Source: Haematomicrobium sanguinis DSM 21259
GTDB taxonomy: Bacteria; Actinomycetota; Actinomycetes; Actinomycetales; Micrococcaceae
Reading direction: 5' to 3'
Assembly (NCBI RefSeq): GCF_000688395.1
Contig: NZ_JIAG01000001.1
Coordinates: 62,001 to 126,000, forward strand
DNA: 64,000 nucleotides
Part shown: piece after piece, positions 1-64,000 of the stretch
How the letters are laid out: the number at the start of each line of letters is the position of its first letter
Position numbering within the stretch: position 1 is the stretch's first letter
The notes under the pieces: generated by a model
Told to the model about the DNA's origin: nothing
The model's input: the letters and a program-made list of their open reading frames with translations, nothing else
Database searches by the model: none
Position numbers and translations under genes: made by a program

Positions 1-2321
1 AGATCGGCGCGGCCAAAGCGTGAGGTGCGCGCCCAGCTGCGCTTCCCGCCGCCAAAGCCTTTGGCCTCCATCGTCACCGCCAGTCTGCTCGCGCGGCGAA
101 TCGAAAGCACCAAGAGCACGAGGGCCTGCCCCAACGCCGCCTTCACGCGCGAGACTACCCCGCCTTGTGCCCCAACGCCGCGGGCCCGCCGAGCCATTGT
201 CATGGTTTCCCACTCCTCGACGAGCAAGCCCAACAGCCGCATGGCCGCCAGCGTCCCCAACACGAAGCGCGCCGAGAGCCGCGCCTTTTGCGAGAGCGCG
301 GTTGCCAGATCCGTGGGATCGGTCGTGATTGCCAGAACAATCGCGGGCAGGGCAATCGCCAGGGTGCGCAGCCCCATGGCGATGCCGAGCCCCAAACTCC
401 CGGTGCTGACCGAAAGGAACCCCCAATCGAAGAGCATGGCACCGCTGTTGGGCGAGGCCACCGCAGTCGTCCACGCGACCAAAAGCGCAATGGGCACCAT
501 AAACCAGGACCGGGCAAACAGCGTCTTCCAGCTCACACCGCCGAGCGGGTACAGCGCTAACTGCAACACGAGCGCCACCCCCGCAGACACCGGGTCCACG
601 GTGAACGCCAGGGCAAAGGCAAGCACCAGCGTCGCCACGAGTTTCGTCAGCGGGTTCGCGCGCCAGAGCACCCCTCGCTTGAGGCCCGGATCGCCCGCGG
701 GCGCTGAGCTACCCGACGTACCGGGCCCACCCGGCGGCTCAGTTCCGTCCGCCACCGCGCCACCGGCCACGACCAGTTCGCGCGCTCCCACCGCGTGAAT
801 GAGTGCGCGATCGTGCGTCACCATCACCACGGCACTGCCCGCCTTGAGAGCCGCGCGCAACAAGACCACGAGCCCTCGCCACGTTCGCGAATCCTGCCCA
901 AAGGTCGGCTCATCCAGAATCAACACCGGCGGCGAGGCGATGAGGACGCTCGCCACAGAAAGCCGCCGCTTTTGCCCGCCGGAGAGCGTGAACGGATTCA
1001 CCTCGGCCACCTCGGCGAGCCCGAGCGCATCCAGCATCTCCTCGACTCGCGCATCCACCTCGGGCTCAGATATCGACACGTCCTGATGCCGCAAACTGTA
1101 CGCGAGCTCGTCCCGCACGCTTCCGGTCACAAATTGGTGCTCGGGCTCTTGAAACACGTTGCCGATCCGGCGCACAAGTTGCTTCGCCTTCCACTTGATG
1201 GGCTCAGCCGCCGCGCCGTCGGCGAGCGCCTCCGACGCCTCAACCCGCCCGGAAATGGGCGCGAGCAAGCCGCCCAGGGTGAGCGCCAACGTCGACTTCC
1301 CGGCGCCGTTCTGCCCACTCAGCGCGAGCGCGTTCCCGGCCTCCACGCGCATATTGACGCCGGTCAGTACCGGCTTGCTCCCGGCTTCCTCGCGCGCGCG
1401 GAACTTCGACGCTGCGCGCCCCACCGAGAGTTCCCGAGTGCTCAGCGCCGCCTCCGAGCCCTTGGCTTCGGCTGACCATGCCCCGAACCCCGCATCCTCC
1501 AGCAATTTTTCGGCGCCGGGCACCCAGATCCCGGCGTCAAAAAGCTCGCGCCGATGCTCGGCAAACACCGCCCCCGGCGCCCCGTCGGCGACCACGCGCC
1601 CGCCGTGCCCGAGCACAATCACCCGATCCATGTGCTCTTGCCACTGCGCCACCCGGTGTTCAACCACCACGAGAGTCGCGCTCCGGTCCGCCAGCGCGGT
1701 CAACACCGCATCGCGAACCTGAACCACCCCATCCGGGTCCAGGTTCGCGGTCGGCTCATCCAGCAGCACGAGCCCGGGCGCCATCGCCAAAATCCCGGCA
1801 AGCGCAAGCCGTTGCTTTTGCCCGCCCGAAAGCGCGCTGGTGGAGGAATCCAGGGGTTTATGAAGTCCGACGGCGTTGAGCGCCTTCTCCACGCGGGTCC
1901 AGATTTCTGCCGGGTCAACACCCAGGTTTTCCGCACCAAAGGCGACATCGTCACCCAGCCGCGGCAACACCACTTGGGTTTCCGGGTCTTGTTGCATCAA
2001 TCCGGCACGGCCGCGCGCCTGGCGCACCGGGACACCGCCAATGAGCAGTTGCCCAGATTCCGCGGCGTGCTCATCCTCCAAGACGCCGGCGAGCGCGGCC
2101 AACAGCGTGGATTTGCCGGAACCGGAGGCGCCCAACAGCAGCACCCGCTCTCCGGGCTCGATCCTCAGATTGAGCCCGGAGAACACCGGCTGTTCGCGGT
2201 CGGCGTGGGTGAACCCCCAGTCACAAGCTTCGATGAGAACGGGCCCGGAACTATCCTTTCCTGGTGAGCCATCGCTCAAGGAGGTTTCGCGCTCGGGGCG
2301 AGCATCGCCGTCGTGCTTCAA
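1..2321 (-). CDS. ECF transporter fused ATPase-ATPase-T component (partial, runs off left edge)
   Basis: Energy-coupling module of an ECF importer, likely for the thiamine precursor HMP or thiamine. Read on the minus strand, one frame stays open from about 2321 to the window edge (about 773 codons). Domain 1 has Walker A GASGSGKST, signature LSGGQKQR and Walker B LVLLDEPT. Domain 2 has GQNGAGKST, LSGGQKRR and LILDEPT. Without any stop the frame continues through a Gly/Pro/Ser linker into a hydrophobic T-component-like region starting near position 680. In B. subtilis the two-ATPase protein YkoD and the membrane protein YkoC are separate, so this looks like a YkoD-YkoC fusion. There is no in-frame ATG or GTG near the 5' end. 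TTG at 2321, 8 bp after ykoE stops, is my choice, but TTG at 2279 is possible. It lies downstream of ykoE in the same TPP-controlled unit. The C terminus is not seen. Confidence 0.88.
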   Translation of the reverse strand, partial: MKHDGDARPERETSLSDGSPGKDSSGPVLIEACDWGFTHADREQPVFSGLNLRIEPGERVLLLGASGSGKSTLLAALAGVLEDEHAAESGQLLIGGVPVRQARGRAGLMQQDPETQVVLPRLGDDVAFGAENLGVDPAEIWTRVEKALNAVGLHKPLDSSTSALSGGQKQRLALAGILAMAPGLVLLDEPTANLDPDGVVQVRDAVLTALADRSATLVVVEHRVAQWQEHMDRVIVLGHGGRVVADGAPGAVFAEHRRELFDAGIWVPGAEKLLEDAGFGAWSAEAKGSEAALSTRELSVGRAASKFRAREEAGSKPVLTGVNMRVEAGNALALSGQNGAGKSTLALTLGGLLAPISGRVEASEALADGAAAEPIKWKAKQLVRRIGNVFQEPEHQFVTGSVRDELAYSLRHQDVSISEPEVDARVEEMLDALGLAEVAEVNPFTLSGGQKRRLSVASVLIASPPVLILDEPTFGQDSRTWRGLVVLLRAALKAGSAVVMVTHDRALIHAVGARELVVAGGAVADGTEPPGGPGTSGSSAPAGDPGLKRGVLWRANPLTKLVATLVLAFALAFTVDPVSAGVALVLQLALYPLGGVSWKTLFARSWFMVPIALLVAWTTAVASPNSGAMLFDWGFLSVSTGSLGLGIAMGLRTLAIALPAIVLAITTDPTDLATALSQKARLSARFVLGTLAAMRLLGLLVEEWETMTMARRARGVGAQGGVVSRVKAALGQALVLLVLSIRRASRLAVTMEAKGFGGGKRSWARTSRFGRAD

Positions 2322-2329
2322 TGCGGTAC

Positions 2330-2941
2330 TCAGAACGCCCGCTCCTTTGCCGCGTTGCGGGAGGCGAGATTGCCGAGCGCGCCGGTCTTGGCGAGCGCGC
2401 GGGTCGCGAGCCAGGACAGCAGGCCCGCGATGACGGCGCCGGAGATCGCGCAGAAGAGGATGTACCAGGCCTTTTGGTCCAGCGCCCAGGTCACGTAGTA
2501 ACCGTAGGGGCCGAAAGTATCGTTCAGGCCGCAGAAGATGCCGGCGCCGAGCCCGGCGAGGAGCGCAACGGGCAAGTTCCAGGTGCGGTAGCGGAAGGCG
2601 GCGAAGACAATTTCGGCGCCGATGCCCTGCAGCAGGCCGGAAAGAAGCACGGTGCCGCCGTATTGGGAGCCGGCGAGCAGTTCACCGGACGCGGCGACGA
2701 CCTCGCAGAAAATGGCGGCGCCGGGTTTGCGAATGATCAGCGGGCCGAGCACCGCAGGGATAAACCAGCCGCCCGCGTAGAGGCCGCCGGCTGGCGGGAA
2801 GGCGGCCCACAAGACGCCGAGCGCGTTGGCGCCCTGGGACCAAGCCCAGAAAATGAAGCCGCCGAGGATCGCGATGACTGCCGCGACGACGATGTCCACA
2901 ACACGCCACTGATACGGGCGGCGAAGGGTGGTTGTACTCAT
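2330..2941 (-). CDS. ykoE: YkoE-type ECF transporter S component (HMP/thiamine)
   Basis: Substrate-binding membrane component of an ECF transporter for hydroxymethylpyrimidine or thiamine. The 203-residue protein is almost entirely hydrophobic, with about six membrane segments, and matches the YkoE family in length and in motifs such as the WSQGANALGVLW stretch near residue 35 and GPYGYYVTW near residue 145. The ATG at 2941 is preceded by a strong AGGAGG Shine-Dalgarno at 2947-2952. A TPP riboswitch lies just upstream and the fused ATPase/T protein follows 8 bp after the stop, so the three parts of the importer are co-transcribed and repressed by TPP. Confidence 0.9.
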   Translation of the reverse strand: MSTTTLRRPYQWRVVDIVVAAVIAILGGFIFWAWSQGANALGVLWAAFPPAGGLYAGGWFIPAVLGPLIIRKPGAAIFCEVVAASGELLAGSQYGGTVLLSGLLQGIGAEIVFAAFRYRTWNLPVALLAGLGAGIFCGLNDTFGPYGYYVTWALDQKAWYILFCAISGAVIAGLLSWLATRALAKTGALGNLASRNAAKERAF

Positions 2942-2992
2942 GAATCCTCCTGGATATGCAGGAGGGGGAGGCGCGGCCGCGCCCCGAGAACT

Positions 2993-3101
2993 CGACTTCT
3001 TGCACCGGTACTAACCGGATCAAGTTCGAGGGTCTGCCTATCGGCACTCTCAGCTCTCGCCGTGCGGCTTGTGCGGCCGCGGTGGGAGGGCTCCCCTGTC
3101 G
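2993..3101 (-). promoter_or_regulatory. TPP (thiamine pyrophosphate) riboswitch
   Basis: Read on the minus strand, the leader of ykoE contains the THI-box signatures: GGGGAGCC, then GCTGAGAG, then ACCCTCGAACTTGATC and GGTTAGTACC, closed by a short P1 stem CGAC/GTCG (3098-3101 with 2993-2996). The P3 arm carries a GC-rich extension. The aptamer ends about 40 nt before the Shine-Dalgarno. No clear intrinsic terminator lies between them, so control of translation initiation by sequestering AGGAGG is my inference, as is common in high-GC actinobacteria. Confidence 0.92.
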
Positions 3102-3187
3102 TTGGTCTTTTAGCGTTTCAAGTCTACAACTGGTTAGGCTTGGGTCAGCATTTGTTTTGTGCTCATCGGGTGCCCAGGAGGCTTAAA

Positions 3188-3448
3188 GTGAACGCAGTTT
3201 TCAAGATCATTGGCGCGGCCATCAGTATTGGTTCGGGTTTCGTGGCGAGCAAGGTCGTGGATGCGATTTGGGAAAAGAGCACGGGGAAGCAGCCGCCCAA
3301 AGATGACAAGGATTTGGAGCGCTCACTGTCCTCGGTGTTGACGTTCGCCTTGGTGTCCTCCGCGGTGAGCGCCGTCATTTCGGTGCTTGCCAGCCGTGGC
3401 ACCGCGAAGGCTATCAAGCGCTTCGACCACTCGCGCGGCGACGTTTAA
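3188..3448 (+). CDS. DUF4235 small membrane protein
   Basis: An 86-residue protein of the actinobacterial DUF4235 family, function unknown. The N-terminal half has a small-residue-rich hydrophobic segment (IIGAAISIGSGFVASKV), followed by the family's W-x(5)-GKQPP motif near residues 28-37, a second hydrophobic segment, and a C-terminal SRGTAKA stretch. The start is GTG at 3188, chosen because CCAGGAGG lies at 3174-3181; the longer open frame upstream has no support. Its 3' end overlaps the stop of mrpG on the other strand by 4 bp, so the two genes converge. Confidence 0.75.
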   Translation: MNAVFKIIGAAISIGSGFVASKVVDAIWEKSTGKQPPKDDKDLERSLSSVLTFALVSSAVSAVISVLASRGTAKAIKRFDHSRGDV

Positions 3449-3828
3449 GCTTGCGGCGGGTTGGCGCGTTGGCGTTGCACTTCGTCGCTGACCACCACGT
3501 CGAGGTCATCCACCGCGAGTTCCTCGGTGTGCACGTGTTTGGTGCGGTACCCGGCGCGGCCTAGCATGTGCGCGGATACCGGGACGGTCATCAGCTGGAA
3601 TATCCAAATCAGCGCCAATAGCGGCACCGAAATCCACGCCTGACTTTGCAACGCCATGGCGAGCAGGAAGCACAGTAGCCCCAGCACCTGCGGTTTCGTG
3701 GCAGCGTGCATGCGGGAGAGCAGGTCGGGGAAACGCACCAGGCCCACCGCCGCGGCGAAACTCATGAGGGCGCCCAGGATCATCAAGATATTGATGGCCC
3801 ATTCGCGCGCTATATCCCAGAATTCCAT
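3445..3828 (-). CDS. mrpG: Mrp/Mnh Na+/H+ antiporter subunit G
   Basis: Last gene of the Mrp operon, 127 residues. Three hydrophobic segments lie in the first 90 residues, with the MrpG-typical stretch GLVRFPDLLSRMHAATKP near residues 29-46. It is part of the multi-subunit membrane antiporter that exports Na+ in exchange for protons. Its ATG directly follows the mrpF stop. The C-terminal 35 residues are hydrophilic and extend beyond the core fold. It converges on the DUF4235 gene with a 4-bp overlap. Confidence 0.92.
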   Translation of the reverse strand: MEFWDIAREWAINILMILGALMSFAAAVGLVRFPDLLSRMHAATKPQVLGLLCFLLAMALQSQAWISVPLLALIWIFQLMTVPVSAHMLGRAGYRTKHVHTEELAVDDLDVVVSDEVQRQRANPPQA

Positions 3829-4146
3829 TTAGGTATCCGCCTTGGAATCGTGGACAATTTTGCGTTCCGCTTCCAGCCGTTCCAGGGCGCGCCGGTCATA
3901 GACGAACCGGGACACCGTGACGGACCCGATGAACCCGGTCAGTGAGAGCAGGATCAGAAGTATCAGGTGGTCGCGGTTATTGTTCGCCACCATGTACACC
4001 ACCAGCACTGCGCTCACCACGGAAAGCAACACGTCCGAGGCCAGAACGCGATCCAGGATGGAACGGCCCTTGATCATCCGGTACATGATGCCGGCAATCG
4101 CCAGCGCCAAGAGCACAATGACGATCCACAAGACGATGGGGTTCAT
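3829..4146 (-). CDS. mrpF: Mrp/Mnh Na+/H+ antiporter subunit F
   Basis: A 105-residue subunit with three membrane helices and the MrpF-type motif KGRSILDRVLASDVL around residues 26-40. Its ATG overlaps the mrpE stop (ATGA), which suggests translational coupling. It is a small membrane subunit of the Mrp complex. The charged C-terminal tail (RRALERLEAERK) is cytoplasmic by inference. Confidence 0.92.
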   Translation of the reverse strand: MNPIVLWIVIVLLALAIAGIMYRMIKGRSILDRVLASDVLLSVVSAVLVVYMVANNNRDHLILLILLSLTGFIGSVTVSRFVYDRRALERLEAERKIVHDSKADT

Positions 4147-4871
4147 TCCTTGTCCTCCTTATGGCTCTTTCGAGGGACCAACCACCCGTCATGGCTGTGC
4201 GGTGCGGCGGTGAATTGGGTGACCTGCACCGATTCGGGAGCTTCCGGAACCGCGGACTCCCCCGGTGCCAGGTCCGCGGGCTTCTGCGTGATCTCATAGG
4301 CGGACTTGGTTTGGGTGAGCGGCACGTAGCCCGAACGCAAGGTTTCCAGATCCGCCTTGGAACCCATAATGCGGATCACCCAGGCCTCCACATTGAGCAC
4401 TTCGCGGCGAATATCGGCCACTTGTTCCGCGGTGGTGACGCCCAGGCAGTGCAGGTAGATGGTGGAGCTGGAGCGATCGACTTCCAGCACCAGGGAACCG
4501 GGGATTAGCGAGATGACATGTCCGGTCGCCGCGACAATGAGGTCATCCTGGGTGCGTAAGGTGACCGCAACGACCGAACTGCGCACCGCCGGGCCTCGCG
4601 TGAGCGCCGCCCAAAAGGTTTGGAAGCTCGCCACAACCACTTCATAAATGAAATAGAAGATGAACGCGATCGCATAGAGGATGTTGAACCGCCCGGAGAG
4701 TTCCACCGGCGGCAGGTAGAACAGCTTGGTGGTGATGACCGCGATGATCAGCCCAAAGGCGAGATTGCCCAGCGAGAAGTCCTGCCACAGGATGCCCCAC
4801 AGCAGCACCAGCCAAATCAGCAGCGGCAGCCCTTGAATGAGGGAGATGGTTTTGCGCAGTCGTGTCTTCAC
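4143..4871 (-). CDS. mrpE: Mrp/Mnh Na+/H+ antiporter subunit E
   Basis: A 242-residue subunit E of the Mrp antiporter. The first 100 residues carry the hydrophobic MrpE core (LPLLIWLVLLWGILW, then a segment ending VVVASF). The middle has the conserved SLIPGSLVLEVD motif near residues 121-132. The C-terminal 70 or so residues, after the usual end of the family (about 160-170), are hydrophilic and Pro/Glu-rich with no recognisable domain. Its GTG start overlaps the mrpD stop (GTGA). Confidence 0.92.
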   Translation of the reverse strand: MKTRLRKTISLIQGLPLLIWLVLLWGILWQDFSLGNLAFGLIIAVITTKLFYLPPVELSGRFNILYAIAFIFYFIYEVVVASFQTFWAALTRGPAVRSSVVAVTLRTQDDLIVAATGHVISLIPGSLVLEVDRSSSTIYLHCLGVTTAEQVADIRREVLNVEAWVIRIMGSKADLETLRSGYVPLTQTKSAYEITQKPADLAPGESAVPEAPESVQVTQFTAAPHSHDGWLVPRKSHKEDKE

Positions 4872-6523
4872 TTGCCGTCACCGCCCTCGGAGACGTTGTC
4901 GCGTTCCGCCGGCGGAATGTCGATTAGCGGCGGTGCGTTGGTTCCGGTCACATCCGGGGTGAGCTCCCCGCCCTTGAGTTCATCGAGATTGCTGGGGTTC
5001 AACACGGCCTCAATATAGGGGGTGCGCTCCAGCATGTCCGCCGCCGCGTGTTCGGATGCTTGAAAAATGGGGCCGGCGAGGACGGTGAACGCCAGGCCCG
5101 CACCGACAAGGGCGATCGTGGGGCCGACCATGCTGGCGGGCATGGCCTTGGTCTCCCCGGTGTCCTTAGAGAACAGCAGCTTGTCCGGGTACTCCGCGTC
5201 TTCGGGCTTGCGCCAGAACGCGCGGTTCCAAATGCGGGCCATCACCAAGAGGGTGAGCAGGCTGGTGACGACGCTTGCACCAATGAGCACATAGGCGAGC
5301 CAGGTGCCCACCGCGGCGCCGCCTTCCATGATGCCGACCTTGCCTAAGAACCCGGAGAATGGCGGGATCCCTGCCAGGTTCATGGCCGGAATGAAGTAGA
5401 GGACGCCGAGGAGCGGGGAGAGTTTTGCAAGGCCGCCAAGCCGGTCCATGTTGGCGGTGCCGCCACGGCGTTCAATGAGCCCGGTGACCAGGAACAGGCT
5501 GGTTTGCACCGTGATGTGGTGGATCGTGTAGAAGATTGTGGACGCCAGCCCAATCACGTTGGCCAGCGCCATACCGAACACCATGTAACCGATGTGGCTG
5601 ACCAGGGTGAAGGAGAGCGCACGTTTAATGTCCGATTGCGCGATCGCACCCAGAATACCGACCACCATCGTCAAGAGCGCGAGCACCATCAGCAACGTGT
5701 TGACGCCGTCGCTGGGGAAGAGCAGGGTTTCGGTGCGGATCATGGCGTACACACCGACCTTGGTCAGCAGGCCGGCAAACACTGCGGTGACCGGCGCCGG
5801 CGCGGTCGGGTAGGAGTCCGGCAGCCAGAAGGAGAGCGGGAAGACGGCGGCCTTAATGCCGAACGCGAGCAGCAACATGTAATGCAGGACTTGGGCTGTT
5901 GCCGGGTCGAGTTCCTGGATTTTGAGCGCGAGGTCGGCCAGATTAATGGTGCCGGTTGCCGCATAAAGCCAGGCGATGGCCACCAGAAAGAGCAGCGATG
6001 AGATGACGGAGACCACCACGTAGGTCACACCCGCACGGATTCGCGGCGAGGTCCCGCCGAGGGTCATCAGCACGTAACTGGCGGCCAGCAGAATCTCAAA
6101 ACCGACGTACAGGTTGAAGAGGTCGCCGGCCAGGAAGGCGTTGGAGACGCCGGCTACCAGGATCAGGTAGGTCGGGTGAAAGATGGAGATCGGTTCATCC
6201 GGGTCGGCGTCGGCCAGACCTTGCCCCACCGCGTAATAGAGCACCGAGAGCGAGACGACGGTGGAGACAACGAGTAGGAGGGCCGAGAATTGGTCCACCA
6301 CCATCGTGATGCCAAAGGGCGCAGCCCAGCCGCCCAAGAACACCGCTTGGGGCCCGGAGTTCCAGGTGTCCACGAGGAGCGCCACTTCCAAGAAGAACGT
6401 CAAGGTCAGCACAATGATGCTGGTCCAGCGTTGCGCCTTGGGCACCTTGATCAGCAAGAATGCGAGGGCGGCACCGACGAACGGCAGCACCACCGCAAGT
6501 GGTGCGAATTGCACAATATTCAC
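4868..6523 (-). CDS. mrpD: Mrp/Mnh Na+/H+ antiporter subunit D
   Basis: A 551-residue proton-translocating subunit homologous to NuoM/NuoN of respiratory complex I. It has about 14 membrane segments, with complex-I-type motifs such as GIKAAVFPLSFWLPDSYPTA (near residue 222) and LVSHIGYM (near residue 313). GTG start at 6523 shares its G with the mrpC TAG stop (TAGTG). The last 60 residues are hydrophilic. It works with MrpA as one of the two large antiporter-like channels of the complex. Confidence 0.95.
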   Translation of the reverse strand: MNIVQFAPLAVVLPFVGAALAFLLIKVPKAQRWTSIIVLTLTFFLEVALLVDTWNSGPQAVFLGGWAAPFGITMVVDQFSALLLVVSTVVSLSVLYYAVGQGLADADPDEPISIFHPTYLILVAGVSNAFLAGDLFNLYVGFEILLAASYVLMTLGGTSPRIRAGVTYVVVSVISSLLFLVAIAWLYAATGTINLADLALKIQELDPATAQVLHYMLLLAFGIKAAVFPLSFWLPDSYPTAPAPVTAVFAGLLTKVGVYAMIRTETLLFPSDGVNTLLMVLALLTMVVGILGAIAQSDIKRALSFTLVSHIGYMVFGMALANVIGLASTIFYTIHHITVQTSLFLVTGLIERRGGTANMDRLGGLAKLSPLLGVLYFIPAMNLAGIPPFSGFLGKVGIMEGGAAVGTWLAYVLIGASVVTSLLTLLVMARIWNRAFWRKPEDAEYPDKLLFSKDTGETKAMPASMVGPTIALVGAGLAFTVLAGPIFQASEHAAADMLERTPYIEAVLNPSNLDELKGGELTPDVTGTNAPPLIDIPPAERDNVSEGGDGK

Positions 6524-6978
6524 TACTCGTCACCCCGCTTGAAATCCGGTGACGGGGCCGGGAGCGGATCGAATTCTGTGGCGTCGTCCACGTTCTGGTC
6601 CGGCTCTTCCTCGCTATAGGTGGAGTGGCTGGCAACGCGGCGGTCTTCGATATCGTCTTGCAGCTCGTCCTGACGGGCTAACACCCAGGAACGGTAGATG
6701 ATGGCGAGCATGAAGGAGGTGACGCCGAAGCCGATCACAATGGCCGTGAGCATGAGCGCTTGCGGGAGCGGATCGTTATATTCGTATGGCGGAATATCTT
6801 CGCCGAAGAGCGGAGCCAACCCGGCATAGCCCCCGGTCATCAGCAACAGGATATTGGCGGCGTTGGTCAGGAGCACCAAGCCGAGCAATACGCGGGTCAG
6901 GCCGCGTTCAAGCACCAGGTAGATTCCAAAGCCGAACATCGCGCCCATGATGACCAGCAGCGTTAAGTTGACGCTCAT
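6523..6978 (-). CDS. mrpC: Mrp/Mnh Na+/H+ antiporter subunit C
   Basis: A 151-residue NuoK-like subunit with three membrane helices in the first 115 residues, including the conserved LVLLTNAANILLL segment and QALMLTAIVIGFG. The tail is acidic (EEEPDQNVDDATEFD). Its ATG overlaps the end of mrpA (ATGA). No separate mrpB lies between A and C because the B domain is fused to MrpA. Confidence 0.93.
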   Translation of the reverse strand: MSVNLTLLVIMGAMFGFGIYLVLERGLTRVLLGLVLLTNAANILLLMTGGYAGLAPLFGEDIPPYEYNDPLPQALMLTAIVIGFGVTSFMLAIIYRSWVLARQDELQDDIEDRRVASHSTYSEEEPDQNVDDATEFDPLPAPSPDFKRGDE

Positions 6979-9900
6979 GAGGCACCCCCCGGATTTTCCT
7001 TCGCGTCACCCACGGTGACACTCGCGCCGGAGGAGGCATCGCCGTCGTTCTTCTGTTGAGATCCGTGAAGGACGTTGCCGCTATCCTGCTCCGCGCGGTA
7101 GTCCAGGTGGGAGCCGAAGGAGCGGACCACGTCCAGAATCAAGCCAACCACAATGAGGTAGACGCCGATGTCGAAGATCGTGGAGGTCGCGAATTTGATG
7201 TCGCCGAAGACGGGCACGTCGTAGAAGGTGATAATCGCTTGCTGAAGCGCGTTCCCGCCGAGCAGCACGGGAACCAGCGCCGAGAGCGAGACTGTTCCCA
7301 GGCCAATGCCAAGCATCGTGCCGGCGGTTGCCGGGCTCGCCTCGGCCAGCTCGATCCGGCCTCCGGCCAAGTAGCGGATGGTCATGGCGAGCCCCGCGGT
7401 GAGCCCGCCCGAGAAACCGCCGCCGGGCGTATTGTGGCCGGTCAGGAGCAAGAAAATGGACACCACCATAATCGAGTGGAAGAGCAGCCGAGTCACAATT
7501 TCGAGCACGATGGAGCGCCGCTCGGGGGCGAGGGTGCGCCCGGCGACCAACCAGGGGTTGCGCTTGGCGACGTAGAACTGCTCGGCGAGCCGACGCGCCG
7601 CGTATTCGCGGCCGGGCTCCACAATTTGTTCCAGATTGCGCCCCACGGTCCCGGATTGCACGTGCGATGCCCGAATGCGCATGTCCGAGCGGCCGCGGAT
7701 GAAGATCAGGCTCGCGACGCCCGTTGCCGCAATGGCCAGCACCGACACCTCGCCGAAGGTATCCCAGGCGCGGATGTCCACGAGGGTCACATTGACCGTG
7801 TTGTGGCCGCCGCCCACCTCATATGCCAATTTCGGCATATTAAGCGAGATGGGTTCGAAGATGCGCGAACCCATGGCCAACATCGTGACCACCATGACGG
7901 TCAGACCGCTCAGCGCGGCGGTCACGGCGCGCAGCCGCCGGAACTGCTTGGTGCGCCGGCCCCACATGCTGGCCGGCAAAACGCGCAGCGCCAGCACAAA
8001 TGCCACCAGCACAATCGTCTCCACGAGCAACTGGGTCAGGGCCAGATCCGGTGCTCCCTGGAGCGCGAATAGCACCGCCGTGCCGTAACCGGTCACCGAC
8101 ACCAGAATTACCGCCATGAAACGCTTGCCGGCGCGAATCGCGGCGATCGCCCCCACAATCATGGTTGCCCCGACAATTACTTGCACGGGCGTATCCCAGG
8201 CGTAGACAGACCCTTGAAAATTGACGCCGTTGACCGCCATGACGCCCCACGGGGTCACAATGGCCGCCGCCAGGATCACAAAAAGATAGAACGTGAGCGA
8301 GCCGCGCTGAGTTTTGCCGGTGACCCACCGGGCGAGCTCATCGACGCCGAAAATGGACTCGTTGTAGAGCTTGCGTGATTCGACGGGGCCCGGAAGCGCA
8401 TTTTGCACGCGCCACACCTGTTTGCGCCCAAAGAACGCCGCCACGCCGAGCGCAAGCGTCAGCACGGACAGCCAGAGCGCCGGTGTGAAACCGTGCCAGA
8501 GCGCAATGTAGGGCGCCTTTTCGCCCTCGGGCAACGGGAAGAGCTGGGCGTAGGGTTCAAAGAGCGGCGCCCACGCTTGCGGGTAGACGCCGAACACGAT
8601 GGTGCCCAGCGCCAAAATCCCCGGCGCCGCGACGAAGCTCCAAGACACGGGGCGCACCACGCGGACACAGTCGGATTGCTTGCCGGAGAAACCGCCCCAC
8701 ATAAAGCGCGCCGAGTACGCAAAGGTCAGCACCGAACCGAGCACAATGCCGACCATCAGCACCCACGCCACGCCGCCGTGCTCCACCGCGTTGTTCCAGA
8801 ACGACTGGTACACCGCTTCCTTGGACACAAACCCCAATAGCGGCGGCACCGCGGCCATGGACGCCGCGGCGATTCCGGCTATCCAGGTGACCTTGGGAAT
8901 CGATTGATAGAGCCCGGCGAGGTCGCGAATATCTCGGGTTCCAGCCTGGTGGTCAATGATGCCGACCACTAAGAACAGCGTCGCCTTGAAGAAGGCGTGC
9001 GCCACCAACAGCAGCAACCCGGCAAGCGCGCCCTCTTGCCCGCCGAGCCCCACGATCATCATCATGAAACCGAGTTGGCTGACCGTGCCATAGGCGAGGA
9101 TCAGTTTCATATCGAATTGGCGCATGGCCCGCCAGCCGCCGATCAGCATCGTGGCGAGGCCGAGCGTCATGACGGTCCACTGCCACGCCGGAAGCTCCGC
9201 AAACCCCGGTGCGAGCCGCGCCACCAAATAGATACCGGCCTTCACCATCGCGGCCGCGTGCAAGTACGCGCTCACCGGGGTGGGAGCGGCCATTGCGCCG
9301 GGCAACCAAAAATGGAATGGCACCAGCGCGGATTTGGACACCGCGCCAATGAGCATGAGTACGACGGCGATGCTCACCAAAGGCTCATTGGTCACCAGGT
9401 CGGGGGCTTGCGCGAGGATATCGGAGATGCGGAAAGTTCCGGCGAGCGTCCCGATCAGAACCATGCCCACGAGCATCGCCAGGCCGCCAAAAGTGGTGAC
9501 AATGAGCGCCTCGAGGGCTGCGGTGCGCGCAGATAGTTTGGTGCGCGAGTAGCCGATCAGCAGGTAGGACAGGATGGTCGTCAGTTCCCAGAAGACAAAG
9601 AGCAACAGCAAATTGTCCGAAATCACCAGACCGAACATGGAGGCGGCAAAGGCGAGAAGTTGTGCGCCAAAGGGACCCAGGTTGGGGTCATCCTTTTTGA
9701 AGTATTTGGCACAGTAGGCGAGCACCAATGCGCCAATTCCAAGAATCAAGATGCTCAGCGTCGCCGCCAGCGCATCCATCCGCAGGTCAATATTGAGGCC
9801 GATTTGCGGGACCCAGGACAGGGTTCGGGACTCGGGCGAATCCGGTGCGCCCGGCAGCCCGGCCTGATTTGGCGCCAGGTAATTTCCGAGGGTGGCCAGC

Positions 9901-10022
9901 AGCCACACGAAGCCCGCTGCCGGGGCAAGAGCCAGAATATAAAAGGCGTTGCGCCCCATTTTCCGAAAGAAAAGTGGCGCCACGAGTGCCATCGCGTACA
10001 GGGCGACGAGCACAATAATCAT
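6975..10022 (-). CDS. mrpA: Mrp/Mnh Na+/H+ antiporter fused subunits A and B
   Basis: Largest subunit of the Mrp antiporter, about 1015 residues. The N-terminal part is NuoL-like ([28 protein letters not shown] motif region near residue 240, [10 protein letters not shown] near residue 345), with the further MrpA-specific helices after residue 600. From about residue 810 to 970 it carries an MnhB/MrpB domain ([18 protein letters not shown], then PGGGFSGGL), so subunits A and B are one chain, as in many actinobacteria. I prefer the ATG at 10022 because the protein then begins with the family's hydrophobic first helix and AGGA lies 8 bp upstream; an in-frame ATG at 10058 would add 12 residues. 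The gene diverges from the MFS gene with a 43-bp gap and heads the operon A-C-D-E-F-G. Confidence 0.95.
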   Translation of the reverse strand: [1015 protein letters not shown]

Positions 10023-10065
10023 GCTGTCAATCCTATCGTCACTAATACCGGTTACCATTCACGAT

Positions 10066-11436
10066 ATGGACACCGCTCCCGAAGTCACTCGGCCCAATCG
10101 CAAGCTTTCCATTTTCTCTCCCCGTGTGTTGGCATGGGCCGCGTGGGACTGGGGATCGGCGGCGTTCAATGCCGTGATGACCACCTTCGTTTTTACGGTT
10201 TATCTCACCTCGAACGCCTTTGGCGGGGAGGATCGCGCCTCCGAAATTCTGGGTTACGGCCTCGCGATTGCGGGCGTGTTGATCGCGCTCACCGCACCGG
10301 TGACCGGGCTGCGCTCGGACGCGAACGGGCGGCGTAAGTTCTGGCTCGGCGTGAATTCGGTGCTCGTCGCGATCCTGATGGCACTGTGTTTCTTTGTGTA
10401 TCCGAGCCCCGAGTTTTTGCTCCTGGGTGTGGGGCTGATCGCGCTTGGAAACATCTTCTTCGAGTTCGCCGGGGTCAATTACAACGCCATGCTGCATCAG
10501 GTCTCAACGCCGCAGACCATTGGCAAAATCAGTGGTTTTGGCTGGGCGATGGGCTATGTGGGCGGTATCGCGGCCCTCATTGTGGTCTTGTACGGGTTCA
10601 TTCAACCGGACGTGGGTCTCTTCGGCGTCACGAGTGAAAATGGGCTCAATGTGCGCGCCGTCGCGGTGTTCTCGGCCCTGTGGTTCGCGGTCTTCGCGCT
10701 TCCGGTTTTCCTGGTTGTTCCCGAACTCAAGGCCGGAACCCCCGGCAAGAAAATCGGTTTCATCGAGTCCTACCGGGTGCTGATTCGGCGGGTGGTTCAA
10801 CTCTTTCGGGAGCAACCCAACACCATCCGGTTCCTGGTGGCGAGCGCGATTTTCCGCGACGGGCTCGCCGCGGTCTTCACCTTCGGCGGCATCATCGCGG
10901 CCGGGACCTTCGGCTTCCAACTCGCCCAGGTCATCCAGTTCGCGATCTTCGGGAACATTATTGCCGCGCTCGGAGCCGTGATCGGCGGCTTCTTGGATGA
11001 CCGGATCGGTCCCAAGCGCGTGATCGTCGGCGCACTGATCGGACTCATTCTTTCCGGCGCGGCGGTCCTCATTCTCGGTAACGGCACCTACGAGCTTGGC
11101 GGTTTCACCCTCACCGGCACCATGACGTTCTGGATCTTCGGCCTCTTGCTGTGCTTGTTTGTCGGTCCGGCGCAGGCCTCGGCGCGCGCCTTCCTCTCCC
11201 GCCTGGCGCCCGAACACCAGCAAGGCGAACTCTTCGGCCTTTACGCCACAACCGGCAAGGCCGTCAGTTTCTTGGCCCCGCTGCTCTTCGGTGTCTTCAT
11301 TTCGCTCTTTGGTGAGCAGCGGTTCGGGATCATCGGCATTTTGCTGGTGCTCATTGCCGGACTGATCCTGCTCCTCCCGGTCCGCTCCCCCCGCCAAAAA
11401 TCGACTGTGCAAGACACGCACGCGACACGCCGTTAA
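10066..11436 (+). CDS. MFS transporter, UMF1/Atg22-like family
   Basis: A 456-residue, 12-helix permease. The N-terminal motif WAAWDWGSAAFNAVMTTFVF and the later FGWAMGYVGGI are typical of the UMF1 (Atg22-like) branch of the major facilitator superfamily, whose bacterial substrates are mostly unknown. The ATG at 10066 is taken because translation then begins just before the family's first conserved segment; the open frame further upstream would overlap mrpA. The leader between this gene and the divergent mrpA is only 43 bp, so both promoters must be compact or overlapping. Confidence 0.88.
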   Translation: MDTAPEVTRPNRKLSIFSPRVLAWAAWDWGSAAFNAVMTTFVFTVYLTSNAFGGEDRASEILGYGLAIAGVLIALTAPVTGLRSDANGRRKFWLGVNSVLVAILMALCFFVYPSPEFLLLGVGLIALGNIFFEFAGVNYNAMLHQVSTPQTIGKISGFGWAMGYVGGIAALIVVLYGFIQPDVGLFGVTSENGLNVRAVAVFSALWFAVFALPVFLVVPELKAGTPGKKIGFIESYRVLIRRVVQLFREQPNTIRFLVASAIFRDGLAAVFTFGGIIAAGTFGFQLAQVIQFAIFGNIIAALGAVIGGFLDDRIGPKRVIVGALIGLILSGAAVLILGNGTYELGGFTLTGTMTFWIFGLLLCLFVGPAQASARAFLSRLAPEHQQGELFGLYATTGKAVSFLAPLLFGVFISLFGEQRFGIIGILLVLIAGLILLLPVRSPRQKSTVQDTHATRR

Positions 11437-11438
11437 AG

Positions 11439-11455
11439 TGTGCATTTTCTGCACA
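11439..11455 (+). terminator. Short inverted repeat after the MFS gene, possible terminator
   Basis: TGTGCA and TGCACA arms lie 3 bp after the MFS stop, and a related half-site TGTGCAGTTTTT follows about 20 bp later. The stem is only 6 bp, so it may instead be a protein-binding site. The rest of the 262-bp gap up to dcd shows only one copy of the dispersed word AGCACGACGGCG (11582-11593) and GC-rich sequence without a convincing gene. Confidence 0.35.
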
Positions 11456-11698
11456 GTGGATTTCGAGTGTGCAGTTTTTGCCCGCGACATTTTTTGACAG
11501 GGCTACTCAGGAGACGCGGCCACTGCGCGGAAAATGCGCGGCAGTCACCGCGCCCGGCGCGGCCTGCGCCGCACCGCATGAAGCACGACGGCGTGACCCC
11601 GCCATCCGCACGCATCGGCACCGTGGCGTTGCCTTACCCGAGTGACGGGCTGCCGCGAGAACGGGGCCGGCGCCCAATAGGGGAGCGCCAGAAAGAAC

Positions 11699-12295
11699 TT
11701 AGCGTTCTTGCGGTGTTCCACCCGTGTCAATGCGGTGAAAGTTTTGGAAGCTGCGCGAGGCGGTCGGTCCGCGTTGCCCCTGATACCGGTTCCCGTACGC
11801 CCCGGAACCGTAAGGGTGCTCTGCCGGAGACGAGAGTTGGAAGAAGCAGAGCTGCCCGATTTTTGACCCCGGCCACAGCTTGATCGGAAGCGTCGCCATA
11901 TTTGACAGCTCCAAGGTCACGTGCCCCGAGAACCCTGGATCAATGAACCCGGCGGTCGAGTGTGTCAGCAACCCCAAACGCCCCAACGAGGACTTTCCCT
12001 CGAGCCGCGCCGCAATATTGTCGGGCAGGCTCACCTGCTCAAAGGTGGAACCCAATACAAACTCGCCCGGGTGCAAAATGAACGGCTCGTCCGGCTGCAC
12101 CTCGACAAGACGCGTCAGTTCCGGCTGATCTTCGGCAGGATCAATGTGCGCATATTTGTGGTTGTCAAAGAGTCTGAAAAACCGATCGATACGCACGTCA
12201 ATACTGGACGGCTGGATCATGGACTCGTCCAGCGGGTTCAGAACAATGCGTTCGGATTCAATTTCGGAGCGAATATCGCGGTCGGAAAGAAGCAC
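11699..12295 (-). CDS. dcd: dCTP deaminase, probably bifunctional (dCTP to dUMP)
   Basis: A 198-residue trimeric nucleotide hydrolase of the Dcd/dUTPase fold that supplies dUMP for thymidylate synthesis. It matches the mycobacterial bifunctional Dcd almost throughout: LLSDRDIR at the N terminus, QPSSIDVR near 30, [10 protein letters not shown] near 80-90, [18 protein letters not shown] near 110-127, [12 protein letters not shown], and [12 protein letters not shown] at the C terminus. I choose GTG at 12295 since family members start MLLSDRD; an ATG 27 bp upstream gives an atypical extension. No clear Shine-Dalgarno is seen before the GTG, so leaderless expression is possible. Confidence 0.95.
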
Positions 12296-12480
12296 GCTAC
12301 CAAGGTTACCTATGGCACCCACGGCGCGCGACCGCCGTCGTGCCTAACCTCACTCAACCACCTCACCGAGGCGCGGGGCGGAAACCGCGCGGATACTGCG
12401 CAAATCCGGGTTTTGTGTCACGATATGAAAGGGCCGCCGGGAGGCGACCGCGACAAGCGGACACCGGCGAGAAACAATCA

Positions 12481-13425
12481 ATGACACAAATCCACGCCAC
12501 ATCGGCTCACGCGACGCGGGCTTTTGCCTTGGGCGCGGCGGTGCTCGCACTTGTCGCGGCGTTCCTTGTTGCTCCGGCGCCGAGCGCGCGGGCGGACATG
12601 AACAATCCCGCCGACTACGGGCTGATCGTGAATAAAAAACGGCCGCTCAACCCGCAGAATTATTACCCGGGCGACCTGGTCAACTTTGGCGGCGCTGCGA
12701 TGCGCGCGGAGGTCGCCGGGCAGTTGCAGGCGATGTTTAATCAGGCCGCCGCGGAGGGCATCAACCTCGTCGCGGTGAGCGGGTTCCGTTCCTATGAGGC
12801 GCAGGTTGGGCTCTACAACAATTATGTGAACATGTACGGCCAGGCCTACGCGGACACGATCAGCGCGCGGCCCGGCTACAGCGAACACCAAACCGGCATG
12901 ACCGTGGACGTGGGTGCCGCAAGTGGCGCGTGCGGGCTGGGCGCCTGTTTCGGGGACACCCCAGAGGGCCAGTGGGTCGCCCGCAATTCGCAGAATTTCG
13001 GCTTCATCATTCGCTACCCCGCCGGATACACCGACGTCACCGGCTACGCCTACGAGCCGTGGCACCTGCGCTACCTCGGCTCCTACATCGGCGCGTTCCA
13101 GGCGAGCGGCGCACCCACTTTGGAGCAGTTTTACGGGGTGGAGGGCGGAGGCTATGGCCCACCCGCGGACGGCGGAGGAACCGGCGACGCTGGCGGGTCC
13201 ACCGGGTCCGGTGGCTCCGGTGGCACGGGCGGCGATCAGAACTCCCCGGCGCCCGGCGATGGCACACCGAAACCGGAAACTGGCCCGGCCGAGGACGTTG
13301 AAGCGCCCGCAATCATTGAGGTGACACCGATTTTCTGGGTGCTCGGCCCGGATTCGGGGTTGACCTGCCAGGCCCAAGTGGCCCCGGACGGCGCGGTCAG
13401 TTGCCCCGCGCCGGCAGCTCCTTAA
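12481..13425 (+). CDS. Secreted D-Ala-D-Ala carboxypeptidase, VanY/LAS family
   Basis: A 314-residue exported zinc peptidase that trims D-alanine from peptidoglycan stem peptides. Residues 1-39 form a signal peptide ending near ARA-D. The LAS-family motifs are all present: SGFRSYEAQ near residues 100-108, SEHQTGMTVDVG near 133-144 (Zn ligands His and Asp) and EPWHLRY near 192-198 (catalytic Glu and Zn His). After residue 220 comes a Gly-rich linker and a C-terminal tail with two Cys that could form a disulfide. Start ATG 12481 puts the signal peptide at the N terminus. The 3' end overlaps the converging EamA gene by 29 bp. Confidence 0.9.
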   Translation: MTQIHATSAHATRAFALGAAVLALVAAFLVAPAPSARADMNNPADYGLIVNKKRPLNPQNYYPGDLVNFGGAAMRAEVAGQLQAMFNQAAAEGINLVAVSGFRSYEAQVGLYNNYVNMYGQAYADTISARPGYSEHQTGMTVDVGAASGACGLGACFGDTPEGQWVARNSQNFGFIIRYPAGYTDVTGYAYEPWHLRYLGSYIGAFQASGAPTLEQFYGVEGGGYGPPADGGGTGDAGGSTGSGGSGGTGGDQNSPAPGDGTPKPETGPAEDVEAPAIIEVTPIFWVLGPDSGLTCQAQVAPDGAVSCPAPAAP

Positions 13426-14350
13426 CCCGATTCGCTTCGGCTAAGCGCGCTGCGCGGCGCACCAGCACGCCGTTGGTCACCAGGGAAAGAATAACGACGG
13501 CGGCACCCGCCAATGCGACAGCGCTCGGCTGGTACCCCAAAAACAATTCAACGACGATTGCCACCACCGGCACCAGGTTCATGAACAGCATCGAGTTCAC
13601 CGGTCCGATAGCCTTGGTGCCCGCGTTCCACGCGACAACACCGATCACCGAAATGACCGCACCAATATGGACCAGCAGTAACCAGTTGCGGCCAATCCCG
13701 TCCCATGTTGGCACGTGTGCGGCACCGGCGGAGGTAGCGATTAGCGTGATGGCAAGACTCACCGGCAGCGAGAGAACCATCGTCAACGTTGAGTAGCGCA
13801 TGGAGGAAAACCCGGCGAAGGTGGTTCCGGCCCGCGAGTACAGCACCCAAAACAGCGCACCCAAGAGCGCGAGCGCCTCGCCAAGCCCAATCTTCCCGGT
13901 CACGAGACCCACGTAGTCCCCCTCGGTGACCACCAACGAGACGCCAATGAATGCGGTGATGATGGTGACGATGGTGTAGACCGGCGGGAGCCGTTTGGTC
14001 AGTGCCGAGTTCAGGATCGCCGCCAGCGTGGGTTGCATCGCCATAATCAGCGCCACCTTGACCGGGTTGGAAAACTGGACCGCGAGGAGCGTCAAGATAC
14101 CGAAGAGCGAAAATCCCAGCGTGCCAAGCAGCGAGAGCCGCCAACCCTGCCCGTCCAGGTGAAACGCCCCGCGCCCCTCGGTGAAAAACAGAATAAGTAC
14201 AAATATTGCGCCGCCAATGACAAAGCGAAACAGCGTCAACCAGAACGCGTCAATGTCTCCGAGCATCCGGTTGGCCGCCGGAAAGTTGGTTCCCCACAGC
14301 ACCGGGGACACAATGCACAGCGCAATGCCCGCCCACGATGCCTTTTTCAT
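13397..14350 (-). CDS. EamA/DMT-family transporter
   Basis: A 317-residue membrane protein with ten predicted helices arranged as two EamA repeats; the stretch PVLWGTNFPAANRML near residue 17 and LGALFWVLYSRAG after the midpoint mark the start of each repeat. Family members export amino acids, metabolites or other small molecules; the substrate cannot be told here. The ATG at 14350 has GAGG seven bases upstream; a GTG at 14362 is less likely. The terminus overlaps the carboxypeptidase gene by 29 bp on the opposite strand. Confidence 0.85.
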   Translation of the reverse strand: MKKASWAGIALCIVSPVLWGTNFPAANRMLGDIDAFWLTLFRFVIGGAIFVLILFFTEGRGAFHLDGQGWRLSLLGTLGFSLFGILTLLAVQFSNPVKVALIMAMQPTLAAILNSALTKRLPPVYTIVTIITAFIGVSLVVTEGDYVGLVTGKIGLGEALALLGALFWVLYSRAGTTFAGFSSMRYSTLTMVLSLPVSLAITLIATSAGAAHVPTWDGIGRNWLLLVHIGAVISVIGVVAWNAGTKAIGPVNSMLFMNLVPVVAIVVELFLGYQPSAVALAGAAVVILSLVTNGVLVRRAARLAEANRVKELPARGN

Positions 14351-14417
14351 GCGTTCCCTCACACCTGGTCACACGTCTCGCCTCAACCGACGCTCGCCGT
14401 TATGCCACACTGAGCTT

Positions 14418-14804
14418 ATGAGCATTGACGAGCTAATCCAACGCGCCAAGGACGGCGACGCCAGCAACCTCGAGATGATCCGCGGGCTCTGGCCGGCCAC
14501 GCTGTACCTGGTGGGCCGCGGCGAAACGGATGATCCCGCGAGCTTTGAGCCCGTCGTGTTGAAGTCCCCGTCCACCGGGGAGCAACTTTTCGTCGCCTAC
14601 ACCTCGGTGGATAAGATCGCACCCAGCTTCGCCCAGGCCGCACCCACAACCCTCGCCCTCACCGGTGCGGCCGTCTTCACCTCGATCCGCGGCGATTACG
14701 GGCTGGTCATCAACCCGGACGCCGAACCCACGGTCGAGTTCAACGGCCCGGGCGTGCCCCGCATCGTCGCCGCCATGGCCGAAGATGCCGAAACCACGGA
14801 GTGA
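14418..14804 (+). CDS. SseB-family protein
   Basis: A 128-residue soluble protein that resembles the SseB N-terminal domain family (FVAYTSVDKI near residue 60, YGLVINPDAEP near residue 95). SseB-domain proteins in actinobacteria have no firmly established role. The ATG at 14418 is chosen because the upstream extension overlaps the divergent EamA gene. A 21-bp-arm palindrome follows the stop after 4 bp and two tRNA-Gly genes come next. Confidence 0.7.
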   Translation: MSIDELIQRAKDGDASNLEMIRGLWPATLYLVGRGETDDPASFEPVVLKSPSTGEQLFVAYTSVDKIAPSFAQAAPTTLALTGAAVFTSIRGDYGLVINPDAEPTVEFNGPGVPRIVAAMAEDAETTE

Positions 14805-14808
14805 GATC

Positions 14809-14869
14809 CGCCGTTAGACTCTTCTGCACCATATTCCGCGCGAATGACGTGCAGAAGAGTCTAACGGCG
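14809..14869. repeat. Intergenic palindrome with 21-bp perfect arms
   Basis: Arms 14809-14829 and 14849-14869 are exact reverse complements (core GACTCTTCTGCAC / GTGCAGAAGAGTC) around a 19-nt loop. It sits between the sseB-like gene and tRNA-Gly. It could fold as a transcript hairpin and terminate the upstream gene, although there is no U tract. It is not the same sequence as the palindromes at 17563 and 24253. Confidence 0.85.
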
Positions 14870-14942
14870 AGAGCGCCGGCCAAAGTGGTTTACACTGGAT
14901 GACTGGACTACCTCGGCGCGCCACACCGCGCGGGGCAGTTTC

Positions 14943-15013
14943 GCGGGCATAGCTCAATGGCAGAGCGTCTGCATTCCATGTGGAAGACGCAGGTTCGATC
15001 CCTGTAGCCCGCT
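14943..15013 (+). tRNA. tRNA-Gly (anticodon UCC)
   Basis: A 71-nt cloverleaf with acceptor GCGGGCA, D-arm GCTC-AATGGCA-GAGC, anticodon loop ATTCCAT (UCC, reads GGA), T-arm GCAGG-TTCGATC-CCTGT and discriminator T. The anticodon stem contains two G-U pairs and position 7-66 is A-A, so it is less regular than its neighbour. CCA is not encoded. Confidence 0.88.
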
Positions 15014-15083
15014 CGATTCGCACGCACGCGATGCCAGGATGACTCCACACTCATTCGGCGGCAGTAGCAAGCGTGCGAACATT

Positions 15084-15157
15084 GCGGGCGTAGCTCAATG
15101 GTAGAGCGCTAGCTTCCCAAGCTCGATACGCGGGTTCGATTCCCGTCGCCCGCTCCA
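15084..15157 (+). tRNA. tRNA-Gly (anticodon CCC)
   Basis: Cloverleaf with acceptor GCGGGCG/CGCCCGC, D-arm GCTC-AATGGTA-GAGC, anticodon loop TTCCCAA (CCC, reads GGG), T-arm GCGGG-TTCGATT-CCCGT, discriminator T and an encoded CCA at 15155-15157. One mismatch lies in the anticodon stem. It is 70 bp downstream of the other tRNA-Gly. Confidence 0.92.
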
Positions 15158-15238
15158 CTCTCCGACGCACCAGCCAGGAATTTCCGCCCGCCGCGGCCAG
15201 TTAAACCAATGGCATTACCCATGCCCGCATCCGCCAAC

Positions 15239-15244
15239 TAGACT
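15239..15244 (+). promoter_or_regulatory. Putative -10 element of panD
   Basis: TAGACT ends 8 bp before the panD ATG, which would give a leaderless or nearly leaderless transcript. No -35 match is seen at the expected distance. A similar arrangement (TAGCCT a few bases before a GTG start) precedes the gene at 17676. Confidence 0.4.
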
Positions 15245-15252
15245 GGTTACTG

Positions 15253-15678
15253 ATGAAACGCACTATGTTCAAGTCCAAAATTCACCGCGCCACGGTGACC
15301 CAGGCCGATCTGCACTACGTCGGCTCGGTCACGGTTGACTTGGATCTGCTCGAGGCCGCGGACATCCTCCCCGGCGAACTTGTGTCCATTGTCGATGTCA
15401 CCAACGGCGCCCGCCTGGAAACCTACACGATCGCCGGTGAGCGCGGCTCCCGCGTCATGGGCATCAACGGCCCGGCCGCCCACCTGATCCACGAGGGCGA
15501 CACCATCATCCTGATCACCTACGCGGAAATGACCACCGAAGAGGCACGCAGCTACGTGCCGCAAATCGTGCACGTCAACGAACGCAACGAAATCGTGGAG
15601 ATCGGCAACGACCCCGCCGAGGCCGTCACCGAAGGAATTAGCCGCCCCCCGCATGCCTTGAGGCTCGTGAATAACTAG
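15253..15678 (+). CDS. panD: Aspartate 1-decarboxylase precursor
   Basis: A 141-residue pyruvoyl-dependent enzyme that makes beta-alanine from aspartate for pantothenate and coenzyme A synthesis. It carries the self-processing site Gly24-Ser25 (HYVGSVT), the invariant Lys9 in [15 protein letters not shown], and the [16 protein letters not shown] and INGPAAHL motifs. Length fits the family. It stands alone between tRNA-Gly and a HerA-like gene, with a hairpin terminator just after the stop. Confidence 0.97.
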
Positions 15679-15684
15679 GGAACA

Positions 15685-15720
15685 CGCCGTCGTACATTTC
15701 TGTGCTGAAGCACGACGGCG
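15685..15720 (+). terminator. Hairpin after panD, contains AGCACGACGGCG
   Basis: Arms CGCCGTCGT (15685-15693) and ACGACGGCG (15712-15720) enclose an 18-nt loop, starting 6 bp after the panD stop. The right arm is one of the exact copies of the dispersed word AGCACGACGGCG. No T tract follows, so termination is inferred from position and fold. Confidence 0.55.
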
Positions 15721-15775
15721 ATAGTCACCTTCGGCACGCACCTCGCCTTAATCCGGGTGTACTAAAGTGTGAGCC

Positions 15776-17479
15776 ATGGCTCAAGACGCGCAGAAAATGA
15801 TCGAGAAGATCACCGCTGGCTACACCTTTGAATCCCCCACCATTCACCTCGGCGCTGCGATTGTCGACGGGGTGACCTACAAAGATGCGGCCGTGAAATT
15901 GCCGGTCGGCATGATGAACCGGCACGGGCTGATCGCCGGCGCGACCGGCACCGGGAAGACCGTGACGCTGCAGGTCATGGCTGAACAACTTTCCTTGCAA
16001 GGCGTCCCGGTTTTTGTCTCCGATATCAAGGGGGACGTGACGGGACTCTCCACCCCTGGAACCGCGAGCGATAAGCTCGCGAAGCGGACCGCCGAGATTG
16101 GTCAGGACTGGCAGGCGCGGTCCTTCCCGGTGGAGTATTACGCGCTCGGCGGGGACGGCAAGGGCATCCCGGTGCGAGCCACAATCTCGGACTTCGGGCC
16201 GATTCTGCTCTCCCGCGTGATGGATCTGAACGAGACCCAGGAGTCCTCGCTGCAGTTGGTCTTTCACTATGCAGATCAGAAGGGTTTGGAGCTTTTTGAC
16301 CTGAAGGATTTGCGGGCGGTCATCCAGTTCTTGACCTCGGATGCCGGTAAGCCAGAGCTCGAGGCGTTGGGCGGTCTCTCCAAGGCGACGGCGGGCGTGA
16401 TTTTGCGCGAGCTGGTTGCGCTCGAGGCGCAAGGCATGGACAAGTTCTTTGGCGAGCCGGAGTTTGACACCGCGGATCTGCTCAGGGTGACCCCGGACGG
16501 GCTCGGCGTCATTTCCTGTCTGGAACTGCCGACGATGCAGCAGAAGCCGGCCTTGTTTTCCACCTTTATGATGTGGCTGGTTGCCGATCTGTTTGCCGAT
16601 TTGCCCGAGGTCGGGGACCCGGAGAAGCCCAAGCTGGTGTTCTTCTTGGACGAGGCGCACCTGTTGTTCCGGGGCGCGTCGAAGGCGTTTTTGGAGTCCA
16701 TCATGACTACGGTGCGGCTGATCCGTTCTAAGGGTGTCGGGATTTTCTTTGTTACGCAGACGCCGAAGGACGTGCCCTCCGATGTGCTCAGCCAACTGGC
16801 GAACCGGGTGCAGCATGCGTTGCGCGCGTTCACCCCGGATGACGCGAAGGCGCTAAAAGCGACCGTGTCCACGTTCCCGAAGAGCGACTATGACCTGGAG
16901 GAAACCCTGACGAGCGCCGGGATCGGCGAGGCCGTGATTACGGTCATGAATGAGAAGGGCGCCCCAACCCCGGTCGTGTGGACGAAGATGTTCGCACCGC
17001 TAGCGCGCATGGGTGCCTCCGATGCCGCGGTGGTGGATGGGATTGTCGCCGCGTCCCCGCTCTTGCCGAAGTACAAGGACCGTGTGGACAACCCGTCGGC
17101 GTTTGAAAAGTTGGCAAGCGCCCCGACTGTCGCGCCCAGTGCGGGGAGCGGTGCGGCCGGTGCTGGTGCGGCCGGAACTGGGGGTGCGGTGCCGACCTCT
17201 GGCGGCGCCCCGGTTGGCGGGGGAACCTCGCTGAGCGACACCGATGCCGAGGCGCGGCGCATCGAAGAAGACATTTTGGGGCGGCCGAGCACGCGTCCCG
17301 CCCCGGCACCGACGCGTTCGGCACCGACGCGTTCGGCACCGCCGGTCAATAGCGCGCCGCGCTCGCAAAGCTCCAACTCCGACTTTGGCGCCCAACTGGC
17401 CAACATGGCCGGTCAGGTCGGCAAGGAACTCTTGCGCGGGTTGTTCTCGACCCGCAAACGCCGCCGCAAGTTCTGGTAG
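15776..17479 (+). CDS. HerA-like ATPase, DUF853/YjgR family
   Basis: A 567-residue cytoplasmic P-loop ATPase of the HerA/FtsK superclass. Walker A GATGTGKT lies near residues 56-63 and Walker B LVFFLDEAHLL near 286-296; the VTQTPKDVPSDVLSQLANR sensor region follows near 325. The DUF853 family is conserved but its substrate and role are not known. From about residue 440 to the end there is a low-complexity Ala/Gly/Pro tail with the short repeat SAPTR, closing with basic RKRRRKF. The ATG is preceded by a -10-like TACTAA about 14 bp upstream. A 26-bp-arm palindrome follows the gene. Confidence 0.85.
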   Translation: MAQDAQKMIEKITAGYTFESPTIHLGAAIVDGVTYKDAAVKLPVGMMNRHGLIAGATGTGKTVTLQVMAEQLSLQGVPVFVSDIKGDVTGLSTPGTASDKLAKRTAEIGQDWQARSFPVEYYALGGDGKGIPVRATISDFGPILLSRVMDLNETQESSLQLVFHYADQKGLELFDLKDLRAVIQFLTSDAGKPELEALGGLSKATAGVILRELVALEAQGMDKFFGEPEFDTADLLRVTPDGLGVISCLELPTMQQKPALFSTFMMWLVADLFADLPEVGDPEKPKLVFFLDEAHLLFRGASKAFLESIMTTVRLIRSKGVGIFFVTQTPKDVPSDVLSQLANRVQHALRAFTPDDAKALKATVSTFPKSDYDLEETLTSAGIGEAVITVMNEKGAPTPVVWTKMFAPLARMGASDAAVVDGIVAASPLLPKYKDRVDNPSAFEKLASAPTVAPSAGSGAAGAGAAGTGGAVPTSGGAPVGGGTSLSDTDAEARRIEEDILGRPSTRPAPAPTRSAPTRSAPPVNSAPRSQSSNSDFGAQLANMAGQVGKELLRGLFSTRKRRRKFW

Positions 17480-17562
17480 GACTGCCCGTTGCGGCGGTGC
17501 GTCACTCGGTGACCGAGGGCTTAGGTGCCGATGGGCGCAGGAGGCAACCTCCCGCCGTCGTC

Positions 17563-17632
17563 CCTCATCTGTGTAGCACGACACGCCGTGTCCCGCGCTA
17601 AAACCTCGGCGTGTCGCGCTACATAGATGAGG
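17563..17632. repeat. Intergenic palindrome sharing its core with 24253-24320
   Basis: Arms 17563-17588 and 17607-17632 (26 nt each) pair with two exceptions, one G-T and one A-C, around an 18-nt loop. The right arm carries the core GCGCGACACGCCG (read on the minus strand), the same core as the 68-bp palindrome at 24253. It is preceded by CGCCGTCGT, as in the hairpin after panD. It lies between the HerA-like gene and a membrane-anchored protein gene and may act as a terminator. Confidence 0.85.
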
Positions 17633-17675
17633 AGGGATTGGGCCATCCGCGCGGGCGTTAGGTAGCCTTAAGCGC

Positions 17676-18668
17676 GTGCAATCATCCGCCCTCATCAAAG
17701 TCGTCGCCGCATGGCTGCTGGCGCTCATGGTGCTCATCGCGGGGTTTGTGCTCACGGTCGTGGTTCTGAACTCCAACGTGTTCGCGCCCGAGCAGCAGGT
17801 CAAGGACTACATCAAGGCGCTCCAAGAGGGCGACGGCGCCCGCGCGCTCGGGTTGCTCAACGCGAACGTTCCGCAAGGAGACGCCGCGATGCTGAGCGGT
17901 GCCGGGCTGATCGAGGCCACCAAGGGGATTAGCAATATCACGGTGTCGGACGCGCAACCGGCGGGGCCGGATCGGTCCAAGGTGGAGGTCAGCTACGAGG
18001 TTGACGGCAAACAGAAGACCACCGAATTCGCCCTGGAAAAGTCCGGGACGCAGTGGGGGTTTTTCAACACGTGGCGTTTTGTCGAGACCACCTTGCCGAC
18101 CGTCGATGTGCGCGTGGTCAATGAGAATGACGTGGTTGTCAATGGGGTCCGCATGAATGCGCCGGAGGGTGTCACCCACTTTCCGGTGTTTTACCCGGCC
18201 GTGTACACCGCAGAGTTTTCTAGCAAGTTTTTTGAGGGCGAACCGCGCAACGTGGCGGTGACCTCGCGGCAAGATAGCAAGCTCAGTATCAATATCACCC
18301 CGGCGCCGACACAGGCGTTGACGGACGCGGTGTCGCAGAAGATCAATGCGTACCTGGATGAGTGCGCCACGCAACAGGTGCTTGCGCCCAGCAATTGCCC
18401 GTTTCAGGCCTCGGTGGAGCGGATCAAAAATGGCGCTCCGATTAAGTGGACCATCGACACCTATCCGACGGTGACCATTGAACCGGCCAACGGGGGCTGG
18501 GCGATTAAACCGTTGTCTGGCACGGCGCGCCTGACCACCATGTCGATCGATTTGTTCACCGGCGCAGAGGTGCCGGTCGATCAGGAAGTGCCGTTCGGTT
18601 TTGACGCGACCATGAATATCACCGACACCGAAGTGAGTGTTACCCCGGTCATCAATTTCGCGCGGTAG
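17676..18668 (+). CDS. Membrane-anchored extracytoplasmic protein, unknown function
   Basis: A 330-residue protein with one N-terminal membrane segment (residues 7-31, WLLALMVLIAGFVLTVVVL) and a long soluble part that should lie outside the membrane. Residues 40-150 look like an NTF2/DUF4878-type fold (VKDYIKALQEGDGARALGLL, later VSYEVDGKQKTTEFALEK), and two Cys near 240-250 could form a disulfide. I do not recognise the family with confidence. The start is GTG at 17676, a few bases after a TAGCCT -10-like element, so the mRNA may be leaderless. Confidence 0.75.
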   Translation: MQSSALIKVVAAWLLALMVLIAGFVLTVVVLNSNVFAPEQQVKDYIKALQEGDGARALGLLNANVPQGDAAMLSGAGLIEATKGISNITVSDAQPAGPDRSKVEVSYEVDGKQKTTEFALEKSGTQWGFFNTWRFVETTLPTVDVRVVNENDVVVNGVRMNAPEGVTHFPVFYPAVYTAEFSSKFFEGEPRNVAVTSRQDSKLSINITPAPTQALTDAVSQKINAYLDECATQQVLAPSNCPFQASVERIKNGAPIKWTIDTYPTVTIEPANGGWAIKPLSGTARLTTMSIDLFTGAEVPVDQEVPFGFDATMNITDTEVSVTPVINFAR

Positions 18669-18742
18669 CCTGAAATTCGACATGCTGTAGAAGTGCGCGT
18701 TTAATGGCACTTGTACCCTCCCCCTTTTTCCAAGGAATCACC

Positions 18743-19357
18743 ATGACTCGCAGAACCATCCGCCTCGCGCGCGGTTGGGCTGCCGCAGGCGCCGCCACGC
18801 TGTTGGCCGCTGCCTCCCACGTCATTGGTGGCGGAGAGGTGCCCAATCTTCTCGTGTCCCTCTTTGCTCTTGCGATTTCCGGCGCCGTCTGTGTTGCGCT
18901 GGCCGGCAAAGTGCTCTCCTGGTGGCGGCTCGGGGTTGCGGTGGCGCTCTCACAAGGGCTGTACCACGGTCTCTTTGCCTTGGCCGGATGTGCGCCCTCT
19001 GGCGCGTCAAGTGTGACGATGGTCGGCGGACATGCCGGGCACGGCGGACAACTCGTGGTGGATTCCACCGCGGCTGCCTTGAGCCACGGCGGGAATTCCA
19101 TGCTCTTTGCGCACGCGGTGGCCGCGGTTCTGACCATCCTCATTCTGCGCCGCGGCGAGGTCGCCGGCGTGGTGTTGCTAGACTCCATCGCCCTCAAGGT
19201 GCGGGCCCTGTTCGCGCCGATTTCGCCGGTGCTGGGCGCCCCGCTGCGGCGAGTCCGCAGCACCGCCTTCGGTGTCCCCAAAATTTCCCAGGCCCTCGAT
19301 TACCTTGCTAGCGCTCATCCGCACCGGGGCCCACCGCTGTCCCTCGCCGCGATCTAA
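18743..19357 (+). CDS. Membrane protein of the copper/haem cluster
   Basis: A 204-residue protein with about four or five hydrophobic segments and a His/Gly-rich loop (VGGHAGHGGQ near residues 95-104, then LSHGGNSMLFAHA) that could bind a metal. It precedes CopC and PCu(A)C genes, so a role in copper handling is likely by context only. ATG 18743 has AAGGA upstream; an upstream start at 18704 lacks a ribosome-binding site. The C-terminal 50 residues are basic and hydrophilic. Confidence 0.7.
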   Translation: MTRRTIRLARGWAAAGAATLLAAASHVIGGGEVPNLLVSLFALAISGAVCVALAGKVLSWWRLGVAVALSQGLYHGLFALAGCAPSGASSVTMVGGHAGHGGQLVVDSTAAALSHGGNSMLFAHAVAAVLTILILRRGEVAGVVLLDSIALKVRALFAPISPVLGAPLRRVRSTAFGVPKISQALDYLASAHPHRGPPLSLAAI

Positions 19358-19452
19358 AAGCACCCGCACTCTCTTGGGCAATCTCGCCCCTGGAAGTGAT
19401 GGGTCGATGCGCGGCTGAGCACGCACACCACCATTACTTCTAAGGATGAGTC

Positions 19453-20088
19453 ATGACTTTTGCTGCCCCGAAAATGTGGCGGTCAACGGCGATTGCCGCC
19501 GCAGTTGCATTGCTAATTGCCGTTCTGGGCGCGTTTATCGCTGCACCGCGCGCCTCCGCGCACGACCAGTTGATCAAGCAAACGCCCGGTGCCGCCGAAC
19601 AGTTGAAGGCCGCCCCGACTGAAATCACCTTGACCTTCAGCGCTAGTTTGCTAGACCTTGGCAACGAAATTCGGGTGCTGGATCCGCAGGGCAATAATGT
19701 TGCCGAGGGCGCGCCGGTGCAAAACGGCCCGAACCTCACGCAACCGTTGGCACAGGATCTGCCCGATGGCCTCTACGAGGTCCGTTGGCGTGTGGTTTCC
19801 AGTGATGGGCACCCCATCAGTGACAGCTACACCTTCTCGATTGGTGATGCGGCCCCAACCCCGAGCGGTCAGGCAAGTCTGGCCGCGCCGACCGTGGCCG
19901 CGCAGTCCGCTGCCCCGGACGCGCCGAGCGCACAAGGCGCACAGGGTGAGTCCGCCTCCGATCAGAACGCACAAGACGGTGCGGGCGACCTCACGTGGTT
20001 GTGGATCATCCTTGGCGCACTGGGCGGAGCCGTCATTTACGGTCTGGTCCTGGTGGCGAACCGTGCTCGCAAAGCAAGCAAGAACTAA
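19453..20088 (+). CDS. CopC/YobA-type secreted copper-binding protein
   Basis: A 211-residue exported protein. A signal peptide (about residues 1-36) ends at SAHDQ, giving the mature N-terminal His that binds Cu(II) in CopC proteins. The CopC core follows: PTEITLTFSASL near 56, EVRWRVVSSDGHPISDSYTF near 110-130 with the second His ligand. After an Ala/Pro-rich linker comes a C-terminal membrane helix (WLWIILGALGGAVIYGLVL) and a basic tail, so it is anchored to the membrane by its C terminus. It sits in a row with PCu(A)C, DyP and PepSY genes. Confidence 0.88.
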   Translation: MTFAAPKMWRSTAIAAAVALLIAVLGAFIAAPRASAHDQLIKQTPGAAEQLKAAPTEITLTFSASLLDLGNEIRVLDPQGNNVAEGAPVQNGPNLTQPLAQDLPDGLYEVRWRVVSSDGHPISDSYTFSIGDAAPTPSGQASLAAPTVAAQSAAPDAPSAQGAQGESASDQNAQDGAGDLTWLWIILGALGGAVIYGLVLVANRARKASKN

Positions 20089-20137
20089 AACCGACTTTTA
20101 TGTTCCGGTGCCTCGCGCCCGGAAAATCAGGAGAATC

Positions 20138-20767
20138 ATGAAGAAGCGTTCCGCTTTCACCTTTATTACTGCTATTGCCCTGACCGCGGGCCTCACCGCA
20201 TGCGGCAACTCGGGGGGATCCGGCGATAACGCCAGCCCCTCGGCGAGCGCGCCCGCAAGCACCCAGGCAGAGACCTCTACCCCCGATCCCAGCATGTCCA
20301 TGAGCGGCATGGACGGCATGAACATGGGCACCCAGGACCCCTCCATTGCAGCCCTTGACGGCAGCGCCGGCACCATTGACGGGCTGGAAATCCAGGATCC
20401 CTGGACCAAGGCCGCCGATTCCGGCATGAGCGCCACCTTCGGCGTGGTCAAAAACACCAGCGGAAAGGACATCACGATCGTCAAGGCCGAGTCCGCTGTG
20501 TCCCCGATGCTGGAATTGCATGAAACCGTGATGGGTTCCAACGGCCAAATGCAGATGCGTCCCAAGGAAGGCGGCTTCACGATCAAGGCCGGCGAGTCCC
20601 TCGAGCTCAAGCCCGGCGGCAACCACTTGATGATCATGGACATCCCGAAGCCGTTGAAGGCCGGTGCGGAAAACACCTTCACCTTCATCAGCAACGACAA
20701 CAAGAAGTTCGAGTTCACCGCCGTCGTCAAGGACTTCGCCGGCGCGAACGAGAACTACGTCCCGTAA
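20138..20767 (+). CDS. PCu(A)C copper chaperone lipoprotein
   Basis: A 209-residue lipoprotein with lipobox LTAC near residue 22 and a Ser/Pro/Met-rich spacer (MSMSGMDGMNMG near 57-68). The PCu(A)C domain (about residues 85-205) has the copper ligand pattern His-x-Met ... Met ... His-x-Met: LELHETVMGSNGQMQM and GGNHLMIM. Proteins of this family carry Cu(I) to cytochrome oxidase or other periplasmic sites. The ATG is preceded by CAGGAG. It is 49 bp from copC and 2 bp from the DyP gene. Confidence 0.9.
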   Translation: MKKRSAFTFITAIALTAGLTACGNSGGSGDNASPSASAPASTQAETSTPDPSMSMSGMDGMNMGTQDPSIAALDGSAGTIDGLEIQDPWTKAADSGMSATFGVVKNTSGKDITIVKAESAVSPMLELHETVMGSNGQMQMRPKEGGFTIKAGESLELKPGGNHLMIMDIPKPLKAGAENTFTFISNDNKKFEFTAVVKDFAGANENYVP

Positions 20768-20769
20768 CC

Positions 20770-22011
20770 ATGAGCACCCCCACAGAACCCGAAAACACGG
20801 AACAAGAGTCCACGGGTACTGCGCGGCGCCACCTCCTCATCGGTGGCGCCGCGGCCGGGGTCGGTGCGGCCGCGGTGGCTGGCTATCAATTCCTTGGCCG
20901 CCGCGACGAATCCACCCCGGAGGCACACACCGTGCCCGCCGGACTCAGCACGGTCCCCTATTACGGTGCTCGCCAGGCGGGAATTACGACGGCGGCCCAA
21001 GCCGAGGGCGTCTTTCTCGCCTTGAATTTCAACAAGGGTGTCGACAAGAAATCGCTGGGCAGGTTCATGAGTTTGCTCACCGATGATGCCGCGAAGTTGA
21101 CTCAGGGCGAGGGCGCACTGGCCGATACCGAACCGGAGTTGGCGTACACCCCGGCGAACCTGACCATCACCTTTGGTTTTGGGCCACGGTTCTTTGAGAT
21201 TGCCGGGGCCAAAAAGCCCTCGTGGCTCAAGCCGCTTCCGGCCTACGGCATCGACCGGCTGGACCCGAAATTCTGCGATGGCGACCTGTTGGTGCAGATT
21301 TGCGGCGACGATCCGCTGAGTGTTTCGCACGCCTTGCGGATGATCCAGAAGGACTCCCGCACGTTCGCGTCGGTGGCCTGGACGCAGCGCGGTTTCCGCC
21401 GCGCCGCCGGGTCCGCGCGCCCCAAGACCACGATGCGCAATCTCTTTGGCCAGCTCGATGGCACTGCCAACCCCGAGCTCGGCACCGAGGAGAACGAGCA
21501 AGTCGTGTGGGGCCGCGAGGAAATCCCGGCGTGGATCGAGAACGGTACCTCGCTGGTGATCCGGCGTATCGAAATGAACCTGGACAAGTGGGATGAGCTC
21601 GATAAGGAGGGCCGCGGCGAGTCCATCGGCCGCCGACTCGACAATGGCGCCCCGCTGACCGGCACACAGGAAACCGATGAACCGGATTTCGAAGCGAAAA
21701 ACCCGGTCGGGTTCCCGGTAATCGCGGACTTCGCTCATATTCGGCGTGCCCGCCCGGAGGACCCCAAGGTCCGTATTTTCCGGCGCGGATACAACTATGA
21801 CGAGCGCTCCAGTGGACCGAGTGTGTCCAATTCCGGGCTCATTTTTGCCTCCTATCAAGCGGATGTGGATAAGCAGTTCACTCCCATTCAGGACAGCTTG
21901 GACAAACTCGACCTGCTGAACCAGTGGACCACGCCGATCGGTTCGGCCGTCTTCGCGATCCCGCCGGGATGCCAAGAGGGCGAATTCATCGGCCAGAGCC
22001 TGCTCGCTTAA
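20770..22011 (+). CDS. Dyp-type haem peroxidase, Tat-exported
   Basis: A 413-residue DyP peroxidase. Residues 18-45 form a Tat-type signal (ARRHLLIGGAAAGVGAAAVA). The catalytic motif GxxDG is present as GQLDGTANP near residue 234 and the proximal haem His lies in FAHIRRARP near residue 323. It resembles the EfeB branch. Here it lies between a PCu(A)C lipoprotein and a PepSY membrane protein, not beside EfeU or EfeO, so its physiological partner may be copper or haem handling in the cell envelope rather than the EfeUOB iron system. The ATG is 2 bp after the previous stop. Confidence 0.92.
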   Translation: MSTPTEPENTEQESTGTARRHLLIGGAAAGVGAAAVAGYQFLGRRDESTPEAHTVPAGLSTVPYYGARQAGITTAAQAEGVFLALNFNKGVDKKSLGRFMSLLTDDAAKLTQGEGALADTEPELAYTPANLTITFGFGPRFFEIAGAKKPSWLKPLPAYGIDRLDPKFCDGDLLVQICGDDPLSVSHALRMIQKDSRTFASVAWTQRGFRRAAGSARPKTTMRNLFGQLDGTANPELGTEENEQVVWGREEIPAWIENGTSLVIRRIEMNLDKWDELDKEGRGESIGRRLDNGAPLTGTQETDEPDFEAKNPVGFPVIADFAHIRRARPEDPKVRIFRRGYNYDERSSGPSVSNSGLIFASYQADVDKQFTPIQDSLDKLDLLNQWTTPIGSAVFAIPPGCQEGEFIGQSLLA

Positions 22012-22040
22012 CCACGGCCCTTCCCCACAAGGACTTTTTC

Positions 22041-23567
22041 ATGACCACTACCCAAATGCCCCCTGCCCAAAAACCGGCGCCGCCCGCACCAAAACAAGCC
22101 CACCGAAAGTGGCTTGTGGCGATGGCTCGTCGGCTCCACTTCTATGCCGCGATTCTGGTTGGCCCGTTCATCCTGGTCTCGGCGATCACCGGGACCCTGT
22201 ATGCGATAGGCCCAAACCTGGACCGGTTAGCCTACGCCGATCAGGTCTACGCGGACTCCACGGCAACTAACTACACGCTCGCCGAGCAGATCGACGCGGC
22301 CGTCGCCTACCGCGGCTACGACGAAAACCCCACCGGCGTCCGTCCAGCCCCCGCGCCCGGGGAGAACACCCGCGTGCTCTTCAACGACGATTCTGTCCCG
22401 GACGGTTATCAGCTCGCGGTGTTTGTCGACCCGTCGACCGGCGAGGTCGCGGGCACGCTGCCGTCCTATTCGACCAACAACAACCTGCCCATTTCCGCCT
22501 TCCTCTCCAAATTCCACACGAACCTGGGGCTCGGGCCCATCGGCAACCTTTATAGCGAGGTTGCCGCATCCTGGATGTGGGTCATAGTGCTCGCCGGGCT
22601 TGTGTTGTGGTGGTTTTCCCCGCGCAGGAAGCGCCGGAAGAACGACGGCGTTGCCTCCTCCCCGAGCGCGGCCCGGGTTGGGAGCGGGGCTGGTAAAGTT
22701 CCCACCCCCGAAGCTGGTGCTGGTATGCAGCGCAAGGGCAGGTGGACGCGAAAGTGGTTTGCCCGTAAACACATGATGGTGGGACTCGCGGTTTCTGTAG
22801 TCGCACTCGGTTTGTCTGCGACGGGTCTCACTTGGTCGACTTTCGCTGGCGACAATATTTCTCAGTTGCGCCAGGGCGCCTCCTGGGTCGCGCCAAAGCT
22901 GAATTCAGTCCAGCCCGGGAGCGACGCGCAGGAGGTAGCACCGAATCCTCATGCCGAGCACGGTGCGAGCATGGGCACCGGGAAGACCGCCGCTCCCTTC
23001 CCTGGCGCGGTATATCAGTCGGTCCTCGATGTGGCCCGCGCCAACGGCATTAAAGCGGACAAACTGGAAATCAAACCGGGCGCGCCGGGTGAAACGTTCA
23101 CGGTCGTTGAGCAGGGACGCACTTGGCCCGCGCAAGCGGATTCGATCGCGATTGACGCGTTCAGCGGCCAAGTTGTCGATTACGTCAGTTTCGATCGCGA
23201 CTATCCCTTCGGCGCGAAGCTCTCCCGCTGGGGCATCGACGCGCACATGGGGAACCTTTTCGGCTGGGTCAATCAGTGGGTCTTGATTCTGACGGGGATT
23301 GGCCTGACCGGGATGGTCATCATGGGTTACATCATGTGGATCAAGCGACGCCCCACGCGCGGCACCGCCTGGGTTGGAGCGCCCTTCCCGCGTGGCGCGC
23401 TTCGCCAGGCGCCTAAGCCTCTGGTGGTGATTGGGGGACTCTTGCTCGTGGGGCTCGGGATCTTCCTGCCAGTATTCGGTGTCACGCTCGCGGCGTTTCT
23501 GCTGGTCGACGTGATCGTCGCAGCCGTCAAGCGGAATCGCATGAAAGGCACGTTCGTAAACTCATAA
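22041..23567 (+). CDS. PepSY-associated transmembrane protein
   Basis: A 508-residue membrane protein of the PepSY-TM family. The pattern is RRLHFYAAILVGPFILVSAITG near residue 29 (first helix, with a conserved His), an extracytoplasmic PepSY region, FLSKFHTNLGLG near 155 with a His, a helix ending LVLWWFSPRRKR, a second extracytoplasmic PepSY region (about 300-390), and two or three C-terminal helices. Related proteins include ferric reductase-like and siderophore-reduction factors. Its place after the DyP and copper genes suggests a redox or metal role. ATG 22041 follows an AAGGA 9 bp upstream. A hairpin terminator follows 42 bp after the stop. Confidence 0.88.
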   Translation: MTTTQMPPAQKPAPPAPKQAHRKWLVAMARRLHFYAAILVGPFILVSAITGTLYAIGPNLDRLAYADQVYADSTATNYTLAEQIDAAVAYRGYDENPTGVRPAPAPGENTRVLFNDDSVPDGYQLAVFVDPSTGEVAGTLPSYSTNNNLPISAFLSKFHTNLGLGPIGNLYSEVAASWMWVIVLAGLVLWWFSPRRKRRKNDGVASSPSAARVGSGAGKVPTPEAGAGMQRKGRWTRKWFARKHMMVGLAVSVVALGLSATGLTWSTFAGDNISQLRQGASWVAPKLNSVQPGSDAQEVAPNPHAEHGASMGTGKTAAPFPGAVYQSVLDVARANGIKADKLEIKPGAPGETFTVVEQGRTWPAQADSIAIDAFSGQVVDYVSFDRDYPFGAKLSRWGIDAHMGNLFGWVNQWVLILTGIGLTGMVIMGYIMWIKRRPTRGTAWVGAPFPRGALRQAPKPLVVIGGLLLVGLGIFLPVFGVTLAAFLLVDVIVAAVKRNRMKGTFVNS

Positions 23568-23609
23568 TAATTGCGAATATGGCACTTAGATACTTGCCTT
23601 AAGTGCACT

Positions 23610-23647
23610 GTGGCGGAGGAATGGCGACGAGCCGTTTCCTCCGCCAC
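23610..23647 (+). terminator. Intrinsic terminator after the PepSY gene
   Basis: Perfect 12-bp arms GTGGCGGAGGAA (23610-23621) and TTCCTCCGCCAC (23636-23647) around a 14-nt loop, followed by TTTCG. It closes the copper/haem cluster. Confidence 0.8.
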
Positions 23648-23864
23648 TTTCGTACTCAATAAATTACACAAATATATGGTGTGCAGCGCCGGTTCGGGAA
23701 GTTATTTGCCATTTTCGCGCGGGGGGCGCCCGTGATGTTCACGAGGGCGACAGCTTGTTTGCAACCGTTCTTGGCTCCGGTCTGCCGAACGACCGCCTTG
23801 AGCCCCACGACCCCGCGCATCGAACCGTCGTTCCTACCGACTTCGCCACCAGCACCAGCACCCC

Positions 23865-23900
23865 TGCGCTCTTGCGCTCTTGCGCTCTTGCGCTCTTGCG
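23865..23900. repeat. Octanucleotide tandem repeat (TGCGCTCT, 4.5 copies)
   Basis: Four exact copies of TGCGCTCT followed by TGCG. It lies in the 500-bp gene-free stretch 23568-24067, which otherwise holds the PepSY terminator, an AT-richer patch near 23655, and the start of the DUF222 repeat at 23944. I see no convincing gene across it. Confidence 0.9.
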
Positions 23901-23943
23901 CCACCGTACGCCCGCACCTGGATTGTGCGTGCCTGCATAAACG

Positions 23944-24242
23944 GAAATTGGGCGTGGTGTGTCGGGCGGGCGGGGTGTTATTTGTACTGCACAGTCGATT
24001 TGGAAAAATAGGCCTGTAATGTTGATTTTCGCTAGGTCATGTCCTTGCCCGAGAGTAAAATTATGGTATGGACAACGAATTCACCGGATCCCCGGATCCA
24101 CTGGACAGGAAGAACGCACCCGCTGCGCCCTCGCCTGGTTCGTTGCCCGCCACACCCGTGGATGAGGACAGCATGGGTGCACGGGTTCACGTGCTCACCG
24201 ATCAGCTGCTGGCCCTGACCCGGGAACTGACGAACCAAGGGG
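23944..24242 (+). repeat. Direct repeat copy 1 (5' part of DUF222-HNH gene and its promoter region)
   Basis: This 299-bp block is repeated at 60898-61196 in the same orientation, with about three differing bases. It includes about 124 bp upstream of the start codon and about 175 bp of coding sequence. Identity stops at 24242, about 10 bp before a long palindrome begins. Confidence 0.95.
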
Positions 24243-24265
24243 CCACTCCTTGCCCGTCTATGTAG
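24068..24265 (+). pseudogene. Truncated 5' copy of the DUF222-HNH (13E12 family) gene
   Basis: The first 58 residues match the N terminus of the full gene at 61022 (MDNEFTGSPDPLDRK onward). After TNQG the frame runs into unrelated sequence and stops within 7 codons (ATPCPSM). None of the DUF222 core and no HNH motif is present, so this is a remnant. The break falls at the edge of the 24253-24320 palindrome. Confidence 0.9.
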
Positions 24266-24320
24266 CGCGACACGCCGAGGAAACACGTGTTTCCTCGGCG
24301 TGTCGCGCTACATAGACGGG
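24253..24320. repeat. 68-bp perfect palindrome
   Basis: Arms 24253-24286 and 24287-24320 are 34-bp exact reverse complements with no loop; the centre is AAACACGTGTTT. Imperfect pairing extends outward (CCTTG / GGAGG). The arm contains the core GCGCGACACGCCG also found in the palindrome at 17563-17632. It lies between the truncated DUF222 copy and the 3' end of the minus-strand GNAT gene, and could terminate transcription from both sides. Confidence 0.95.
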
Positions 24321-24324
24321 GAGG

Positions 24325-25404
24325 CTAGAGCTTTTTCTGCCAGGCGCCTTCGTAACCGTCCGGAACAAAACCCATCGCGATATTGATGCCGAGCATGTGA
24401 TCGTTCTCTTGCGCGTTCCACGTGTAAATGCGTTTGACGTCGCTCCACCGATTGAGCGCGGCGGTGAGGTTCGCGGTCTTCATCCACATGCCAAGGGCGT
24501 GACCACGATGCGCCTTGAGCACAATCGTGGTGTCTTGGAAGAGCACGTTGGTGTCCTTCTCATTGCGCGAAAGCTTGGTGAACCCCGCCATGTCACCGGT
24601 TTCCCGGTCCACGGCGGCGGTCACCACCGAACGCCATCCGCCCTTGGATTCGAGTTCTTCACCCTTGCGCATGCGTTCGGCGTCGTAAACGGTTTCGGAC
24701 ATTTCGAAGTCGCCTTGCGGGGCGTCGGTGCTCATTTTTTGCTCGCAAAGCGCGTAATCGTCGATGAGTTCGTCCGGGCAGCGGTCCTCCCACGTGACAA
24801 TGCGGTATTTAGCGCTGCCCTTGGCCGCGGCGCTCTCCTCTAACTCGGCCAGCTTGGCTTTGTCCACGGGTGTTGCCAGCAGGCTCATGCGCTCGACCTG
24901 CGTGAGCTCGAACCCCTGAGCAACACAGAACTGGACACCGGAGAACACAAGCGGAAGCTCGCCCACGCCATTGCTGGCGGGTAGCGTCTCGGGAGCGTCC
25001 TCGACCGGAGGACCGCCCACCCAGCCAGAGAGAAGTCGACGCGAATTCTCTTTTGCATAGCCCTCGATGGCGGCGTAGAGCTGAGAGCCGTAACCCTTTC
25101 GCTGGTGGTCCGGGTGCACCGTGAGATAGAGGTTCGCGCTGTCCAGGTTGTCGGTCAATGGCAGTCGCGCGGTGCCGAAGGCGACAATCTCGCCGTCCAG
25201 CTTGCCGACGAACAGACCCACCTCACGATACTCATTGCTGGTACGCATCTCCAACGCCGACGCATCGGAGGAGTTGAAGTCGGGACGGCCCCACTCCTGC
25301 TCGGTGACCAGGTTCTCCAAGGCGTTCGCCGCAAGGAAGTCTTGGGTGCCTGCGCCCTCCAGAGTGGCGGGTGCATGAATCCGCTCGATCGTGAAATTGC
25401 TCAT
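24325..25404 (-). CDS. Tandem GNAT-fold N-acetyltransferase
   Basis: A 359-residue protein with two GNAT-like halves. The first (about residues 1-160) has a clear acetyl-CoA loop, LTVHPDHQRKGYGSQLY near residue 93. The second (about 190-355) is more diverged, with IVLKAHRGHALGMWMK near 293 in the matching place. The acceptor is not evident. It is not MshD, which is encoded at 55527. ATG 25404 is chosen because the family begins close to FTIERI; the upstream ATG at 25434 adds a poor extension. Its promoter region holds an unusual four-half-site repeat, and the gene ends next to a 68-bp palindrome. Confidence 0.82.
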   Translation of the reverse strand: MSNFTIERIHAPATLEGAGTQDFLAANALENLVTEQEWGRPDFNSSDASALEMRTSNEYREVGLFVGKLDGEIVAFGTARLPLTDNLDSANLYLTVHPDHQRKGYGSQLYAAIEGYAKENSRRLLSGWVGGPPVEDAPETLPASNGVGELPLVFSGVQFCVAQGFELTQVERMSLLATPVDKAKLAELEESAAAKGSAKYRIVTWEDRCPDELIDDYALCEQKMSTDAPQGDFEMSETVYDAERMRKGEELESKGGWRSVVTAAVDRETGDMAGFTKLSRNEKDTNVLFQDTTIVLKAHRGHALGMWMKTANLTAALNRWSDVKRIYTWNAQENDHMLGINIAMGFVPDGYEGAWQKKL

Positions 25405-25455
25405 GATTCCGAGCGTACAGCATGCGATTGGCACCTGCCAATCACATGCGGCCTG

Positions 25456-25535
25456 AACTTATGCCCAACGAGCCAGCGCGTTGCTGAGCATAAGACCTTA
25501 TGCTCACCAAGAGTGCCACGAAATGAGCATAAGTT
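25456..25535. repeat. Nested inverted repeats with four GCATAAG half-sites
   Basis: Inner arms TGAGCATAAG (25485-25494) and CTTATGCTCA (25497-25506) are separated by 2 bp. Outer arms AACTTATGC (25456-25464) and GCATAAGTT (25527-25535) are also exact complements. The block lies 52-131 bp upstream of the GNAT start codon on that gene's template side. It may be a multi-site operator or a cruciform-forming element. Confidence 0.85.
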
Positions 25536-25550
25536 GAGGGTCGCGCCGTG

Positions 25551-25645
25551 GGTCTCGGGGTGGTGGCAGTGGATGGTTGCGGGTCTCAGGGGTGGTGGCA
25601 GTGGATGGTTACGGCACCGGAGGCTAGCGGCAGTGGAGGGTTGCG
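25551..25645. repeat. Three imperfect tandem repeats of about 31-32 bp
   Basis: Units 25551-25581, 25582-25613 and 25614-25645 share GTGGCAGTGGATGGTTGCG-like cores (third unit GCGGCAGTGGAGGGTTGCG). They lie between the nested inverted repeat and the rplA terminator. No coding role is visible. Confidence 0.8.
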
Positions 25646-25650
25646 GCACA

Positions 25651-25689
25651 AGGAAGGGCGCGCCACCGAAACGATGGCGCGCCCTTCCT
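25651..25689 (-). terminator. Terminator hairpin of the rplK-rplA unit
   Basis: Perfect 15-bp arms AGGAAGGGCGCGCCA (25651-25665) and its complement (25675-25689) with a 9-nt loop, located 12 bp beyond the rplA stop on the minus strand. The following bases are T-poor. Confidence 0.8.
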
Positions 25690-25701
25690 GTCGAGGGAAG
25701 A

Positions 25702-26412
25702 CTAGGCTTCGTCGTCCAGAACGCGAGTCACGTTCGGGTCAACCTTGATGCCCGGACCGAAGGTCGTGGACACGACGGCCTTCTGAATGTAGCGGCCCTT
25801 CGAGGAAGCCGGCTTCAGACGGAGGATTTCCTCCAGAGCAGCCTCGTAGTTCTGGGCGAGCTTGAGAGCGTCGAAGGAGGACTTGCCAATGATGAAGTGC
25901 AGGTTGGCGTGCTTGTCGACGCGGAAGTCGATCTTGCCACCCTTGATGTCATTGACGGCCTTTGCGACGTCCGGGGTCACGGTACCGGTCTTCGGGTTCG
26001 GCATCAGGTTACGAGGACCCAAGACCTTACCCAAACGGCCAACCTTGCCCATGAGTTCCGGGGTTGCCACGGCGGCGTCGAAGTCGGTCCAGCCGTCGGC
26101 GATCTTGGCGATCAGGTCATCGGATCCGACGAAGTCGGCGCCAGCAGCCTCGGCCGCTGCAGCCTTGTCACCGGTCGCGAAAACGACCACGCGGGCGGTC
26201 TTGCCGGTGCCGTTCGGCAGGTTCACGGTACCGCGGACCATCTGATCGGCCTTGCGGGGATCGACCGAGAGCTTCATGGCTACCTCGAGGGTCGCATCGC
26301 TCTTGGACGGGTTGGTTTCCTTAGCCAGGGCGATCGCCTCGGCCGGGGCATACAGCTTCTCTTCGTCAATCTTGGCGAGAGCTGCTTCATACGCTTTGCT
26401 GCGCTTTGCCAT
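25702..26412 (-). CDS. rplA: 50S ribosomal protein L1
   Basis: A 236-residue L1, the L1-stalk protein of the large ribosomal subunit and usually a translational repressor of its own operon. Characteristic stretches are [16 protein letters not shown] at the N terminus, [12 protein letters not shown] near 86, [18 protein letters not shown] near 132 and GKIDFRVDK. It lies 102 bp downstream of rplK; that gap contains the word ACACGCCGTCGTA (26463-26475), shared with the hairpin after panD, but no clear promoter. Confidence 0.98.
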
Positions 26413-26514
26413 CTGCTATTTCTCCTTGTGCAGTTGTGGTGCGGGCCGCGCTGGACCCTCCCACACGCCGTCGTAAATCATTACCCGGCGCAAATGAATT
26501 GGTGAGGCGAAGGA

Positions 26515-26946
26515 CTAGCCTTCGACCGTGATGCCCATCGAGCGGGCGGTGCCGGCGATGATCTTGGCGGCGGCCTTGACATCGTTGGCGTTGAGGTCAG
26601 CCATCTTAGTGGTGGCGATCTCTTCAACCTGAGCCTGGGTCAACTTGCCCACCTTGGCGGTGTGCGGAGTCGAGGAGCCCTTGCCCACGCCAGCAGCCTT
26701 CTTAATGAGCTCGGCAGCCGGAGGGGTCTTGGTGATGAAGGTGAAGGAACGGTCTTCATACACGGTGATTTCCACAGGAATGACGTTGCCGCGCTGGGAC
26801 TCAGTCGCCGCGTTGTACGCCTTGCAGAATTCCATGATGTTGACGCCGTGCTGACCGAGCGCAGGACCGATCGGAGGAGCCGGGTTAGCAGCACCTGCCT
26901 GGATCTGAAGCTTGATCAGACCGGCGACCTTTTTCTTAGGAGCCAA
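26515..26946 (-). CDS. rplK: 50S ribosomal protein L11
   Basis: A 143-residue L11 of the GTPase-associated centre. The N-terminal [30 protein letters not shown] region and the C-terminal RNA-binding domain with the SMGITVEG end are both intact. It lies between nusG and rplA in the usual actinobacterial order. Confidence 0.98.
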
Positions 26947-27070
26947 TGTCTTGGTCTTTCTCTTGAACTGTCCTCACGGCACAGGAGCGTGAACGCGAGG
27001 GGTTGATCATCGTGGCGCGATGATCGGCCGTCTGTAGCAGCGGCAAGCGTGGCCACTGCACGGACGAAAC

Positions 27071-27886
27071 TTATTGAATTTTGGTGACTTCGCCGAAACC
27101 GAGCGTGACCGGAGTCTCCCGTTCGAAGATCGACACCAGCACTACCAACTGCTGGGAATCGGTCTTTATTTCCGAGATGGTGGCGGGCAGGCCCTCGAAC
27201 GGTCCATCGTTCACCGTGACGGACTCGCCGACCTCGAAGTTGACGTTCACGTTGGACTGAGTCTTCTTGGCGGTGTCCTTCGGCGCGCCCTTTTCCTCCG
27301 GGCGGACCACGGTGTGCTCCAGCATGGAGAACACTTCGTTCAGGCTCAGCGGAGTCGGGTTGTGAGCGTTGCCCACGAACCCGGTGACACCCGGCGTGTG
27401 GCGGACAGTACCCCAAGACTCATCGGTCAGATCCATACGCACCAGGACGTAGCCGGGGATGCGCACACGGTTCACGATCTTCTTGACCGTGTTCTTGATC
27501 TCGGTGACCTCTTCCATCGGCACCTGGATTTCGAAGATGTAATCCTCCATGTCCAGGGTCTGGATACGGGTCTGCAAGTTGGCCTTGACGCGGTTTTCGT
27601 AACCGGCGTAGGAGTGGATGACGTACCAGTCGCCCTCTTGGCGGCGCAATTGGGCGCGGAAGGCTTCCAGAGCTTCTTCTTCGGTTTGCGGCTCGTCTAC
27701 CTCAGCGGATTCATCTGCCGATTCTTGGGCTTCGGCCGCGTCATCGGTGTCAACCTCGACCGTCTCTTCCGTGGATTCCACGGCGTCTGCGGTCTCGAGG
27801 GAAGTGGCCTCTTCGGTGACGTCCTGATTCTCCTGCACGCCCTCAGCATTCTCGGCGAGCTGGGATTCAACCTCTTGCTCTGACAC
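27071..27886 (-). CDS. nusG: Transcription termination/antitermination factor NusG
   Basis: A 271-residue NusG. Residues 1 to about 90 are a strongly acidic extension (Glu/Asp-rich, low complexity) seen in actinobacterial NusG. The NGN domain follows ([18 protein letters not shown] near 91-108, [10 protein letters not shown] near 148, [10 protein letters not shown] near 166). The KOW domain is C-terminal ([14 protein letters not shown] near 217). It binds RNA polymerase and couples it to Rho or the ribosome. It is preceded by secE, with 64 bp between them. Confidence 0.97.
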
Positions 27887-27950
27887 GACAGTTACCGCTT
27901 TCCTTAAAATCTGTTCTTCACTGGCACAACTTGGCTAGCCGCGCTTAGTA

Positions 27951-28214
27951 CTAAATGGAGCCGCCGATACCGAATAGGTAGGTCGACATCAGCCCGAACA
28001 ACGTATCCAAGCCCCACACAATGAGCATCATGATCATCACAAAAGCAATGACCACCAACGTGTAACGCACCAATTCCTGGCGGGTTGGCGTTACAACCTT
28101 GCGCAACTCGGCAACGACTTGACGCAAAAACAGCGCGATACGCGCAAAGAGCCCGCTCTTTTTCTCGGACTTCTTGCCGCGCTCTTGGGTACTACCCGCT
28201 GCTGTATCGCTCAC
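27951..28214 (-). CDS. secE: Preprotein translocase subunit SecE
   Basis: An 87-residue SecE. The amphipathic segment FLRQVVAELRKVVTPTRQELVRYT (near residues 29-52) precedes one membrane helix (LVVIAFVMIMMLIVWGLDTLF). The short form with a single helix is normal outside Proteobacteria. It is part of the SecYEG channel and lies between tRNA-Trp and nusG. Confidence 0.96.
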   Translation of the reverse strand: MSDTAAGSTQERGKKSEKKSGLFARIALFLRQVVAELRKVVTPTRQELVRYTLVVIAFVMIMMLIVWGLDTLFGLMSTYLFGIGGSI

Positions 28215-28324
28215 TTAAGCCACTTTTCCTTGCACCAACCGGTCGCGTCGCGCTCCCCGGGAGTGCTCTCACACCCTCGCGGCGCATACGCTTTGCTGTT
28301 CTTTTCGCACTCAGGCGAAAAGCG

Positions 28325-28397
28325 CAGGGCAGACAGGACTCGAACCTGCAACCTGCGGTTTTGGAGACCGCTGCGCTACCAATTGCGCCACTGCCCT
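28325..28397 (-). tRNA. tRNA-Trp (anticodon CCA)
   Basis: A 73-nt cloverleaf read on the minus strand: acceptor AGGGCAG/CTGCCCT, anticodon stem-loop GCGGT-CTCCAAA-ACCGC, T-loop TTCGAGT, discriminator G. CCA is not encoded. Its position just upstream of secE matches the order in related actinobacteria. Confidence 0.97.
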
Positions 28398-28738
28398 ACA
28401 TGAACTTCACACCGCTTCACAGGGCATAGTTCAGTATGGTGATTTCAACACCGACATCCCATGTTACTTGGTACAACGCCCCGAGTCGAACCGAGGCAAC
28501 ACTGTTGAAGATTCGGCCACGGTCACAGTATGATAACTACCGTTGCCGCGTCGGTTTTTCGCCCTCTTGCGATCTGCTCACCGGCACATGTTCTACGCGT
28601 CCGGGGGGACACGCAACGTAGGCCTGTCTGGCTTTTCGGCTCTCCCCTTATGCGCATTCTGCCTTGGTCACCCTTGGCAAAATATCCACGCTTACACGGT
28701 TTTTCGGGGGGAGAATCGCGAATGTCAGGTCATCAGTC
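28398..28738. other. Gene-free region between tRNA-Trp and the polysaccharide operon
   Basis: This 341-bp stretch should hold the promoters of the divergent tRNA-Trp and phosphoglycosyltransferase genes. I see no strong -35/-10 pair. A tRNA-like fragment with a T-loop-like GTTCGAC and CCA on the minus strand lies near 28469-28543, but its anticodon arm does not fold properly. No gene is supported. Confidence 0.5.
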
Positions 28739-30220
28739 ATGAGCCTGGGCACCGACACACACGGGCCCTCACGGCTTTCCAGTGAATTTTCTCACGAGGC
28801 ATCGGCCTCAAAATCGTCAACGCGCGCCGGCGTTGCGTCCAATCCGACTGCCGTTCCGGCACCGGGCGCAGAAGCGTCCGCGCAAGGGCACGCACAGCAA
28901 AACCAGCCGCGCCAGCGCCGCTCCTTTGTCGCGCTCACGCTCTCCATCCTCGATCTTGCGGTAGCAGCCGCCGGTCTGATGATCCTCGCTCTCACCAGCC
29001 AGGGCGAGGTAATCCTGTTGGAGAGTCTGGCCATCGGAGTGTGGTGGGGCTACATCCTCTTGCGCACCGCCAGCGAGTACAGCTTGCATCACCGTATCCG
29101 CCCACGCATCCCGGTCGAAGCCAGCGTACTGGTGATCGTGGGCTTCGCCGCGGCCTCATACATTGACGCCGGCGAATCCTTAGAACTGCACCCCTTGGTG
29201 CTGATCATGATCGCCATGACTGCGGCAAGCGTGTTGGCCCGTGTTTTCGCCCAGCGAGTCTATAAGCCGCGCACCCTCGTTGTCCTCAGCGGCCAGAACG
29301 CCGAGTCAGCCCCCGCCCCGCACCCCCGCGCCCGTGTGGAGCGGCTTTACATCTCCGATGCCGCGCTAGCCAATCCTCCCGCTGTTGTACACACGGTGGT
29401 GACCCGAGCGCGCGAGGCGAGTGCCGCCGTCGTACATCTTTCCCCGCAGCTCCCGCTGGACACTCTGGCAATTTCCACCCTGAGCTGGGAGTTGCGCAAG
29501 CAACGCGTCGACATTCACATGAACGTTTTTGAGGCGCCGATTCACGCTTCGCGCATACGCACGGTGCTGACTCCCGCGGGGGCCCAACTCAAGATTGCAC
29601 CGCCCTACCCGTCCACTCTGATTCGCGTGCTCAAGCGCAGTTTCGACCTTGTCGGATCCTCGCTGCTGATCATTGCGGCCGCGCCGATCATGCTGGTCGC
29701 CGCAATTGGGGTCAAGGTCACGAGCCCGGGGCCGATCATTTACCGGCAAGAGCGCATTGGCCTGGATGGCGCGAGCTTTAATATCCTCAAATTCCGCAGC
29801 ATGCGCGATGGCGCGGACGCCCACTTGCTACGCCTGATGGCCGAGCAAGGCAACGGCGACAAGCCGCTCTTCAAGGTGGACAATGACCCGCGCGTGACCT
29901 CGATCGGCGCGTTTATTCGCCGCTATTCGATCGACGAGCTGCCGCAATTGTTCAACGTCTTCTCCGGGAGCATGAGCCTGGTCGGGCCGCGGCCGCAACG
30001 GCCCAACGAGGTGGCACTCTACACCCCGCAGGCGATGCAACGCCTCGGCGTGCGTCCGGGCATGACCGGTGCGTGGCAAGTGAGCGGACGGTCGCAACTG
30101 AGCTGGGAGCAGGCCATCGAGCTGGATCTGGATTATGCCCACAATTGGAGCCTGCTGACCGACGTGCGGATCATGTGGCGCACGGTCAAGGTTGTGGTTT
30201 GCGGGGATGGTGCCCAGTAG
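28739..30220 (+). CDS. Polyprenyl phosphoglycosyltransferase (initiating sugar-phosphate transferase)
   Basis: A 493-residue integral membrane enzyme that transfers the first sugar phosphate to undecaprenyl phosphate, starting the surface polysaccharide repeat unit. The N-terminal 60 residues are hydrophilic and Ala/Ser-rich, followed by about four membrane helices and a CoA-binding-like region. The C-terminal bacterial sugar transferase domain (about 300-490) has KRSFDLVGSSLLIIAAAP, SPGPIIYRQERIG, FKVDNDPRVTSIGAFIRRYSIDELPQ as landmarks and RPGMTGAWQVSGRS. ATG 28739 is a choice; the open frame extends to 28664. It leads a four-gene plus-strand operon. Confidence 0.92.
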   Translation: MSLGTDTHGPSRLSSEFSHEASASKSSTRAGVASNPTAVPAPGAEASAQGHAQQNQPRQRRSFVALTLSILDLAVAAAGLMILALTSQGEVILLESLAIGVWWGYILLRTASEYSLHHRIRPRIPVEASVLVIVGFAAASYIDAGESLELHPLVLIMIAMTAASVLARVFAQRVYKPRTLVVLSGQNAESAPAPHPRARVERLYISDAALANPPAVVHTVVTRAREASAAVVHLSPQLPLDTLAISTLSWELRKQRVDIHMNVFEAPIHASRIRTVLTPAGAQLKIAPPYPSTLIRVLKRSFDLVGSSLLIIAAAPIMLVAAIGVKVTSPGPIIYRQERIGLDGASFNILKFRSMRDGADAHLLRLMAEQGNGDKPLFKVDNDPRVTSIGAFIRRYSIDELPQLFNVFSGSMSLVGPRPQRPNEVALYTPQAMQRLGVRPGMTGAWQVSGRSQLSWEQAIELDLDYAHNWSLLTDVRIMWRTVKVVVCGDGAQ

Positions 30221-30223
30221 TTC

Positions 30224-31483
30224 ATGAAGATTCTGCATGTCACCGAGTGTTTAGCATCCGGCACCGCAGCGGCGATTTTCGCCTACGTGCGTGCGATGCC
30301 CGGCGCGGAACACCACATCGTATACGCCCGGCGCCCCGAGTCCACCAGCCTGGAGACCGGTTGGGAGGAGCGTTTTGCCAGTCACCAGGAATTCCCGGCG
30401 GGCACGCTCAACCGCATCCGGCACACGCGCGCCCGGATCCGCGAAATCGCACCGGATTGGGTGTATTCGCACTCCTCCTGGGGCGGGTTGTACGCACGCG
30501 CGGCGGCCCTTGGCACCTCCGCTGCTGGTGGCCCCGTGCGCCACGCCTACACCCCGCATTGCTTCGCCTTTGAGCGCCGCGATGTGCCCGCTGGGGTGCG
30601 GATAGCTATTCGCGCCTTGGAGGCCGTCCTCGCCCTCAACACTCACGCATTCGCGGCGTGCTCGCCCGGTGAGGCGCGCCTGGCCCGCGCCTTGCCCGGG
30701 CGGGCGCAGGTGATTCACGTTCCCAACGTCGGCGGGCAGGAGGCTCGCGCGGCGATCCCGGCAAAGATGCACGACGGCGATGCCTCCAAACACGGCGCAA
30801 TCCTGCGTTTAGTGGGGGCTGGCAGGGTGAACGCGCAGAAGGATCCGGAATACTTTGCGCGCGCGGCCGCAGTTTTGCGCGGGGCGGGGGTGCCGCTGGA
30901 GGCGACCTGGATTGGCGATGGCGACGCGGATCGCGTCGCCGAGCTTGAGTCACACGGCGTTCGGGTGACCGGGTGGCTCAATGGCGAAGAATACCGGCAG
31001 ATCCTGTCCGAGAGTGACGTGTACCTCCATTCGGCCAGGTGGGAGGGGTTCCCGATTACGGTGCTGGAGGCCGCGGATGCGGGACTGCCGGTGATTGTTC
31101 GGCAGATTAGCGCTTTTGAGTCTTCCGGCCTCGCCTCGATCGACGAGCCCGAAGACATTGCGGCCCACCGCGAGGACATTGTGAGTGCCGAAGGGCGCGC
31201 CCGATTGCGCACTCTCACCGCGCGCGCCCTGGAAAGCCACACCCCGGAGGCGCAGCGGCGGGCTTTGGCCGAGATTTTTGGGGTCGAGTCGACTGACGTG
31301 GCCGGCGAAGGTTCTGTGGATGCTGCGGGGGCGCTGGGCGCTGTAGGCGCGTTGGGCGCGCTGGGCGCTGTAGGCGCGTTGGGCGCGTTGGGCGCTGGGG
31401 GTGCGCTGGGCGCCGGGGGTGCCGCGGGTGCGCTGGGCGCCATGCGGGACAGCGCGCCGGACCGGGGCGAGGTTTTGCGATAG
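30224..31483 (+). CDS. Glycosyltransferase family 4 with C-terminal Gly-Ala-Leu repeats
   Basis: A 419-residue GT4 (GT-B fold) enzyme for extending the lipid-linked oligosaccharide. The N-terminal KILHVTECLASG is followed by a C-terminal nucleotide-sugar domain with LVGAGRVNAQKDPE near 205, the ESDVYLHSARWEGFPITVLEAADAGLPVI region near 265-293 including the E-x7-E-like motif. After about residue 366 the protein carries 9-residue repeats of the type ALGAVGALG encoded by a 27-bp tandem repeat (31331-31443). Start 3 bp after the preceding stop. Its TAG stop overlaps the GTG of the next gene. Confidence 0.88.
   Translation: MKILHVTECLASGTAAAIFAYVRAMPGAEHHIVYARRPESTSLETGWEERFASHQEFPAGTLNRIRHTRARIREIAPDWVYSHSSWGGLYARAAALGTSAAGGPVRHAYTPHCFAFERRDVPAGVRIAIRALEAVLALNTHAFAACSPGEARLARALPGRAQVIHVPNVGGQEARAAIPAKMHDGDASKHGAILRLVGAGRVNAQKDPEYFARAAAVLRGAGVPLEATWIGDGDADRVAELESHGVRVTGWLNGEEYRQILSESDVYLHSARWEGFPITVLEAADAGLPVIVRQISAFESSGLASIDEPEDIAAHREDIVSAEGRARLRTLTARALESHTPEAQRRALAEIFGVESTDVAGEGSVDAAGALGAVGALGALGAVGALGALGAGGALGAGGAAGALGAMRDSAPDRGEVLR
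31331..31443 (+). repeat. 27-bp tandem repeat inside the GT4 coding region
   Basis: The unit beginning GCGCTGGGCGCTGTAGG recurs exactly with a 27-bp period (31331 and 31358) and then in decayed form to about 31443. It encodes ALGAVGALG-type nonapeptides at the GT4 C terminus, so copy-number change would keep the frame. Confidence 0.85.
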
Positions 31484-32649
31484 TGCGGTCTCAATGGGGC
31501 ACGCGAGCAGGCTCTGGTTGGGCGGCCGGGATGCTTTCGATCGCGCTAGTGCTGACCGGGTGCGCTGGTCCAGCCGGCGCACCCGGTCCTGGAGGCACAA
31601 GCACTGGAGGCACGGGCCTTGGAAGTGCCGGCTCTGCGACCTCTGGCCCAGACGCCGGCTCCGGGCAGCCCCCATTTTCGTTGGACGCCAAGAGTGCCGA
31701 TGCCGGCGACGAATCGGCAGGAATGAAGGTCACCGACGCAAGGTCGGTCGGGAAGCGCAGTTGGTCGCTCGCCGTGGACACGAAGAACGTTGACCCGAAG
31801 GCGGCGCGGGTCGAATCCATCAACCTCTTGGTCACTCTGCCCGAAGGCTTCTCTTCTGACCGCGACTACCCGGTGATCTATCTTTTGCAAGGATCCGAAT
31901 CAACCTTTATGCAATGGTTTGATAGCGGCTACGTAGAAGAGCTCTTTGCCGGGCAAGACGTCATTTTGGTGATGCCGGAGGCAGGGGAAGCGGGCTGGTA
32001 CAGCAACTGGGCGGACTCGCCCATCGCTCAGCAGTGGCGGGACTTTCATCTGAACCAAATGATCCCGTGGGTAGACCGAAACTTACCCACGCGCACCGAC
32101 CGCGAGCAACGCGCGGTGATGGGAGTGTCGATGGGCGGCTACGGGGCCATTACCTACGCCGAAGAGCGTCCCGACCTCTTTGGCAGCGCCGTCAGCCTCT
32201 CCGGGCTCTTGTCTACCGAGAACCCGGATACCACCGCATTTGTGCGCAACCAGGTCAAGGCCGTCACCGGCAGCCCGAATGACCTCGGCGGCGCTGCCGA
32301 AAGCTCCGACGTCGAGGCCGAAGCGGAACAACAGGACGGCGTCGGGATGGCAAATCCCCTCGATAAGGTCCAAGCGCTTCAAGACACCCGGGTCTGGGTG
32401 ATCAGCGGAACGGGATCACCGGGACAACCGGTGGCCACCGGCGGCGGCATGGAAGCGGCGCTCACCGATTCGGCCCGAAGTTTTGTCAAGCGCGCCAAGG
32501 AGTCCGGCGTGAGTGTGTCCGAAACCTATTTCGGCGCCTCCGAAAACTGCAATGCCGACCACAGTTGGGGTTGCTGGCGCACCCAAATAACCGACCTGCT
32601 GCCTGCCCTGATGAAAACCTTGACAACCACCCCCAGAAACTCCGAATAG
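31483..32649 (+). CDS. Esterase-fold lipoprotein (PF00756 type)
   Basis: A 388-residue exported lipoprotein. Lipobox LTGC with Cys27 is followed by a Gly/Ala/Pro linker (about 28-70). The alpha/beta-hydrolase domain shows YPVIYLLQGSESTFMQWF near 130, and nucleophile elbow GVSMGGYGA with Ser216. The late HSWGCW motif (near 365) supplies a candidate His. It resembles FrmB/antigen-85-like esterases. Position between a glycosyltransferase and the tandem hydrolase suggests acting on acyl groups of the polysaccharide outside the membrane, which is inference. GTG start at 31483 overlaps the previous stop (TAGTG). Confidence 0.85.
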   Translation: MRSQWGTRAGSGWAAGMLSIALVLTGCAGPAGAPGPGGTSTGGTGLGSAGSATSGPDAGSGQPPFSLDAKSADAGDESAGMKVTDARSVGKRSWSLAVDTKNVDPKAARVESINLLVTLPEGFSSDRDYPVIYLLQGSESTFMQWFDSGYVEELFAGQDVILVMPEAGEAGWYSNWADSPIAQQWRDFHLNQMIPWVDRNLPTRTDREQRAVMGVSMGGYGAITYAEERPDLFGSAVSLSGLLSTENPDTTAFVRNQVKAVTGSPNDLGGAAESSDVEAEAEQQDGVGMANPLDKVQALQDTRVWVISGTGSPGQPVATGGGMEAALTDSARSFVKRAKESGVSVSETYFGASENCNADHSWGCWRTQITDLLPALMKTLTTTPRNSE

Positions 32650-32658
32650 GGAAATCAC

Positions 32659-34371
32659 ATGACACTAGAAGCGCAATTGCCGGATACCTCCGTCGAAGAA
32701 TCGCCAACGATCGGTCGCGCCACGTGGATTTCCACGCCAGAACGTTCGTTGCTCGCCTGGTATCACCGGCCCGAATCCGGGGAGGCCAAAGGTGTTGTCG
32801 TCATCGCGCCGCCGATTGGACGCGAACAAGTCATCAGTTACCGCACCATGCGCATCCTTGCCATTATGTTGGCCGAACAGGGCTGGGCGGCCGTGCGGTT
32901 CTCTTGGTCTCACACCGGCGAGTCCGAAGATCTGCCCGCCGGTGCCACCTGGACTACAGAATGGTTGAAAGACCTGGAAACGGTGCGCACTTGGGCCGCG
33001 AACACCACCGGTTTTAGCGACGTGAATGCGATTGGTTTGCGCATAGGCGCCTCGCTCCTGGGCGATCCACGCGTCACAGGCTTCGCCCAACGCATCGCTT
33101 GGGAGCCCATCGCCGGAAAGAAGTTTTTGCGTCAGCACGCGGCCCTTCGCCGTTTGAGCGTACCGGAAATTCCGCGCTGGGATGCCACCAGCGAAGAGGT
33201 GATCGGTGCGCTCCTCACTCCTGAGAACGTGGCCGATCTTGAGAGAATCGTCTCCCCAGAACCCTCCGAGAGCGGCACTGACGGAAAGCTCATAGTAGAC
33301 AAAGAGCCCGACCCGAAGGTCGCTAAGGGTGTCTATGCCGTCGTTTCGCTCTACGCTCGAGTACCGCCCGAGTCATTGCAACGCCTCATCGACTTGCTGC
33401 CGGACGCGCCGCAACAGTCCTTGCCCCAATGGAAGCCGGCGGACCGTGCCCGCATCTGGGTCCCCGGGTTCGACACCGACGTCATCGAAGAGATTGTCAG
33501 CGTGGGTCCGGATCACTTGCCGGCTATCTTCACCTATCCGCTCTCCGGGGCGCGCACCACTGAGGCCACGCTCATGTTTGCTGCGTCCTCCGAACCGCGG
33601 GACGGCATCACCGGCTTGTGGGTGCGCGCGGCACGGCGACTGGCGGCCAACGGCATTGCGGTGGTGCGCTCGGAACGGCGCGGTTCCGGAGACCTGGGTC
33701 GCAGACACGATCTGGTAGACCCCAACCCGTTCTCGGCGAGCGCCATTGCCGATGCTCAGAACACCGCGCGTTGGCTCAAGGAGGCCACCGGCGCCCGCAT
33801 CACCGGAACCGGGCTGTGCGCGGGAGCGTGGCTGTGCGGCGCGGCCGCCGCCGAGGCCCCGATCGAGCGCGTGCTCATGCTCAATAATGTTGCCTGGCGT
33901 ACCGGTCTGGGGTATTTCGAAGACCTTTACCGTGACCTGAACCCGGAGAACGTTCTCAAGGACATTCGAGAGGGCGAAAAGGGCGAGGCACCCAGAACCT
34001 TCAAGTCCAAGGTCAAGGAACTGGTACGCAACCGCGGCGGATACCGGTTGTGGCTTGCCCTGGGAAGCCTGGACAAGGTAAACGCACCCGAACGCGTGCT
34101 GGAACTCGCCTCACGCCACGCCACCTTGGATGTGTACTTGGGCGAGGATGATTTCAAACTCTTCACCTTTGAAAAAGGGCTCCCCGGCCTCAAACGGCTT
34201 CAGCGCGCGGGACGTCCGGTCACCGTCCACCGCAGCGACCCAATGGACCATGCTCTCCTTGCGCCGGCGTCGAGGTTGCGGGCGTTGCGGGTCATCGAGG
34301 AATACTTCGGAATTGATACCCCGGATATTGACTCTGCGGTGGTCCAGGAGACAACAAAGGTCACCGTGTAG
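32659..34371 (+). CDS. Tandem alpha/beta-hydrolase with altered nucleophile sites
   Basis: A 570-residue cytoplasmic protein made of two alpha/beta-hydrolase-like halves, similar in layout to the two exosortase-associated hydrolases but in one chain. Half 1 (about 20-260) starts with VVVIAPPIGREQ (near 46) and has GLRIG at 126-130, so Arg128 stands where Ser is expected. Half 2 (about 290-550) has ERRGSGDLGRRHDLVDP and GLCAGA at 385-390 with Cys387, plus candidate acids Asp497/498 and His531 (MDHALL). A Cys-Asp-His set is known in dienelactone hydrolases. ATG is preceded by AGGGA. Its end overlaps the converging glycosyltransferase gene by 11 bp. Function unknown. Confidence 0.8.
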   Translation: MTLEAQLPDTSVEESPTIGRATWISTPERSLLAWYHRPESGEAKGVVVIAPPIGREQVISYRTMRILAIMLAEQGWAAVRFSWSHTGESEDLPAGATWTTEWLKDLETVRTWAANTTGFSDVNAIGLRIGASLLGDPRVTGFAQRIAWEPIAGKKFLRQHAALRRLSVPEIPRWDATSEEVIGALLTPENVADLERIVSPEPSESGTDGKLIVDKEPDPKVAKGVYAVVSLYARVPPESLQRLIDLLPDAPQQSLPQWKPADRARIWVPGFDTDVIEEIVSVGPDHLPAIFTYPLSGARTTEATLMFAASSEPRDGITGLWVRAARRLAANGIAVVRSERRGSGDLGRRHDLVDPNPFSASAIADAQNTARWLKEATGARITGTGLCAGAWLCGAAAAEAPIERVLMLNNVAWRTGLGYFEDLYRDLNPENVLKDIREGEKGEAPRTFKSKVKELVRNRGGYRLWLALGSLDKVNAPERVLELASRHATLDVYLGEDDFKLFTFEKGLPGLKRLQRAGRPVTVHRSDPMDHALLAPASRLRALRVIEEYFGIDTPDIDSAVVQETTKVTV

Positions 34372-35542
34372 AACGTCTCCGGAACGCGAGCACCCGTTGA
34401 TACACGCCGCGATAACGCTGCACGGTGTCATCGATGTCGAAACGGTCGCTGGCTAGTTTTTTAGCGGCCCGCGAGTATTCTTTGCCGCCGCGGAGCACCT
34501 CGCCGAGCGCCGCAGCGATCCGGTGCGGAGAACGCGCCGGGACAAGCAGCGAGTCTTCGATGGCCAAGAGGTGGCAGTCCCCGACGTCCGTCGTCACCAC
34601 GGGAACCCCAGCGCTCAGCGCCTCAATACCCGCCATGGGCAGCGCTTCCCCGTGCGAACTGGAAATCACCATGGCGTCGGCCCGCGCCAAAAGTACCGAC
34701 ACGTCCTTGACCGGGCCGTGCAACCGCACCCGTGCTGACACGCCGGCCCGCTCTACCAGCGCCACCAGGTCGGCATTGCTCGCGGTGACCTCGCCGCCCG
34801 CGCACTCCAGGATGGCCTGCGGATACTCCTCGCAAAATTCGGCAAAGGACCGAATGAGCGTTTCGTGGTCCTTCATCGGGTGCCAGCGCGACAGACTGAC
34901 AATGACCGGACCCTCCTGATTCTGCTCAACCGCTTCGGCCAGGTCCGGAGACCGGGTCGATGCCGGCGAAGTGCCCTGGACGGCATGGTCGATCGCGGTC
35001 CCGTTGAGAATGACTGGAATGCGACTGTGCCGGTGGTAGCCCATGGTGGCGGCATAGTTGCGAGCGGACGGTGAACACGCCACCACCGCATCAAACCGCC
35101 TGCTCAGCAACGCGACAACGCGCCCCACCACACGGGCGGCCCGCGAGGACTCGTGACCGCCACTCGTGTGCAGCGTACTGACCCGAGCCACCGCCTTACG
35201 CTCCCCCGCACGCCGCCCAGGAAAGGGCACAGTAAAGTGCAACGGGGTGAGGGCGGACACCAGATCGGATTGCATCAGGTGGGAGTGCACTACGTCGATG
35301 TCCAGGTTACGCACCAAACGGTGCAATGTGGCCAATACCGGCAATGGGTTCTTAGCGCTCTTGGCCAGGTTCCCGTAGTGCACGCTGGCCGCGGCCGAAT
35401 CCAACCTGCTGCTCAGCGCGTCCGGGCCCATAAGAACAAAAACGTGGTGTTCATCGCGGGGATCGGCACGCGCACCAATGGCCTCGATCAGAGTTTGCGC
35501 ACCACCGGTCTCCGCACTGTTGACCACATGGAGTACCTTCAT
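34361..35542 (-). CDS. Glycosyltransferase family 4
   Basis: A 393-residue GT4. N-terminal KVLHVVNSAETGGAQTLIEA binds the acceptor side; VVHSHLMQSDL near residue 86; the C-terminal sugar-nucleotide domain has VSLSRWHPMKDHETLIRSF near 235, and SSHGEALPMAGIEALSAGVPVVTTDVGD near 318-345 with the conserved Glu pair. ATG 35542 is the natural start, as it places MKVLHVV at the N terminus; it overlaps the wzy-like stop by 4 bp. It is the last gene of the minus-strand polysaccharide operon. Confidence 0.92.
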   Translation of the reverse strand: MKVLHVVNSAETGGAQTLIEAIGARADPRDEHHVFVLMGPDALSSRLDSAAASVHYGNLAKSAKNPLPVLATLHRLVRNLDIDVVHSHLMQSDLVSALTPLHFTVPFPGRRAGERKAVARVSTLHTSGGHESSRAARVVGRVVALLSRRFDAVVACSPSARNYAATMGYHRHSRIPVILNGTAIDHAVQGTSPASTRSPDLAEAVEQNQEGPVIVSLSRWHPMKDHETLIRSFAEFCEEYPQAILECAGGEVTASNADLVALVERAGVSARVRLHGPVKDVSVLLARADAMVISSSHGEALPMAGIEALSAGVPVVTTDVGDCHLLAIEDSLLVPARSPHRIAAALGEVLRGGKEYSRAAKKLASDRFDIDDTVQRYRGVYQRVLAFRRRSTR

Positions 35543-36912
35543 GTCTTCACACCCCCAAATACACTCCGCCGCTGGATGAGGTCTGCCGTGCAAGCAAACG
35601 CGGCCAACACCCAAAACGGCGCATAAAGAATTTCGGTCACGGTAAAGGACGAGACGAAAATGGCCACCACAGCCGGAAGTATGGGCACGGCCGAATCGGG
35701 CAACCCCAAAGAGCTACGCACACAGAACACGAGGAGAATCCCAAAAAGCGCAGTCCCCACTAACCCGGTACCGTAGATCACCTCCACGTACGTATTGTGC
35801 GTAAATTCCACCACAAACGCTCCGGGCGGCGTCTGGTACACCGAACGCAGGTGTTCGCCAATGGTGCCGACCCCGAACCCGGTCACCGGACGCTCCGCGA
35901 ATAAACTCATGGCCAGGTTCCAGGCCTCCAACCGGGAATCCACATTCTCACCGGCAATGTTGCTCTTTTGTTCTAACGCCTGGGAGAACCGATCGCTCAT
36001 GAACGTGACGGCCAGCCCCAACGCCACCGCCCCCAAAGCCACCACCCAGGCAAAGGCGCGGCGCCCCGAGCGCCCCACCACCAGCAGCGAGACCAAACCG
36101 AGTCCCACCGCCAAATAGGTGCCGCGAGAGAGCGTGCCGGCGGTGGCCACAAGGATCGGTAGCATCAAGAGCGCGGTCACAAGTTTTACCGGCAACGGCA
36201 CCCGGGAAGCCACGAAAACTCCCATACCAAGCATCAGCGCCGCCGCAAGCAGGACCCCGTAATCGTTGACGTCCCCGTTAATGGGGCGCATCACATCCAC
36301 TTCGCCGCGCACATAGTGCAGGATCACTCCCAAGCTGCCCACACACATGCCGGCCACGAAGGCGAGGGCGAGCAGCAGAAGGTTCTGGCGTCCGTCGCCA
36401 AACTGCATGAGCGCCAGGATCGCGAAGGCCCAGCCAAACACCGTCGCCGCGTAGCTGGTAGTGGAGATGACCTCGCCGCTCAGCGCACCCGTGACAAACA
36501 TCCAGGCTCCCAGGGCCGCCACCAGCGCCGGGATCCAGTGCATCCTTGGCCACAGTTTCCGAGCGGCAAGCGCCAGCACGGTGGAAAGCACCAGGAAAAC
36601 CACCGCAGGGCGCAACGGCATCATGGGCCATTCGTCGAAGGTCCACATGGTGCCGAGCACCGTAAAGAAGAGGAAAAGAATCAACGGCGGATAGTTAATG
36701 CAGAGCAGGAGCAGCGCTACCCCGGCTACGGCGACACCCGCCAGCGGGGCGAAAATGAAGACGCACGCGGCCAGCATGAGGCTCATTAGGCCAATCGTCA
36801 CGGCAACTTGCCACCGCACTAACGGCGTGAGCATCGATCGGCCGCGCTCAGCGACCTGCCCGCGCTCGGAGGCAACGGAGGATTCCGGCAACGTCACATC
36901 GACCGCGTTCAT
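35539..36912 (-). CDS. O-antigen polymerase/ligase-like protein (Wzy)
   Basis: A 457-residue membrane protein with about 11-12 helices. The late region with a large external loop has the ligase/polymerase signature: SRLEAWNLAMSLFAERPVTGFGVGTIGEHL near 320-350 and FTHNTYVEVIYGTGLVG near 370. It would polymerise lipid-linked repeat units outside the membrane. The first 30 residues are hydrophilic. Both ends overlap their neighbours by 4 bp, so the operon is tightly coupled. Confidence 0.88.
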   Translation of the reverse strand: MNAVDVTLPESSVASERGQVAERGRSMLTPLVRWQVAVTIGLMSLMLAACVFIFAPLAGVAVAGVALLLLCINYPPLILFLFFTVLGTMWTFDEWPMMPLRPAVVFLVLSTVLALAARKLWPRMHWIPALVAALGAWMFVTGALSGEVISTTSYAATVFGWAFAILALMQFGDGRQNLLLLALAFVAGMCVGSLGVILHYVRGEVDVMRPINGDVNDYGVLLAAALMLGMGVFVASRVPLPVKLVTALLMLPILVATAGTLSRGTYLAVGLGLVSLLVVGRSGRRAFAWVVALGAVALGLAVTFMSDRFSQALEQKSNIAGENVDSRLEAWNLAMSLFAERPVTGFGVGTIGEHLRSVYQTPPGAFVVEFTHNTYVEVIYGTGLVGTALFGILLVFCVRSSLGLPDSAVPILPAVVAIFVSSFTVTEILYAPFWVLAAFACTADLIQRRSVFGGVKT

Positions 36913-37910
36913 CGCTCCATGCCAGCCCTGAAACCTGTTTTTGCGTCCCGCTTGGCTAGATGCCAGCGCAGCGCAAGCGTACCGCCGGGGACACGCGAGA
37001 CGAGGGCTTTCGCTTGGACGGCGCGCTGCCCGCGCAACAACTTTGCCGCCCCGCGGATTTCACGACCGGCATCGCGCAGACGCCCCGCGCGCAAAAGTTG
37101 CTCAAACCGGCCAAGCCGCTGGGAGGGCGGCCCCATCTCGATCCGCGCTCGTGCGATCGCGGCTTCGCGTTCGCTCATCTCGTCGCCAAAACGTTCCAGC
37201 GCCCGATTCATCACCTCGGTCTCCGCGGCGTAGACCCGCTCACCATTGCTTGACACCGACTCGCCCGTCCACCGATACAGCGCCTGCGGCTCCTCCTGAC
37301 GCAAAATCTCCCAACCGCCGAACGCGGCGCGCAACCACAAATCCCAGTCCTCGCAGGCGCGCAGACCTTCATCAAAAACACCGATATCACGGACCAGCGC
37401 CCGCGGAAAAACACTGAAAATACTGCACACGTTGGCGCGTAGCATCGCCTCGCGCACCCGCTCGGGTCCGGGATGCGGGTCGCGGAAAAAAGTTCGCCCC
37501 CCTGCCACACCGGCAGGGTTAAGCACGACGGCGTTGCAGGTCACCAATGCTCGGGGGCGCCCGTGTTCCACGAGCATCTCGATCGCACGGCTCAGGTATG
37601 CAGGTAGCAGAATGTCATCGGCGTCCACAATGGCCAGGTATTCTCCGGAAGCCGCCTCGATAGCTCGATTGCGGGCGGCTGCTTGGCCGCGATTGTCCTG
37701 GGCCAGTACGCGAATGCCGATTCGCGAACCGGGCGCCCAGAGCGTCGCGAAGTGTTCGGCAATTGCGCGGGTTCGATCCTGCGAGCCGTCGTCGACAATG
37801 ACGAGTTCAATGGGCCCGGGATAATCCTGTGTCAGGACACTTCCGATCATTCCTGGAAGGGTGTCCTCCGCGTTATAGGCGGCGGTGATAATACTGACCG
37901 ACGGTTTCAC
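36909..37910 (-). CDS. Glycosyltransferase family 2
   Basis: A 333-residue GT-A enzyme. SIITAAYNAEDTLPGMIGSVLTQ at the N terminus, IVDDGSQDRTRAIAE near 40, the metal-binding DADD near residue 95 and the EDWDLWLRAAFGGW acceptor-side motif near 190 are intact. The C-terminal 80 residues are basic and helical. The start is GTG at 37910, which overlaps the preceding TGA (GTGA); longer frames to 38093 run into that gene. Confidence 0.92.
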   Translation of the reverse strand: MKPSVSIITAAYNAEDTLPGMIGSVLTQDYPGPIELVIVDDGSQDRTRAIAEHFATLWAPGSRIGIRVLAQDNRGQAAARNRAIEAASGEYLAIVDADDILLPAYLSRAIEMLVEHGRPRALVTCNAVVLNPAGVAGGRTFFRDPHPGPERVREAMLRANVCSIFSVFPRALVRDIGVFDEGLRACEDWDLWLRAAFGGWEILRQEEPQALYRWTGESVSSNGERVYAAETEVMNRALERFGDEMSEREAAIARARIEMGPPSQRLGRFEQLLRAGRLRDAGREIRGAAKLLRGQRAVQAKALVSRVPGGTLALRWHLAKRDAKTGFRAGMER

Positions 37911-39010
37911 GTGGTGTCCCCTTGGCGCAACAACCGGCGATAAAGATCTTCCCAGCGCTCCAGGGAGCGCTCGAGGGTGAGTTTCTCCACAAGCTCTCGG
38001 CCCTGATCGGCCCTGCGTTGCGCTTCGCCCTTGCTTGTCAACGCCTCCACGAGTGTCTGGGCGAGCATGCTTGGATCTCCCGGTTGCACGCACCAGCCAC
38101 CTTGGGTTCCATGTACGAGTTCCGAAATGCCGCCGACGTCGCTGGCCACCACCGGGACGCGGTGCGCGAAGGCTTCCAAAATCACGTTGGGCAGGCCCTC
38201 ACTCAGTGACGGCACCACGAGAAGTTCCGCCTCGGCGAGGAATTGTTCGGGCTGTGCAAAGTCCCGCAGTTCAACGCTTGCGGCAAGCACGGGGTCGGCG
38301 GCGATCCGTTCGCGTAGGGCGCGTTGCAGTTCGATTTCCTCGGCAGCCTTGGCGGGCCCGGCCATGACCAGCCGCGCAGACGGTACGCGTTCAATGACCT
38401 GCGGCCAGGCATCGAGGAGGTTCTGGTGTCCCTTGCGCCAGTCCACCCGGGCGAGCATGTGGACCCGATCAGCTACCGGATTCCGCTCCGGTTGCGGCGG
38501 AACGTCGACACCTAAATAGACGGTGTCGGTCTTGAGGGGGTCCGCTCCCCGGCGCACCGCATTATCGGTGACCGCGACGGCGCAACCGACAATAGCGTCA
38601 GCCTCTCGGTAACTGAGTTTGTCCAGGGCCCGTAGCAGCCCGCCCTTCCACTCGTCCAGACCCACTTCGGCAACGATGGAGAGTGGGCGGTGCCCCTTGG
38701 GCAAGGTCGCGGCGACCAACGGCCCCCACAGGTTGGGGGTGGGAGCCCAAGCGTGGAACACCTCGGGTCTCTCCTCGCGCAGGATTGCACGTACCTGACG
38801 CAAAAAGGCGAGGTCAACCTTGGCGGTTTTATTCAGTACCGCGGTGGGAACCACCTCGGCGAGGGCGTCCACCAGGGGTCCGGGCCGCACCACAATGACA
38901 CTGTGTTCGAACTCGGGGTTGTTCCGGCGCGCGTGCACCTTTAAAAGAGAGAGGAGCTGCCGCTCCGCTCCGCCCATCTCCGCCCCAGTGAGGTGAAATA
39001 CCTTTTTCAT
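37907..39010 (-). CDS. Glycosyltransferase family 4
   Basis: A 367-residue GT4 with KKVFHLTGAEMGGAERQLLSLL at the N terminus, FHAWAPTPNLWGPLVA near 85, LARVDWRKGHQNLLDAW near 186, and the SLSEGLPNVILEAFAHRVPVVASDVGG region near 270-296 containing the conserved Glu pair. It differs clearly from the other two GT4 enzymes of this locus. Start overlaps the stop of the chain-length gene (ATGA-type overlap). Confidence 0.92.
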   Translation of the reverse strand: MKKVFHLTGAEMGGAERQLLSLLKVHARRNNPEFEHSVIVVRPGPLVDALAEVVPTAVLNKTAKVDLAFLRQVRAILREERPEVFHAWAPTPNLWGPLVAATLPKGHRPLSIVAEVGLDEWKGGLLRALDKLSYREADAIVGCAVAVTDNAVRRGADPLKTDTVYLGVDVPPQPERNPVADRVHMLARVDWRKGHQNLLDAWPQVIERVPSARLVMAGPAKAAEEIELQRALRERIAADPVLAASVELRDFAQPEQFLAEAELLVVPSLSEGLPNVILEAFAHRVPVVASDVGGISELVHGTQGGWCVQPGDPSMLAQTLVEALTSKGEAQRRADQGRELVEKLTLERSLERWEDLYRRLLRQGDTT

Positions 39011-39687
39011 CCGCTATTGACATCCAGTTTTCGACGATTGCGGAGCAACCAATAACCGCCGGCGGCGATAAATGCTCCGGTGACACCGGTGGCCGCAATG
39101 ACCAATATCGAGGAGGGGGTGGAGCTCTTGGTCGGCGGAATAGCCGAGGTCACCACGCGTAGCGCGGCGCCCGAGCCGGTGAGCGATTGCTTCACCTTGT
39201 CTGAGGAGGTCATCACATCTTGGTAGGTCCGCGCGACGTTGACGGCGCTCTCCGGGGTGTCGGCGGTCACCCGTACGCTAAAGAGAAGCGGCGAGTTCGG
39301 GATGAGTTGTTCCACGGCCGTGTACTCGACATCCTCACCGACGCGTTGAGCCACGACGTCTGAAGTGGAGACGTCGCTCGTGAGTGCCGCGACCACGGGG
39401 GTGAGCAGTGTCAACTGCCCCGGGTCGGTTGGTGGGAGCTCACTGTTAGAGCCCTGGGTCGTCGGCAGGCTGGCCCCCGGGATGAGCGCAAAGGTGCTCG
39501 TGGCAACATATTTGTCCGCGCGACTCGCGTTCACGACCAGCCCGGCGCCGAGTCCCACCAGCGCGCCGATGGCGATGACGGCCAGATAACGCACCCAAAG
39601 GGGTGGGCGCTTTGCGGTGTCGGTGCTCGCAGGTGGATTCTGCTGCGCCACGGACGCCGAGGCGTCCGTCTGCGTATCTTTGCTCAT
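39007..39687 (-). CDS. Chain-length/CapA-type membrane protein without kinase
   Basis: A 226-residue protein with two membrane helices, one near residues 33-52 (YLAVIAIGALVGLGAGLVV) and one near 195-213, and an extracytoplasmic part between them, as in Wzz/CapA/VpsC-type polysaccharide co-polymerases. The first 28 residues are a hydrophilic cytoplasmic lead. There is no Walker motif, and no tyrosine kinase or phosphatase gene elsewhere in the locus. Overlaps wzx and the next GT by 4 bp each. Confidence 0.8.
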   Translation of the reverse strand: MSKDTQTDASASVAQQNPPASTDTAKRPPLWVRYLAVIAIGALVGLGAGLVVNASRADKYVATSTFALIPGASLPTTQGSNSELPPTDPGQLTLLTPVVAALTSDVSTSDVVAQRVGEDVEYTAVEQLIPNSPLLFSVRVTADTPESAVNVARTYQDVMTSSDKVKQSLTGSGAALRVVTSAIPPTKSSTPSSILVIAATGVTGAFIAAGGYWLLRNRRKLDVNSG

Positions 39688-41306
39688 ACCGTTGTATTTT
39701 CCCGTCTGATTATTGCCGCAATCCAGGAACGTGCAGCGTGGGGTAGCGACGATAGTTTTCCGCGCACCGAATCTAGGTCATTGTCGCGAAGCGGTTTTAT
39801 GGCGGGGACGCCCAGCAGGATTCCGGCCAATGCGAGAATCGCGCCAAGTGCCAATGCCACCAGCGTGGGCAGCCCCGCGATCCAGGACACGAGTCCGCCT
39901 GCGCCCACTACCAGCACAATTGCCAGGTAGCGCAATAGGTCTGTCAGGCGGGTCATGGGCAGGTTAGCTGTGCGTTTGGCCGTCCAGGCCAGCGCGAGGG
40001 CGAGGCACAACTGCCCCACAGAATTTGCGATGGCGGCACCGTATATTCCCCACGCCGGGATGAGCGCGAGGTCGAGTCCAATCGTAAAGACGGCGGCGAC
40101 CGATTGGGCTAGTACCACGTGTCTCACCTTGTTGAAGGCCATTAAGGTTGCGGTGATGACAGCGATGGAGGACGCGGTCAGCACCGGAATTACCCCGGCT
40201 ATCAGCACGACATCCGCGGCCGCCCGGTACTGTTCGCCCCACAGCAGCTTCACCAGCGGCGCCCCGATCGCCAGCAGCAGCCCCGAGGCGACGGCGCTCA
40301 CCACCATCAAGACCCGGAGCCCGACGTCAAAACCAATACGTACCGCAGCTTCGCGCCCGGCCGCTAGTAGCGTGGTCACGGTCGGCAAAATGACCGGGAC
40401 CAACGCCATGGGAACCTGAATCGCCGCGGTTACCGCCGCAAACGCCACCGCGTAGTAAGCGATTTGCGCGGGCTCATCGGTATGGAAGATGGCTAAGAAT
40501 GCCAATTCGCTGCGCTGAACCACCACAGTGTGCAGTAACACCGCAAATCCGGCCAGGACCGCGAATCTCAGCATGGACCCGACGCGCCCGTCCCCTGTGC
40601 TCGCGGGGTCGATAGCGGACACGGGCGGCTCAAGATCTTGTGTCTCCGCTGGCGCATCGGCGCTTGCCAGGGCGCGCACCGAGCGCACCAAGAGGGTTGC
40701 AGTGATCGCAGCAGAAGCCGCCGTCGCAAGCGCGGAAATCCACAACACCTCGTTCACACCGGCTCCCATCAGCAACGCGATGATCGAAGCGGGAAGCGAC
40801 AGCAACTGGGTTACCAGGCTCACCAGCATCGCGCGGCGGAAGCGGTGCAGCCCTTGCAGACCCTGCGCCGCGACCCCGTGGAAGGTGGCGGCGAAGGCAT
40901 AGAGGGCGGCCGCCGTCCACGCGGACACTCTGTCGCTTTCATAAAACTGGGCGACCACCACGCAGGTGGCGGCAGCGGCTAAGGCGGGAAGAATGGTGAT
41001 CCGCAACGCCGCGAAGGTCAATCGGCGCATGTCTTCTCCGCGGTGGGCTCCCAATGCTTGCGCGAGCCAACGTTGCAACGCCAGCGGCAATCCCAGCACA
41101 AAAACCAAGGACGCCATGGTGGCGGTGAAGATCAAAAAGGAGAGAACGCCCTGCTCTGCGGGCCCAAGAGTGCGAGCAAGAATGACGGAAAGGACGAGAG
41201 TCAGGATTTGCGGAAGTGCGGTCGCTGCGACATTCCATGCCGCTCCCTGCGACACGGACTTTACCGAAATGTGTGCGTCATTGTTACGCACAGTTGATTC
41301 GCCCAA
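39684..41306 (-). CDS. Lipid-linked oligosaccharide flippase (Wzx/MOP family)
   Basis: A 540-residue membrane protein with about 14 helices. The start (SVSQGAAWNVAATALPQILTLVLSVILARTLGPAEQGVLSF) is typical of Wzx/RfbX proteins of the MOP superfamily, which flip the undecaprenyl-linked repeat unit. A hydrophilic loop near 215-240 and a basic C-terminal tail are present. It is the first gene of the minus-strand operon; 143 bp separate it from the divergent aminotransferase gene, where both promoters must lie. Confidence 0.92.
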   Translation of the reverse strand: MGESTVRNNDAHISVKSVSQGAAWNVAATALPQILTLVLSVILARTLGPAEQGVLSFLIFTATMASLVFVLGLPLALQRWLAQALGAHRGEDMRRLTFAALRITILPALAAAATCVVVAQFYESDRVSAWTAAALYAFAATFHGVAAQGLQGLHRFRRAMLVSLVTQLLSLPASIIALLMGAGVNEVLWISALATAASAAITATLLVRSVRALASADAPAETQDLEPPVSAIDPASTGDGRVGSMLRFAVLAGFAVLLHTVVVQRSELAFLAIFHTDEPAQIAYYAVAFAAVTAAIQVPMALVPVILPTVTTLLAAGREAAVRIGFDVGLRVLMVVSAVASGLLLAIGAPLVKLLWGEQYRAAADVVLIAGVIPVLTASSIAVITATLMAFNKVRHVVLAQSVAAVFTIGLDLALIPAWGIYGAAIANSVGQLCLALALAWTAKRTANLPMTRLTDLLRYLAIVLVVGAGGLVSWIAGLPTLVALALGAILALAGILLGVPAIKPLRDNDLDSVRGKLSSLPHAARSWIAAIIRRENTTV

Positions 41307-41449
41307 CGACTAGTCCCCCCGGATACTTCGTGCCACCGCGAACACTGTTCGAGGTAACGGGCCACGGACAGTTTAGCGTTAATCACCGGCCAGCCCATAA
41401 GCTGGAGTCAGCCCATGACCCAGACCACTTTTGACCCGGTGAGGACCCT

Positions 41450-42652
41450 ATGAACACCCCGCGCCTTTCCCAGCGAGTCGCCGCCATTGCCGAATCCGCC
41501 ACCCTTGCCGTGGATGCCAAAGCGAAGGCGTTGAAGGCAGAGGGGCGCCCCGTGATTGGTTTCGCCGCCGGCGAGCCGGATTTCCCCACTCCCGCCTCTA
41601 TTGTGGACGCGGCCGTCGAGGCGGCGCGGGACCCTCGCTACCACCGCTACTCCCCTACCGCTGGCTTGCCGGCGCTGCGCGAGGCGATTGCAAAGAAAAC
41701 ACGCCGTGATTCCGGGATCGACATTGAGCCGAGCCAAGTTCTGGTGACCAACGGCGGCAAGCAGGCCGTCTTCCAGGCGTTCGCGACCATCCTTGACCCG
41801 GGCGACGAGGTCCTCGTGCCCACCCCGTACTGGACCTCTTACCCCGAGATGATCCGCCTGGCTGGGGGCGTGCCCGTCGAGGTGTTTGCCGGTGCGGATC
41901 AGGAGTACAAGGTCACGGTGGAACAGCTTGCCGCCGCGCGCACGCCCAAAACCAAGGCATTGCTCTTCGTTTCCCCGTCCAACCCGACCGGCGCCGTGTA
42001 TTCTCCGGAGGCCACGGCAGAGATCGGAGCCTGGGCCGCGGCCGAGGGCCTTTTTGTGCTCACCGATGAGATTTATGAGCATTTGACCTACGACGGCGTT
42101 CCCTTCACTTCGATCGCGAAGGTCACCCCGGAGTTGGGAGACAGAGCGATTATTCTCAACGGGGTTGCCAAAACGTATGCGATGACCGGGTGGCGGGTTG
42201 GCTGGATGATCGCGGCACCGGACCTTATCAAGGGCGCAACCAACCTGCAGTCCCACTCCACCTCCAATGTGTCCAACGTGTCGCAAATGGCGGCGCTCGC
42301 TGCGGTCTCCGGGCCACTGGATGAAGTCGAGGAAATGAAAAAGGCATTCCTGCGTCGCCGCAACATGATGGTGGACGCTTTTGCCGAGATCGAAGGAATC
42401 ACCTGCCCCACCCCCGAGGGCGCTTTTTACGTCTACCCGGACGTGCGCGGAGTGTTGGGCCGGGATCACTACGGCGAACGCACCAACACCTCGGCCGAAC
42501 TCGCAGAATTGATCTTGGAGAGGGCCGAGGTTGCGCTCGTCCCCGGGGAGGCATTCGGTCCTAGCGGTTACTTGCGCCTCTCCTACGCGTGCAGCGATGA
42601 CGATGTTCGCGAAGGCATGTCACGCATCCAAAAATTTTTCACCCACTCCTAG
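41450..42652 (+). CDS. Class I PLP aminotransferase (aspartate aminotransferase type)
   Basis: A 400-residue fold-type I aminotransferase, most like aspartate aminotransferase of the Ib group. [11 protein letters not shown] (substrate arm), [13 protein letters not shown] near residue 180, [11 protein letters not shown] near 206, Lys241 in [16 protein letters not shown] as the PLP Schiff-base residue and a C-terminal [12 protein letters not shown] with the carboxylate-binding Arg. The ATG overlaps the stop of a 12-codon reading frame that begins at 41415. A PspC protein gene follows 21 bp after it. Confidence 0.92.
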
Positions 42653-42673
42653 CCGAATCCACCAAGGAGAATC

Positions 42674-42931
42674 ATGAACAGCTTTTTTGACGCGCTCCGC
42701 AAGTCCCCCATCAAGCGGGGGCCCAAAGGGCTCATCGGCGGGGTCTGCGCCGGTATTGCCGCTAAGTTCGGGTGGGACGTACTAGTGGTGCGGATTGTCA
42801 TGCTGGCACTCATCCTGTTGCCGGTCTTGTCCATTCCGGTGTACGTGGCTCTGTGGGTGCTGCTGCCAAATCAGGACGGAAAGATCCTGGCACAATCCGC
42901 GGTCAAAGCCATCGAGAACCGCAAGCGCTAA
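42674..42931 (+). CDS. PspC-domain protein
   Basis: An 85-residue protein with the PspC motif GLIGGVCAGIAAKFGWDVLVVRIV (residues 19-42) and a hydrophobic helix ending YVALWVLLPNQDG. PspC-domain proteins act in envelope-stress sensing or are stand-alone membrane proteins of unknown role. AAGGAG lies 7 bp before the ATG. It is probably co-transcribed with the aminotransferase. Confidence 0.88.
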   Translation: MNSFFDALRKSPIKRGPKGLIGGVCAGIAAKFGWDVLVVRIVMLALILLPVLSIPVYVALWVLLPNQDGKILAQSAVKAIENRKR

Positions 42932-42942
42932 CCGCTTTTCCG

Positions 42943-42960
42943 GTCAACCGATCGGTTGAC
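42943..42960. promoter_or_regulatory. 18-bp perfect palindrome, operator-like
   Basis: GTCAACCGATCGGTTGAC is exactly palindromic and overlaps a TTGACA (42956-42961). It lies between pspC and the ABC transporter gene. No good -10 is found 16-18 bp downstream of the TTGACA, so promoter assignment is uncertain. TetR-type regulators often bind such sites. Confidence 0.55.
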
Positions 42961-43019
42961 AAGACCCATCCCCCGAGTGGGTGTTCCCGTGCCGCTCGGG
43001 TGGGCGCAACGATGGGTAA

Positions 43020-43904
43020 ATGGGAAACGCAATCAGTGTTGAAAACCTCGTCAAGACCTACACCACAGGAAAAAACGGTGCCCTCAACGCGGTTGATGGG
43101 CTAGACCTCAACATTCGCGAAGGCGAATGCTTCTGCCTACTCGGGCCCAACGGCGCCGGGAAGTCCACCACGGTAGAAATGCTGGAGGGCCAGCGGAAAC
43201 CCAGTTCGGGCACCATCAGCGTCCTGGGTTACCACCCCTGGGAGGCGGGCCCCGAGTTTAAGGCGCGCATCGGCGTCGTGCTTCAGGAAGCCTCGGATGG
43301 CTCACTCTTCACGGTGGCGCAGGTAATGCGCCAACTGGCCGCTCTCTACCCCAATCCTGCCAACATTGAGGAGCTCGTGGCGGCGGTGGGTCTTTCCGAA
43401 AAATGGGGTGCGAAGGTGAAGTCGCTTTCCGGCGGGCAGCGGCGGCGTCTGGATGTGGCGCTAGGGATTGTGGGGCGCCCCGAGGTGCTGTTTTTGGATG
43501 AGCCGACCACCGGGTTCGATCCGATTTCGCGGCGGCAGTTCTGGGATCTAATCCGCACACTGCACGCGGAAGGCACCACGATTGTGCTGACCACCCACTA
43601 CCTGGACGAGGCCGAGGCGCTTGCCGATCGCATCGGCATCATTAACCACGGAGTCAAGATCGCCGAAGGGAACCCGCAGGAAATTGGCGGACCGGATGCG
43701 CGGACTCCGCGCGTGCGCTGGCTCGGCCCGGACGGACACGTTCACGAGCGCATCACCAGTGAACCGACCGAACTGTTACGCCAGCTCATGCCGGACAGTG
43801 GCGAAATTCGGGACTTGCAGATTGTCCGGCCGAGTTTGGAGGACGTCTATGTAGAACTCGTCGGCGAGCAGAACGAAGCAGAGAAAGTGGAGGTCAGCGC
43901 ATGA
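43020..43904 (+). CDS. ABC exporter ATPase (DrrA-like)
   Basis: A 294-residue ATPase of an ABC-2 exporter. Walker A GPNGAGKST near residues 43-51, signature LSGGQRRRLD near 137-146, Walker B LFLDEPTTGFD near 158-168, H-loop LTTHY near 190. The C-terminal 80 residues form an accessory domain as in drug-resistance exporters of the DrrA type. The ATG has no strong Shine-Dalgarno. It overlaps the permease gene by 4 bp and precedes a two-component system, which suggests regulated export of a drug, lipid or peptide. Confidence 0.93.
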   Translation: MGNAISVENLVKTYTTGKNGALNAVDGLDLNIREGECFCLLGPNGAGKSTTVEMLEGQRKPSSGTISVLGYHPWEAGPEFKARIGVVLQEASDGSLFTVAQVMRQLAALYPNPANIEELVAAVGLSEKWGAKVKSLSGGQRRRLDVALGIVGRPEVLFLDEPTTGFDPISRRQFWDLIRTLHAEGTTIVLTTHYLDEAEALADRIGIINHGVKIAEGNPQEIGGPDARTPRVRWLGPDGHVHERITSEPTELLRQLMPDSGEIRDLQIVRPSLEDVYVELVGEQNEAEKVEVSA

Positions 43905-44746
43905 GCACCCTCGAAGCACCCACCGCAGTCCCACAGAATTGGCGGCCGAGTACCGTTGCCATGAGCTGGCAGCGCACCAAGGTGGAACTGGGCACGCTCT
44001 TTCAAGACCCGATTGCGCTCGTTCTGGTCCTGCTCTTCCCGACCTTGATGATGCTGCTCTTTGGCACCGTCTTTTCCGGGATGGGGGAAATGGCCGGTCC
44101 GGGCGGAGAGTCCGTATCAATCCCGCAACTGTATGTGCCCAGCCTGCTCGCCTCCGGCGCATTTCTCAGCAGCTTCCAGAACTTGACCTCCTACGTCTCG
44201 GTGGATCGATTCAACGGGGCGATCAAGCGTCTCTCCAGCACCCCGCTGACCCCACTCGCCTACTTTCTGGGAAAAATCGGGCTGACCTTGGTGCTGGTTG
44301 TGGTTCAAAGCGTGTTGCTCATTGCGGTGGCGGCGCTGTTGTTCCAGGTTCCCCTGCCTGCCGATCCGATGCGCTGGCTGGTTCTCGCCGGAATCATGCT
44401 GTTCGCTACCGCCGTGGGGGCGACGCTGGGCATCGCCCTGGCCTCGGTCGCAAAAACCGAGCAGGCCGGCTCCACGCTTGCCGTGGTACCCAATCTGCTT
44501 CTCTCCTTTATTTCCGGTGTGTACCTTCTGCCCAATCTTTTGCCGGAGTGGCTGCTCAACATTGCGGCGATCTTCCCGCTGCGCTGGACCGTGATCGGCC
44601 TGCAGTACGCGTTCCTTCCGGACTGGGCGTTCGAGCTTCCGGATTTGAAAACCGCGAATCCCTGGATCGGTATGGGTGTCCTTGCCATTTGGCTGGTGCT
44701 AGGGCTGGTGCTCTCGGTCCGCACCTTCAAATGGCGGCAGAAGTAA
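43901..44746 (+). CDS. ABC-2 type permease
   Basis: A 281-residue permease with six hydrophobic segments. The region FNGAIKRLSSTPLTPLAYFLGKI (about residues 104-126) is the conserved ABC-2 coupling stretch, and the ISGVYLLPNLLPEWL part (near 204) is also typical. It pairs with the ATPase encoded just upstream (ATGA overlap). Confidence 0.92.
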   Translation: MSTLEAPTAVPQNWRPSTVAMSWQRTKVELGTLFQDPIALVLVLLFPTLMMLLFGTVFSGMGEMAGPGGESVSIPQLYVPSLLASGAFLSSFQNLTSYVSVDRFNGAIKRLSSTPLTPLAYFLGKIGLTLVLVVVQSVLLIAVAALLFQVPLPADPMRWLVLAGIMLFATAVGATLGIALASVAKTEQAGSTLAVVPNLLLSFISGVYLLPNLLPEWLLNIAAIFPLRWTVIGLQYAFLPDWAFELPDLKTANPWIGMGVLAIWLVLGLVLSVRTFKWRQK

Positions 44747-44760
44747 GTAAAGTTCAGTTC

Positions 44761-45993
44761 ATGAAGGAACCCCGTGGGACAGACTCCGGCGCCGGTGCGG
44801 CGGCGGAGTCCGTCCCCGGTGACAACCCGGAGATCACCCACGCCGACTCGGTCATTATTCGCTCGAGCAAGTGGTGGAATGCCGCGTTCTATGTCCTTGC
44901 TGCAGCGCTTGTCGCCGCCTTCGCGACGCTCATCGAATGGCCGCAGAGCCTGGGTGCGCTAATACCGCTATTGGTGACCGTGGCCGCGTACTCGGCCCTC
45001 ATCTTGCCGCGCTGGCCAACCCCGGTTCACGGGCAGGTTTACATTGCCATCATGCTCGCGTGCCTGTGGACGGCCACGGCGTTAGCACCCTATTCGGCGT
45101 TCTGGTATTTTTTCGTGTTTGCCCACGTCTGGATGTTCGCCAAGAATGCCAAGTGGGCCTTTGCGAACGTTGCCGTGATGGCGGCGGGCCTCATTGTTGC
45201 CCTCTACATCCGCCTCCCTCAGGTCTCCCTGGATCAACTCACCATCCAAATCATCCTGCCAAGCCTGGTCTGCATGGGTGCTGGATATTGGATTCATCTC
45301 ATCATTGCCCAGAGCGAGGAACGCGCAGAACTGCTCGCCGCCCTGCGCCGAACCCAGGAGGCGCTAGCGAGCGCGAATCGAGACGCCGGTGCCACCGCCG
45401 AGCGCGAGCGGCTTGCCCGGGACATTCATGACACGCTGGCTCAAGGGTTTACCTCGGTTGTGGTGCTCGCGGACGCGGCACTGGCCCAGGCGGCAAAGGG
45501 TCAGGACGTGAGCGCGACGTTGTCCTCGCTGCGCCAGATTGGGCAGGACAACCTCAATGAGGCGCGCGCACTGGTCTCGGGCGGAAGCAGCCATTGGGAT
45601 GACGAGAATTTCACCGCCGCGCTCCAGCGCACGTGCGACGCCCAGGACTGGTTGCACGTCGAGGCCACCATCGGCGCCTACTCCGGCGGCTTGGATCAAA
45701 ATCAGAAGGTCATGCTTCTGCGCGCCCTCCAGGAGTCGCTCACTAATGCCCGCAAGCATTCCGGCGCCGGACGGGTGCGGGTGACCTTAAGCGAGGAGGG
45801 ACCTCAGGTGATCTTAGTGATTGACGACGACGGCACGGGCTTTAATAGCCGCAGCGCACCGGGATACACCGAGGGTTTGGCAAAGTTTGGGCTGTTCTCC
45901 ATGCGCCAGCGTGCCGAGGAAGTGGGGGCGCGGCTCACGATCGATTCGCGCATAGGAAAGGGCACCCGGGTGCGGGTGGAGGTCGAGCGGTGA
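44761..45993 (+). CDS. Sensor histidine kinase, NarL/LiaS-type
   Basis: A 410-residue membrane kinase. About six helices lie in residues 40-185. The HisKA_3 motif RERLARDIHDTLAQGF has the phosphorylated His223, and the HATPase_c domain (about 305-410) has QESLTNARKHSGAG and DDDGTGF. ATG 44761 is chosen because the open frame extends back through the permease gene in another frame; it lies 14 bp after that stop. Its TGA overlaps the GTG start of the response regulator. Confidence 0.93.
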   Translation: MKEPRGTDSGAGAAAESVPGDNPEITHADSVIIRSSKWWNAAFYVLAAALVAAFATLIEWPQSLGALIPLLVTVAAYSALILPRWPTPVHGQVYIAIMLACLWTATALAPYSAFWYFFVFAHVWMFAKNAKWAFANVAVMAAGLIVALYIRLPQVSLDQLTIQIILPSLVCMGAGYWIHLIIAQSEERAELLAALRRTQEALASANRDAGATAERERLARDIHDTLAQGFTSVVVLADAALAQAAKGQDVSATLSSLRQIGQDNLNEARALVSGGSSHWDDENFTAALQRTCDAQDWLHVEATIGAYSGGLDQNQKVMLLRALQESLTNARKHSGAGRVRVTLSEEGPQVILVIDDDGTGFNSRSAPGYTEGLAKFGLFSMRQRAEEVGARLTIDSRIGKGTRVRVEVER

Positions 45994-46622
45994 ACGCGGT
46001 AAGGGTGATCATCGCGGACGACCATCCCATTGTCCGTTCCGGTCTGGCGGCGCTGCTCGGGGTAGAGGACTCCATCGAGGTGGTTGGCGTTGCCTCCAAT
46101 GGACAAGAATGCCTCGACCTGGTTCAGAGCCTGGGGGCAGATGTCGTGCTCATGGACTTGCGTATGCCGGTTATGGACGGCGTCGCGGCGACGGCAACGC
46201 TGGCAACGCGCCACCGGCAAGCCAAGGTGGTCATCTTGACGACCTATAACGATGACGCCGACATTGTGCGTGCCGTTGAGGCAGGAGCGGTGGGCTACCT
46301 CTTGAAGGACAGCGGGGCAACGGAAATTGTGCGCGCGGTCCAGGCGGCGCATCGCGGGGAGACGGTACTTTCCCCGCGCGCCACCAGCGCTTTGCTGAAC
46401 CGTGTGCGTGAACCTATTGCGCCCGCACTGAGCCCGCGCGAGGTAGAAGTGATCTCCGCGGTGAGCGAGGGGCTTTCCAACGCCGAGATTGGCAAGAAAC
46501 TCTTCATTACCGAGGCAACGGTCAAGACCCACCTGATCCGCATCTTCGGCAAGCTCGGCACCCAGGACCGCACCCGGGCAGTGGTGGAGGCTATGCGGGC
46601 AGGCTACCTTCCGGCGCCCTAG
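45990..46622 (+). CDS. LuxR/NarL-family response regulator
   Basis: A 210-residue regulator with an N-terminal receiver (IIADDHPIVRSGL, phosphoacceptor Asp56 in LMDLRMP, KVVILTTYNDD, Lys in LLKDSG) and a C-terminal HTH (LSPREVEVISAVSEGLSNAEIGKKLFITEATVKTHL). GTG start at 45990 overlaps the kinase stop (GTGA). It likely controls the adjacent ABC exporter operon. Confidence 0.94.
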   Translation: MNAVRVIIADDHPIVRSGLAALLGVEDSIEVVGVASNGQECLDLVQSLGADVVLMDLRMPVMDGVAATATLATRHRQAKVVILTTYNDDADIVRAVEAGAVGYLLKDSGATEIVRAVQAAHRGETVLSPRATSALLNRVREPIAPALSPREVEVISAVSEGLSNAEIGKKLFITEATVKTHLIRIFGKLGTQDRTRAVVEAMRAGYLPAP

Positions 46623-46636
46623 AGCGCCGCCGCCGC

Positions 46637-46697
46637 CGCGAGTTGCCACGTGCACAGCGATTGAGCGTCGAATAAGCGTGACAAACGGCAACTCGCG
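46637..46697. repeat. Inverted repeat between response regulator and pfkA
   Basis: Arms CGCGAGTTGCC (46637-46647) and GGCAACTCGCG (46687-46697) with a 39-nt loop, 14 bp after the regulator stop. It could end the two-component operon transcript. Confidence 0.7.
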
Positions 46698-46716
46698 GGC
46701 AGGGAAGTGCCGATTG

Positions 46717-46744
46717 TTGCCTGAATCACAAGTTCTCATAGAAT
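46717..46744 (+). promoter_or_regulatory. Predicted pfkA promoter
   Basis: TTGCCT (46717-46722), 16-bp spacer, TAGAAT (46739-46744), giving a leader of about 80 nt before the pfkA ATG. This is one of the better sigma-70-type matches in the window. Confidence 0.55.
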
Positions 46745-46831
46745 CGAATGTGGGCTCGATGAGGCGTCCGGAAGATACACGAGGGCTGCACAACACCGAC
46801 GGCCCGTGAGAGCTAAAGGACGTTGCGCCCC

Positions 46832-47857
46832 ATGAAAATTGGCATCTTGACCTCCGGCGGGGACTGCCCCGGACTGAACGCGGTCATTCGCGGAGCGGTG
46901 CTCAAGGGCATCAAAAGCTACGATCACGAATTTGTCGGCTACCGCGACGGCTGGCGCGGCGTGGTCGAGGGCGACGTCATGGAACTGCCCCGCTCCACCG
47001 TCCGTGGCATTTCCAAACAGGGCGGAACCATCCTGGGAACCTCTCGCACCAACCCCTTTGAAGGCGATGGCGGACCGGAAAACATTCAAGCCCACATGGA
47101 CCGTCTGGGCGTTGACGCCATCATTGCCATTGGCGGCGAGGGGACTCTTGCCGCCGCGCAGCGCCTGACCGAGGCGGGGCTCAAGATTGTCGGTGTGCCC
47201 AAGACCGTCGACAATGATTTGGATGCCACCGACTACACGTTCGGCTTTGATACCGCGGTACAGATTGCCACCGAGGCCATCGATCGGCTTCGCACCACCG
47301 GCGAATCTCATCACCGCACCATGATCGCCGAAGTCATGGGCAGGCACGTCGGCTGGATTGCCTTGCATTCGGGCATGGCCTCCGGCGCTCACGCGATCCT
47401 CATCCCGGAGCAGCCCGAGTCCATGGAAACCGTTGCCGGGTGGATCAGCGAAGCGCGCGACCGCGGCCGCGCGCCGTTGGTTGTGGTTGCCGAGGGGTTT
47501 GCCCCCGAACACTTTGAGGGCCCGCATTCCGAACGCGGCCTGGACGCGTTTGGCCGTCCCCGGCTGGGCGGTATTGCGGACAAACTGGCACCGGAACTCG
47601 AGGCCATGACAGGGATCGAGACTCGGGCAACGGTCCTCGGCCACATCCAGCGCGGCGGGGTTCCCTCGGCGTACGATCGAGTGCTTGCCACCCGTTTGGG
47701 TATGGCCGCAGTGGACTCGGTGGTTGAGGGTAACTGGGGGACCATGGTCTCCTTGCGCGGCACCGACATTGTCAATGCGCCGTTCTCCTACGCCCTGGAA
47801 AACCTCAAAACGGTACCGCAATCGCGCTACGACGAAGCGAAAATTTTGTTTGGCTAG
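46832..47857 (+). CDS. pfkA: 6-phosphofructokinase, group III type
   Basis: A 341-residue phosphofructokinase (fructose 6-phosphate to fructose 1,6-bisphosphate). N-terminal KIGILTSGGDCPGLNAVIRG, GGEGT near residue 98-102, PKTVDNDLDATDYTFGFDTA near 125-144, and MGRHVGW near 165. The Gly in GGEGT (where PPi-dependent enzymes have Asp) with Lys in PKT is the pattern of ATP-dependent group III enzymes of actinobacteria, so I infer ATP as donor. ATG 46832 is preferred over the TTG at 46823. A sigma-70-like promoter lies about 90 bp upstream. Confidence 0.94.
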   Translation: MKIGILTSGGDCPGLNAVIRGAVLKGIKSYDHEFVGYRDGWRGVVEGDVMELPRSTVRGISKQGGTILGTSRTNPFEGDGGPENIQAHMDRLGVDAIIAIGGEGTLAAAQRLTEAGLKIVGVPKTVDNDLDATDYTFGFDTAVQIATEAIDRLRTTGESHHRTMIAEVMGRHVGWIALHSGMASGAHAILIPEQPESMETVAGWISEARDRGRAPLVVVAEGFAPEHFEGPHSERGLDAFGRPRLGGIADKLAPELEAMTGIETRATVLGHIQRGGVPSAYDRVLATRLGMAAVDSVVEGNWGTMVSLRGTDIVNAPFSYALENLKTVPQSRYDEAKILFG

Positions 47858-47874
47858 CGGATACGCGCAGTGGG

Positions 47875-50130
47875 CTACCAGCCCAGGGCCCGCTTCAGCG
47901 GGTTAGCCAGCGACTTGGCAAACGTCGAAGTCAGGTGGTTGTCGCGATAGACCACCACTCCCCCCACCACGGGCGGGCACACCCCGTTTTGGCACATGTA
48001 CTTTGTCAGGTCGATCGTTTTGACCTTCGGCAACTGTTGCGCGACCAAACTCAGCGGGTCTTTTTGCGCGTACAGCGGGTCATACGGGATATCGCACTTG
48101 GGTGAGTCGATACCGTTCTTGAGCAGACAGTCCGGGACGGGCGAGGGCGGGAACGGCGAATCGAGGACAACGGACACCGGGATTCCGGCGTCCACGATCG
48201 GTTGCAGTGCGTCTTTGTAGCCTTGCACGAGGTCTTTCTGACTGGACCACCGCCAGTTGAGCGCGTCTTGGTAACCGCCAGGGGTCATACCCGAGACGAT
48301 GACCAGGTTCGGTTTGAGTTCCAGAATCTTCGCGAGACGTTGTTGGTTGCGTTCCGGGCACACGTTCAGCGGGCCATCCACGTTGATGGGCGGCGACATG
48401 GTAAAGGGGCAACCGTCAAAGATCATCGAAGTGACCTTCCAGCCCGAATCTTTGGCTGCGATATCGAGGCCGTCAAGAATCTGCCCGGCGTGCGAGTCCC
48501 CCACCAAGACAGCGTTTTTTGTCGCGCCGGCGTCCCCGAAGACGCACTTGGTCCCCAGTCCTTGACCAATGTTGAGATTGCATCCGTCGGTGGAGGTGAG
48601 GTTGAAATCGGATTTGGCCGCCGTGGCCGAAGGTTTCAAATCCGCCAGGGTAAGGTCTCGAGGGTTGAGTTTGCCGGTCACATCCAATGCCTCGGCCCCG
48701 AGATTCTTATTCGTGTTTTCCGAACGAGTCTGTTCTAGTTGGGCGCTCACCGCGTTCTGCACGCCGAACCAGGGAATGGCGGAGGCCGTGACGAGGATCG
48801 CGGTGAGTGCGCCAGCCATCACAAAGGCCGAACGGTTATTGGCGCTCTTCTTGAGATGCCAACCTCGGGTGAGGTATCGCCGTCGTGCTTTTCTAAAAGG
48901 CAACTCGACATAAAGGTAAGTGAACCACGCCAGCCCCACGCTCGCAGCGATCAAGAACAGGGCCGAGAACCAGGTGATTTGTTGCTCAGAAATCACCAGG
49001 AAATAGACGATCAGCGGCCAATGCCAGAGATAGAGCGAGTAGGAAATATCGCCCACAAATACAAATGGCCTGAGGCATAGCCACCATGTCGCGTGCTTGG
49101 GGCCGGAGGAGCGCAACGCCTGGGTGAAGAGACCGCAAAAGAGCAGAAGGACCGCGCCGAGCGTGGGGATCGCGGCCAGGTAACCGGGGATGGGCATCGC
49201 CGTGGAGAGGGTGAACGTGGATGCGACCACCAACGCCAAACCGACCCAACCGCCCAGCACGGCGGTGCGGCGTTGCAGGCGCACCCGGGAGATGAGCATG
49301 GCCGCGAGCCCGCCGATCCCCAACTCCCACGCGCGGGTGAAGGTGGAAAGGTAGGCGGCCTCATGGTTAAACGGCGTGAAAGCGAGCGAAAAAAAGAAGG
49401 ACGCGGCGGTCAGCGTTGCGAGCACCAGGAAGCTGATTCTTGCGGTGGATTTGCCGAGCTTCACCGCGAGAAACGCGGCGCCCATGATGAGCCAGGGAAT
49501 CACCGCGTAGAACTGTTCCTCCACGCTCAAGGTCCAAAAGTGCTGGACCACCGAGACTTGCTCGTTTGCGGATTGATAGCCCGTTGTGGTGAAAATCTGG
49601 TTCCAGTTTTGGATTTGCAACGCGGACGCGGCGACATCGCGGGCGAGTTCCTGCCAGCGAGTTTGCGGGAAGATGATGAGCCCTGCAACCAGGGTGGTGA
49701 AGAGCACCAAGGCCGCCGCAGGCATGAGGCGTCTGAACCGTCTGGCGTAGAACGCGCGCCATTTCACGGTGTGCGTGACCGTCGCTTCTTTGACGAGGGA
49801 GCCCACAATGAGGAAACCGGAGATGACGAAAAACACGTCCACGCCCAGGAACCCGCCGGGAAAAATGCTGGGAAAGAGGTGGTAGAGCACCACCATGGAC
49901 ACCGCGATGGCGCGCAGTCCCTGGATGTCCGGGCGGTTCAAAATGAGCCGTCGATAATGTTCGCGGCGGCGGTGAGATTTCTCGACCGCGGCCGCGGCGG
50001 TGGACGTTCCAATGCGTTGGGCCGGGGCCGGTTTCGCATCAGCAGGTTTCGTATCAGCCGGTTTCGCCTTGGCCACTTTGATGCGGGCGGCGAGTTTGCG
50101 AGCTTTATCCCAGGGGATCTGAGGGGTCAT
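47875..50130 (-). CDS. Acyltransferase family 3 fused to SGNH hydrolase domain (OafA-like)
   Basis: A protein of about 751 residues that probably O-acetylates a cell-envelope polysaccharide or peptidoglycan. The N-terminal 60 residues are hydrophilic with KPADTKPADAKPA-type repeats. The acyltransferase-3 domain follows (RPDIQGLRAIAVSMVVLYHL near 65, GGFLGVDVFFVISGFL near 95, HFWTLSVEEQFYAVIPWL near 195, about ten helices). The C-terminal SGNH domain has VLVGDSHAGQILDGL near 540 and a terminal DNHLTS. ATG 50130 is my choice; an in-frame TTG at 50229 would add 33 residues. It converges with pfkA, with 17 bp between the stops. Confidence 0.9.
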   Translation of the reverse strand: MTPQIPWDKARKLAARIKVAKAKPADTKPADAKPAPAQRIGTSTAAAAVEKSHRRREHYRRLILNRPDIQGLRAIAVSMVVLYHLFPSIFPGGFLGVDVFFVISGFLIVGSLVKEATVTHTVKWRAFYARRFRRLMPAAALVLFTTLVAGLIIFPQTRWQELARDVAASALQIQNWNQIFTTTGYQSANEQVSVVQHFWTLSVEEQFYAVIPWLIMGAAFLAVKLGKSTARISFLVLATLTAASFFFSLAFTPFNHEAAYLSTFTRAWELGIGGLAAMLISRVRLQRRTAVLGGWVGLALVVASTFTLSTAMPIPGYLAAIPTLGAVLLLFCGLFTQALRSSGPKHATWWLCLRPFVFVGDISYSLYLWHWPLIVYFLVISEQQITWFSALFLIAASVGLAWFTYLYVELPFRKARRRYLTRGWHLKKSANNRSAFVMAGALTAILVTASAIPWFGVQNAVSAQLEQTRSENTNKNLGAEALDVTGKLNPRDLTLADLKPSATAAKSDFNLTSTDGCNLNIGQGLGTKCVFGDAGATKNAVLVGDSHAGQILDGLDIAAKDSGWKVTSMIFDGCPFTMSPPINVDGPLNVCPERNQQRLAKILELKPNLVIVSGMTPGGYQDALNWRWSSQKDLVQGYKDALQPIVDAGIPVSVVLDSPFPPSPVPDCLLKNGIDSPKCDIPYDPLYAQKDPLSLVAQQLPKVKTIDLTKYMCQNGVCPPVVGGVVVYRDNHLTSTFAKSLANPLKRALGW

Positions 50131-50256
50131 CGGGCGCGCACCACCGACCACACCTGGCGCAAACCCCGCAACACGTACTCCTTTTAACCGACGTTGACTC
50201 CTGGTTCGGCGCGCTTGCGGCTGGCGCAAGTTTTGCCGCCAGGGTCATGGCACACG

Positions 50257-51753
50257 TCAGTCAATCTTAGCCTCTTGAGGCGCGTCGACGGTCCTTAGAG
50301 CCGCAAACTTTTCTTGGAGCATGATGAGAATCGCGCCGAGGAGGATGACGGCTGCAGGGAGCAGGAGCGCCTGGCCCATGGCGGTGGCGAATCCCTCGTG
50401 CAGCACCGGCGGGAGCACACCCATCGGGGTTTCACCCTGTCTGCCCTGCGGTGCCGCCGGAAGCTCTGCGGAGAGCCTGGCTTGCATCAGCGCAGCTATG
50501 GCGGCGCTGCCGATCACCGCACCCACCTGCCGGGTGGTGTTGTACACGCCGGATCCTGCGCCAGCTTGGCGTAGCGGCAGGTTGCGCACCGCCGAGCTCG
50601 AGAGCGGTGCCCACAAGAACCCGTTGGCGATCCCGAGCAACGCGCTGGGAAGCAGCAGCATCCACACCGGCGTATCGGGGTGCAGCATCGAGGAATACCA
50701 GAGCAAGGACAGCGCGAACATGGCCATGCCGAACCCGGCAAGATACTTTGGCGTGACGCGATTCGTGAGGCGACCCACAAACGGCGCCAAGGCACCGGAG
50801 ATGACCGCCATGGGCGTCATCATGAGCGCCGACTGGGTTGGTGTGAGTCCCTGAACTTGCTGAAGGAAGAAGATCAACGGCAACCCCATGGAAATCACGG
50901 CGAATCCGACGGTGGAGATCGAGAGGTTGGCGATGCTGAAGTTCCGGTCCCTAAAGAGTCCGAGCGGCAAGAGCGGTTCGACCTTGGCAAAACGTTCCCA
51001 CAGGAGAAAGACCACCAGGACAGCGAGTCCGGCAATGATCAGTCCCCAGACGGTGATGGGCCCGGTAATGGTTCCCCAGTCATAGGTTTCGCCCTCTTGA
51101 ATCCCAAAGACGATCAAGAACATTGCGGCGGCGCTCAAAATCACGCCCACCCAGTCAAAGCGGTGCGGGTGCGTGGGAAGTTTGGGCACCAAGCGCCACG
51201 CGAGAATGAAACCGATGATTCCCACCGGAATGTTGACGAAGAAGATCCATTCCCAGCCCAGCCCATCGACCAGTAGCCCACCGGCGATGGGCCCGATGAG
51301 CGTCGCGGCACCGGCAACGGAGCCCCAAGCGCCCAGTGCCGCACCGCGCGACTCTGGAGGGAAAATCCTGGTAATGATCGCCATGGTCTGCGGCGACAGC
51401 AAGGCGGCGCCAAAGCCCTGAAGGACACGGGCCAGGATCAGCGAATCGATGTCGGCTGAGAGCCCACACCACAGCGACGCGACGGTGAAGATCACCAGAC
51501 CAATAAGGTACAGGTTTTTGGGTCCGAATCGGTCGCCCAAGCGTCCGGCGATCAGGAGCGGAACCACGTAGGCCAGGAGAAAAGCGCTGGTCGCCCAAAT
51601 CACCATGTTCATATCGGTGTTCAGCGAACGCATGATGGCCGGGTTCGCCACCGACACAATCGTGGTGTCGACCAGGATCATGAAGAATCCAAAAAGCAGT
51701 GCGACGAGTGCGCGCCAGGGGCGAACCTCCGCAGACGGCGAAGCGTGGGTCAT
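50257..51753 (-). CDS. MFS drug/metabolite exporter, DHA2 (14-TM) family
   Basis: A 498-residue permease with 14 helices. LDTTIVSVANPAIMRSL-like helix 1 (here VDTTIVSVANPAIM near residue 29), GRLGDRFGPKN near 70 (motif A), and LGAWGSVAGAATLIGPIAGGLL near 145-166 (motif C of antiporters) mark DHA2. Substrate unknown. ATG 51753 has AGAGGACC upstream. It lies downstream of ygfZ on the same strand, 112 bp away. Confidence 0.9.
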   Translation of the reverse strand: MTHASPSAEVRPWRALVALLFGFFMILVDTTIVSVANPAIMRSLNTDMNMVIWATSAFLLAYVVPLLIAGRLGDRFGPKNLYLIGLVIFTVASLWCGLSADIDSLILARVLQGFGAALLSPQTMAIITRIFPPESRGAALGAWGSVAGAATLIGPIAGGLLVDGLGWEWIFFVNIPVGIIGFILAWRLVPKLPTHPHRFDWVGVILSAAAMFLIVFGIQEGETYDWGTITGPITVWGLIIAGLAVLVVFLLWERFAKVEPLLPLGLFRDRNFSIANLSISTVGFAVISMGLPLIFFLQQVQGLTPTQSALMMTPMAVISGALAPFVGRLTNRVTPKYLAGFGMAMFALSLLWYSSMLHPDTPVWMLLLPSALLGIANGFLWAPLSSSAVRNLPLRQAGAGSGVYNTTRQVGAVIGSAAIAALMQARLSAELPAAPQGRQGETPMGVLPPVLHEGFATAMGQALLLPAAVILLGAILIMLQEKFAALRTVDAPQEAKID

Positions 51754-51865
51754 GAGGGTCCTCTGTTCTTCCCTGTGCATCCGACGTGTCGGTCGTGTGC
51801 GGGCCGCGCCTCCGGGCCGTCACCACAGGTCCAACGGTAGTCCGGGAGCGGCCAAAAGGAGTAAA

Positions 51866-52936
51866 TTAGCGGCGCAAAAACCCGGTGGGGCGCGGCGCGG
51901 TTCGACCGGCGTCCGGGGAGACAATGACTTCTTGAGCGGCGGCGTAGCTGTCATCGCCGCTTGTAACTTGAAGGTCGGCCGCTGGATCGACGGCACGCTT
52001 AATGACCGCGAGCGCGATCGGCCCCATCTCGTGGTGCTGCCCCACACTGGTCACCGTGCCGACCGTGCGTCCGGAAAAGTTCACCGGTGAACCCACAGCC
52101 GGGGTGCCATGAATCGAACCGTCCAGGCTGAGAAACACCAAGCGTCGCGGCGGGTGGCCCAAATTGTGGACCCGCGCGATGGTTTCCTGCCCCTTGTAAC
52201 AGCCCTTTTCCAGATGGACTGCGTTACGCAGCAGATCGAGTTCGTGTGGAATGCTCTTGTCATCGACGTCAAAGGAAAAGCGTGGACGCCAGGCCGCGAT
52301 CCTGAGGGCTTCGCTTGCCATGGTTCCCGCCAGGGTGAGGTTCGCGGTGGCGAGTGCCTCCGGCAAGTCTGCGAGCCGCGCCCGGGAAATGAAGTGCAGA
52401 TAGCGGGCCGCGTCCTCGGGGTGATCGGCACCGGCCGCGTAACTCACACCGCCTGGAGCAACCTCGGGCCATGGGTCGGTGAAGACCACGGATTCCAGCG
52501 GCACGGTGTCGCGGGCGGCCTGCACCACGGCAAACTCCTCGCCAGCATCACGCACTTCAACTTGGTACATGAATTTCATCGAGTTGAGGAATTCCACCAA
52601 CGCCGGCGCCCGCCCGGCGTCCAACGCCACAAGCATGCGGTCCCCGGTATCCACCACACGCAGGAAGTGCTCAATGCGCCCCTGAATGGTCAGGAGCAAA
52701 ACGTTCTGGCTCTCGCCAGGCACCAACACCTGCGAGGACAGGGTGGTCAGCCACTTGTGCCGATCGGGGCCGGAAATTTCCACCACATCCCAGTGCGACT
52801 GGTCTACCACGGCAGTGCCGCGCACCAAAGCGCGCTGTTCCATCAGCGGGTTGCCATAGTGTGCGGCGACACCCGCGTCGGCACCACTGCCGGCGACGGC
52901 CCCGGGCACCTCAAGCAAAGGGGATGTGTACTCCAT
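51866..52936 (-). CDS. ygfZ: YgfZ/GcvT-domain folate-binding protein
   Basis: A 356-residue aminomethyltransferase-fold protein. The signature KGCYKGQE (near residue 242) is the YgfZ motif K-G-C-x-x-G-Q-E. The family uses tetrahydrofolate in repair or assembly of certain iron-sulfur enzymes such as MiaB. The conserved FNSMKFMYQVEV-like section (LNSMKFMYQVEVRD near 116) is also present. It is preceded by the nitrobindin gene, 29 bp upstream, a linkage also common in related actinobacteria. Confidence 0.92.
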   Translation of the reverse strand: MEYTSPLLEVPGAVAGSGADAGVAAHYGNPLMEQRALVRGTAVVDQSHWDVVEISGPDRHKWLTTLSSQVLVPGESQNVLLLTIQGRIEHFLRVVDTGDRMLVALDAGRAPALVEFLNSMKFMYQVEVRDAGEEFAVVQAARDTVPLESVVFTDPWPEVAPGGVSYAAGADHPEDAARYLHFISRARLADLPEALATANLTLAGTMASEALRIAAWRPRFSFDVDDKSIPHELDLLRNAVHLEKGCYKGQETIARVHNLGHPPRRLVFLSLDGSIHGTPAVGSPVNFSGRTVGTVTSVGQHHEMGPIALAVIKRAVDPAADLQVTSGDDSYAAAQEVIVSPDAGRTAPRPTGFLRR

Positions 52937-52965
52937 GTTTAGGCCAACCAGCGTGAGCGCGCGAA

Positions 52966-53595
52966 CTATTCCGCGTTCTCGGCGGCGTCCTCGGTGACCT
53001 CGCCGTCAACTCGATGCAAAATGGCCGAGGCATGCGGCTCGAGCTCCGAACCCTCCTGAGTGACGTCCCAGCGCCAGTAGAGATCGCCATTGACCAAACC
53101 GAAAATGCGGGTGGCACCGGCATACGGCTTGGAATTCGCGCCGCGCATCACCATATCCGTGCTCATCTCGATTTGCGGTCCCTTGATAGTGCCGTAGTAC
53201 AGCTCGGCAATATTGCCCGGGTGCAAGATGGTCACGGCAATGTCGAAGCCGCCGTTGTCATTGCGCAGTTTTTCAACGTCGTCAGCGTTGCGAAGCGCCG
53301 GTACCACGTCCCCGGGAATGAGCCCGGGACCGCCGTCAGCCTCGGTGGTTGCCCGGTCCAGCGCCCAGTAACCCATTTCGGTAGAAAGGGGTCGGAGGAT
53401 GTTTCCTTCATCATCGGTGAGGAAGGATTCCGACTGGTAATTCACAAAGGGCAGGCCGTTTTGACTGAAGCTGACGCGTTGCAGGAAGTGTTCGGAGTCG
53501 GCTTCGCCGGCGCCGAGGCGTCCGCGGCCCTCCCACTTTCCGAGCAACCATGACAACGGCACGAGCTCGGGGGTGAGATCGGTGGGGATATCCAC
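52966..53595 (-). CDS. Nitrobindin-like heme-binding beta-barrel protein (DUF1794/FABP-like)
   Basis: A 209-residue soluble beta-barrel. The signature GKWEGRG near residue 19 (GxWxGxG) and the C-terminal ASAILHRV with a candidate proximal His match nitrobindins such as mycobacterial Rv0813c, which bind ferric haem and react with NO or peroxynitrite. The start is GTG at 53595, directly after the stop of the 38-residue membrane protein gene (TAAGTG). The C-terminal 15 residues are acidic. Confidence 0.88.
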   Translation of the reverse strand: MDIPTDLTPELVPLSWLLGKWEGRGRLGAGEADSEHFLQRVSFSQNGLPFVNYQSESFLTDDEGNILRPLSTEMGYWALDRATTEADGGPGLIPGDVVPALRNADDVEKLRNDNGGFDIAVTILHPGNIAELYYGTIKGPQIEMSTDMVMRGANSKPYAGATRIFGLVNGDLYWRWDVTQEGSELEPHASAILHRVDGEVTEDAAENAE

Positions 53596-53712
53596 TTACT
53601 TTTGACCCTTGAAAAGCTTGGCGACCACGAGAGCGGCCATGCCCGCCATGCCGAGACCGGCCACCACCAAAAGCGAGATGAAGAAAATTTCCAGAGCAAG
53701 GTAGTTTTCCAT
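53596..53712 (-). CDS. 38-residue single-pass membrane protein
   Basis: A short gene on the minus strand: ATG at 53712, TAA at 53596-53598. The protein begins MENYLALEIFFISLLV, continues as one Gly/Ala-rich hydrophobic helix (AGLGMAGMAALVV) and ends in basic KLFKGQK. Its stop is joined to the GTG of the nitrobindin gene with no gap, which implies coupled translation. The basic end suggests the C terminus stays in the cytoplasm. No family recognised. I rate it likely real from the abutting stop and start and its protein-like helix pattern. Confidence 0.65.
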   Translation of the reverse strand: MENYLALEIFFISLLVVAGLGMAGMAALVVAKLFKGQK

Positions 53713-53756
53713 GCCCCAATCCTAACAACGTTTCCGCGCGGCCACGGACGGCACAG

Positions 53757-54626
53757 TTATCCTGGCGCCCCAATAACCGCGGCGGAAATGACCCCCACAA
53801 TGAACACCACGGGCCCGCACACCAACACCGGCGCTAGCCCCAGCGAAACGCTCGCGAGGAAACCGGCCGGCTGCTTCTTGGACGCCCGCGCCAGCCGGCG
53901 GCACGCAGCCACAATCAAGGAGGTGACCAGTGCCGTGATGGCAGCGACCTGCCAATACAAATTGGCGACCCACACCGAAAGCGCGGTAGATACCACGGTT
54001 CCCAGGATGACGCTCACGGGTGCAGAGATTCGGTTGCGCAGCGAGTTAGTCCCGGCGATGAGCGTCACAATAATGGACACGGCGGCCGCGAAAATCAGAC
54101 CGCTCGGCAGCAATACGGGCGGCGTATACACAAAGTCGCCCGGCATTCCCCCGGCCACCAGCTCCGCTTCGGACAGCGGCGCGTAAGCAACCCAGCCAAA
54201 GGAGAAGGTCTCGGAGACAACCCGCTCCAACCCGGCCCAGGCGGAGCCCAAACACACCATGAGCACCGCCGCGGCACCGCCCATAGTGGATTCCAGCCGG
54301 TAAGCCTGACCGGTACCGCGGACCAGTTGCACCACAAAAATTGCGCAGACACCCATTGCTATCACGAGCAAGGTGATGCCAAAACGCGCATCGAAAAGCA
54401 GCGCCGAGGACGCAATCGCCGAGGCCACCGCGCACACCCCCACCACCGCGAACAGGGTTTTACGCGCCGGGAGCCCCAAGAGCCCCGGCCAGCCAAGCGC
54501 AAAGACCACCCCGAGCACCGCGCACACTATCCACAGTTGCGCCGGGAAGAAGAGCCCGCCCAGCGCCAATAGCCCAGTGGCCAGGCAGGCAATCACGGCG
54601 GAGGTGGTTGGTTTCACATCCTTCAT
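53757..54626 (-). CDS. Multi-pass membrane protein, unknown function
   Basis: A 289-residue protein with about seven to nine hydrophobic helices and almost no soluble part. It lies where mycobacterial Rv0817c-like membrane proteins are found, between nitrobindin and a GlnR-like regulator, but I cannot place it in a characterised family. It diverges from the regulator gene; the 180-bp gap contains a 19-bp copy of the dispersed word (54669-54687). Confidence 0.75.
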
Positions 54627-54668
54627 CTTGCCCTACCGCGCCGGTGCCGAGCCAACGCGCGGAAGGAG

Positions 54669-54687
54669 GCATCGCCGTCGTGCTTCA
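54669..54687 (-). repeat. Dispersed word copy in the regulator upstream region
   Basis: GCATCGCCGTCGTGCTTCA is identical to 2302-2320 near the start of the fused ECF gene. It contains the 12-mer AGCACGACGGCG (minus strand) found six times in this window. Confidence 0.8.
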
Positions 54688-54808
54688 TAAAAATCCGAGC
54701 TACCGGCGCCGAACCGCTATACTTTTCAAAATCGCACCTGTGAGTCGCGTCACGGCTCGGCTATCGCAGAAGACGCCCAACGATGTGCTGGCTACCATGG
54801 GAGATTTC

Positions 54809-55522
54809 ATGCCGCACCTCTTGCTTTTGACGAATAGCACCGGTCCCTCCACCGACGTGCTTCCGGCCCTCGAACTGCTCGGGCACAAAATTCATGTCCT
54901 CCCCGCCGAACCGACCGCGCTCCTTGAGGTGCCGCCGAGCGATGCGGTGCTGGTGGACGCCCGTAAGGATTTAGTGGGCGCCCGCTCGCTCACCCAGCTG
55001 TTGCGCGCCACCGGGTTGTCGGTGCCGCTGTTTGTCATTTTGACCGAGGGCGGCATGGCGGCGGTCGGCAGCAATTGGCTCATCGATGACATGATTTTGG
55101 ACGGCGCGGGCCCGGCCGAGGTCGAGGCGCGCTTGCGGGTGGTGCTGGGCCGGGCGAATTCGGCGCAGGACGAGCTGGACACCGAGATTCGGGCATCCGG
55201 GGTGGTCATCGATGAGAGCAGCTACACCGCGCGTATCAATGGTGAGCCGATGAACCTCACCTATAAGGAATTCGAGTTGCTGAAGTATTTGGCGCAACAC
55301 CAGGGCCGCGTGTTCACGCGCGAGCAGTTGCTGCACGAGGTGTGGGGCTACGACTATTACGGCGGCACCCGCACGGTGGACGTCCATGTGCGGCGCTTGC
55401 GCGCAAAGCTTGGCAGCGACCATGAGGGGCTGATTGGCACGGTCCGCAACGTCGGTTACCGCTTTGCCGCTGGGCGCCCGGCAGAAAACGCTAGCGCGCG
55501 CCAAGACCGCACCGTAGGCTAG
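54809..55522 (+). CDS. GlnR-like winged-helix response regulator (OmpR/PhoB family)
   Basis: A 237-residue regulator. The N-terminal receiver-like domain is degenerate ([15 protein letters not shown] carries one Asp, but the usual acidic pair is missing). The C-terminal winged helix is canonical: [54 protein letters not shown] region at about 145-200. This agrees with actinobacterial GlnR proteins, next to mshD in mycobacteria, which regulate nitrogen assimilation without phosphorylation. ATG 54809 has GGGAG 5 bp upstream; ATG 54797 is the alternative. mshD starts 4 bp after the stop. Confidence 0.88.
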
Positions 55523-55526
55523 CCCC

Positions 55527-56615
55527 ATGAGTAGCGCCAGCCTCGGCGGTCACATTGACGCCCACGAGGGCCCCCTGCCCACCGACGTTTATGCCCAGCT
55601 GAACGCGCTGGCGGCCCTTGCCGAGAACGCCGACGGGCACCCGCCGTTTTCCGACCAGACGCTCGTGTCACTGCGCGCCGCGGACGCGCCGAGCGCGTTG
55701 CTCACCGTGAGCTACGTGCTCGATAGCGAGCATCGCTCGCCTGAGTTTGCCGGTGGCGTGAAGAACGACGGCGATGCTCACCCGGGTGCCGTGCCGGAAG
55801 CGGGCAACGTGGCTGGCATGGCGGTCGTGGACCTGGATCAGGGTGTGATGGAACTGGTTGTCAGCCCGTGTTTCCGCAATGAAGGGGTGGCCGGCGAACT
55901 GCTGTCAGCGCTGAAGGACCGGGGTGTGGAACGGGTGCAGGCGTGGTCGCATGGCGATCATCCGGCGGCCGCGACCCTCGCGGCGCAACAAGGCTATGCG
56001 CCGGTGCGCGAATTGTGGCGGATGCGGTTAACCAGGGAAGCTCGCGAGGATCACGGCGCCGATTCGGGCGCTGCCGATCTCGGTATAGCTGCGACTCAAG
56101 CGGTGGAAACTCCGGTTTCGGCTGCTGAGCGCTCCCCGGTACCCGCTGGCGTGGTATTGCGAACCTTTGTCCCGGGCTCCGATGATGCGGCGTGGGTGGA
56201 GGCGAATGCGATGGCGTTTGCCGAGCATCCCGAACAGGGCGCGCTCACGGTGGAGGATTTGCGCTCGCGCATGAGCGAGTCCTGGTTCGATCCATCCGGC
56301 TTTTTTGTGGCCGAGCGGGATGGCGAAATCCTGGGCTACCACTGGACCAAGGTGCATCCCGGGACCGATGGGCATCCCGATATCGGCGAAGTGTATGTGC
56401 TCGGGGTTGTTCCGAGCGCTCAAGGTTCCGGGGTGGGCAAGGCATTGCTCGCCGCCGGCCTCGAGTACCTGCATCAACGCGGGCTGGAAGCCATTATGTT
56501 GTACGTGGATTCGACCAATGCGGGTGCAATTAACCTCTACCGGAATCTCGGCTTTGTGCGCTGGCACGTCGATGTGATGTACGCACCAGCGGGTAAGGAA
56601 AAAACGGTAGATTAG
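55527..56615 (+). CDS. mshD: Mycothiol synthase
   Basis: A 362-residue tandem GNAT protein that acetylates Cys-GlcN-Ins, the last step of mycothiol synthesis. The first half (about 1-170) is diverged. The second half holds the active acetyltransferase: [27 protein letters not shown] near 220, [25 protein letters not shown] near 252-276, [23 protein letters not shown] near 285-308, and [10 protein letters not shown] near 333. Its presence indicates an actinobacterium with mycothiol. It follows the GlnR-like gene. Confidence 0.96.
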
Positions 56616-56674
56616 TTGTGCACCGTCAATTGGGTGCGCGTCGCGGTCGGGAACTGAGCAAGGAGCAACGAGAG

Positions 56675-58888
56675 ATGGACACCGAGCAAAAAGAACTCAT
56701 TCCAGTCCGTACCTCTTCCTCGGAGGCGGCTCCCTCTCAAGCCACACAAGACCGCATCGACATTCCAGATTTTGAACCGCCCGCGCTACCCGAGGGCGAT
56801 ATCGGCGCCGAACGCTTTTTGGACCGTGAAATCAGTTGGTTGGACTTCAATGCGCGCGTATTGGAGCTAGCCGAAGACCCCGACCTGTATCTGCTGGAGC
56901 GGGTGAACTTTCTCTCCATTTTTGCCTCCAACCTGGATGAGTTTTTCATGGTCCGGGTGGCCGGGTTGAAGCGTCGCATTGCGGCGGGACTGGCCGTGCC
57001 GACGCCCGCCGGGTTGAGCCCCACGGAGCAATTGGAGCAGATCAGCGAGTACGCGCATGAATTGCAGGAGCGGCACGCCCGCACCTTCGCCGAACACGTG
57101 CGGCCCGCGCTAGAAAAGGAAAACATTTCCCTGGTGGGCTGGGACGAACTCGACGACCGCGCCCGCGGTGAGCTCGACACGCTTTTTGCCGAGAAGGTCT
57201 TCCCCATTCTGACGCCGCTGGCCGTTGACCCGGCGCACCCCTTCCCCTATATCTCCGGACTGTCGCTGAACTTGGCGGTTGTGGTGCGCAACCCGACAAC
57301 GGGGAAGCAGCTTTTCGCGCGGGTGAAGGTGCCGGACCAGTTGCCGCGTCTGATCGCTTTGGACGGGCCGCGCGCCGGAGTTGGTGGGCGCCCCGCCCGG
57401 TTTATTCCGCTCGAGCAGGTCATTGCGCAGCACTTGGATCAGTTGTTCCCCGGTATGGAAGTGCTAGAGCATCACACTTTCCGGGTCACTCGCAATGAGG
57501 ACCTCGAGGTGGAAGAAGATGACGCCGAGAACCTGTTGCAGGCGCTTGAGAAGGAACTGTTGCGGCGCCGGTTTGGCCCTCCGGTGCGCCTGGAGGTCAC
57601 GACCGACATCGACCCCGGCATTCGAGAACTCTTGGTGCGCGAACTCGGCGTGGACGAGTCTGAGGTGTATGAAGTTCCCACCCCGCTGGATTTGCGTGGT
57701 TTGAGTGTGCTCGGTTCTATCGACCGGCCGGACTTGAAGTACCCGAAGCAGTTGGCGCACACCTCGCGATATTTGAACGAGTCCGAAACGTCGAAGCCGG
57801 CAAATGTGTTTGCGGCGATGCGCCGCCGGGACATCCTGTTGCACCATCCCTATGACTCGTTTTCGACCTCGGTGCAGGCGTTCTTGGAGCAGGCCGCCGC
57901 CGATCCCAAGGTGCAAGCGATTAAGCAGACTCTCTACCGCACCTCCGGCGACTCCCCCATCGTGGATGCGCTGATCGATGCCGCCGAGGCGGGCAAGCAG
58001 GTGTTGGCATTGGTGGAAATTAAGGCTCGTTTCGATGAGCAGGCGAATATTTCATGGGCACGGAAACTGGAGCAGGCCGGGGTGCACGTGGTGTACGGCA
58101 TCGTGGGTCTCAAAACGCACTGCAAACTCTCGCTGGTGGTGCGCCAGGAAAACGACGGGCTGCGCCGTTACTGCCATATCGGCACCGGCAACTACCACCC
58201 GAGGACGGCGCGTTACTACGAGGACCTCGGCCTGTTGACGGCGGATCCGGTGGTAGGCGAAGACTTGTCCCGACTCTTTAACCAATTATCGGGCTATGCG
58301 CCCAAGTCGACGTTCAAGCGGCTCTTGGTGGCACCGCGCTCGGTGCGCTCTGGCCTGATCGATCGCATTGAAACCGAGATCGCCAATAAGAAGGCCGGGT
58401 TGCCCGCGAAGGTGCAGATCAAGGTGAACTCGATGGTGGATGAGGCCATCATCGATTCGCTGTACCGCGCCTCCCAAGCCGGTGTACAAGTGGATGTCAT
58501 TGTGCGCGGCATTTGCGCGTTGCGCCCCGGCGTTCCCGGGTTGAGCGAGAATATCCGGGTGCGCTCCATTTTGGGGCGGTTCTTGGAGCACTCGCGGGTG
58601 TTCACTTTTGCCAACGGTGGGAACCCGGTTGTGTATATTGGCTCGGCCGACATGATGCACCGCAACTTGGATCGGCGCGTGGAAGCGTTGGTGCGGCTGG
58701 CAAACACTGAGGATATTGAGCACTTGATCTCGCTGATGGATCGATACGTCTCGGATGGGACGTCCAGTTGGGCGCTGGACCAAGAGGGTGAATGGACCCG
58801 GCACGCGGTTGACGCCGAGGGCAATCCATTGAGCGATGTACAGTCCTGGCTACTCGCTTCCCGCCAACGCAGCACTGGGCGGCGATGA
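56675..58888 (+). CDS. ppk: Polyphosphate kinase 1
   Basis: A 737-residue PPK1 that makes polyphosphate from ATP reversibly. N-terminal [21 protein letters not shown] near 47 and [17 protein letters not shown] near 82, HHPYDSF near residue 390, and the second His site in [21 protein letters not shown] with His501, plus [12 protein letters not shown] near 660. ATG 56675 has AAGGAG 9 bp upstream; the GTG at 56618 is less likely. TGA overlaps the start of the NUDIX gene (ATGA). Confidence 0.97.
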
Positions 58889-59916
58889 AGACTCACGACA
58901 CCGCTCCATTCTTGGGGACCAACCTCGTTGATTCCCCGGCAACGGGCGCGACCCCGGCGGTGCCCGATGAACTCCCCGCAAAAGCGGGTCCGTCCATCGC
59001 GGTATGGGCTGCCGGTGCCGTGTGCTGGAAGTCAGACAAGTCTTCGCTGAAGGTGTTACTCATTCACCGCCCGCGCTATAACGACTGGTCCTTCCCCAAG
59101 GGAAAGCTTGATGTCGGCGAGACCTTGCCGGAGTGCGCCGTGCGCGAAGTGCGCGAAGAGGCGGGCATTAAGGTCAGGCTCGGGGTGCCGCTGCCATCGG
59201 TCACGTACAAGGTGAGTGCCGGCAAAAAGCATGTGAGCTACTGGGCGGCCGAAGTGACGGGCGGTCAGCAACCGCACGCAGATCTTCGGGAGACGGATCA
59301 AGTGCGGTGGTGTAGTCCCGAGCAGGCTCGCGAATTGCTGACAAAACGCGCCGACCGAGAACCCTTGGAGGCGCTCATAAAACTCTATGAGCAGCGTCGC
59401 CTGGGCACGTGGCCCCTGTTGATTTTGCGGCATGCCAAGGCCAAACCGCGCTCCTCCTGGACGCGGGAGGAGGGCGCGCGCCCCCTGGCCGCCACCGGGA
59501 AGCGGCAGGCCGTGGTCGACTCGAAACTGCTACAAGCCTGGATGCCGGAGAAACTGTATTCGAGTCCGTGGCGCCGCTGTGTGGACACCTTGCGCCCGTA
59601 CGCCAAGCTCTCCGATACCAAGATTCGCACCATCGATGCCATTACCGAGTCCGCCGCCGAGCGGAAACCGAAAAAGGCGCGAGCCGCCTTTGAAGCGATG
59701 TTGGATAAGCGCAAGCCCACGGTTATTTGCACACACAGACCCGTCCTGCCGCTCGCGCTGGATGTGCTGTCTCGAAGGCGGTCAAAGTTTACCTCGGGCG
59801 AACTTCCGTCGAAGGATCCGTATTTGCGCCCAGGCGCAGTGATTGTGGTGCACGTCAGCAAGCATTCGCCCGGCCAAATCATTGCACTTGAAACGTTTGA
59901 ACCCTACGACGACTAA
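58885..59916 (+). CDS. NUDIX hydrolase fused to histidine phosphatase (MutT1-like)
   Basis: A 343-residue two-domain enzyme. The N-terminal domain (about 35-170) has the Nudix box G-x5-E-x7-REUXEExGU as [20 protein letters not shown] followed by AGI. The C-terminal histidine phosphatase domain begins [15 protein letters not shown] (RHG-like RHA motif) near 180 and has a second catalytic His in [13 protein letters not shown] near 276. Mycobacterial MutT1 with this layout hydrolyses 8-oxo-dGTP and diadenosine polyphosphates and lies beside ppk, as here. It overlaps ppk by 4 bp. Confidence 0.93.
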
Positions 59917-59922
59917 GGCATT

Positions 59923-60852
59923 ATGACTTCCACGGCTTTCGAATGGACGGGACGCCACGACGGCGACGGATACGAGCACGCGCGTTGGCATTCCGTGGTG
60001 AGAGCAGATCTGGATACCGACCACGATGTGGAACTCATCGGCTTTGCCTCTGATGAGGGCGTGCGCCGCAACGAAGGACGCATCGGTGCGGCGGAGGGTC
60101 CTGTTGCTATTCGCTCCGCGCTGGCCAACTTGAGTGCGCCGGGAGTGCGGGTAGCCGACCGCGGAGACGTCACCGTGAAGGGTGAAGACCTTGAGAGCGG
60201 GCAAAGCGAATTGGCATCGTGGATAGCCGCATCGATTGACCGTAAAGCCATGCCCATAGTGCTGGGCGGCGGACACGAAACCGCCTGGGGTTCTTACCAA
60301 GGAATTCGTCAGTCCAAGGCTTTTGGCCGCGGCAAACTCGGAATTATTAATCTGGACGCCCATTTCGATTTGCGCCAAGCCGATCGGCCAACCTCCGGCT
60401 CCCCTTTTTCACAAATTGCCGAAGCAGAGGCAGCTCGCAATCAACCATTTAGCTACACCGTTCTTGGAATCAGCGAACCCAACAATTCTTTCGCGCTGTT
60501 TGCCAGAACACAGGAGCTCGGGGTTTCCTATGTGCTCGACGAGGATTGCACCCCGGAGACCCTTCCTGATTTGCTTCGTTATCTTGACTCATTCATGAGC
60601 CAGGTTGATCACGTCTATCTCACGGTGGACTTGGATGTGTTACCGGCATCGGATGCTCCCGGGGTCAGCGCTCCTGCCGCTTTGGGCGTCGCGCCGCGAG
60701 TGATATTGGAAATTGTCAAGCACCTCGCCGACGCTGGAAAGCTCTGCCTGGTTGATGTGGTGGAGCTCAATCCACGCTTCGATATCGATAGCCGTACGGC
60801 GAAGTTCGCGGCCCGGCTGGTTCATGAGGTTGCTCGCCGCGAAGCGGACTAG
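59923..60852 (+). CDS. hutG: Formimidoglutamase (arginase family)
   Basis: A 309-residue ureohydrolase-fold enzyme. The two-manganese site is intact: GGGHETAWGSY near residue 112, NLDAHFDLR near 145, and TVDLDVLPASDAPG near 233. It most resembles HutG, which hydrolyses formiminoglutamate in histidine breakdown; no other hut gene is in view, so an agmatinase-like or other ureohydrolase role is possible. It lies 6 bp after the NUDIX gene and 45 bp before the second copy of the direct repeat. Confidence 0.85.
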   Translation: MTSTAFEWTGRHDGDGYEHARWHSVVRADLDTDHDVELIGFASDEGVRRNEGRIGAAEGPVAIRSALANLSAPGVRVADRGDVTVKGEDLESGQSELASWIAASIDRKAMPIVLGGGHETAWGSYQGIRQSKAFGRGKLGIINLDAHFDLRQADRPTSGSPFSQIAEAEAARNQPFSYTVLGISEPNNSFALFARTQELGVSYVLDEDCTPETLPDLLRYLDSFMSQVDHVYLTVDLDVLPASDAPGVSAPAALGVAPRVILEIVKHLADAGKLCLVDVVELNPRFDIDSRTAKFAARLVHEVARREAD

Positions 60853-60897
60853 ACCCCATTCTGGCTCTCGCATCTACTTATGCTGCGAAATTTTCCT

Positions 60898-61196
60898 GAA
60901 ATTGGGCGTGGTGTGTCGGGTGGGCGGGGTGTTATTTGTACTGCACAGTCGATTTGGAAAAATAGGCCTGTAATGTTGATTTTCGCTAGGTCATGTCCTT
61001 GCCCGAGAGTAAAATTATGGTATGGACAACGAATTCACCGGATCCCCGGATCCACTGGACAGGAAGAACGCACCCGCTGCGCCCTCGCCTGGTTCGTTGC
61101 CCGCCACACCCGTGGATGAGGACAGCATGGGTGCACGGGTTCACGTGCTCACCGATCAGCTCCTCGCCCTGACCCGGGAACTGACGAACCAAGGGG
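60898..61196 (+). repeat. Direct repeat copy 2 (upstream region and 5' end of DUF222-HNH gene)
   Basis: 299 bp with about three mismatches to 23944-24242, same orientation. It includes the likely -10 TAAAAT about 6 bp before the ATG, so expression signals are duplicated too. Spacing between copies is 36,954 bp. Confidence 0.95.
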
Positions 61197-62749
61197 TGGG
61201 CACCCCGCGCAAAGAATTAACCGTCCTCGCCCAACACGTCGAGAACCTGGCCAGGGCGCTCGCGTCCACCCAGGTCACGCTCACCGGTGTCCTCGAGCGT
61301 GAGCACGTGGCCGCGTCCCCGATGGGCGGCACCTACGGGTGGGAAAACGAACCCGAACGCCCCCACTACAAAGACCTCACCGACTACCTCGTACAAACCC
61401 TGCGCATCACACCCAGGGACGCGAAACAACGCATCAGCCTCGCCGCCGCGATGCGACCCGCCCCCAACGCCCCGCTCAACGATGCAGCACCAGCCCACCC
61501 CCGGCTCACCGAATCCCTTCGCGCCGGGGAACTCTCCCTCGAATCCGCGACCATCATCCTGGACACCACCGAAAACATTGCCGCCCACCCACCAACGAGC
61601 TTCCAGATCGGGGCCCAGGCCACCGACCCGGTCGCCTGGGCCACCGAAACCGAGAACACCCTCTGTGAACAAGCCCGCACCTTCGGGCCCACCCAACTAC
61701 GCCGGATCGGCAAACACTGCGAAATCCTCGCCAACCCCGACGGCACCGAACCCACCCCCCGACAACTCGCACGCCACCAAGGCATCACCTACAAAGGCCG
61801 ACACCACAAACTCCACCACTTCCACCTCGCCCTCACCGACACCCAAACCGAACAATTCACCACCAGCATCACCGCACACCTTTCCCCCACCCGCGGCGGC
61901 ACCACCCTCACCCACCCCACCCGCGCACCCCAAGCCAACAACACCGAGAACACCAGCACCGAAGCTACAGGCACCACGGACGCCGGCGGCACGGGTGCCG
62001 GTTCCCAGACGGGCGGGCCCGGGTTCCTGACCCAGTACGCGGTAGCACCGACGCCCACCCAAATCCACGCCTCGGAAACCGGGATAGCACCCACCCACGC
62101 CCAAAAACTCTTAGACATCATGCTCACCGCGATCCGCGAAGGCTCCCTGCACCTGGCCACCGCCACCCGAGAAAACACCGGCGAACACTACGTCCCCCAA
62201 GCACGCCAAACCGTCATCGCCATCATCAACCACCACGACCTCACCCCAGAACCACCACCAGACACCACCCCACCAGGTGCCGCGCCATCAAGCGAGCCGC
62301 CCGGCGCCAGATCCCGGCCACCAGACACCCCGTTCTACCAACGCACCGGACCCACACCCCCCAGCGCAATCCAAGAACTCGCCTGCAACGCCACCATCCA
62401 CACCGTCACCCTCAACCAGGACAACCAACCCCTCAACGTCGGCCGCGCCCAACGATTCTTCACCCCTGTCCAACGCATCGCCCTCAACGCCCGCGACAAA
62501 GGCTGCGTCTTCCCCGGCTGCACCACACCCCTAGCCTTCTGCGAAGCACACCACATCACCCCCTGGTCCCACGGCGGCCACACCAACCTGAACAACGGCG
62601 CACTCCTATGCCCCTACCACCACCACTACATCCACACCGGCACCTGGACACTCACCATCACCAACAACACCCCCACCCTCACCCCACCACCCTGGATCGA
62701 CCCCCACCAACAACCCCAAACCAACACCATCCACACCCTCCATACGTAG
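61022..62749 (+). CDS. DUF222 / 13E12-family protein with HNH endonuclease domain
   Basis: A 575-residue protein of the 13E12 repeat family, common in many copies in actinobacterial genomes. DUF222 covers about residues 50-400, with a low-complexity Thr/Gly segment near 300-340. The C-terminal HNH nuclease motif is intact: CVFPGCTTPLAFCEAHHITPW near 490 with two Cys and the HH pair, then SHGGHTNLNNGALLCPYHHHYIH. The role is unproven; multi-copy spread suggests mobility. After about 61330 the coding strand becomes very C- and A-rich, unlike the first 300 bp or the neighbours, which hints at a mosaic or foreign origin. The 5' 175 bp are duplicated at 24068. Confidence 0.9.
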   Translation: MDNEFTGSPDPLDRKNAPAAPSPGSLPATPVDEDSMGARVHVLTDQLLALTRELTNQGVGTPRKELTVLAQHVENLARALASTQVTLTGVLEREHVAASPMGGTYGWENEPERPHYKDLTDYLVQTLRITPRDAKQRISLAAAMRPAPNAPLNDAAPAHPRLTESLRAGELSLESATIILDTTENIAAHPPTSFQIGAQATDPVAWATETENTLCEQARTFGPTQLRRIGKHCEILANPDGTEPTPRQLARHQGITYKGRHHKLHHFHLALTDTQTEQFTTSITAHLSPTRGGTTLTHPTRAPQANNTENTSTEATGTTDAGGTGAGSQTGGPGFLTQYAVAPTPTQIHASETGIAPTHAQKLLDIMLTAIREGSLHLATATRENTGEHYVPQARQTVIAIINHHDLTPEPPPDTTPPGAAPSSEPPGARSRPPDTPFYQRTGPTPPSAIQELACNATIHTVTLNQDNQPLNVGRAQRFFTPVQRIALNARDKGCVFPGCTTPLAFCEAHHITPWSHGGHTNLNNGALLCPYHHHYIHTGTWTLTITNNTPTLTPPPWIDPHQQPQTNTIHTLHT

Positions 62750-62793
62750 TTCCACTGCGGCAGTACCGAGTAGACCTTTCTGGCAACTAGCCA

Positions 62794-62830
62794 TTGACAC
62801 CCGGCATTTTTGTATCAAATACTTGATACA
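62794..62830 (+). promoter_or_regulatory. Promoter with overlapping operator palindrome
   Basis: TTGACA (62794-62799) and AATACT (62818-62823) form a candidate -35/-10 pair with an 18-bp spacer. The palindrome TGTATCAA-N4-TTGATACA (62811-62830) covers the -10. The downstream gene has a CGGAGG Shine-Dalgarno at 62836-62841. Repression by a dimeric regulator, perhaps GntR or PadR type, is inference. Confidence 0.65.
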
Positions 62831-62846
62831 TAAATCGGAGGTTGCC

Positions 62847-64000
62847 ATGTCGATATATTTGTCGTTCGTCGTAATCAGTGCCGTTGCTGCGTTGGCGGTG
62901 ACGCTCATTTATCTCGTGCTGCGAATTGCGCGGAGCGTCAAACTACGCCGACAGATTCAAAGCCCGACCAAGTATGCAGGGACTGCTCGTGACAACGATG
63001 CGGTAGGCAACGCGCTCAATCACTGCTGGTGGGTCGCCGCAATCGCGCTCTTCTTTAGCGGTGCATTCTCACCACGGCCCACGGTGTATGAAATGAGTCC
63101 ACAGTTGCCACTCGGCGAGGAGCCCACGGTACCTCAGTTCAATACCGACTCCTGGATGGCTAACAACTTCGTCTGGGCGGCACTCGTGCTGAGCCTGCCC
63201 ATGCTCGCACTAGGGGTGGTGTATGTGATTGCACAATTCTCCTGGCCGCGACCGGTCGGCGCAGTACGCACGGCGACACTTGAACGCCGGAGCTTCGGCT
63301 CGCTCCTCCCGCTCAAAATGTCCACACTTTTTGCCGTCAACGTACTGATCTTCCTGGGTTTGGCAATCAGCTGTTTGTGGATTCCGGCATCGACTCCGAA
63401 AATCACCTACGAGGGCGACTCTATTGTCTCGACCCAAGATGGCATCGCCCCTGGCTGGTTCATGGCGGCAACGTTCGGAATTTCAATTCTTGTGCTGGTG
63501 CTCGCGGTATCGGCCGCGATCGCCGTGATCATTAATCGACGCATCATCCCGGGCCTGAAATTCCGCGACGATTCGACCATTCGCAGGATCGATATCAACC
63601 GCATGCTTCGTTGGGCCGTCCTTTTGGTGGCAAGTACCTCGGGCACTCTTTGGGTAGCGGCCTGGGGCACAACAACATCCGGTTTCGACCTTGTCGCAAT
63701 CGCCCTCTGGCTCATCAACGCCGCACTAGCCATCGGATTCTTCCGATCCCCTCGAATCGTGCCCGCCACACCCGAGAAGCCACACCTCGAGGAAGCATCG
63801 CTGGAAGAGCTGCGCCCGGGAAGCATGGGTTATGTGCTCCGCTGGCAACAGCTCGCCTCCTCCGGCACCACCGCGGTAGCGTTCATCGCGCTTGTGGCCG
63901 CACTGATCACGATGCCGTCGGTTTTCGCCGAGTTCGACTACTGGAAAGATGTCACCCCCGCTTACGCTCTCATTGCCCTACTGCTAGGCATCAGCGTCCT
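62847..64000 (+). CDS. Multi-pass membrane protein (partial, runs off right edge)
   Basis: At least 384 residues with no stop before the window ends. ATG 62847 follows CGGAGG. The protein begins MSIYLSFVVISAVAALAV (helix 1) and has about eight hydrophobic segments so far, with a basic cytoplasmic loop after helix 1 and two polar external loops (near residues 85-105 and 185-205). I do not recognise the family; the layout recalls membrane proteins encoded next to GntR-family regulators, which would fit the operator-like palindrome in its promoter. The adjacent gene is outside the window. Confidence 0.8.
   Translation, partial: MSIYLSFVVISAVAALAVTLIYLVLRIARSVKLRRQIQSPTKYAGTARDNDAVGNALNHCWWVAAIALFFSGAFSPRPTVYEMSPQLPLGEEPTVPQFNTDSWMANNFVWAALVLSLPMLALGVVYVIAQFSWPRPVGAVRTATLERRSFGSLLPLKMSTLFAVNVLIFLGLAISCLWIPASTPKITYEGDSIVSTQDGIAPGWFMAATFGISILVLVLAVSAAIAVIINRRIIPGLKFRDDSTIRRIDINRMLRWAVLLVASTSGTLWVAAWGTTTSGFDLVAIALWLINAALAIGFFRSPRIVPATPEKPHLEEASLEELRPGSMGYVLRWQQLASSGTTAVAFIALVAALITMPSVFAEFDYWKDVTPAYALIALLLGISV

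Follow-up and report, generated by a model that had tools for sequence, protein, structure and literature searches.

The window, by which we mean the whole 64-kb stretch of DNA analysed here, contains an intact open reading frame of 570 residues (32659-34371, + strand) that encodes a tandem alpha/beta hydrolase, P0001. The gene is embedded in a polysaccharide locus that also encodes the initiating sugar transferase, a Wzy_C protein, a flippase and four glycosyltransferases, and its upstream neighbour is a putative esterase lipoprotein with a lipobox-like LTGC motif (seen by eye). The preliminary description of this DNA had placed the tandem gene beside an esterase lipoprotein in a polysaccharide locus, and the PF00756 match together with the glycosyltransferase, Wzy_C and flippase neighbours bears this out. 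The features of the locus are given below with window coordinates and strand; L031 (Psychromicrobium silvestre), L048 and L049 are the corresponding loci of the closest relatives.

28664-30220, +, polyprenyl glycosylphosphotransferase, the initiating sugar transferase (PF02397, TIGR03025)
30224-31483, +, glycosyltransferase (family match)
31483-32649, +, putative esterase lipoprotein, retained (PF00756, E = 1.6e-32; syntenic esterase in L031 and L048)
32650-32658, no strand, 9-base gap from the esterase stop to the tandem start, at the site of the five-gene carrier-protein block of the closest relatives (synteny; L031 block at 4079-9995)
32659-34371, +, tandem alpha/beta hydrolase P0001 (open reading frame, family searches, predicted fold)
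32659-33444, +, half 1 (residues 1-262), apparently without catalytic residues, hydr2_PEP-like (TIGR03101, E = 6.8e-12; fold)
33040-33042, +, Arg128 codon, nucleophile elbow of half 1 (GLRIGA; alignment)
33451-34329, +, half 2 (about residues 265-557), the Cys hydrolase half, hydr1_PEP-like (TIGR03100, E = 0.0017; fold)
33817-33819, +, Cys387 codon, predicted nucleophile (Cys in 59/59; between strand 380-386 and helix 388-396)
34150-34152, +, Asp498 codon, predicted acid (Asp in 46/59, 8 unaligned; just past strand 489-494)
34249-34251, +, His531 codon, predicted base (His in 49/59, 10 unaligned; past strand 521-525)
34361-35614, -, glycosyltransferase, convergent with the tandem gene (syntenic in L031, L048 and L049)
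35539-36912, -, Wzy_C / O-antigen ligase-like polymerase (family match)
36909-38093, -, family 2 glycosyltransferase (family match)
37907-39010, -, glycosyltransferase (family match)
39007-39687, -, chain-length-type protein (weak GNVR match, below cut-off)
39684-41306, -, polysaccharide flippase (PF01943)

Inspection of P0001 by eye revealed neither a signal peptide nor a lipobox, and the protein is therefore probably cytoplasmic. The elbow motifs are GLRIGA with Arg128 in half 1 and GLCAGA with Cys387 in half 2. The two halves are homologous, and their profile-profile alignment (E = 5.9e-7, probability 92%) sets Arg128 opposite Cys387, so the Arg/Cys pattern is not due to chance. Arg128, Cys387, Asp497/498 and His531, the residues singled out in the preliminary description, were all found at these positions in the translated reading frame. 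No Pfam family matched P0001 at E = 0.1. A whole-protein sequence search of the PDB returned nothing significant, the best match (E = 0.059) being an unrelated peroxidase.

The fold of P0001 was predicted with AlphaFold2, both for the whole protein (pLDDT 85.4, pTM 0.86) and for half 1 alone (pLDDT 87.8, pTM 0.87). In the predicted structure of half 2 the residue order is canonical: Cys387 follows strand 380-386, Asp498 follows strand 489-494 and His531 follows strand 521-525, so that the strand order, elbow, acid and His of an alpha/beta hydrolase are all present. Structure prediction had been proposed earlier as a check on these residues, and what it supports is their order along the strands rather than their contact. 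Solved hydrolases match residues 272-553 with Z values around 20. Dienelactone hydrolase 2o2g is among them (residues 273-552, Z 20.0, rmsd 2.7, 204 aligned), and feruloyl esterases and lipases equal or beat it (up to Z 21.1). Half 1 is a full hydrolase fold as well (lipase 9h0z, Z 18.0, rmsd 3.4, 207 aligned). Its last His is H160, and therefore it has no catalytic His at the usual site near the domain end. Half 1 thus apparently represents a dead hydrolase domain, in agreement with the earlier suggestion of a noncatalytic partner.

To describe conservation we used the 59 tandem sequences in which 300 or more positions were aligned, the window's among them; some genomes contribute two or three. 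A half-length copy from L054 and the split pair of L046 had fewer aligned positions and were left out. The set spans Actinomycetota (judged from named loci and from the class kinship of the other genomes) and Pseudomonadota. A first alignment of 24 sequences, including the window's, had shown Cys387 and Asp498 to be invariant and Arg128, Asp530 and His531 nearly so. In the larger set position 387 is Cys in 59/59, so the relatives lacking Cys that the preliminary description had named as evidence against its proposal were looked for and did not turn up. Position 531 is His in 49 sequences and unaligned in the other 10. Position 498 is Asp in 46, Glu in three, Ala in one and Gly in one (eight unaligned), and because of this conservation we assign the acid to Asp498. 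Of the Cys387-Asp497/498-His531 set originally proposed, Asp498 and His531 are thus retained and Asp497 is dropped. Cys387, Asp498 and His531 constitute the predicted catalytic triad of half 2.

At the elbow of half 1, Arg128 is common but not universal (Arg in 43, Gly in nine, Ser in five, Gln in one and Asp in one of the 59). The Gly128 sequences include the Shinella and Roseateles type. The five Ser128 sequences, with GFSLGG-like elbows, are second tandem copies in one genus, and half 1 may therefore not be dead everywhere. Either half 1 is not dead throughout the family, or these copies form a revived or less changed branch. In g6, another genus of the family (L050, L051, L052, L053, L056, L060 and L061), two tandem genes flank the carrier-protein block on either side; the half 1 elbow of the seven second copies has Ser in five, Gly in one and Arg in one.

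The preliminary description had also pointed to exosortase-associated hydrolases, and the best matches of the two halves are indeed to the hydr2 and hydr1 families of that system, albeit below the cut-offs. Scanned alone, half 1 matched TIGR03101 (hydr2_PEP, E = 6.8e-12) ahead of TIGR03100 (5.3e-5). The preference of half 2 for TIGR03100 (hydr1_PEP, 0.0017) over TIGR03101 (0.028) is weak by itself, and scanning the whole protein put the best hydr1 stretch in half 1 (28-94); the hydr1 label of half 2 therefore depends on relatives and on the scan of the separated halves. Relatives show the pairing more clearly. The tandem of L031 matches hydr2 and then hydr1 (3e-18 at 21-152 and 2.3e-9 at 272-397), and so does that of L042 (1.6e-21 at 36-230 and 5.6e-28 at 302-582). 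In Variovorax (L046) the two are split into adjacent genes, hydr2 (3.9e-24, GARLGA) followed by hydr1 (6.4e-14, GMCSGA). Since the half scans, the relatives and the Variovorax pair agree, the most natural reading of the tandem is that of a hydr2+hydr1-like pair in fused form. Its scores are far below the curated cut-offs (56.1 against 202.75 bits for TIGR03101, 37.8 against 168.45 bits for TIGR03100), and we therefore did not file P0001 as a member of either family. The window's genome has no TIGR03101 or TIGR03100 match over the cut-off, and no exosortase was found among the window genes scanned. Among the matches listed, the open-licence PMC literature does not describe the tandem family, and the main text of the PEP-CTERM paper (PMC1569441) makes no mention of a hydrolase, acyl carrier, acyl-CoA or ligase.

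We then considered what accompanies the tandem gene in other bacteria. Loci were chosen by tandem match and not by neighbours, and comprised 14 from the family, 20 from the class, 14 annotated plasmid stretches and L031, with some genomes supplying two loci. L031 was the one locus that a single-protein search of genome contigs yielded from 43 stretches. In many relatives the tandem is accompanied by a block of genes for five proteins: acyl carrier protein, amino acid:[carrier protein] ligase, acyl-CoA dehydrogenase, DUF1839 and GH2-like protein. In L031, L048 and L049 the order is sugar transferase, glycosyltransferase, esterase (none found in L049), carrier protein, acyl-CoA dehydrogenase, ligase, DUF1839, GH2-like protein, tandem and convergent glycosyltransferase. 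Synteny continues in L048 and L049 through the Wzy_C gene, two glycosyltransferases and the flippase, which were not found within the L031 stretch. The L031 block matches PF00550 (carrier protein), PF02771/PF00441 (dehydrogenase), PF00587 and NF005479 (ligase; 4.2e-99 and 331.5 bits for NF005479, whose cut-off is 357) and PF08893 (DUF1839, 1.3e-94); its GH2-like protein has only weak GH2-type Pfam matches. Two queries for the GH2-like gene found it in 23 of 50 regions, the window not among them. In many loci it lies directly upstream of the tandem (L031:7455-9995, L141:5536-8004).

The arrangement extends well beyond the closest relatives. Azospirillum sp. B510 and Mycetohabitans endofungorum share all six genes, in identical order, with Psychromicrobium, and in Rhizobium rhizoryzae the tandem is divergent from the block. 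The polysaccharide loci of Tsukamurella and its like have a carrier protein, a ligase and a phosphopantetheinyl transferase beside the tandem, with no dehydrogenase or DUF1839 within the stretch. In Shinella and Roseateles the tandem is accompanied by a carrier protein and an AMP-forming enzyme as the loader. Overall, a loader (amino acid or AMP ligase) is present within the stretch of 31 of the 48 tandem loci (window not counted); 17 have none within the stretch, some stretches being short or ended by a contig edge. L058 and L059 are tandem polysaccharide loci without a carrier block in the stretch and with the ligase elsewhere in the genome; such a block may serve several polymers in trans.

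We next compared the distribution of the tandem and the ligase across genomes, scoring the best candidates per genome (tandem, seven in the family and three in the class sample; ligase, 11 and five); thresholds were chosen after the lists had been seen. In the family sample the tandem occurs in at least 16 of 197 genomes (E below 1e-40) and the ligase in at least 15 (1e-20 or better). Among the matches scored, the two lists coincide except for the window's genome (G000), which has the tandem and no ligase. Four genomes with weak tandem matches (G001, G055, G142 and G188; 5e-5 to 7e-4) were left out as ordinary hydrolases. The two genes share a contig in 15/15 genomes and are <4 kb apart in 14; in G119 the distance is 7.5 kb, and a half-length tandem copy lies nearer to the ligase. 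In the class sample the tandem occurs in at least 18 of 394 genomes (1e-15 or better), the ligase in at least 16 (1e-60 or better) and both in 14; 80 genomes with a weaker tandem match were left out as ordinary hydrolases, and 17 with a weaker ligase match as a divergent group. Tandem and ligase are far apart in G276 and G468. Among the matches scored, the tandem is present without the ligase in G000, G364, G261 and G253, and the ligase without the tandem in G234 and G444. Carrier-protein and AMP-ligase genes adjoin the tandem in G364 and G261 (L097 and L101), and G253 is 84% complete, its tandem lying close to the edge of a contig. The Fisher values for these counts (1.4e-21 and 1.8e-20) ignore shared ancestry, and as the occurrences in the family are carried by three genera, they reflect few independent events.

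The exception is the window's genome itself, the estimated completeness of which is 99.99%. Genome-wide searches found no ligase, with a query that finds the L031 ligase at 5e-77 and a profile that matches 15 other genomes. No DUF1839 was found in the genome either; no control genome exceeded the cut-off in that search, and the model matches the L031 protein as given above. Also missing is any GH2-like relative at E = 0.01, with a query that finds relatives in other regions. The locus has no carrier protein, and a search limited to the 64-kb window found no acyl-CoA dehydrogenase. PF00550 has matches at three places in the genome, all outside the locus. One, in an 84-residue frame, is probably the fatty-acid carrier protein, and another is below the cut-off in a frame that looks spurious. 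The remaining one, over the cut-off, belongs to a 1430-residue frame (L137:3470-7759, - strand) that, read by eye, starts with an adenylation and a carrier domain and continues with membrane and acetyltransferase-like repeats; this carrier domain is a possible donor for the tandem. In the FastTree phylogeny the window's tandem groups with those of L049, L048 and L031 (support 0.979) within a larger clade (0.993), all ten other members of which carry the block. The genus sample consists of the window's genome alone. Since the window is nested among block carriers, loss in its lineage, presumably by deletion, is the simplest account.

On this evidence we slightly favor, with a probability of roughly 0.55, the reading that fused hydrolase pairs of this kind are acyl or aminoacyl transferases serving carrier-bound donors in polysaccharide loci, the donor arm having been lost here. 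Half 2 would be the enzyme, with Cys387 polarised by His531 and Asp498. The Cys would attack the thioester by which a small carrier protein bears the acyl group on its phosphopantetheine arm. The group, which in most relatives is probably an amino acid or derived from one, would then stay on the Cys until it is handed to a lipid-linked sugar unit, at a hydroxyl or an amino group. Half 1 would be a permanent partner and might dock the carrier or the sugar-lipid. The reaction, the acceptor and the role of half 1 are what we infer. We regard the Cys half as the carrier unloader because the carrier, the loader and the Cys enzyme recur, while the dehydrogenase, DUF1839 and the type of loader vary; transfer to sugar is the likelier outcome because many tandem loci make polysaccharide. 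The preliminary description had already suggested acyl transfer from a carrier. The carrier-protein neighbourhoods of relatives make this the likely chemistry. Counting against the reading are the 17 tandem loci in which no loader was seen and the five sequences with Glu, Ala or Gly in place of Asp498. As a whole, that interpretation is partly supported, and it had not foreseen the absence of the block from this genome. The locus in this genome would have kept the transferase and lost the donor arm, namely the dedicated carrier protein, ligase, dehydrogenase, DUF1839 and GH2-like protein. It follows that the enzyme uses another donor, acts as a plain thioesterase or esterase, or is a recent orphan here; its persistence without the donor arm means that the tandem may do something else.

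That the tandem is an intact relic, functionless in this genome since the loss of the donor arm, we consider improbable. It would fit the failure to find the ligase, DUF1839 and GH2-like genes genome-wide and the carrier protein and dehydrogenase in the window, as well as four substitutions (G85H, A191V, Y358F and P461G) at columns invariant in 23 other aligned relatives. The tandem nevertheless retains 69 of the 73 columns invariant in 14 close relatives, two of which lose more columns in the same leave-one-out test. At residue 85 in half 1 (32911-32913) the sequence reads SHTGES for SGTGES. Identity to the L048, L049 and L031 orthologues (47, 44 and 48%) is like that of the syntenic neighbours (34-56%, a range that leaves out a 28% glycosyltransferase pair with L031, taken as not orthologous), and third-position G+C (0.72) falls within the neighbour range (0.65-0.77). 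Because the columns are kept and both identity and third-position G+C resemble those of the neighbours, we see no sign of decay, although function is not thereby proven. Equally hard to favor, and if anything less probable, is an ordinary esterase or deacylase that acts on the finished or lipid-linked polymer together with the esterase lipoprotein, the carrier genes being incidental. The fold matches are feruloyl and other esterases, an esterase gene adjoins the tandem, and the tandem has been kept here although the ligase, DUF1839 and GH2-like genes are gone. Such an enzyme is harder to reconcile with Cys instead of Ser in every one of the 59 sequences, with the probable cytoplasmic location of P0001 and with the tight co-occurrence with the ligase.

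The strongest competitor, still unlikely in our view, shares its gene neighbourhood with the transferase reading. According to it, the Cys half would be an editing (type II) thioesterase that hydrolyses wrong or stalled acyl groups off the carrier, with DUF1839 performing the transfer. A Cys nucleophile tends toward transfer rather than hydrolysis, and this general property leans against editing. So does the distribution of DUF1839: single-sequence searches (E = 1e-4) detected none in the AMP-ligase loci L044, L097, L101 and L144 or in the ligase loci L040, L096, L098, L099 and L102. In favor of editing, PMC10318531 classes DUF1839 as a predicted papain-like Cys enzyme and suggests, from context, action on glycans at the cell wall. 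Likewise, in PMC2922099 the uncharacterised neighbouring protein Atu2574, which may or may not be a DUF1839 protein, was proposed in 2010 to be an amide ligase, that is, to form an amide bond.

The transferase reading bears on a system with a longer history. The amino acid:[carrier protein] ligase pathway goes back to Mocibob et al. 2010 (as cited in PMC2922099, PMC9437257 and PMC5370406). According to the prediction made in a 2010 note in proof in PMC2922099, the ligase system serves to join an amino acid to a sugar of the cell surface, and the 2022 review PMC9437257 calls the role of carrier aminoacylation unknown. Section 17 of PMC2922099, which deals with the ligase, names no alpha/beta hydrolase. 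For a MetRS-like system the same paper lists alpha/beta-hydrolase-type transacylases with carrier proteins, so the general idea of hydrolase-type transacylation is not new; a link between a tandem hydrolase and the ligase is not named in the accessible parts of PMC2922099 or PMC10318531. The main finding is one of context: in many relatives the tandem is a partner of amino acid:[carrier protein] ligases, and here that partnership has been lost. This bears on the role of the ligase. A strictly conserved Cys in a frequent partner of the ligase provides a concrete candidate for removing the amino acid from the carrier. A broader proposition, which we put forward only tentatively, is that the ligase has its missing transferase in the fused Arg/Cys hydrolase, within a tRNA-free amino acid decoration of polysaccharides. 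Cell-surface polysaccharides of Actinomycetota and Pseudomonadota would then receive amino acids or their oxidised products, and the tandem enzyme would have its unfused counterpart in the exosortase A hydrolase pair. A natural deletion of the donor arm would have taken place in the window's bacterium, the transferase being re-employed there with another donor. If this were true, it would hint at the roles of the exosortase A hydrolases (a Cys enzyme and a dead partner), and the window's strain would offer a natural example with the donor arm lost.

Among known systems, the amino acid:[carrier protein] ligase cassette is matched by the relatives' loci, which carry the ligase, carrier protein, acyl-CoA dehydrogenase-like protein and DUF1839; the window's genome differs in that no ligase was found in it. 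Dienelactone hydrolase is a Cys-nucleophile alpha/beta hydrolase. The resemblance noted to it in the preliminary description holds for the fold and the Cys nucleophile only, with conserved Cys, Asp and His residues that would fit its triad, and does not extend to membership of any Pfam family at E = 0.1. YcjY (5xb6) also has Cys at the elbow, GICAGA being aligned to LCvGA, but the sequence match is weak (E = 0.0074). Compared with Cys-nucleophile hydrolases in general, P0001 stands out by its tandem build with one half lacking catalytic residues. The TIGR03101/TIGR03100 hydrolases are likewise paired, as separate proteins side by side; P0001 is fused, hydr2 then hydr1, and scores below their cut-offs. 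L047, a B. cenocepacia locus, was considered as the published Bcam1330-1341 cluster, an identification for which the gene order gives no support. In that biofilm exopolysaccharide cluster of Burkholderia cenocepacia, Bcam1334 is labelled TIGR03100 in PMC3584217, which suggests for it a quality-control role like that of AlgL, PelA or PslG. It resembles the window's tandem in being a TIGR03100-type hydrolase in a polysaccharide cluster, and our results suggest acyl transfer as an alternative to AlgL-type quality control for Bcam1334.
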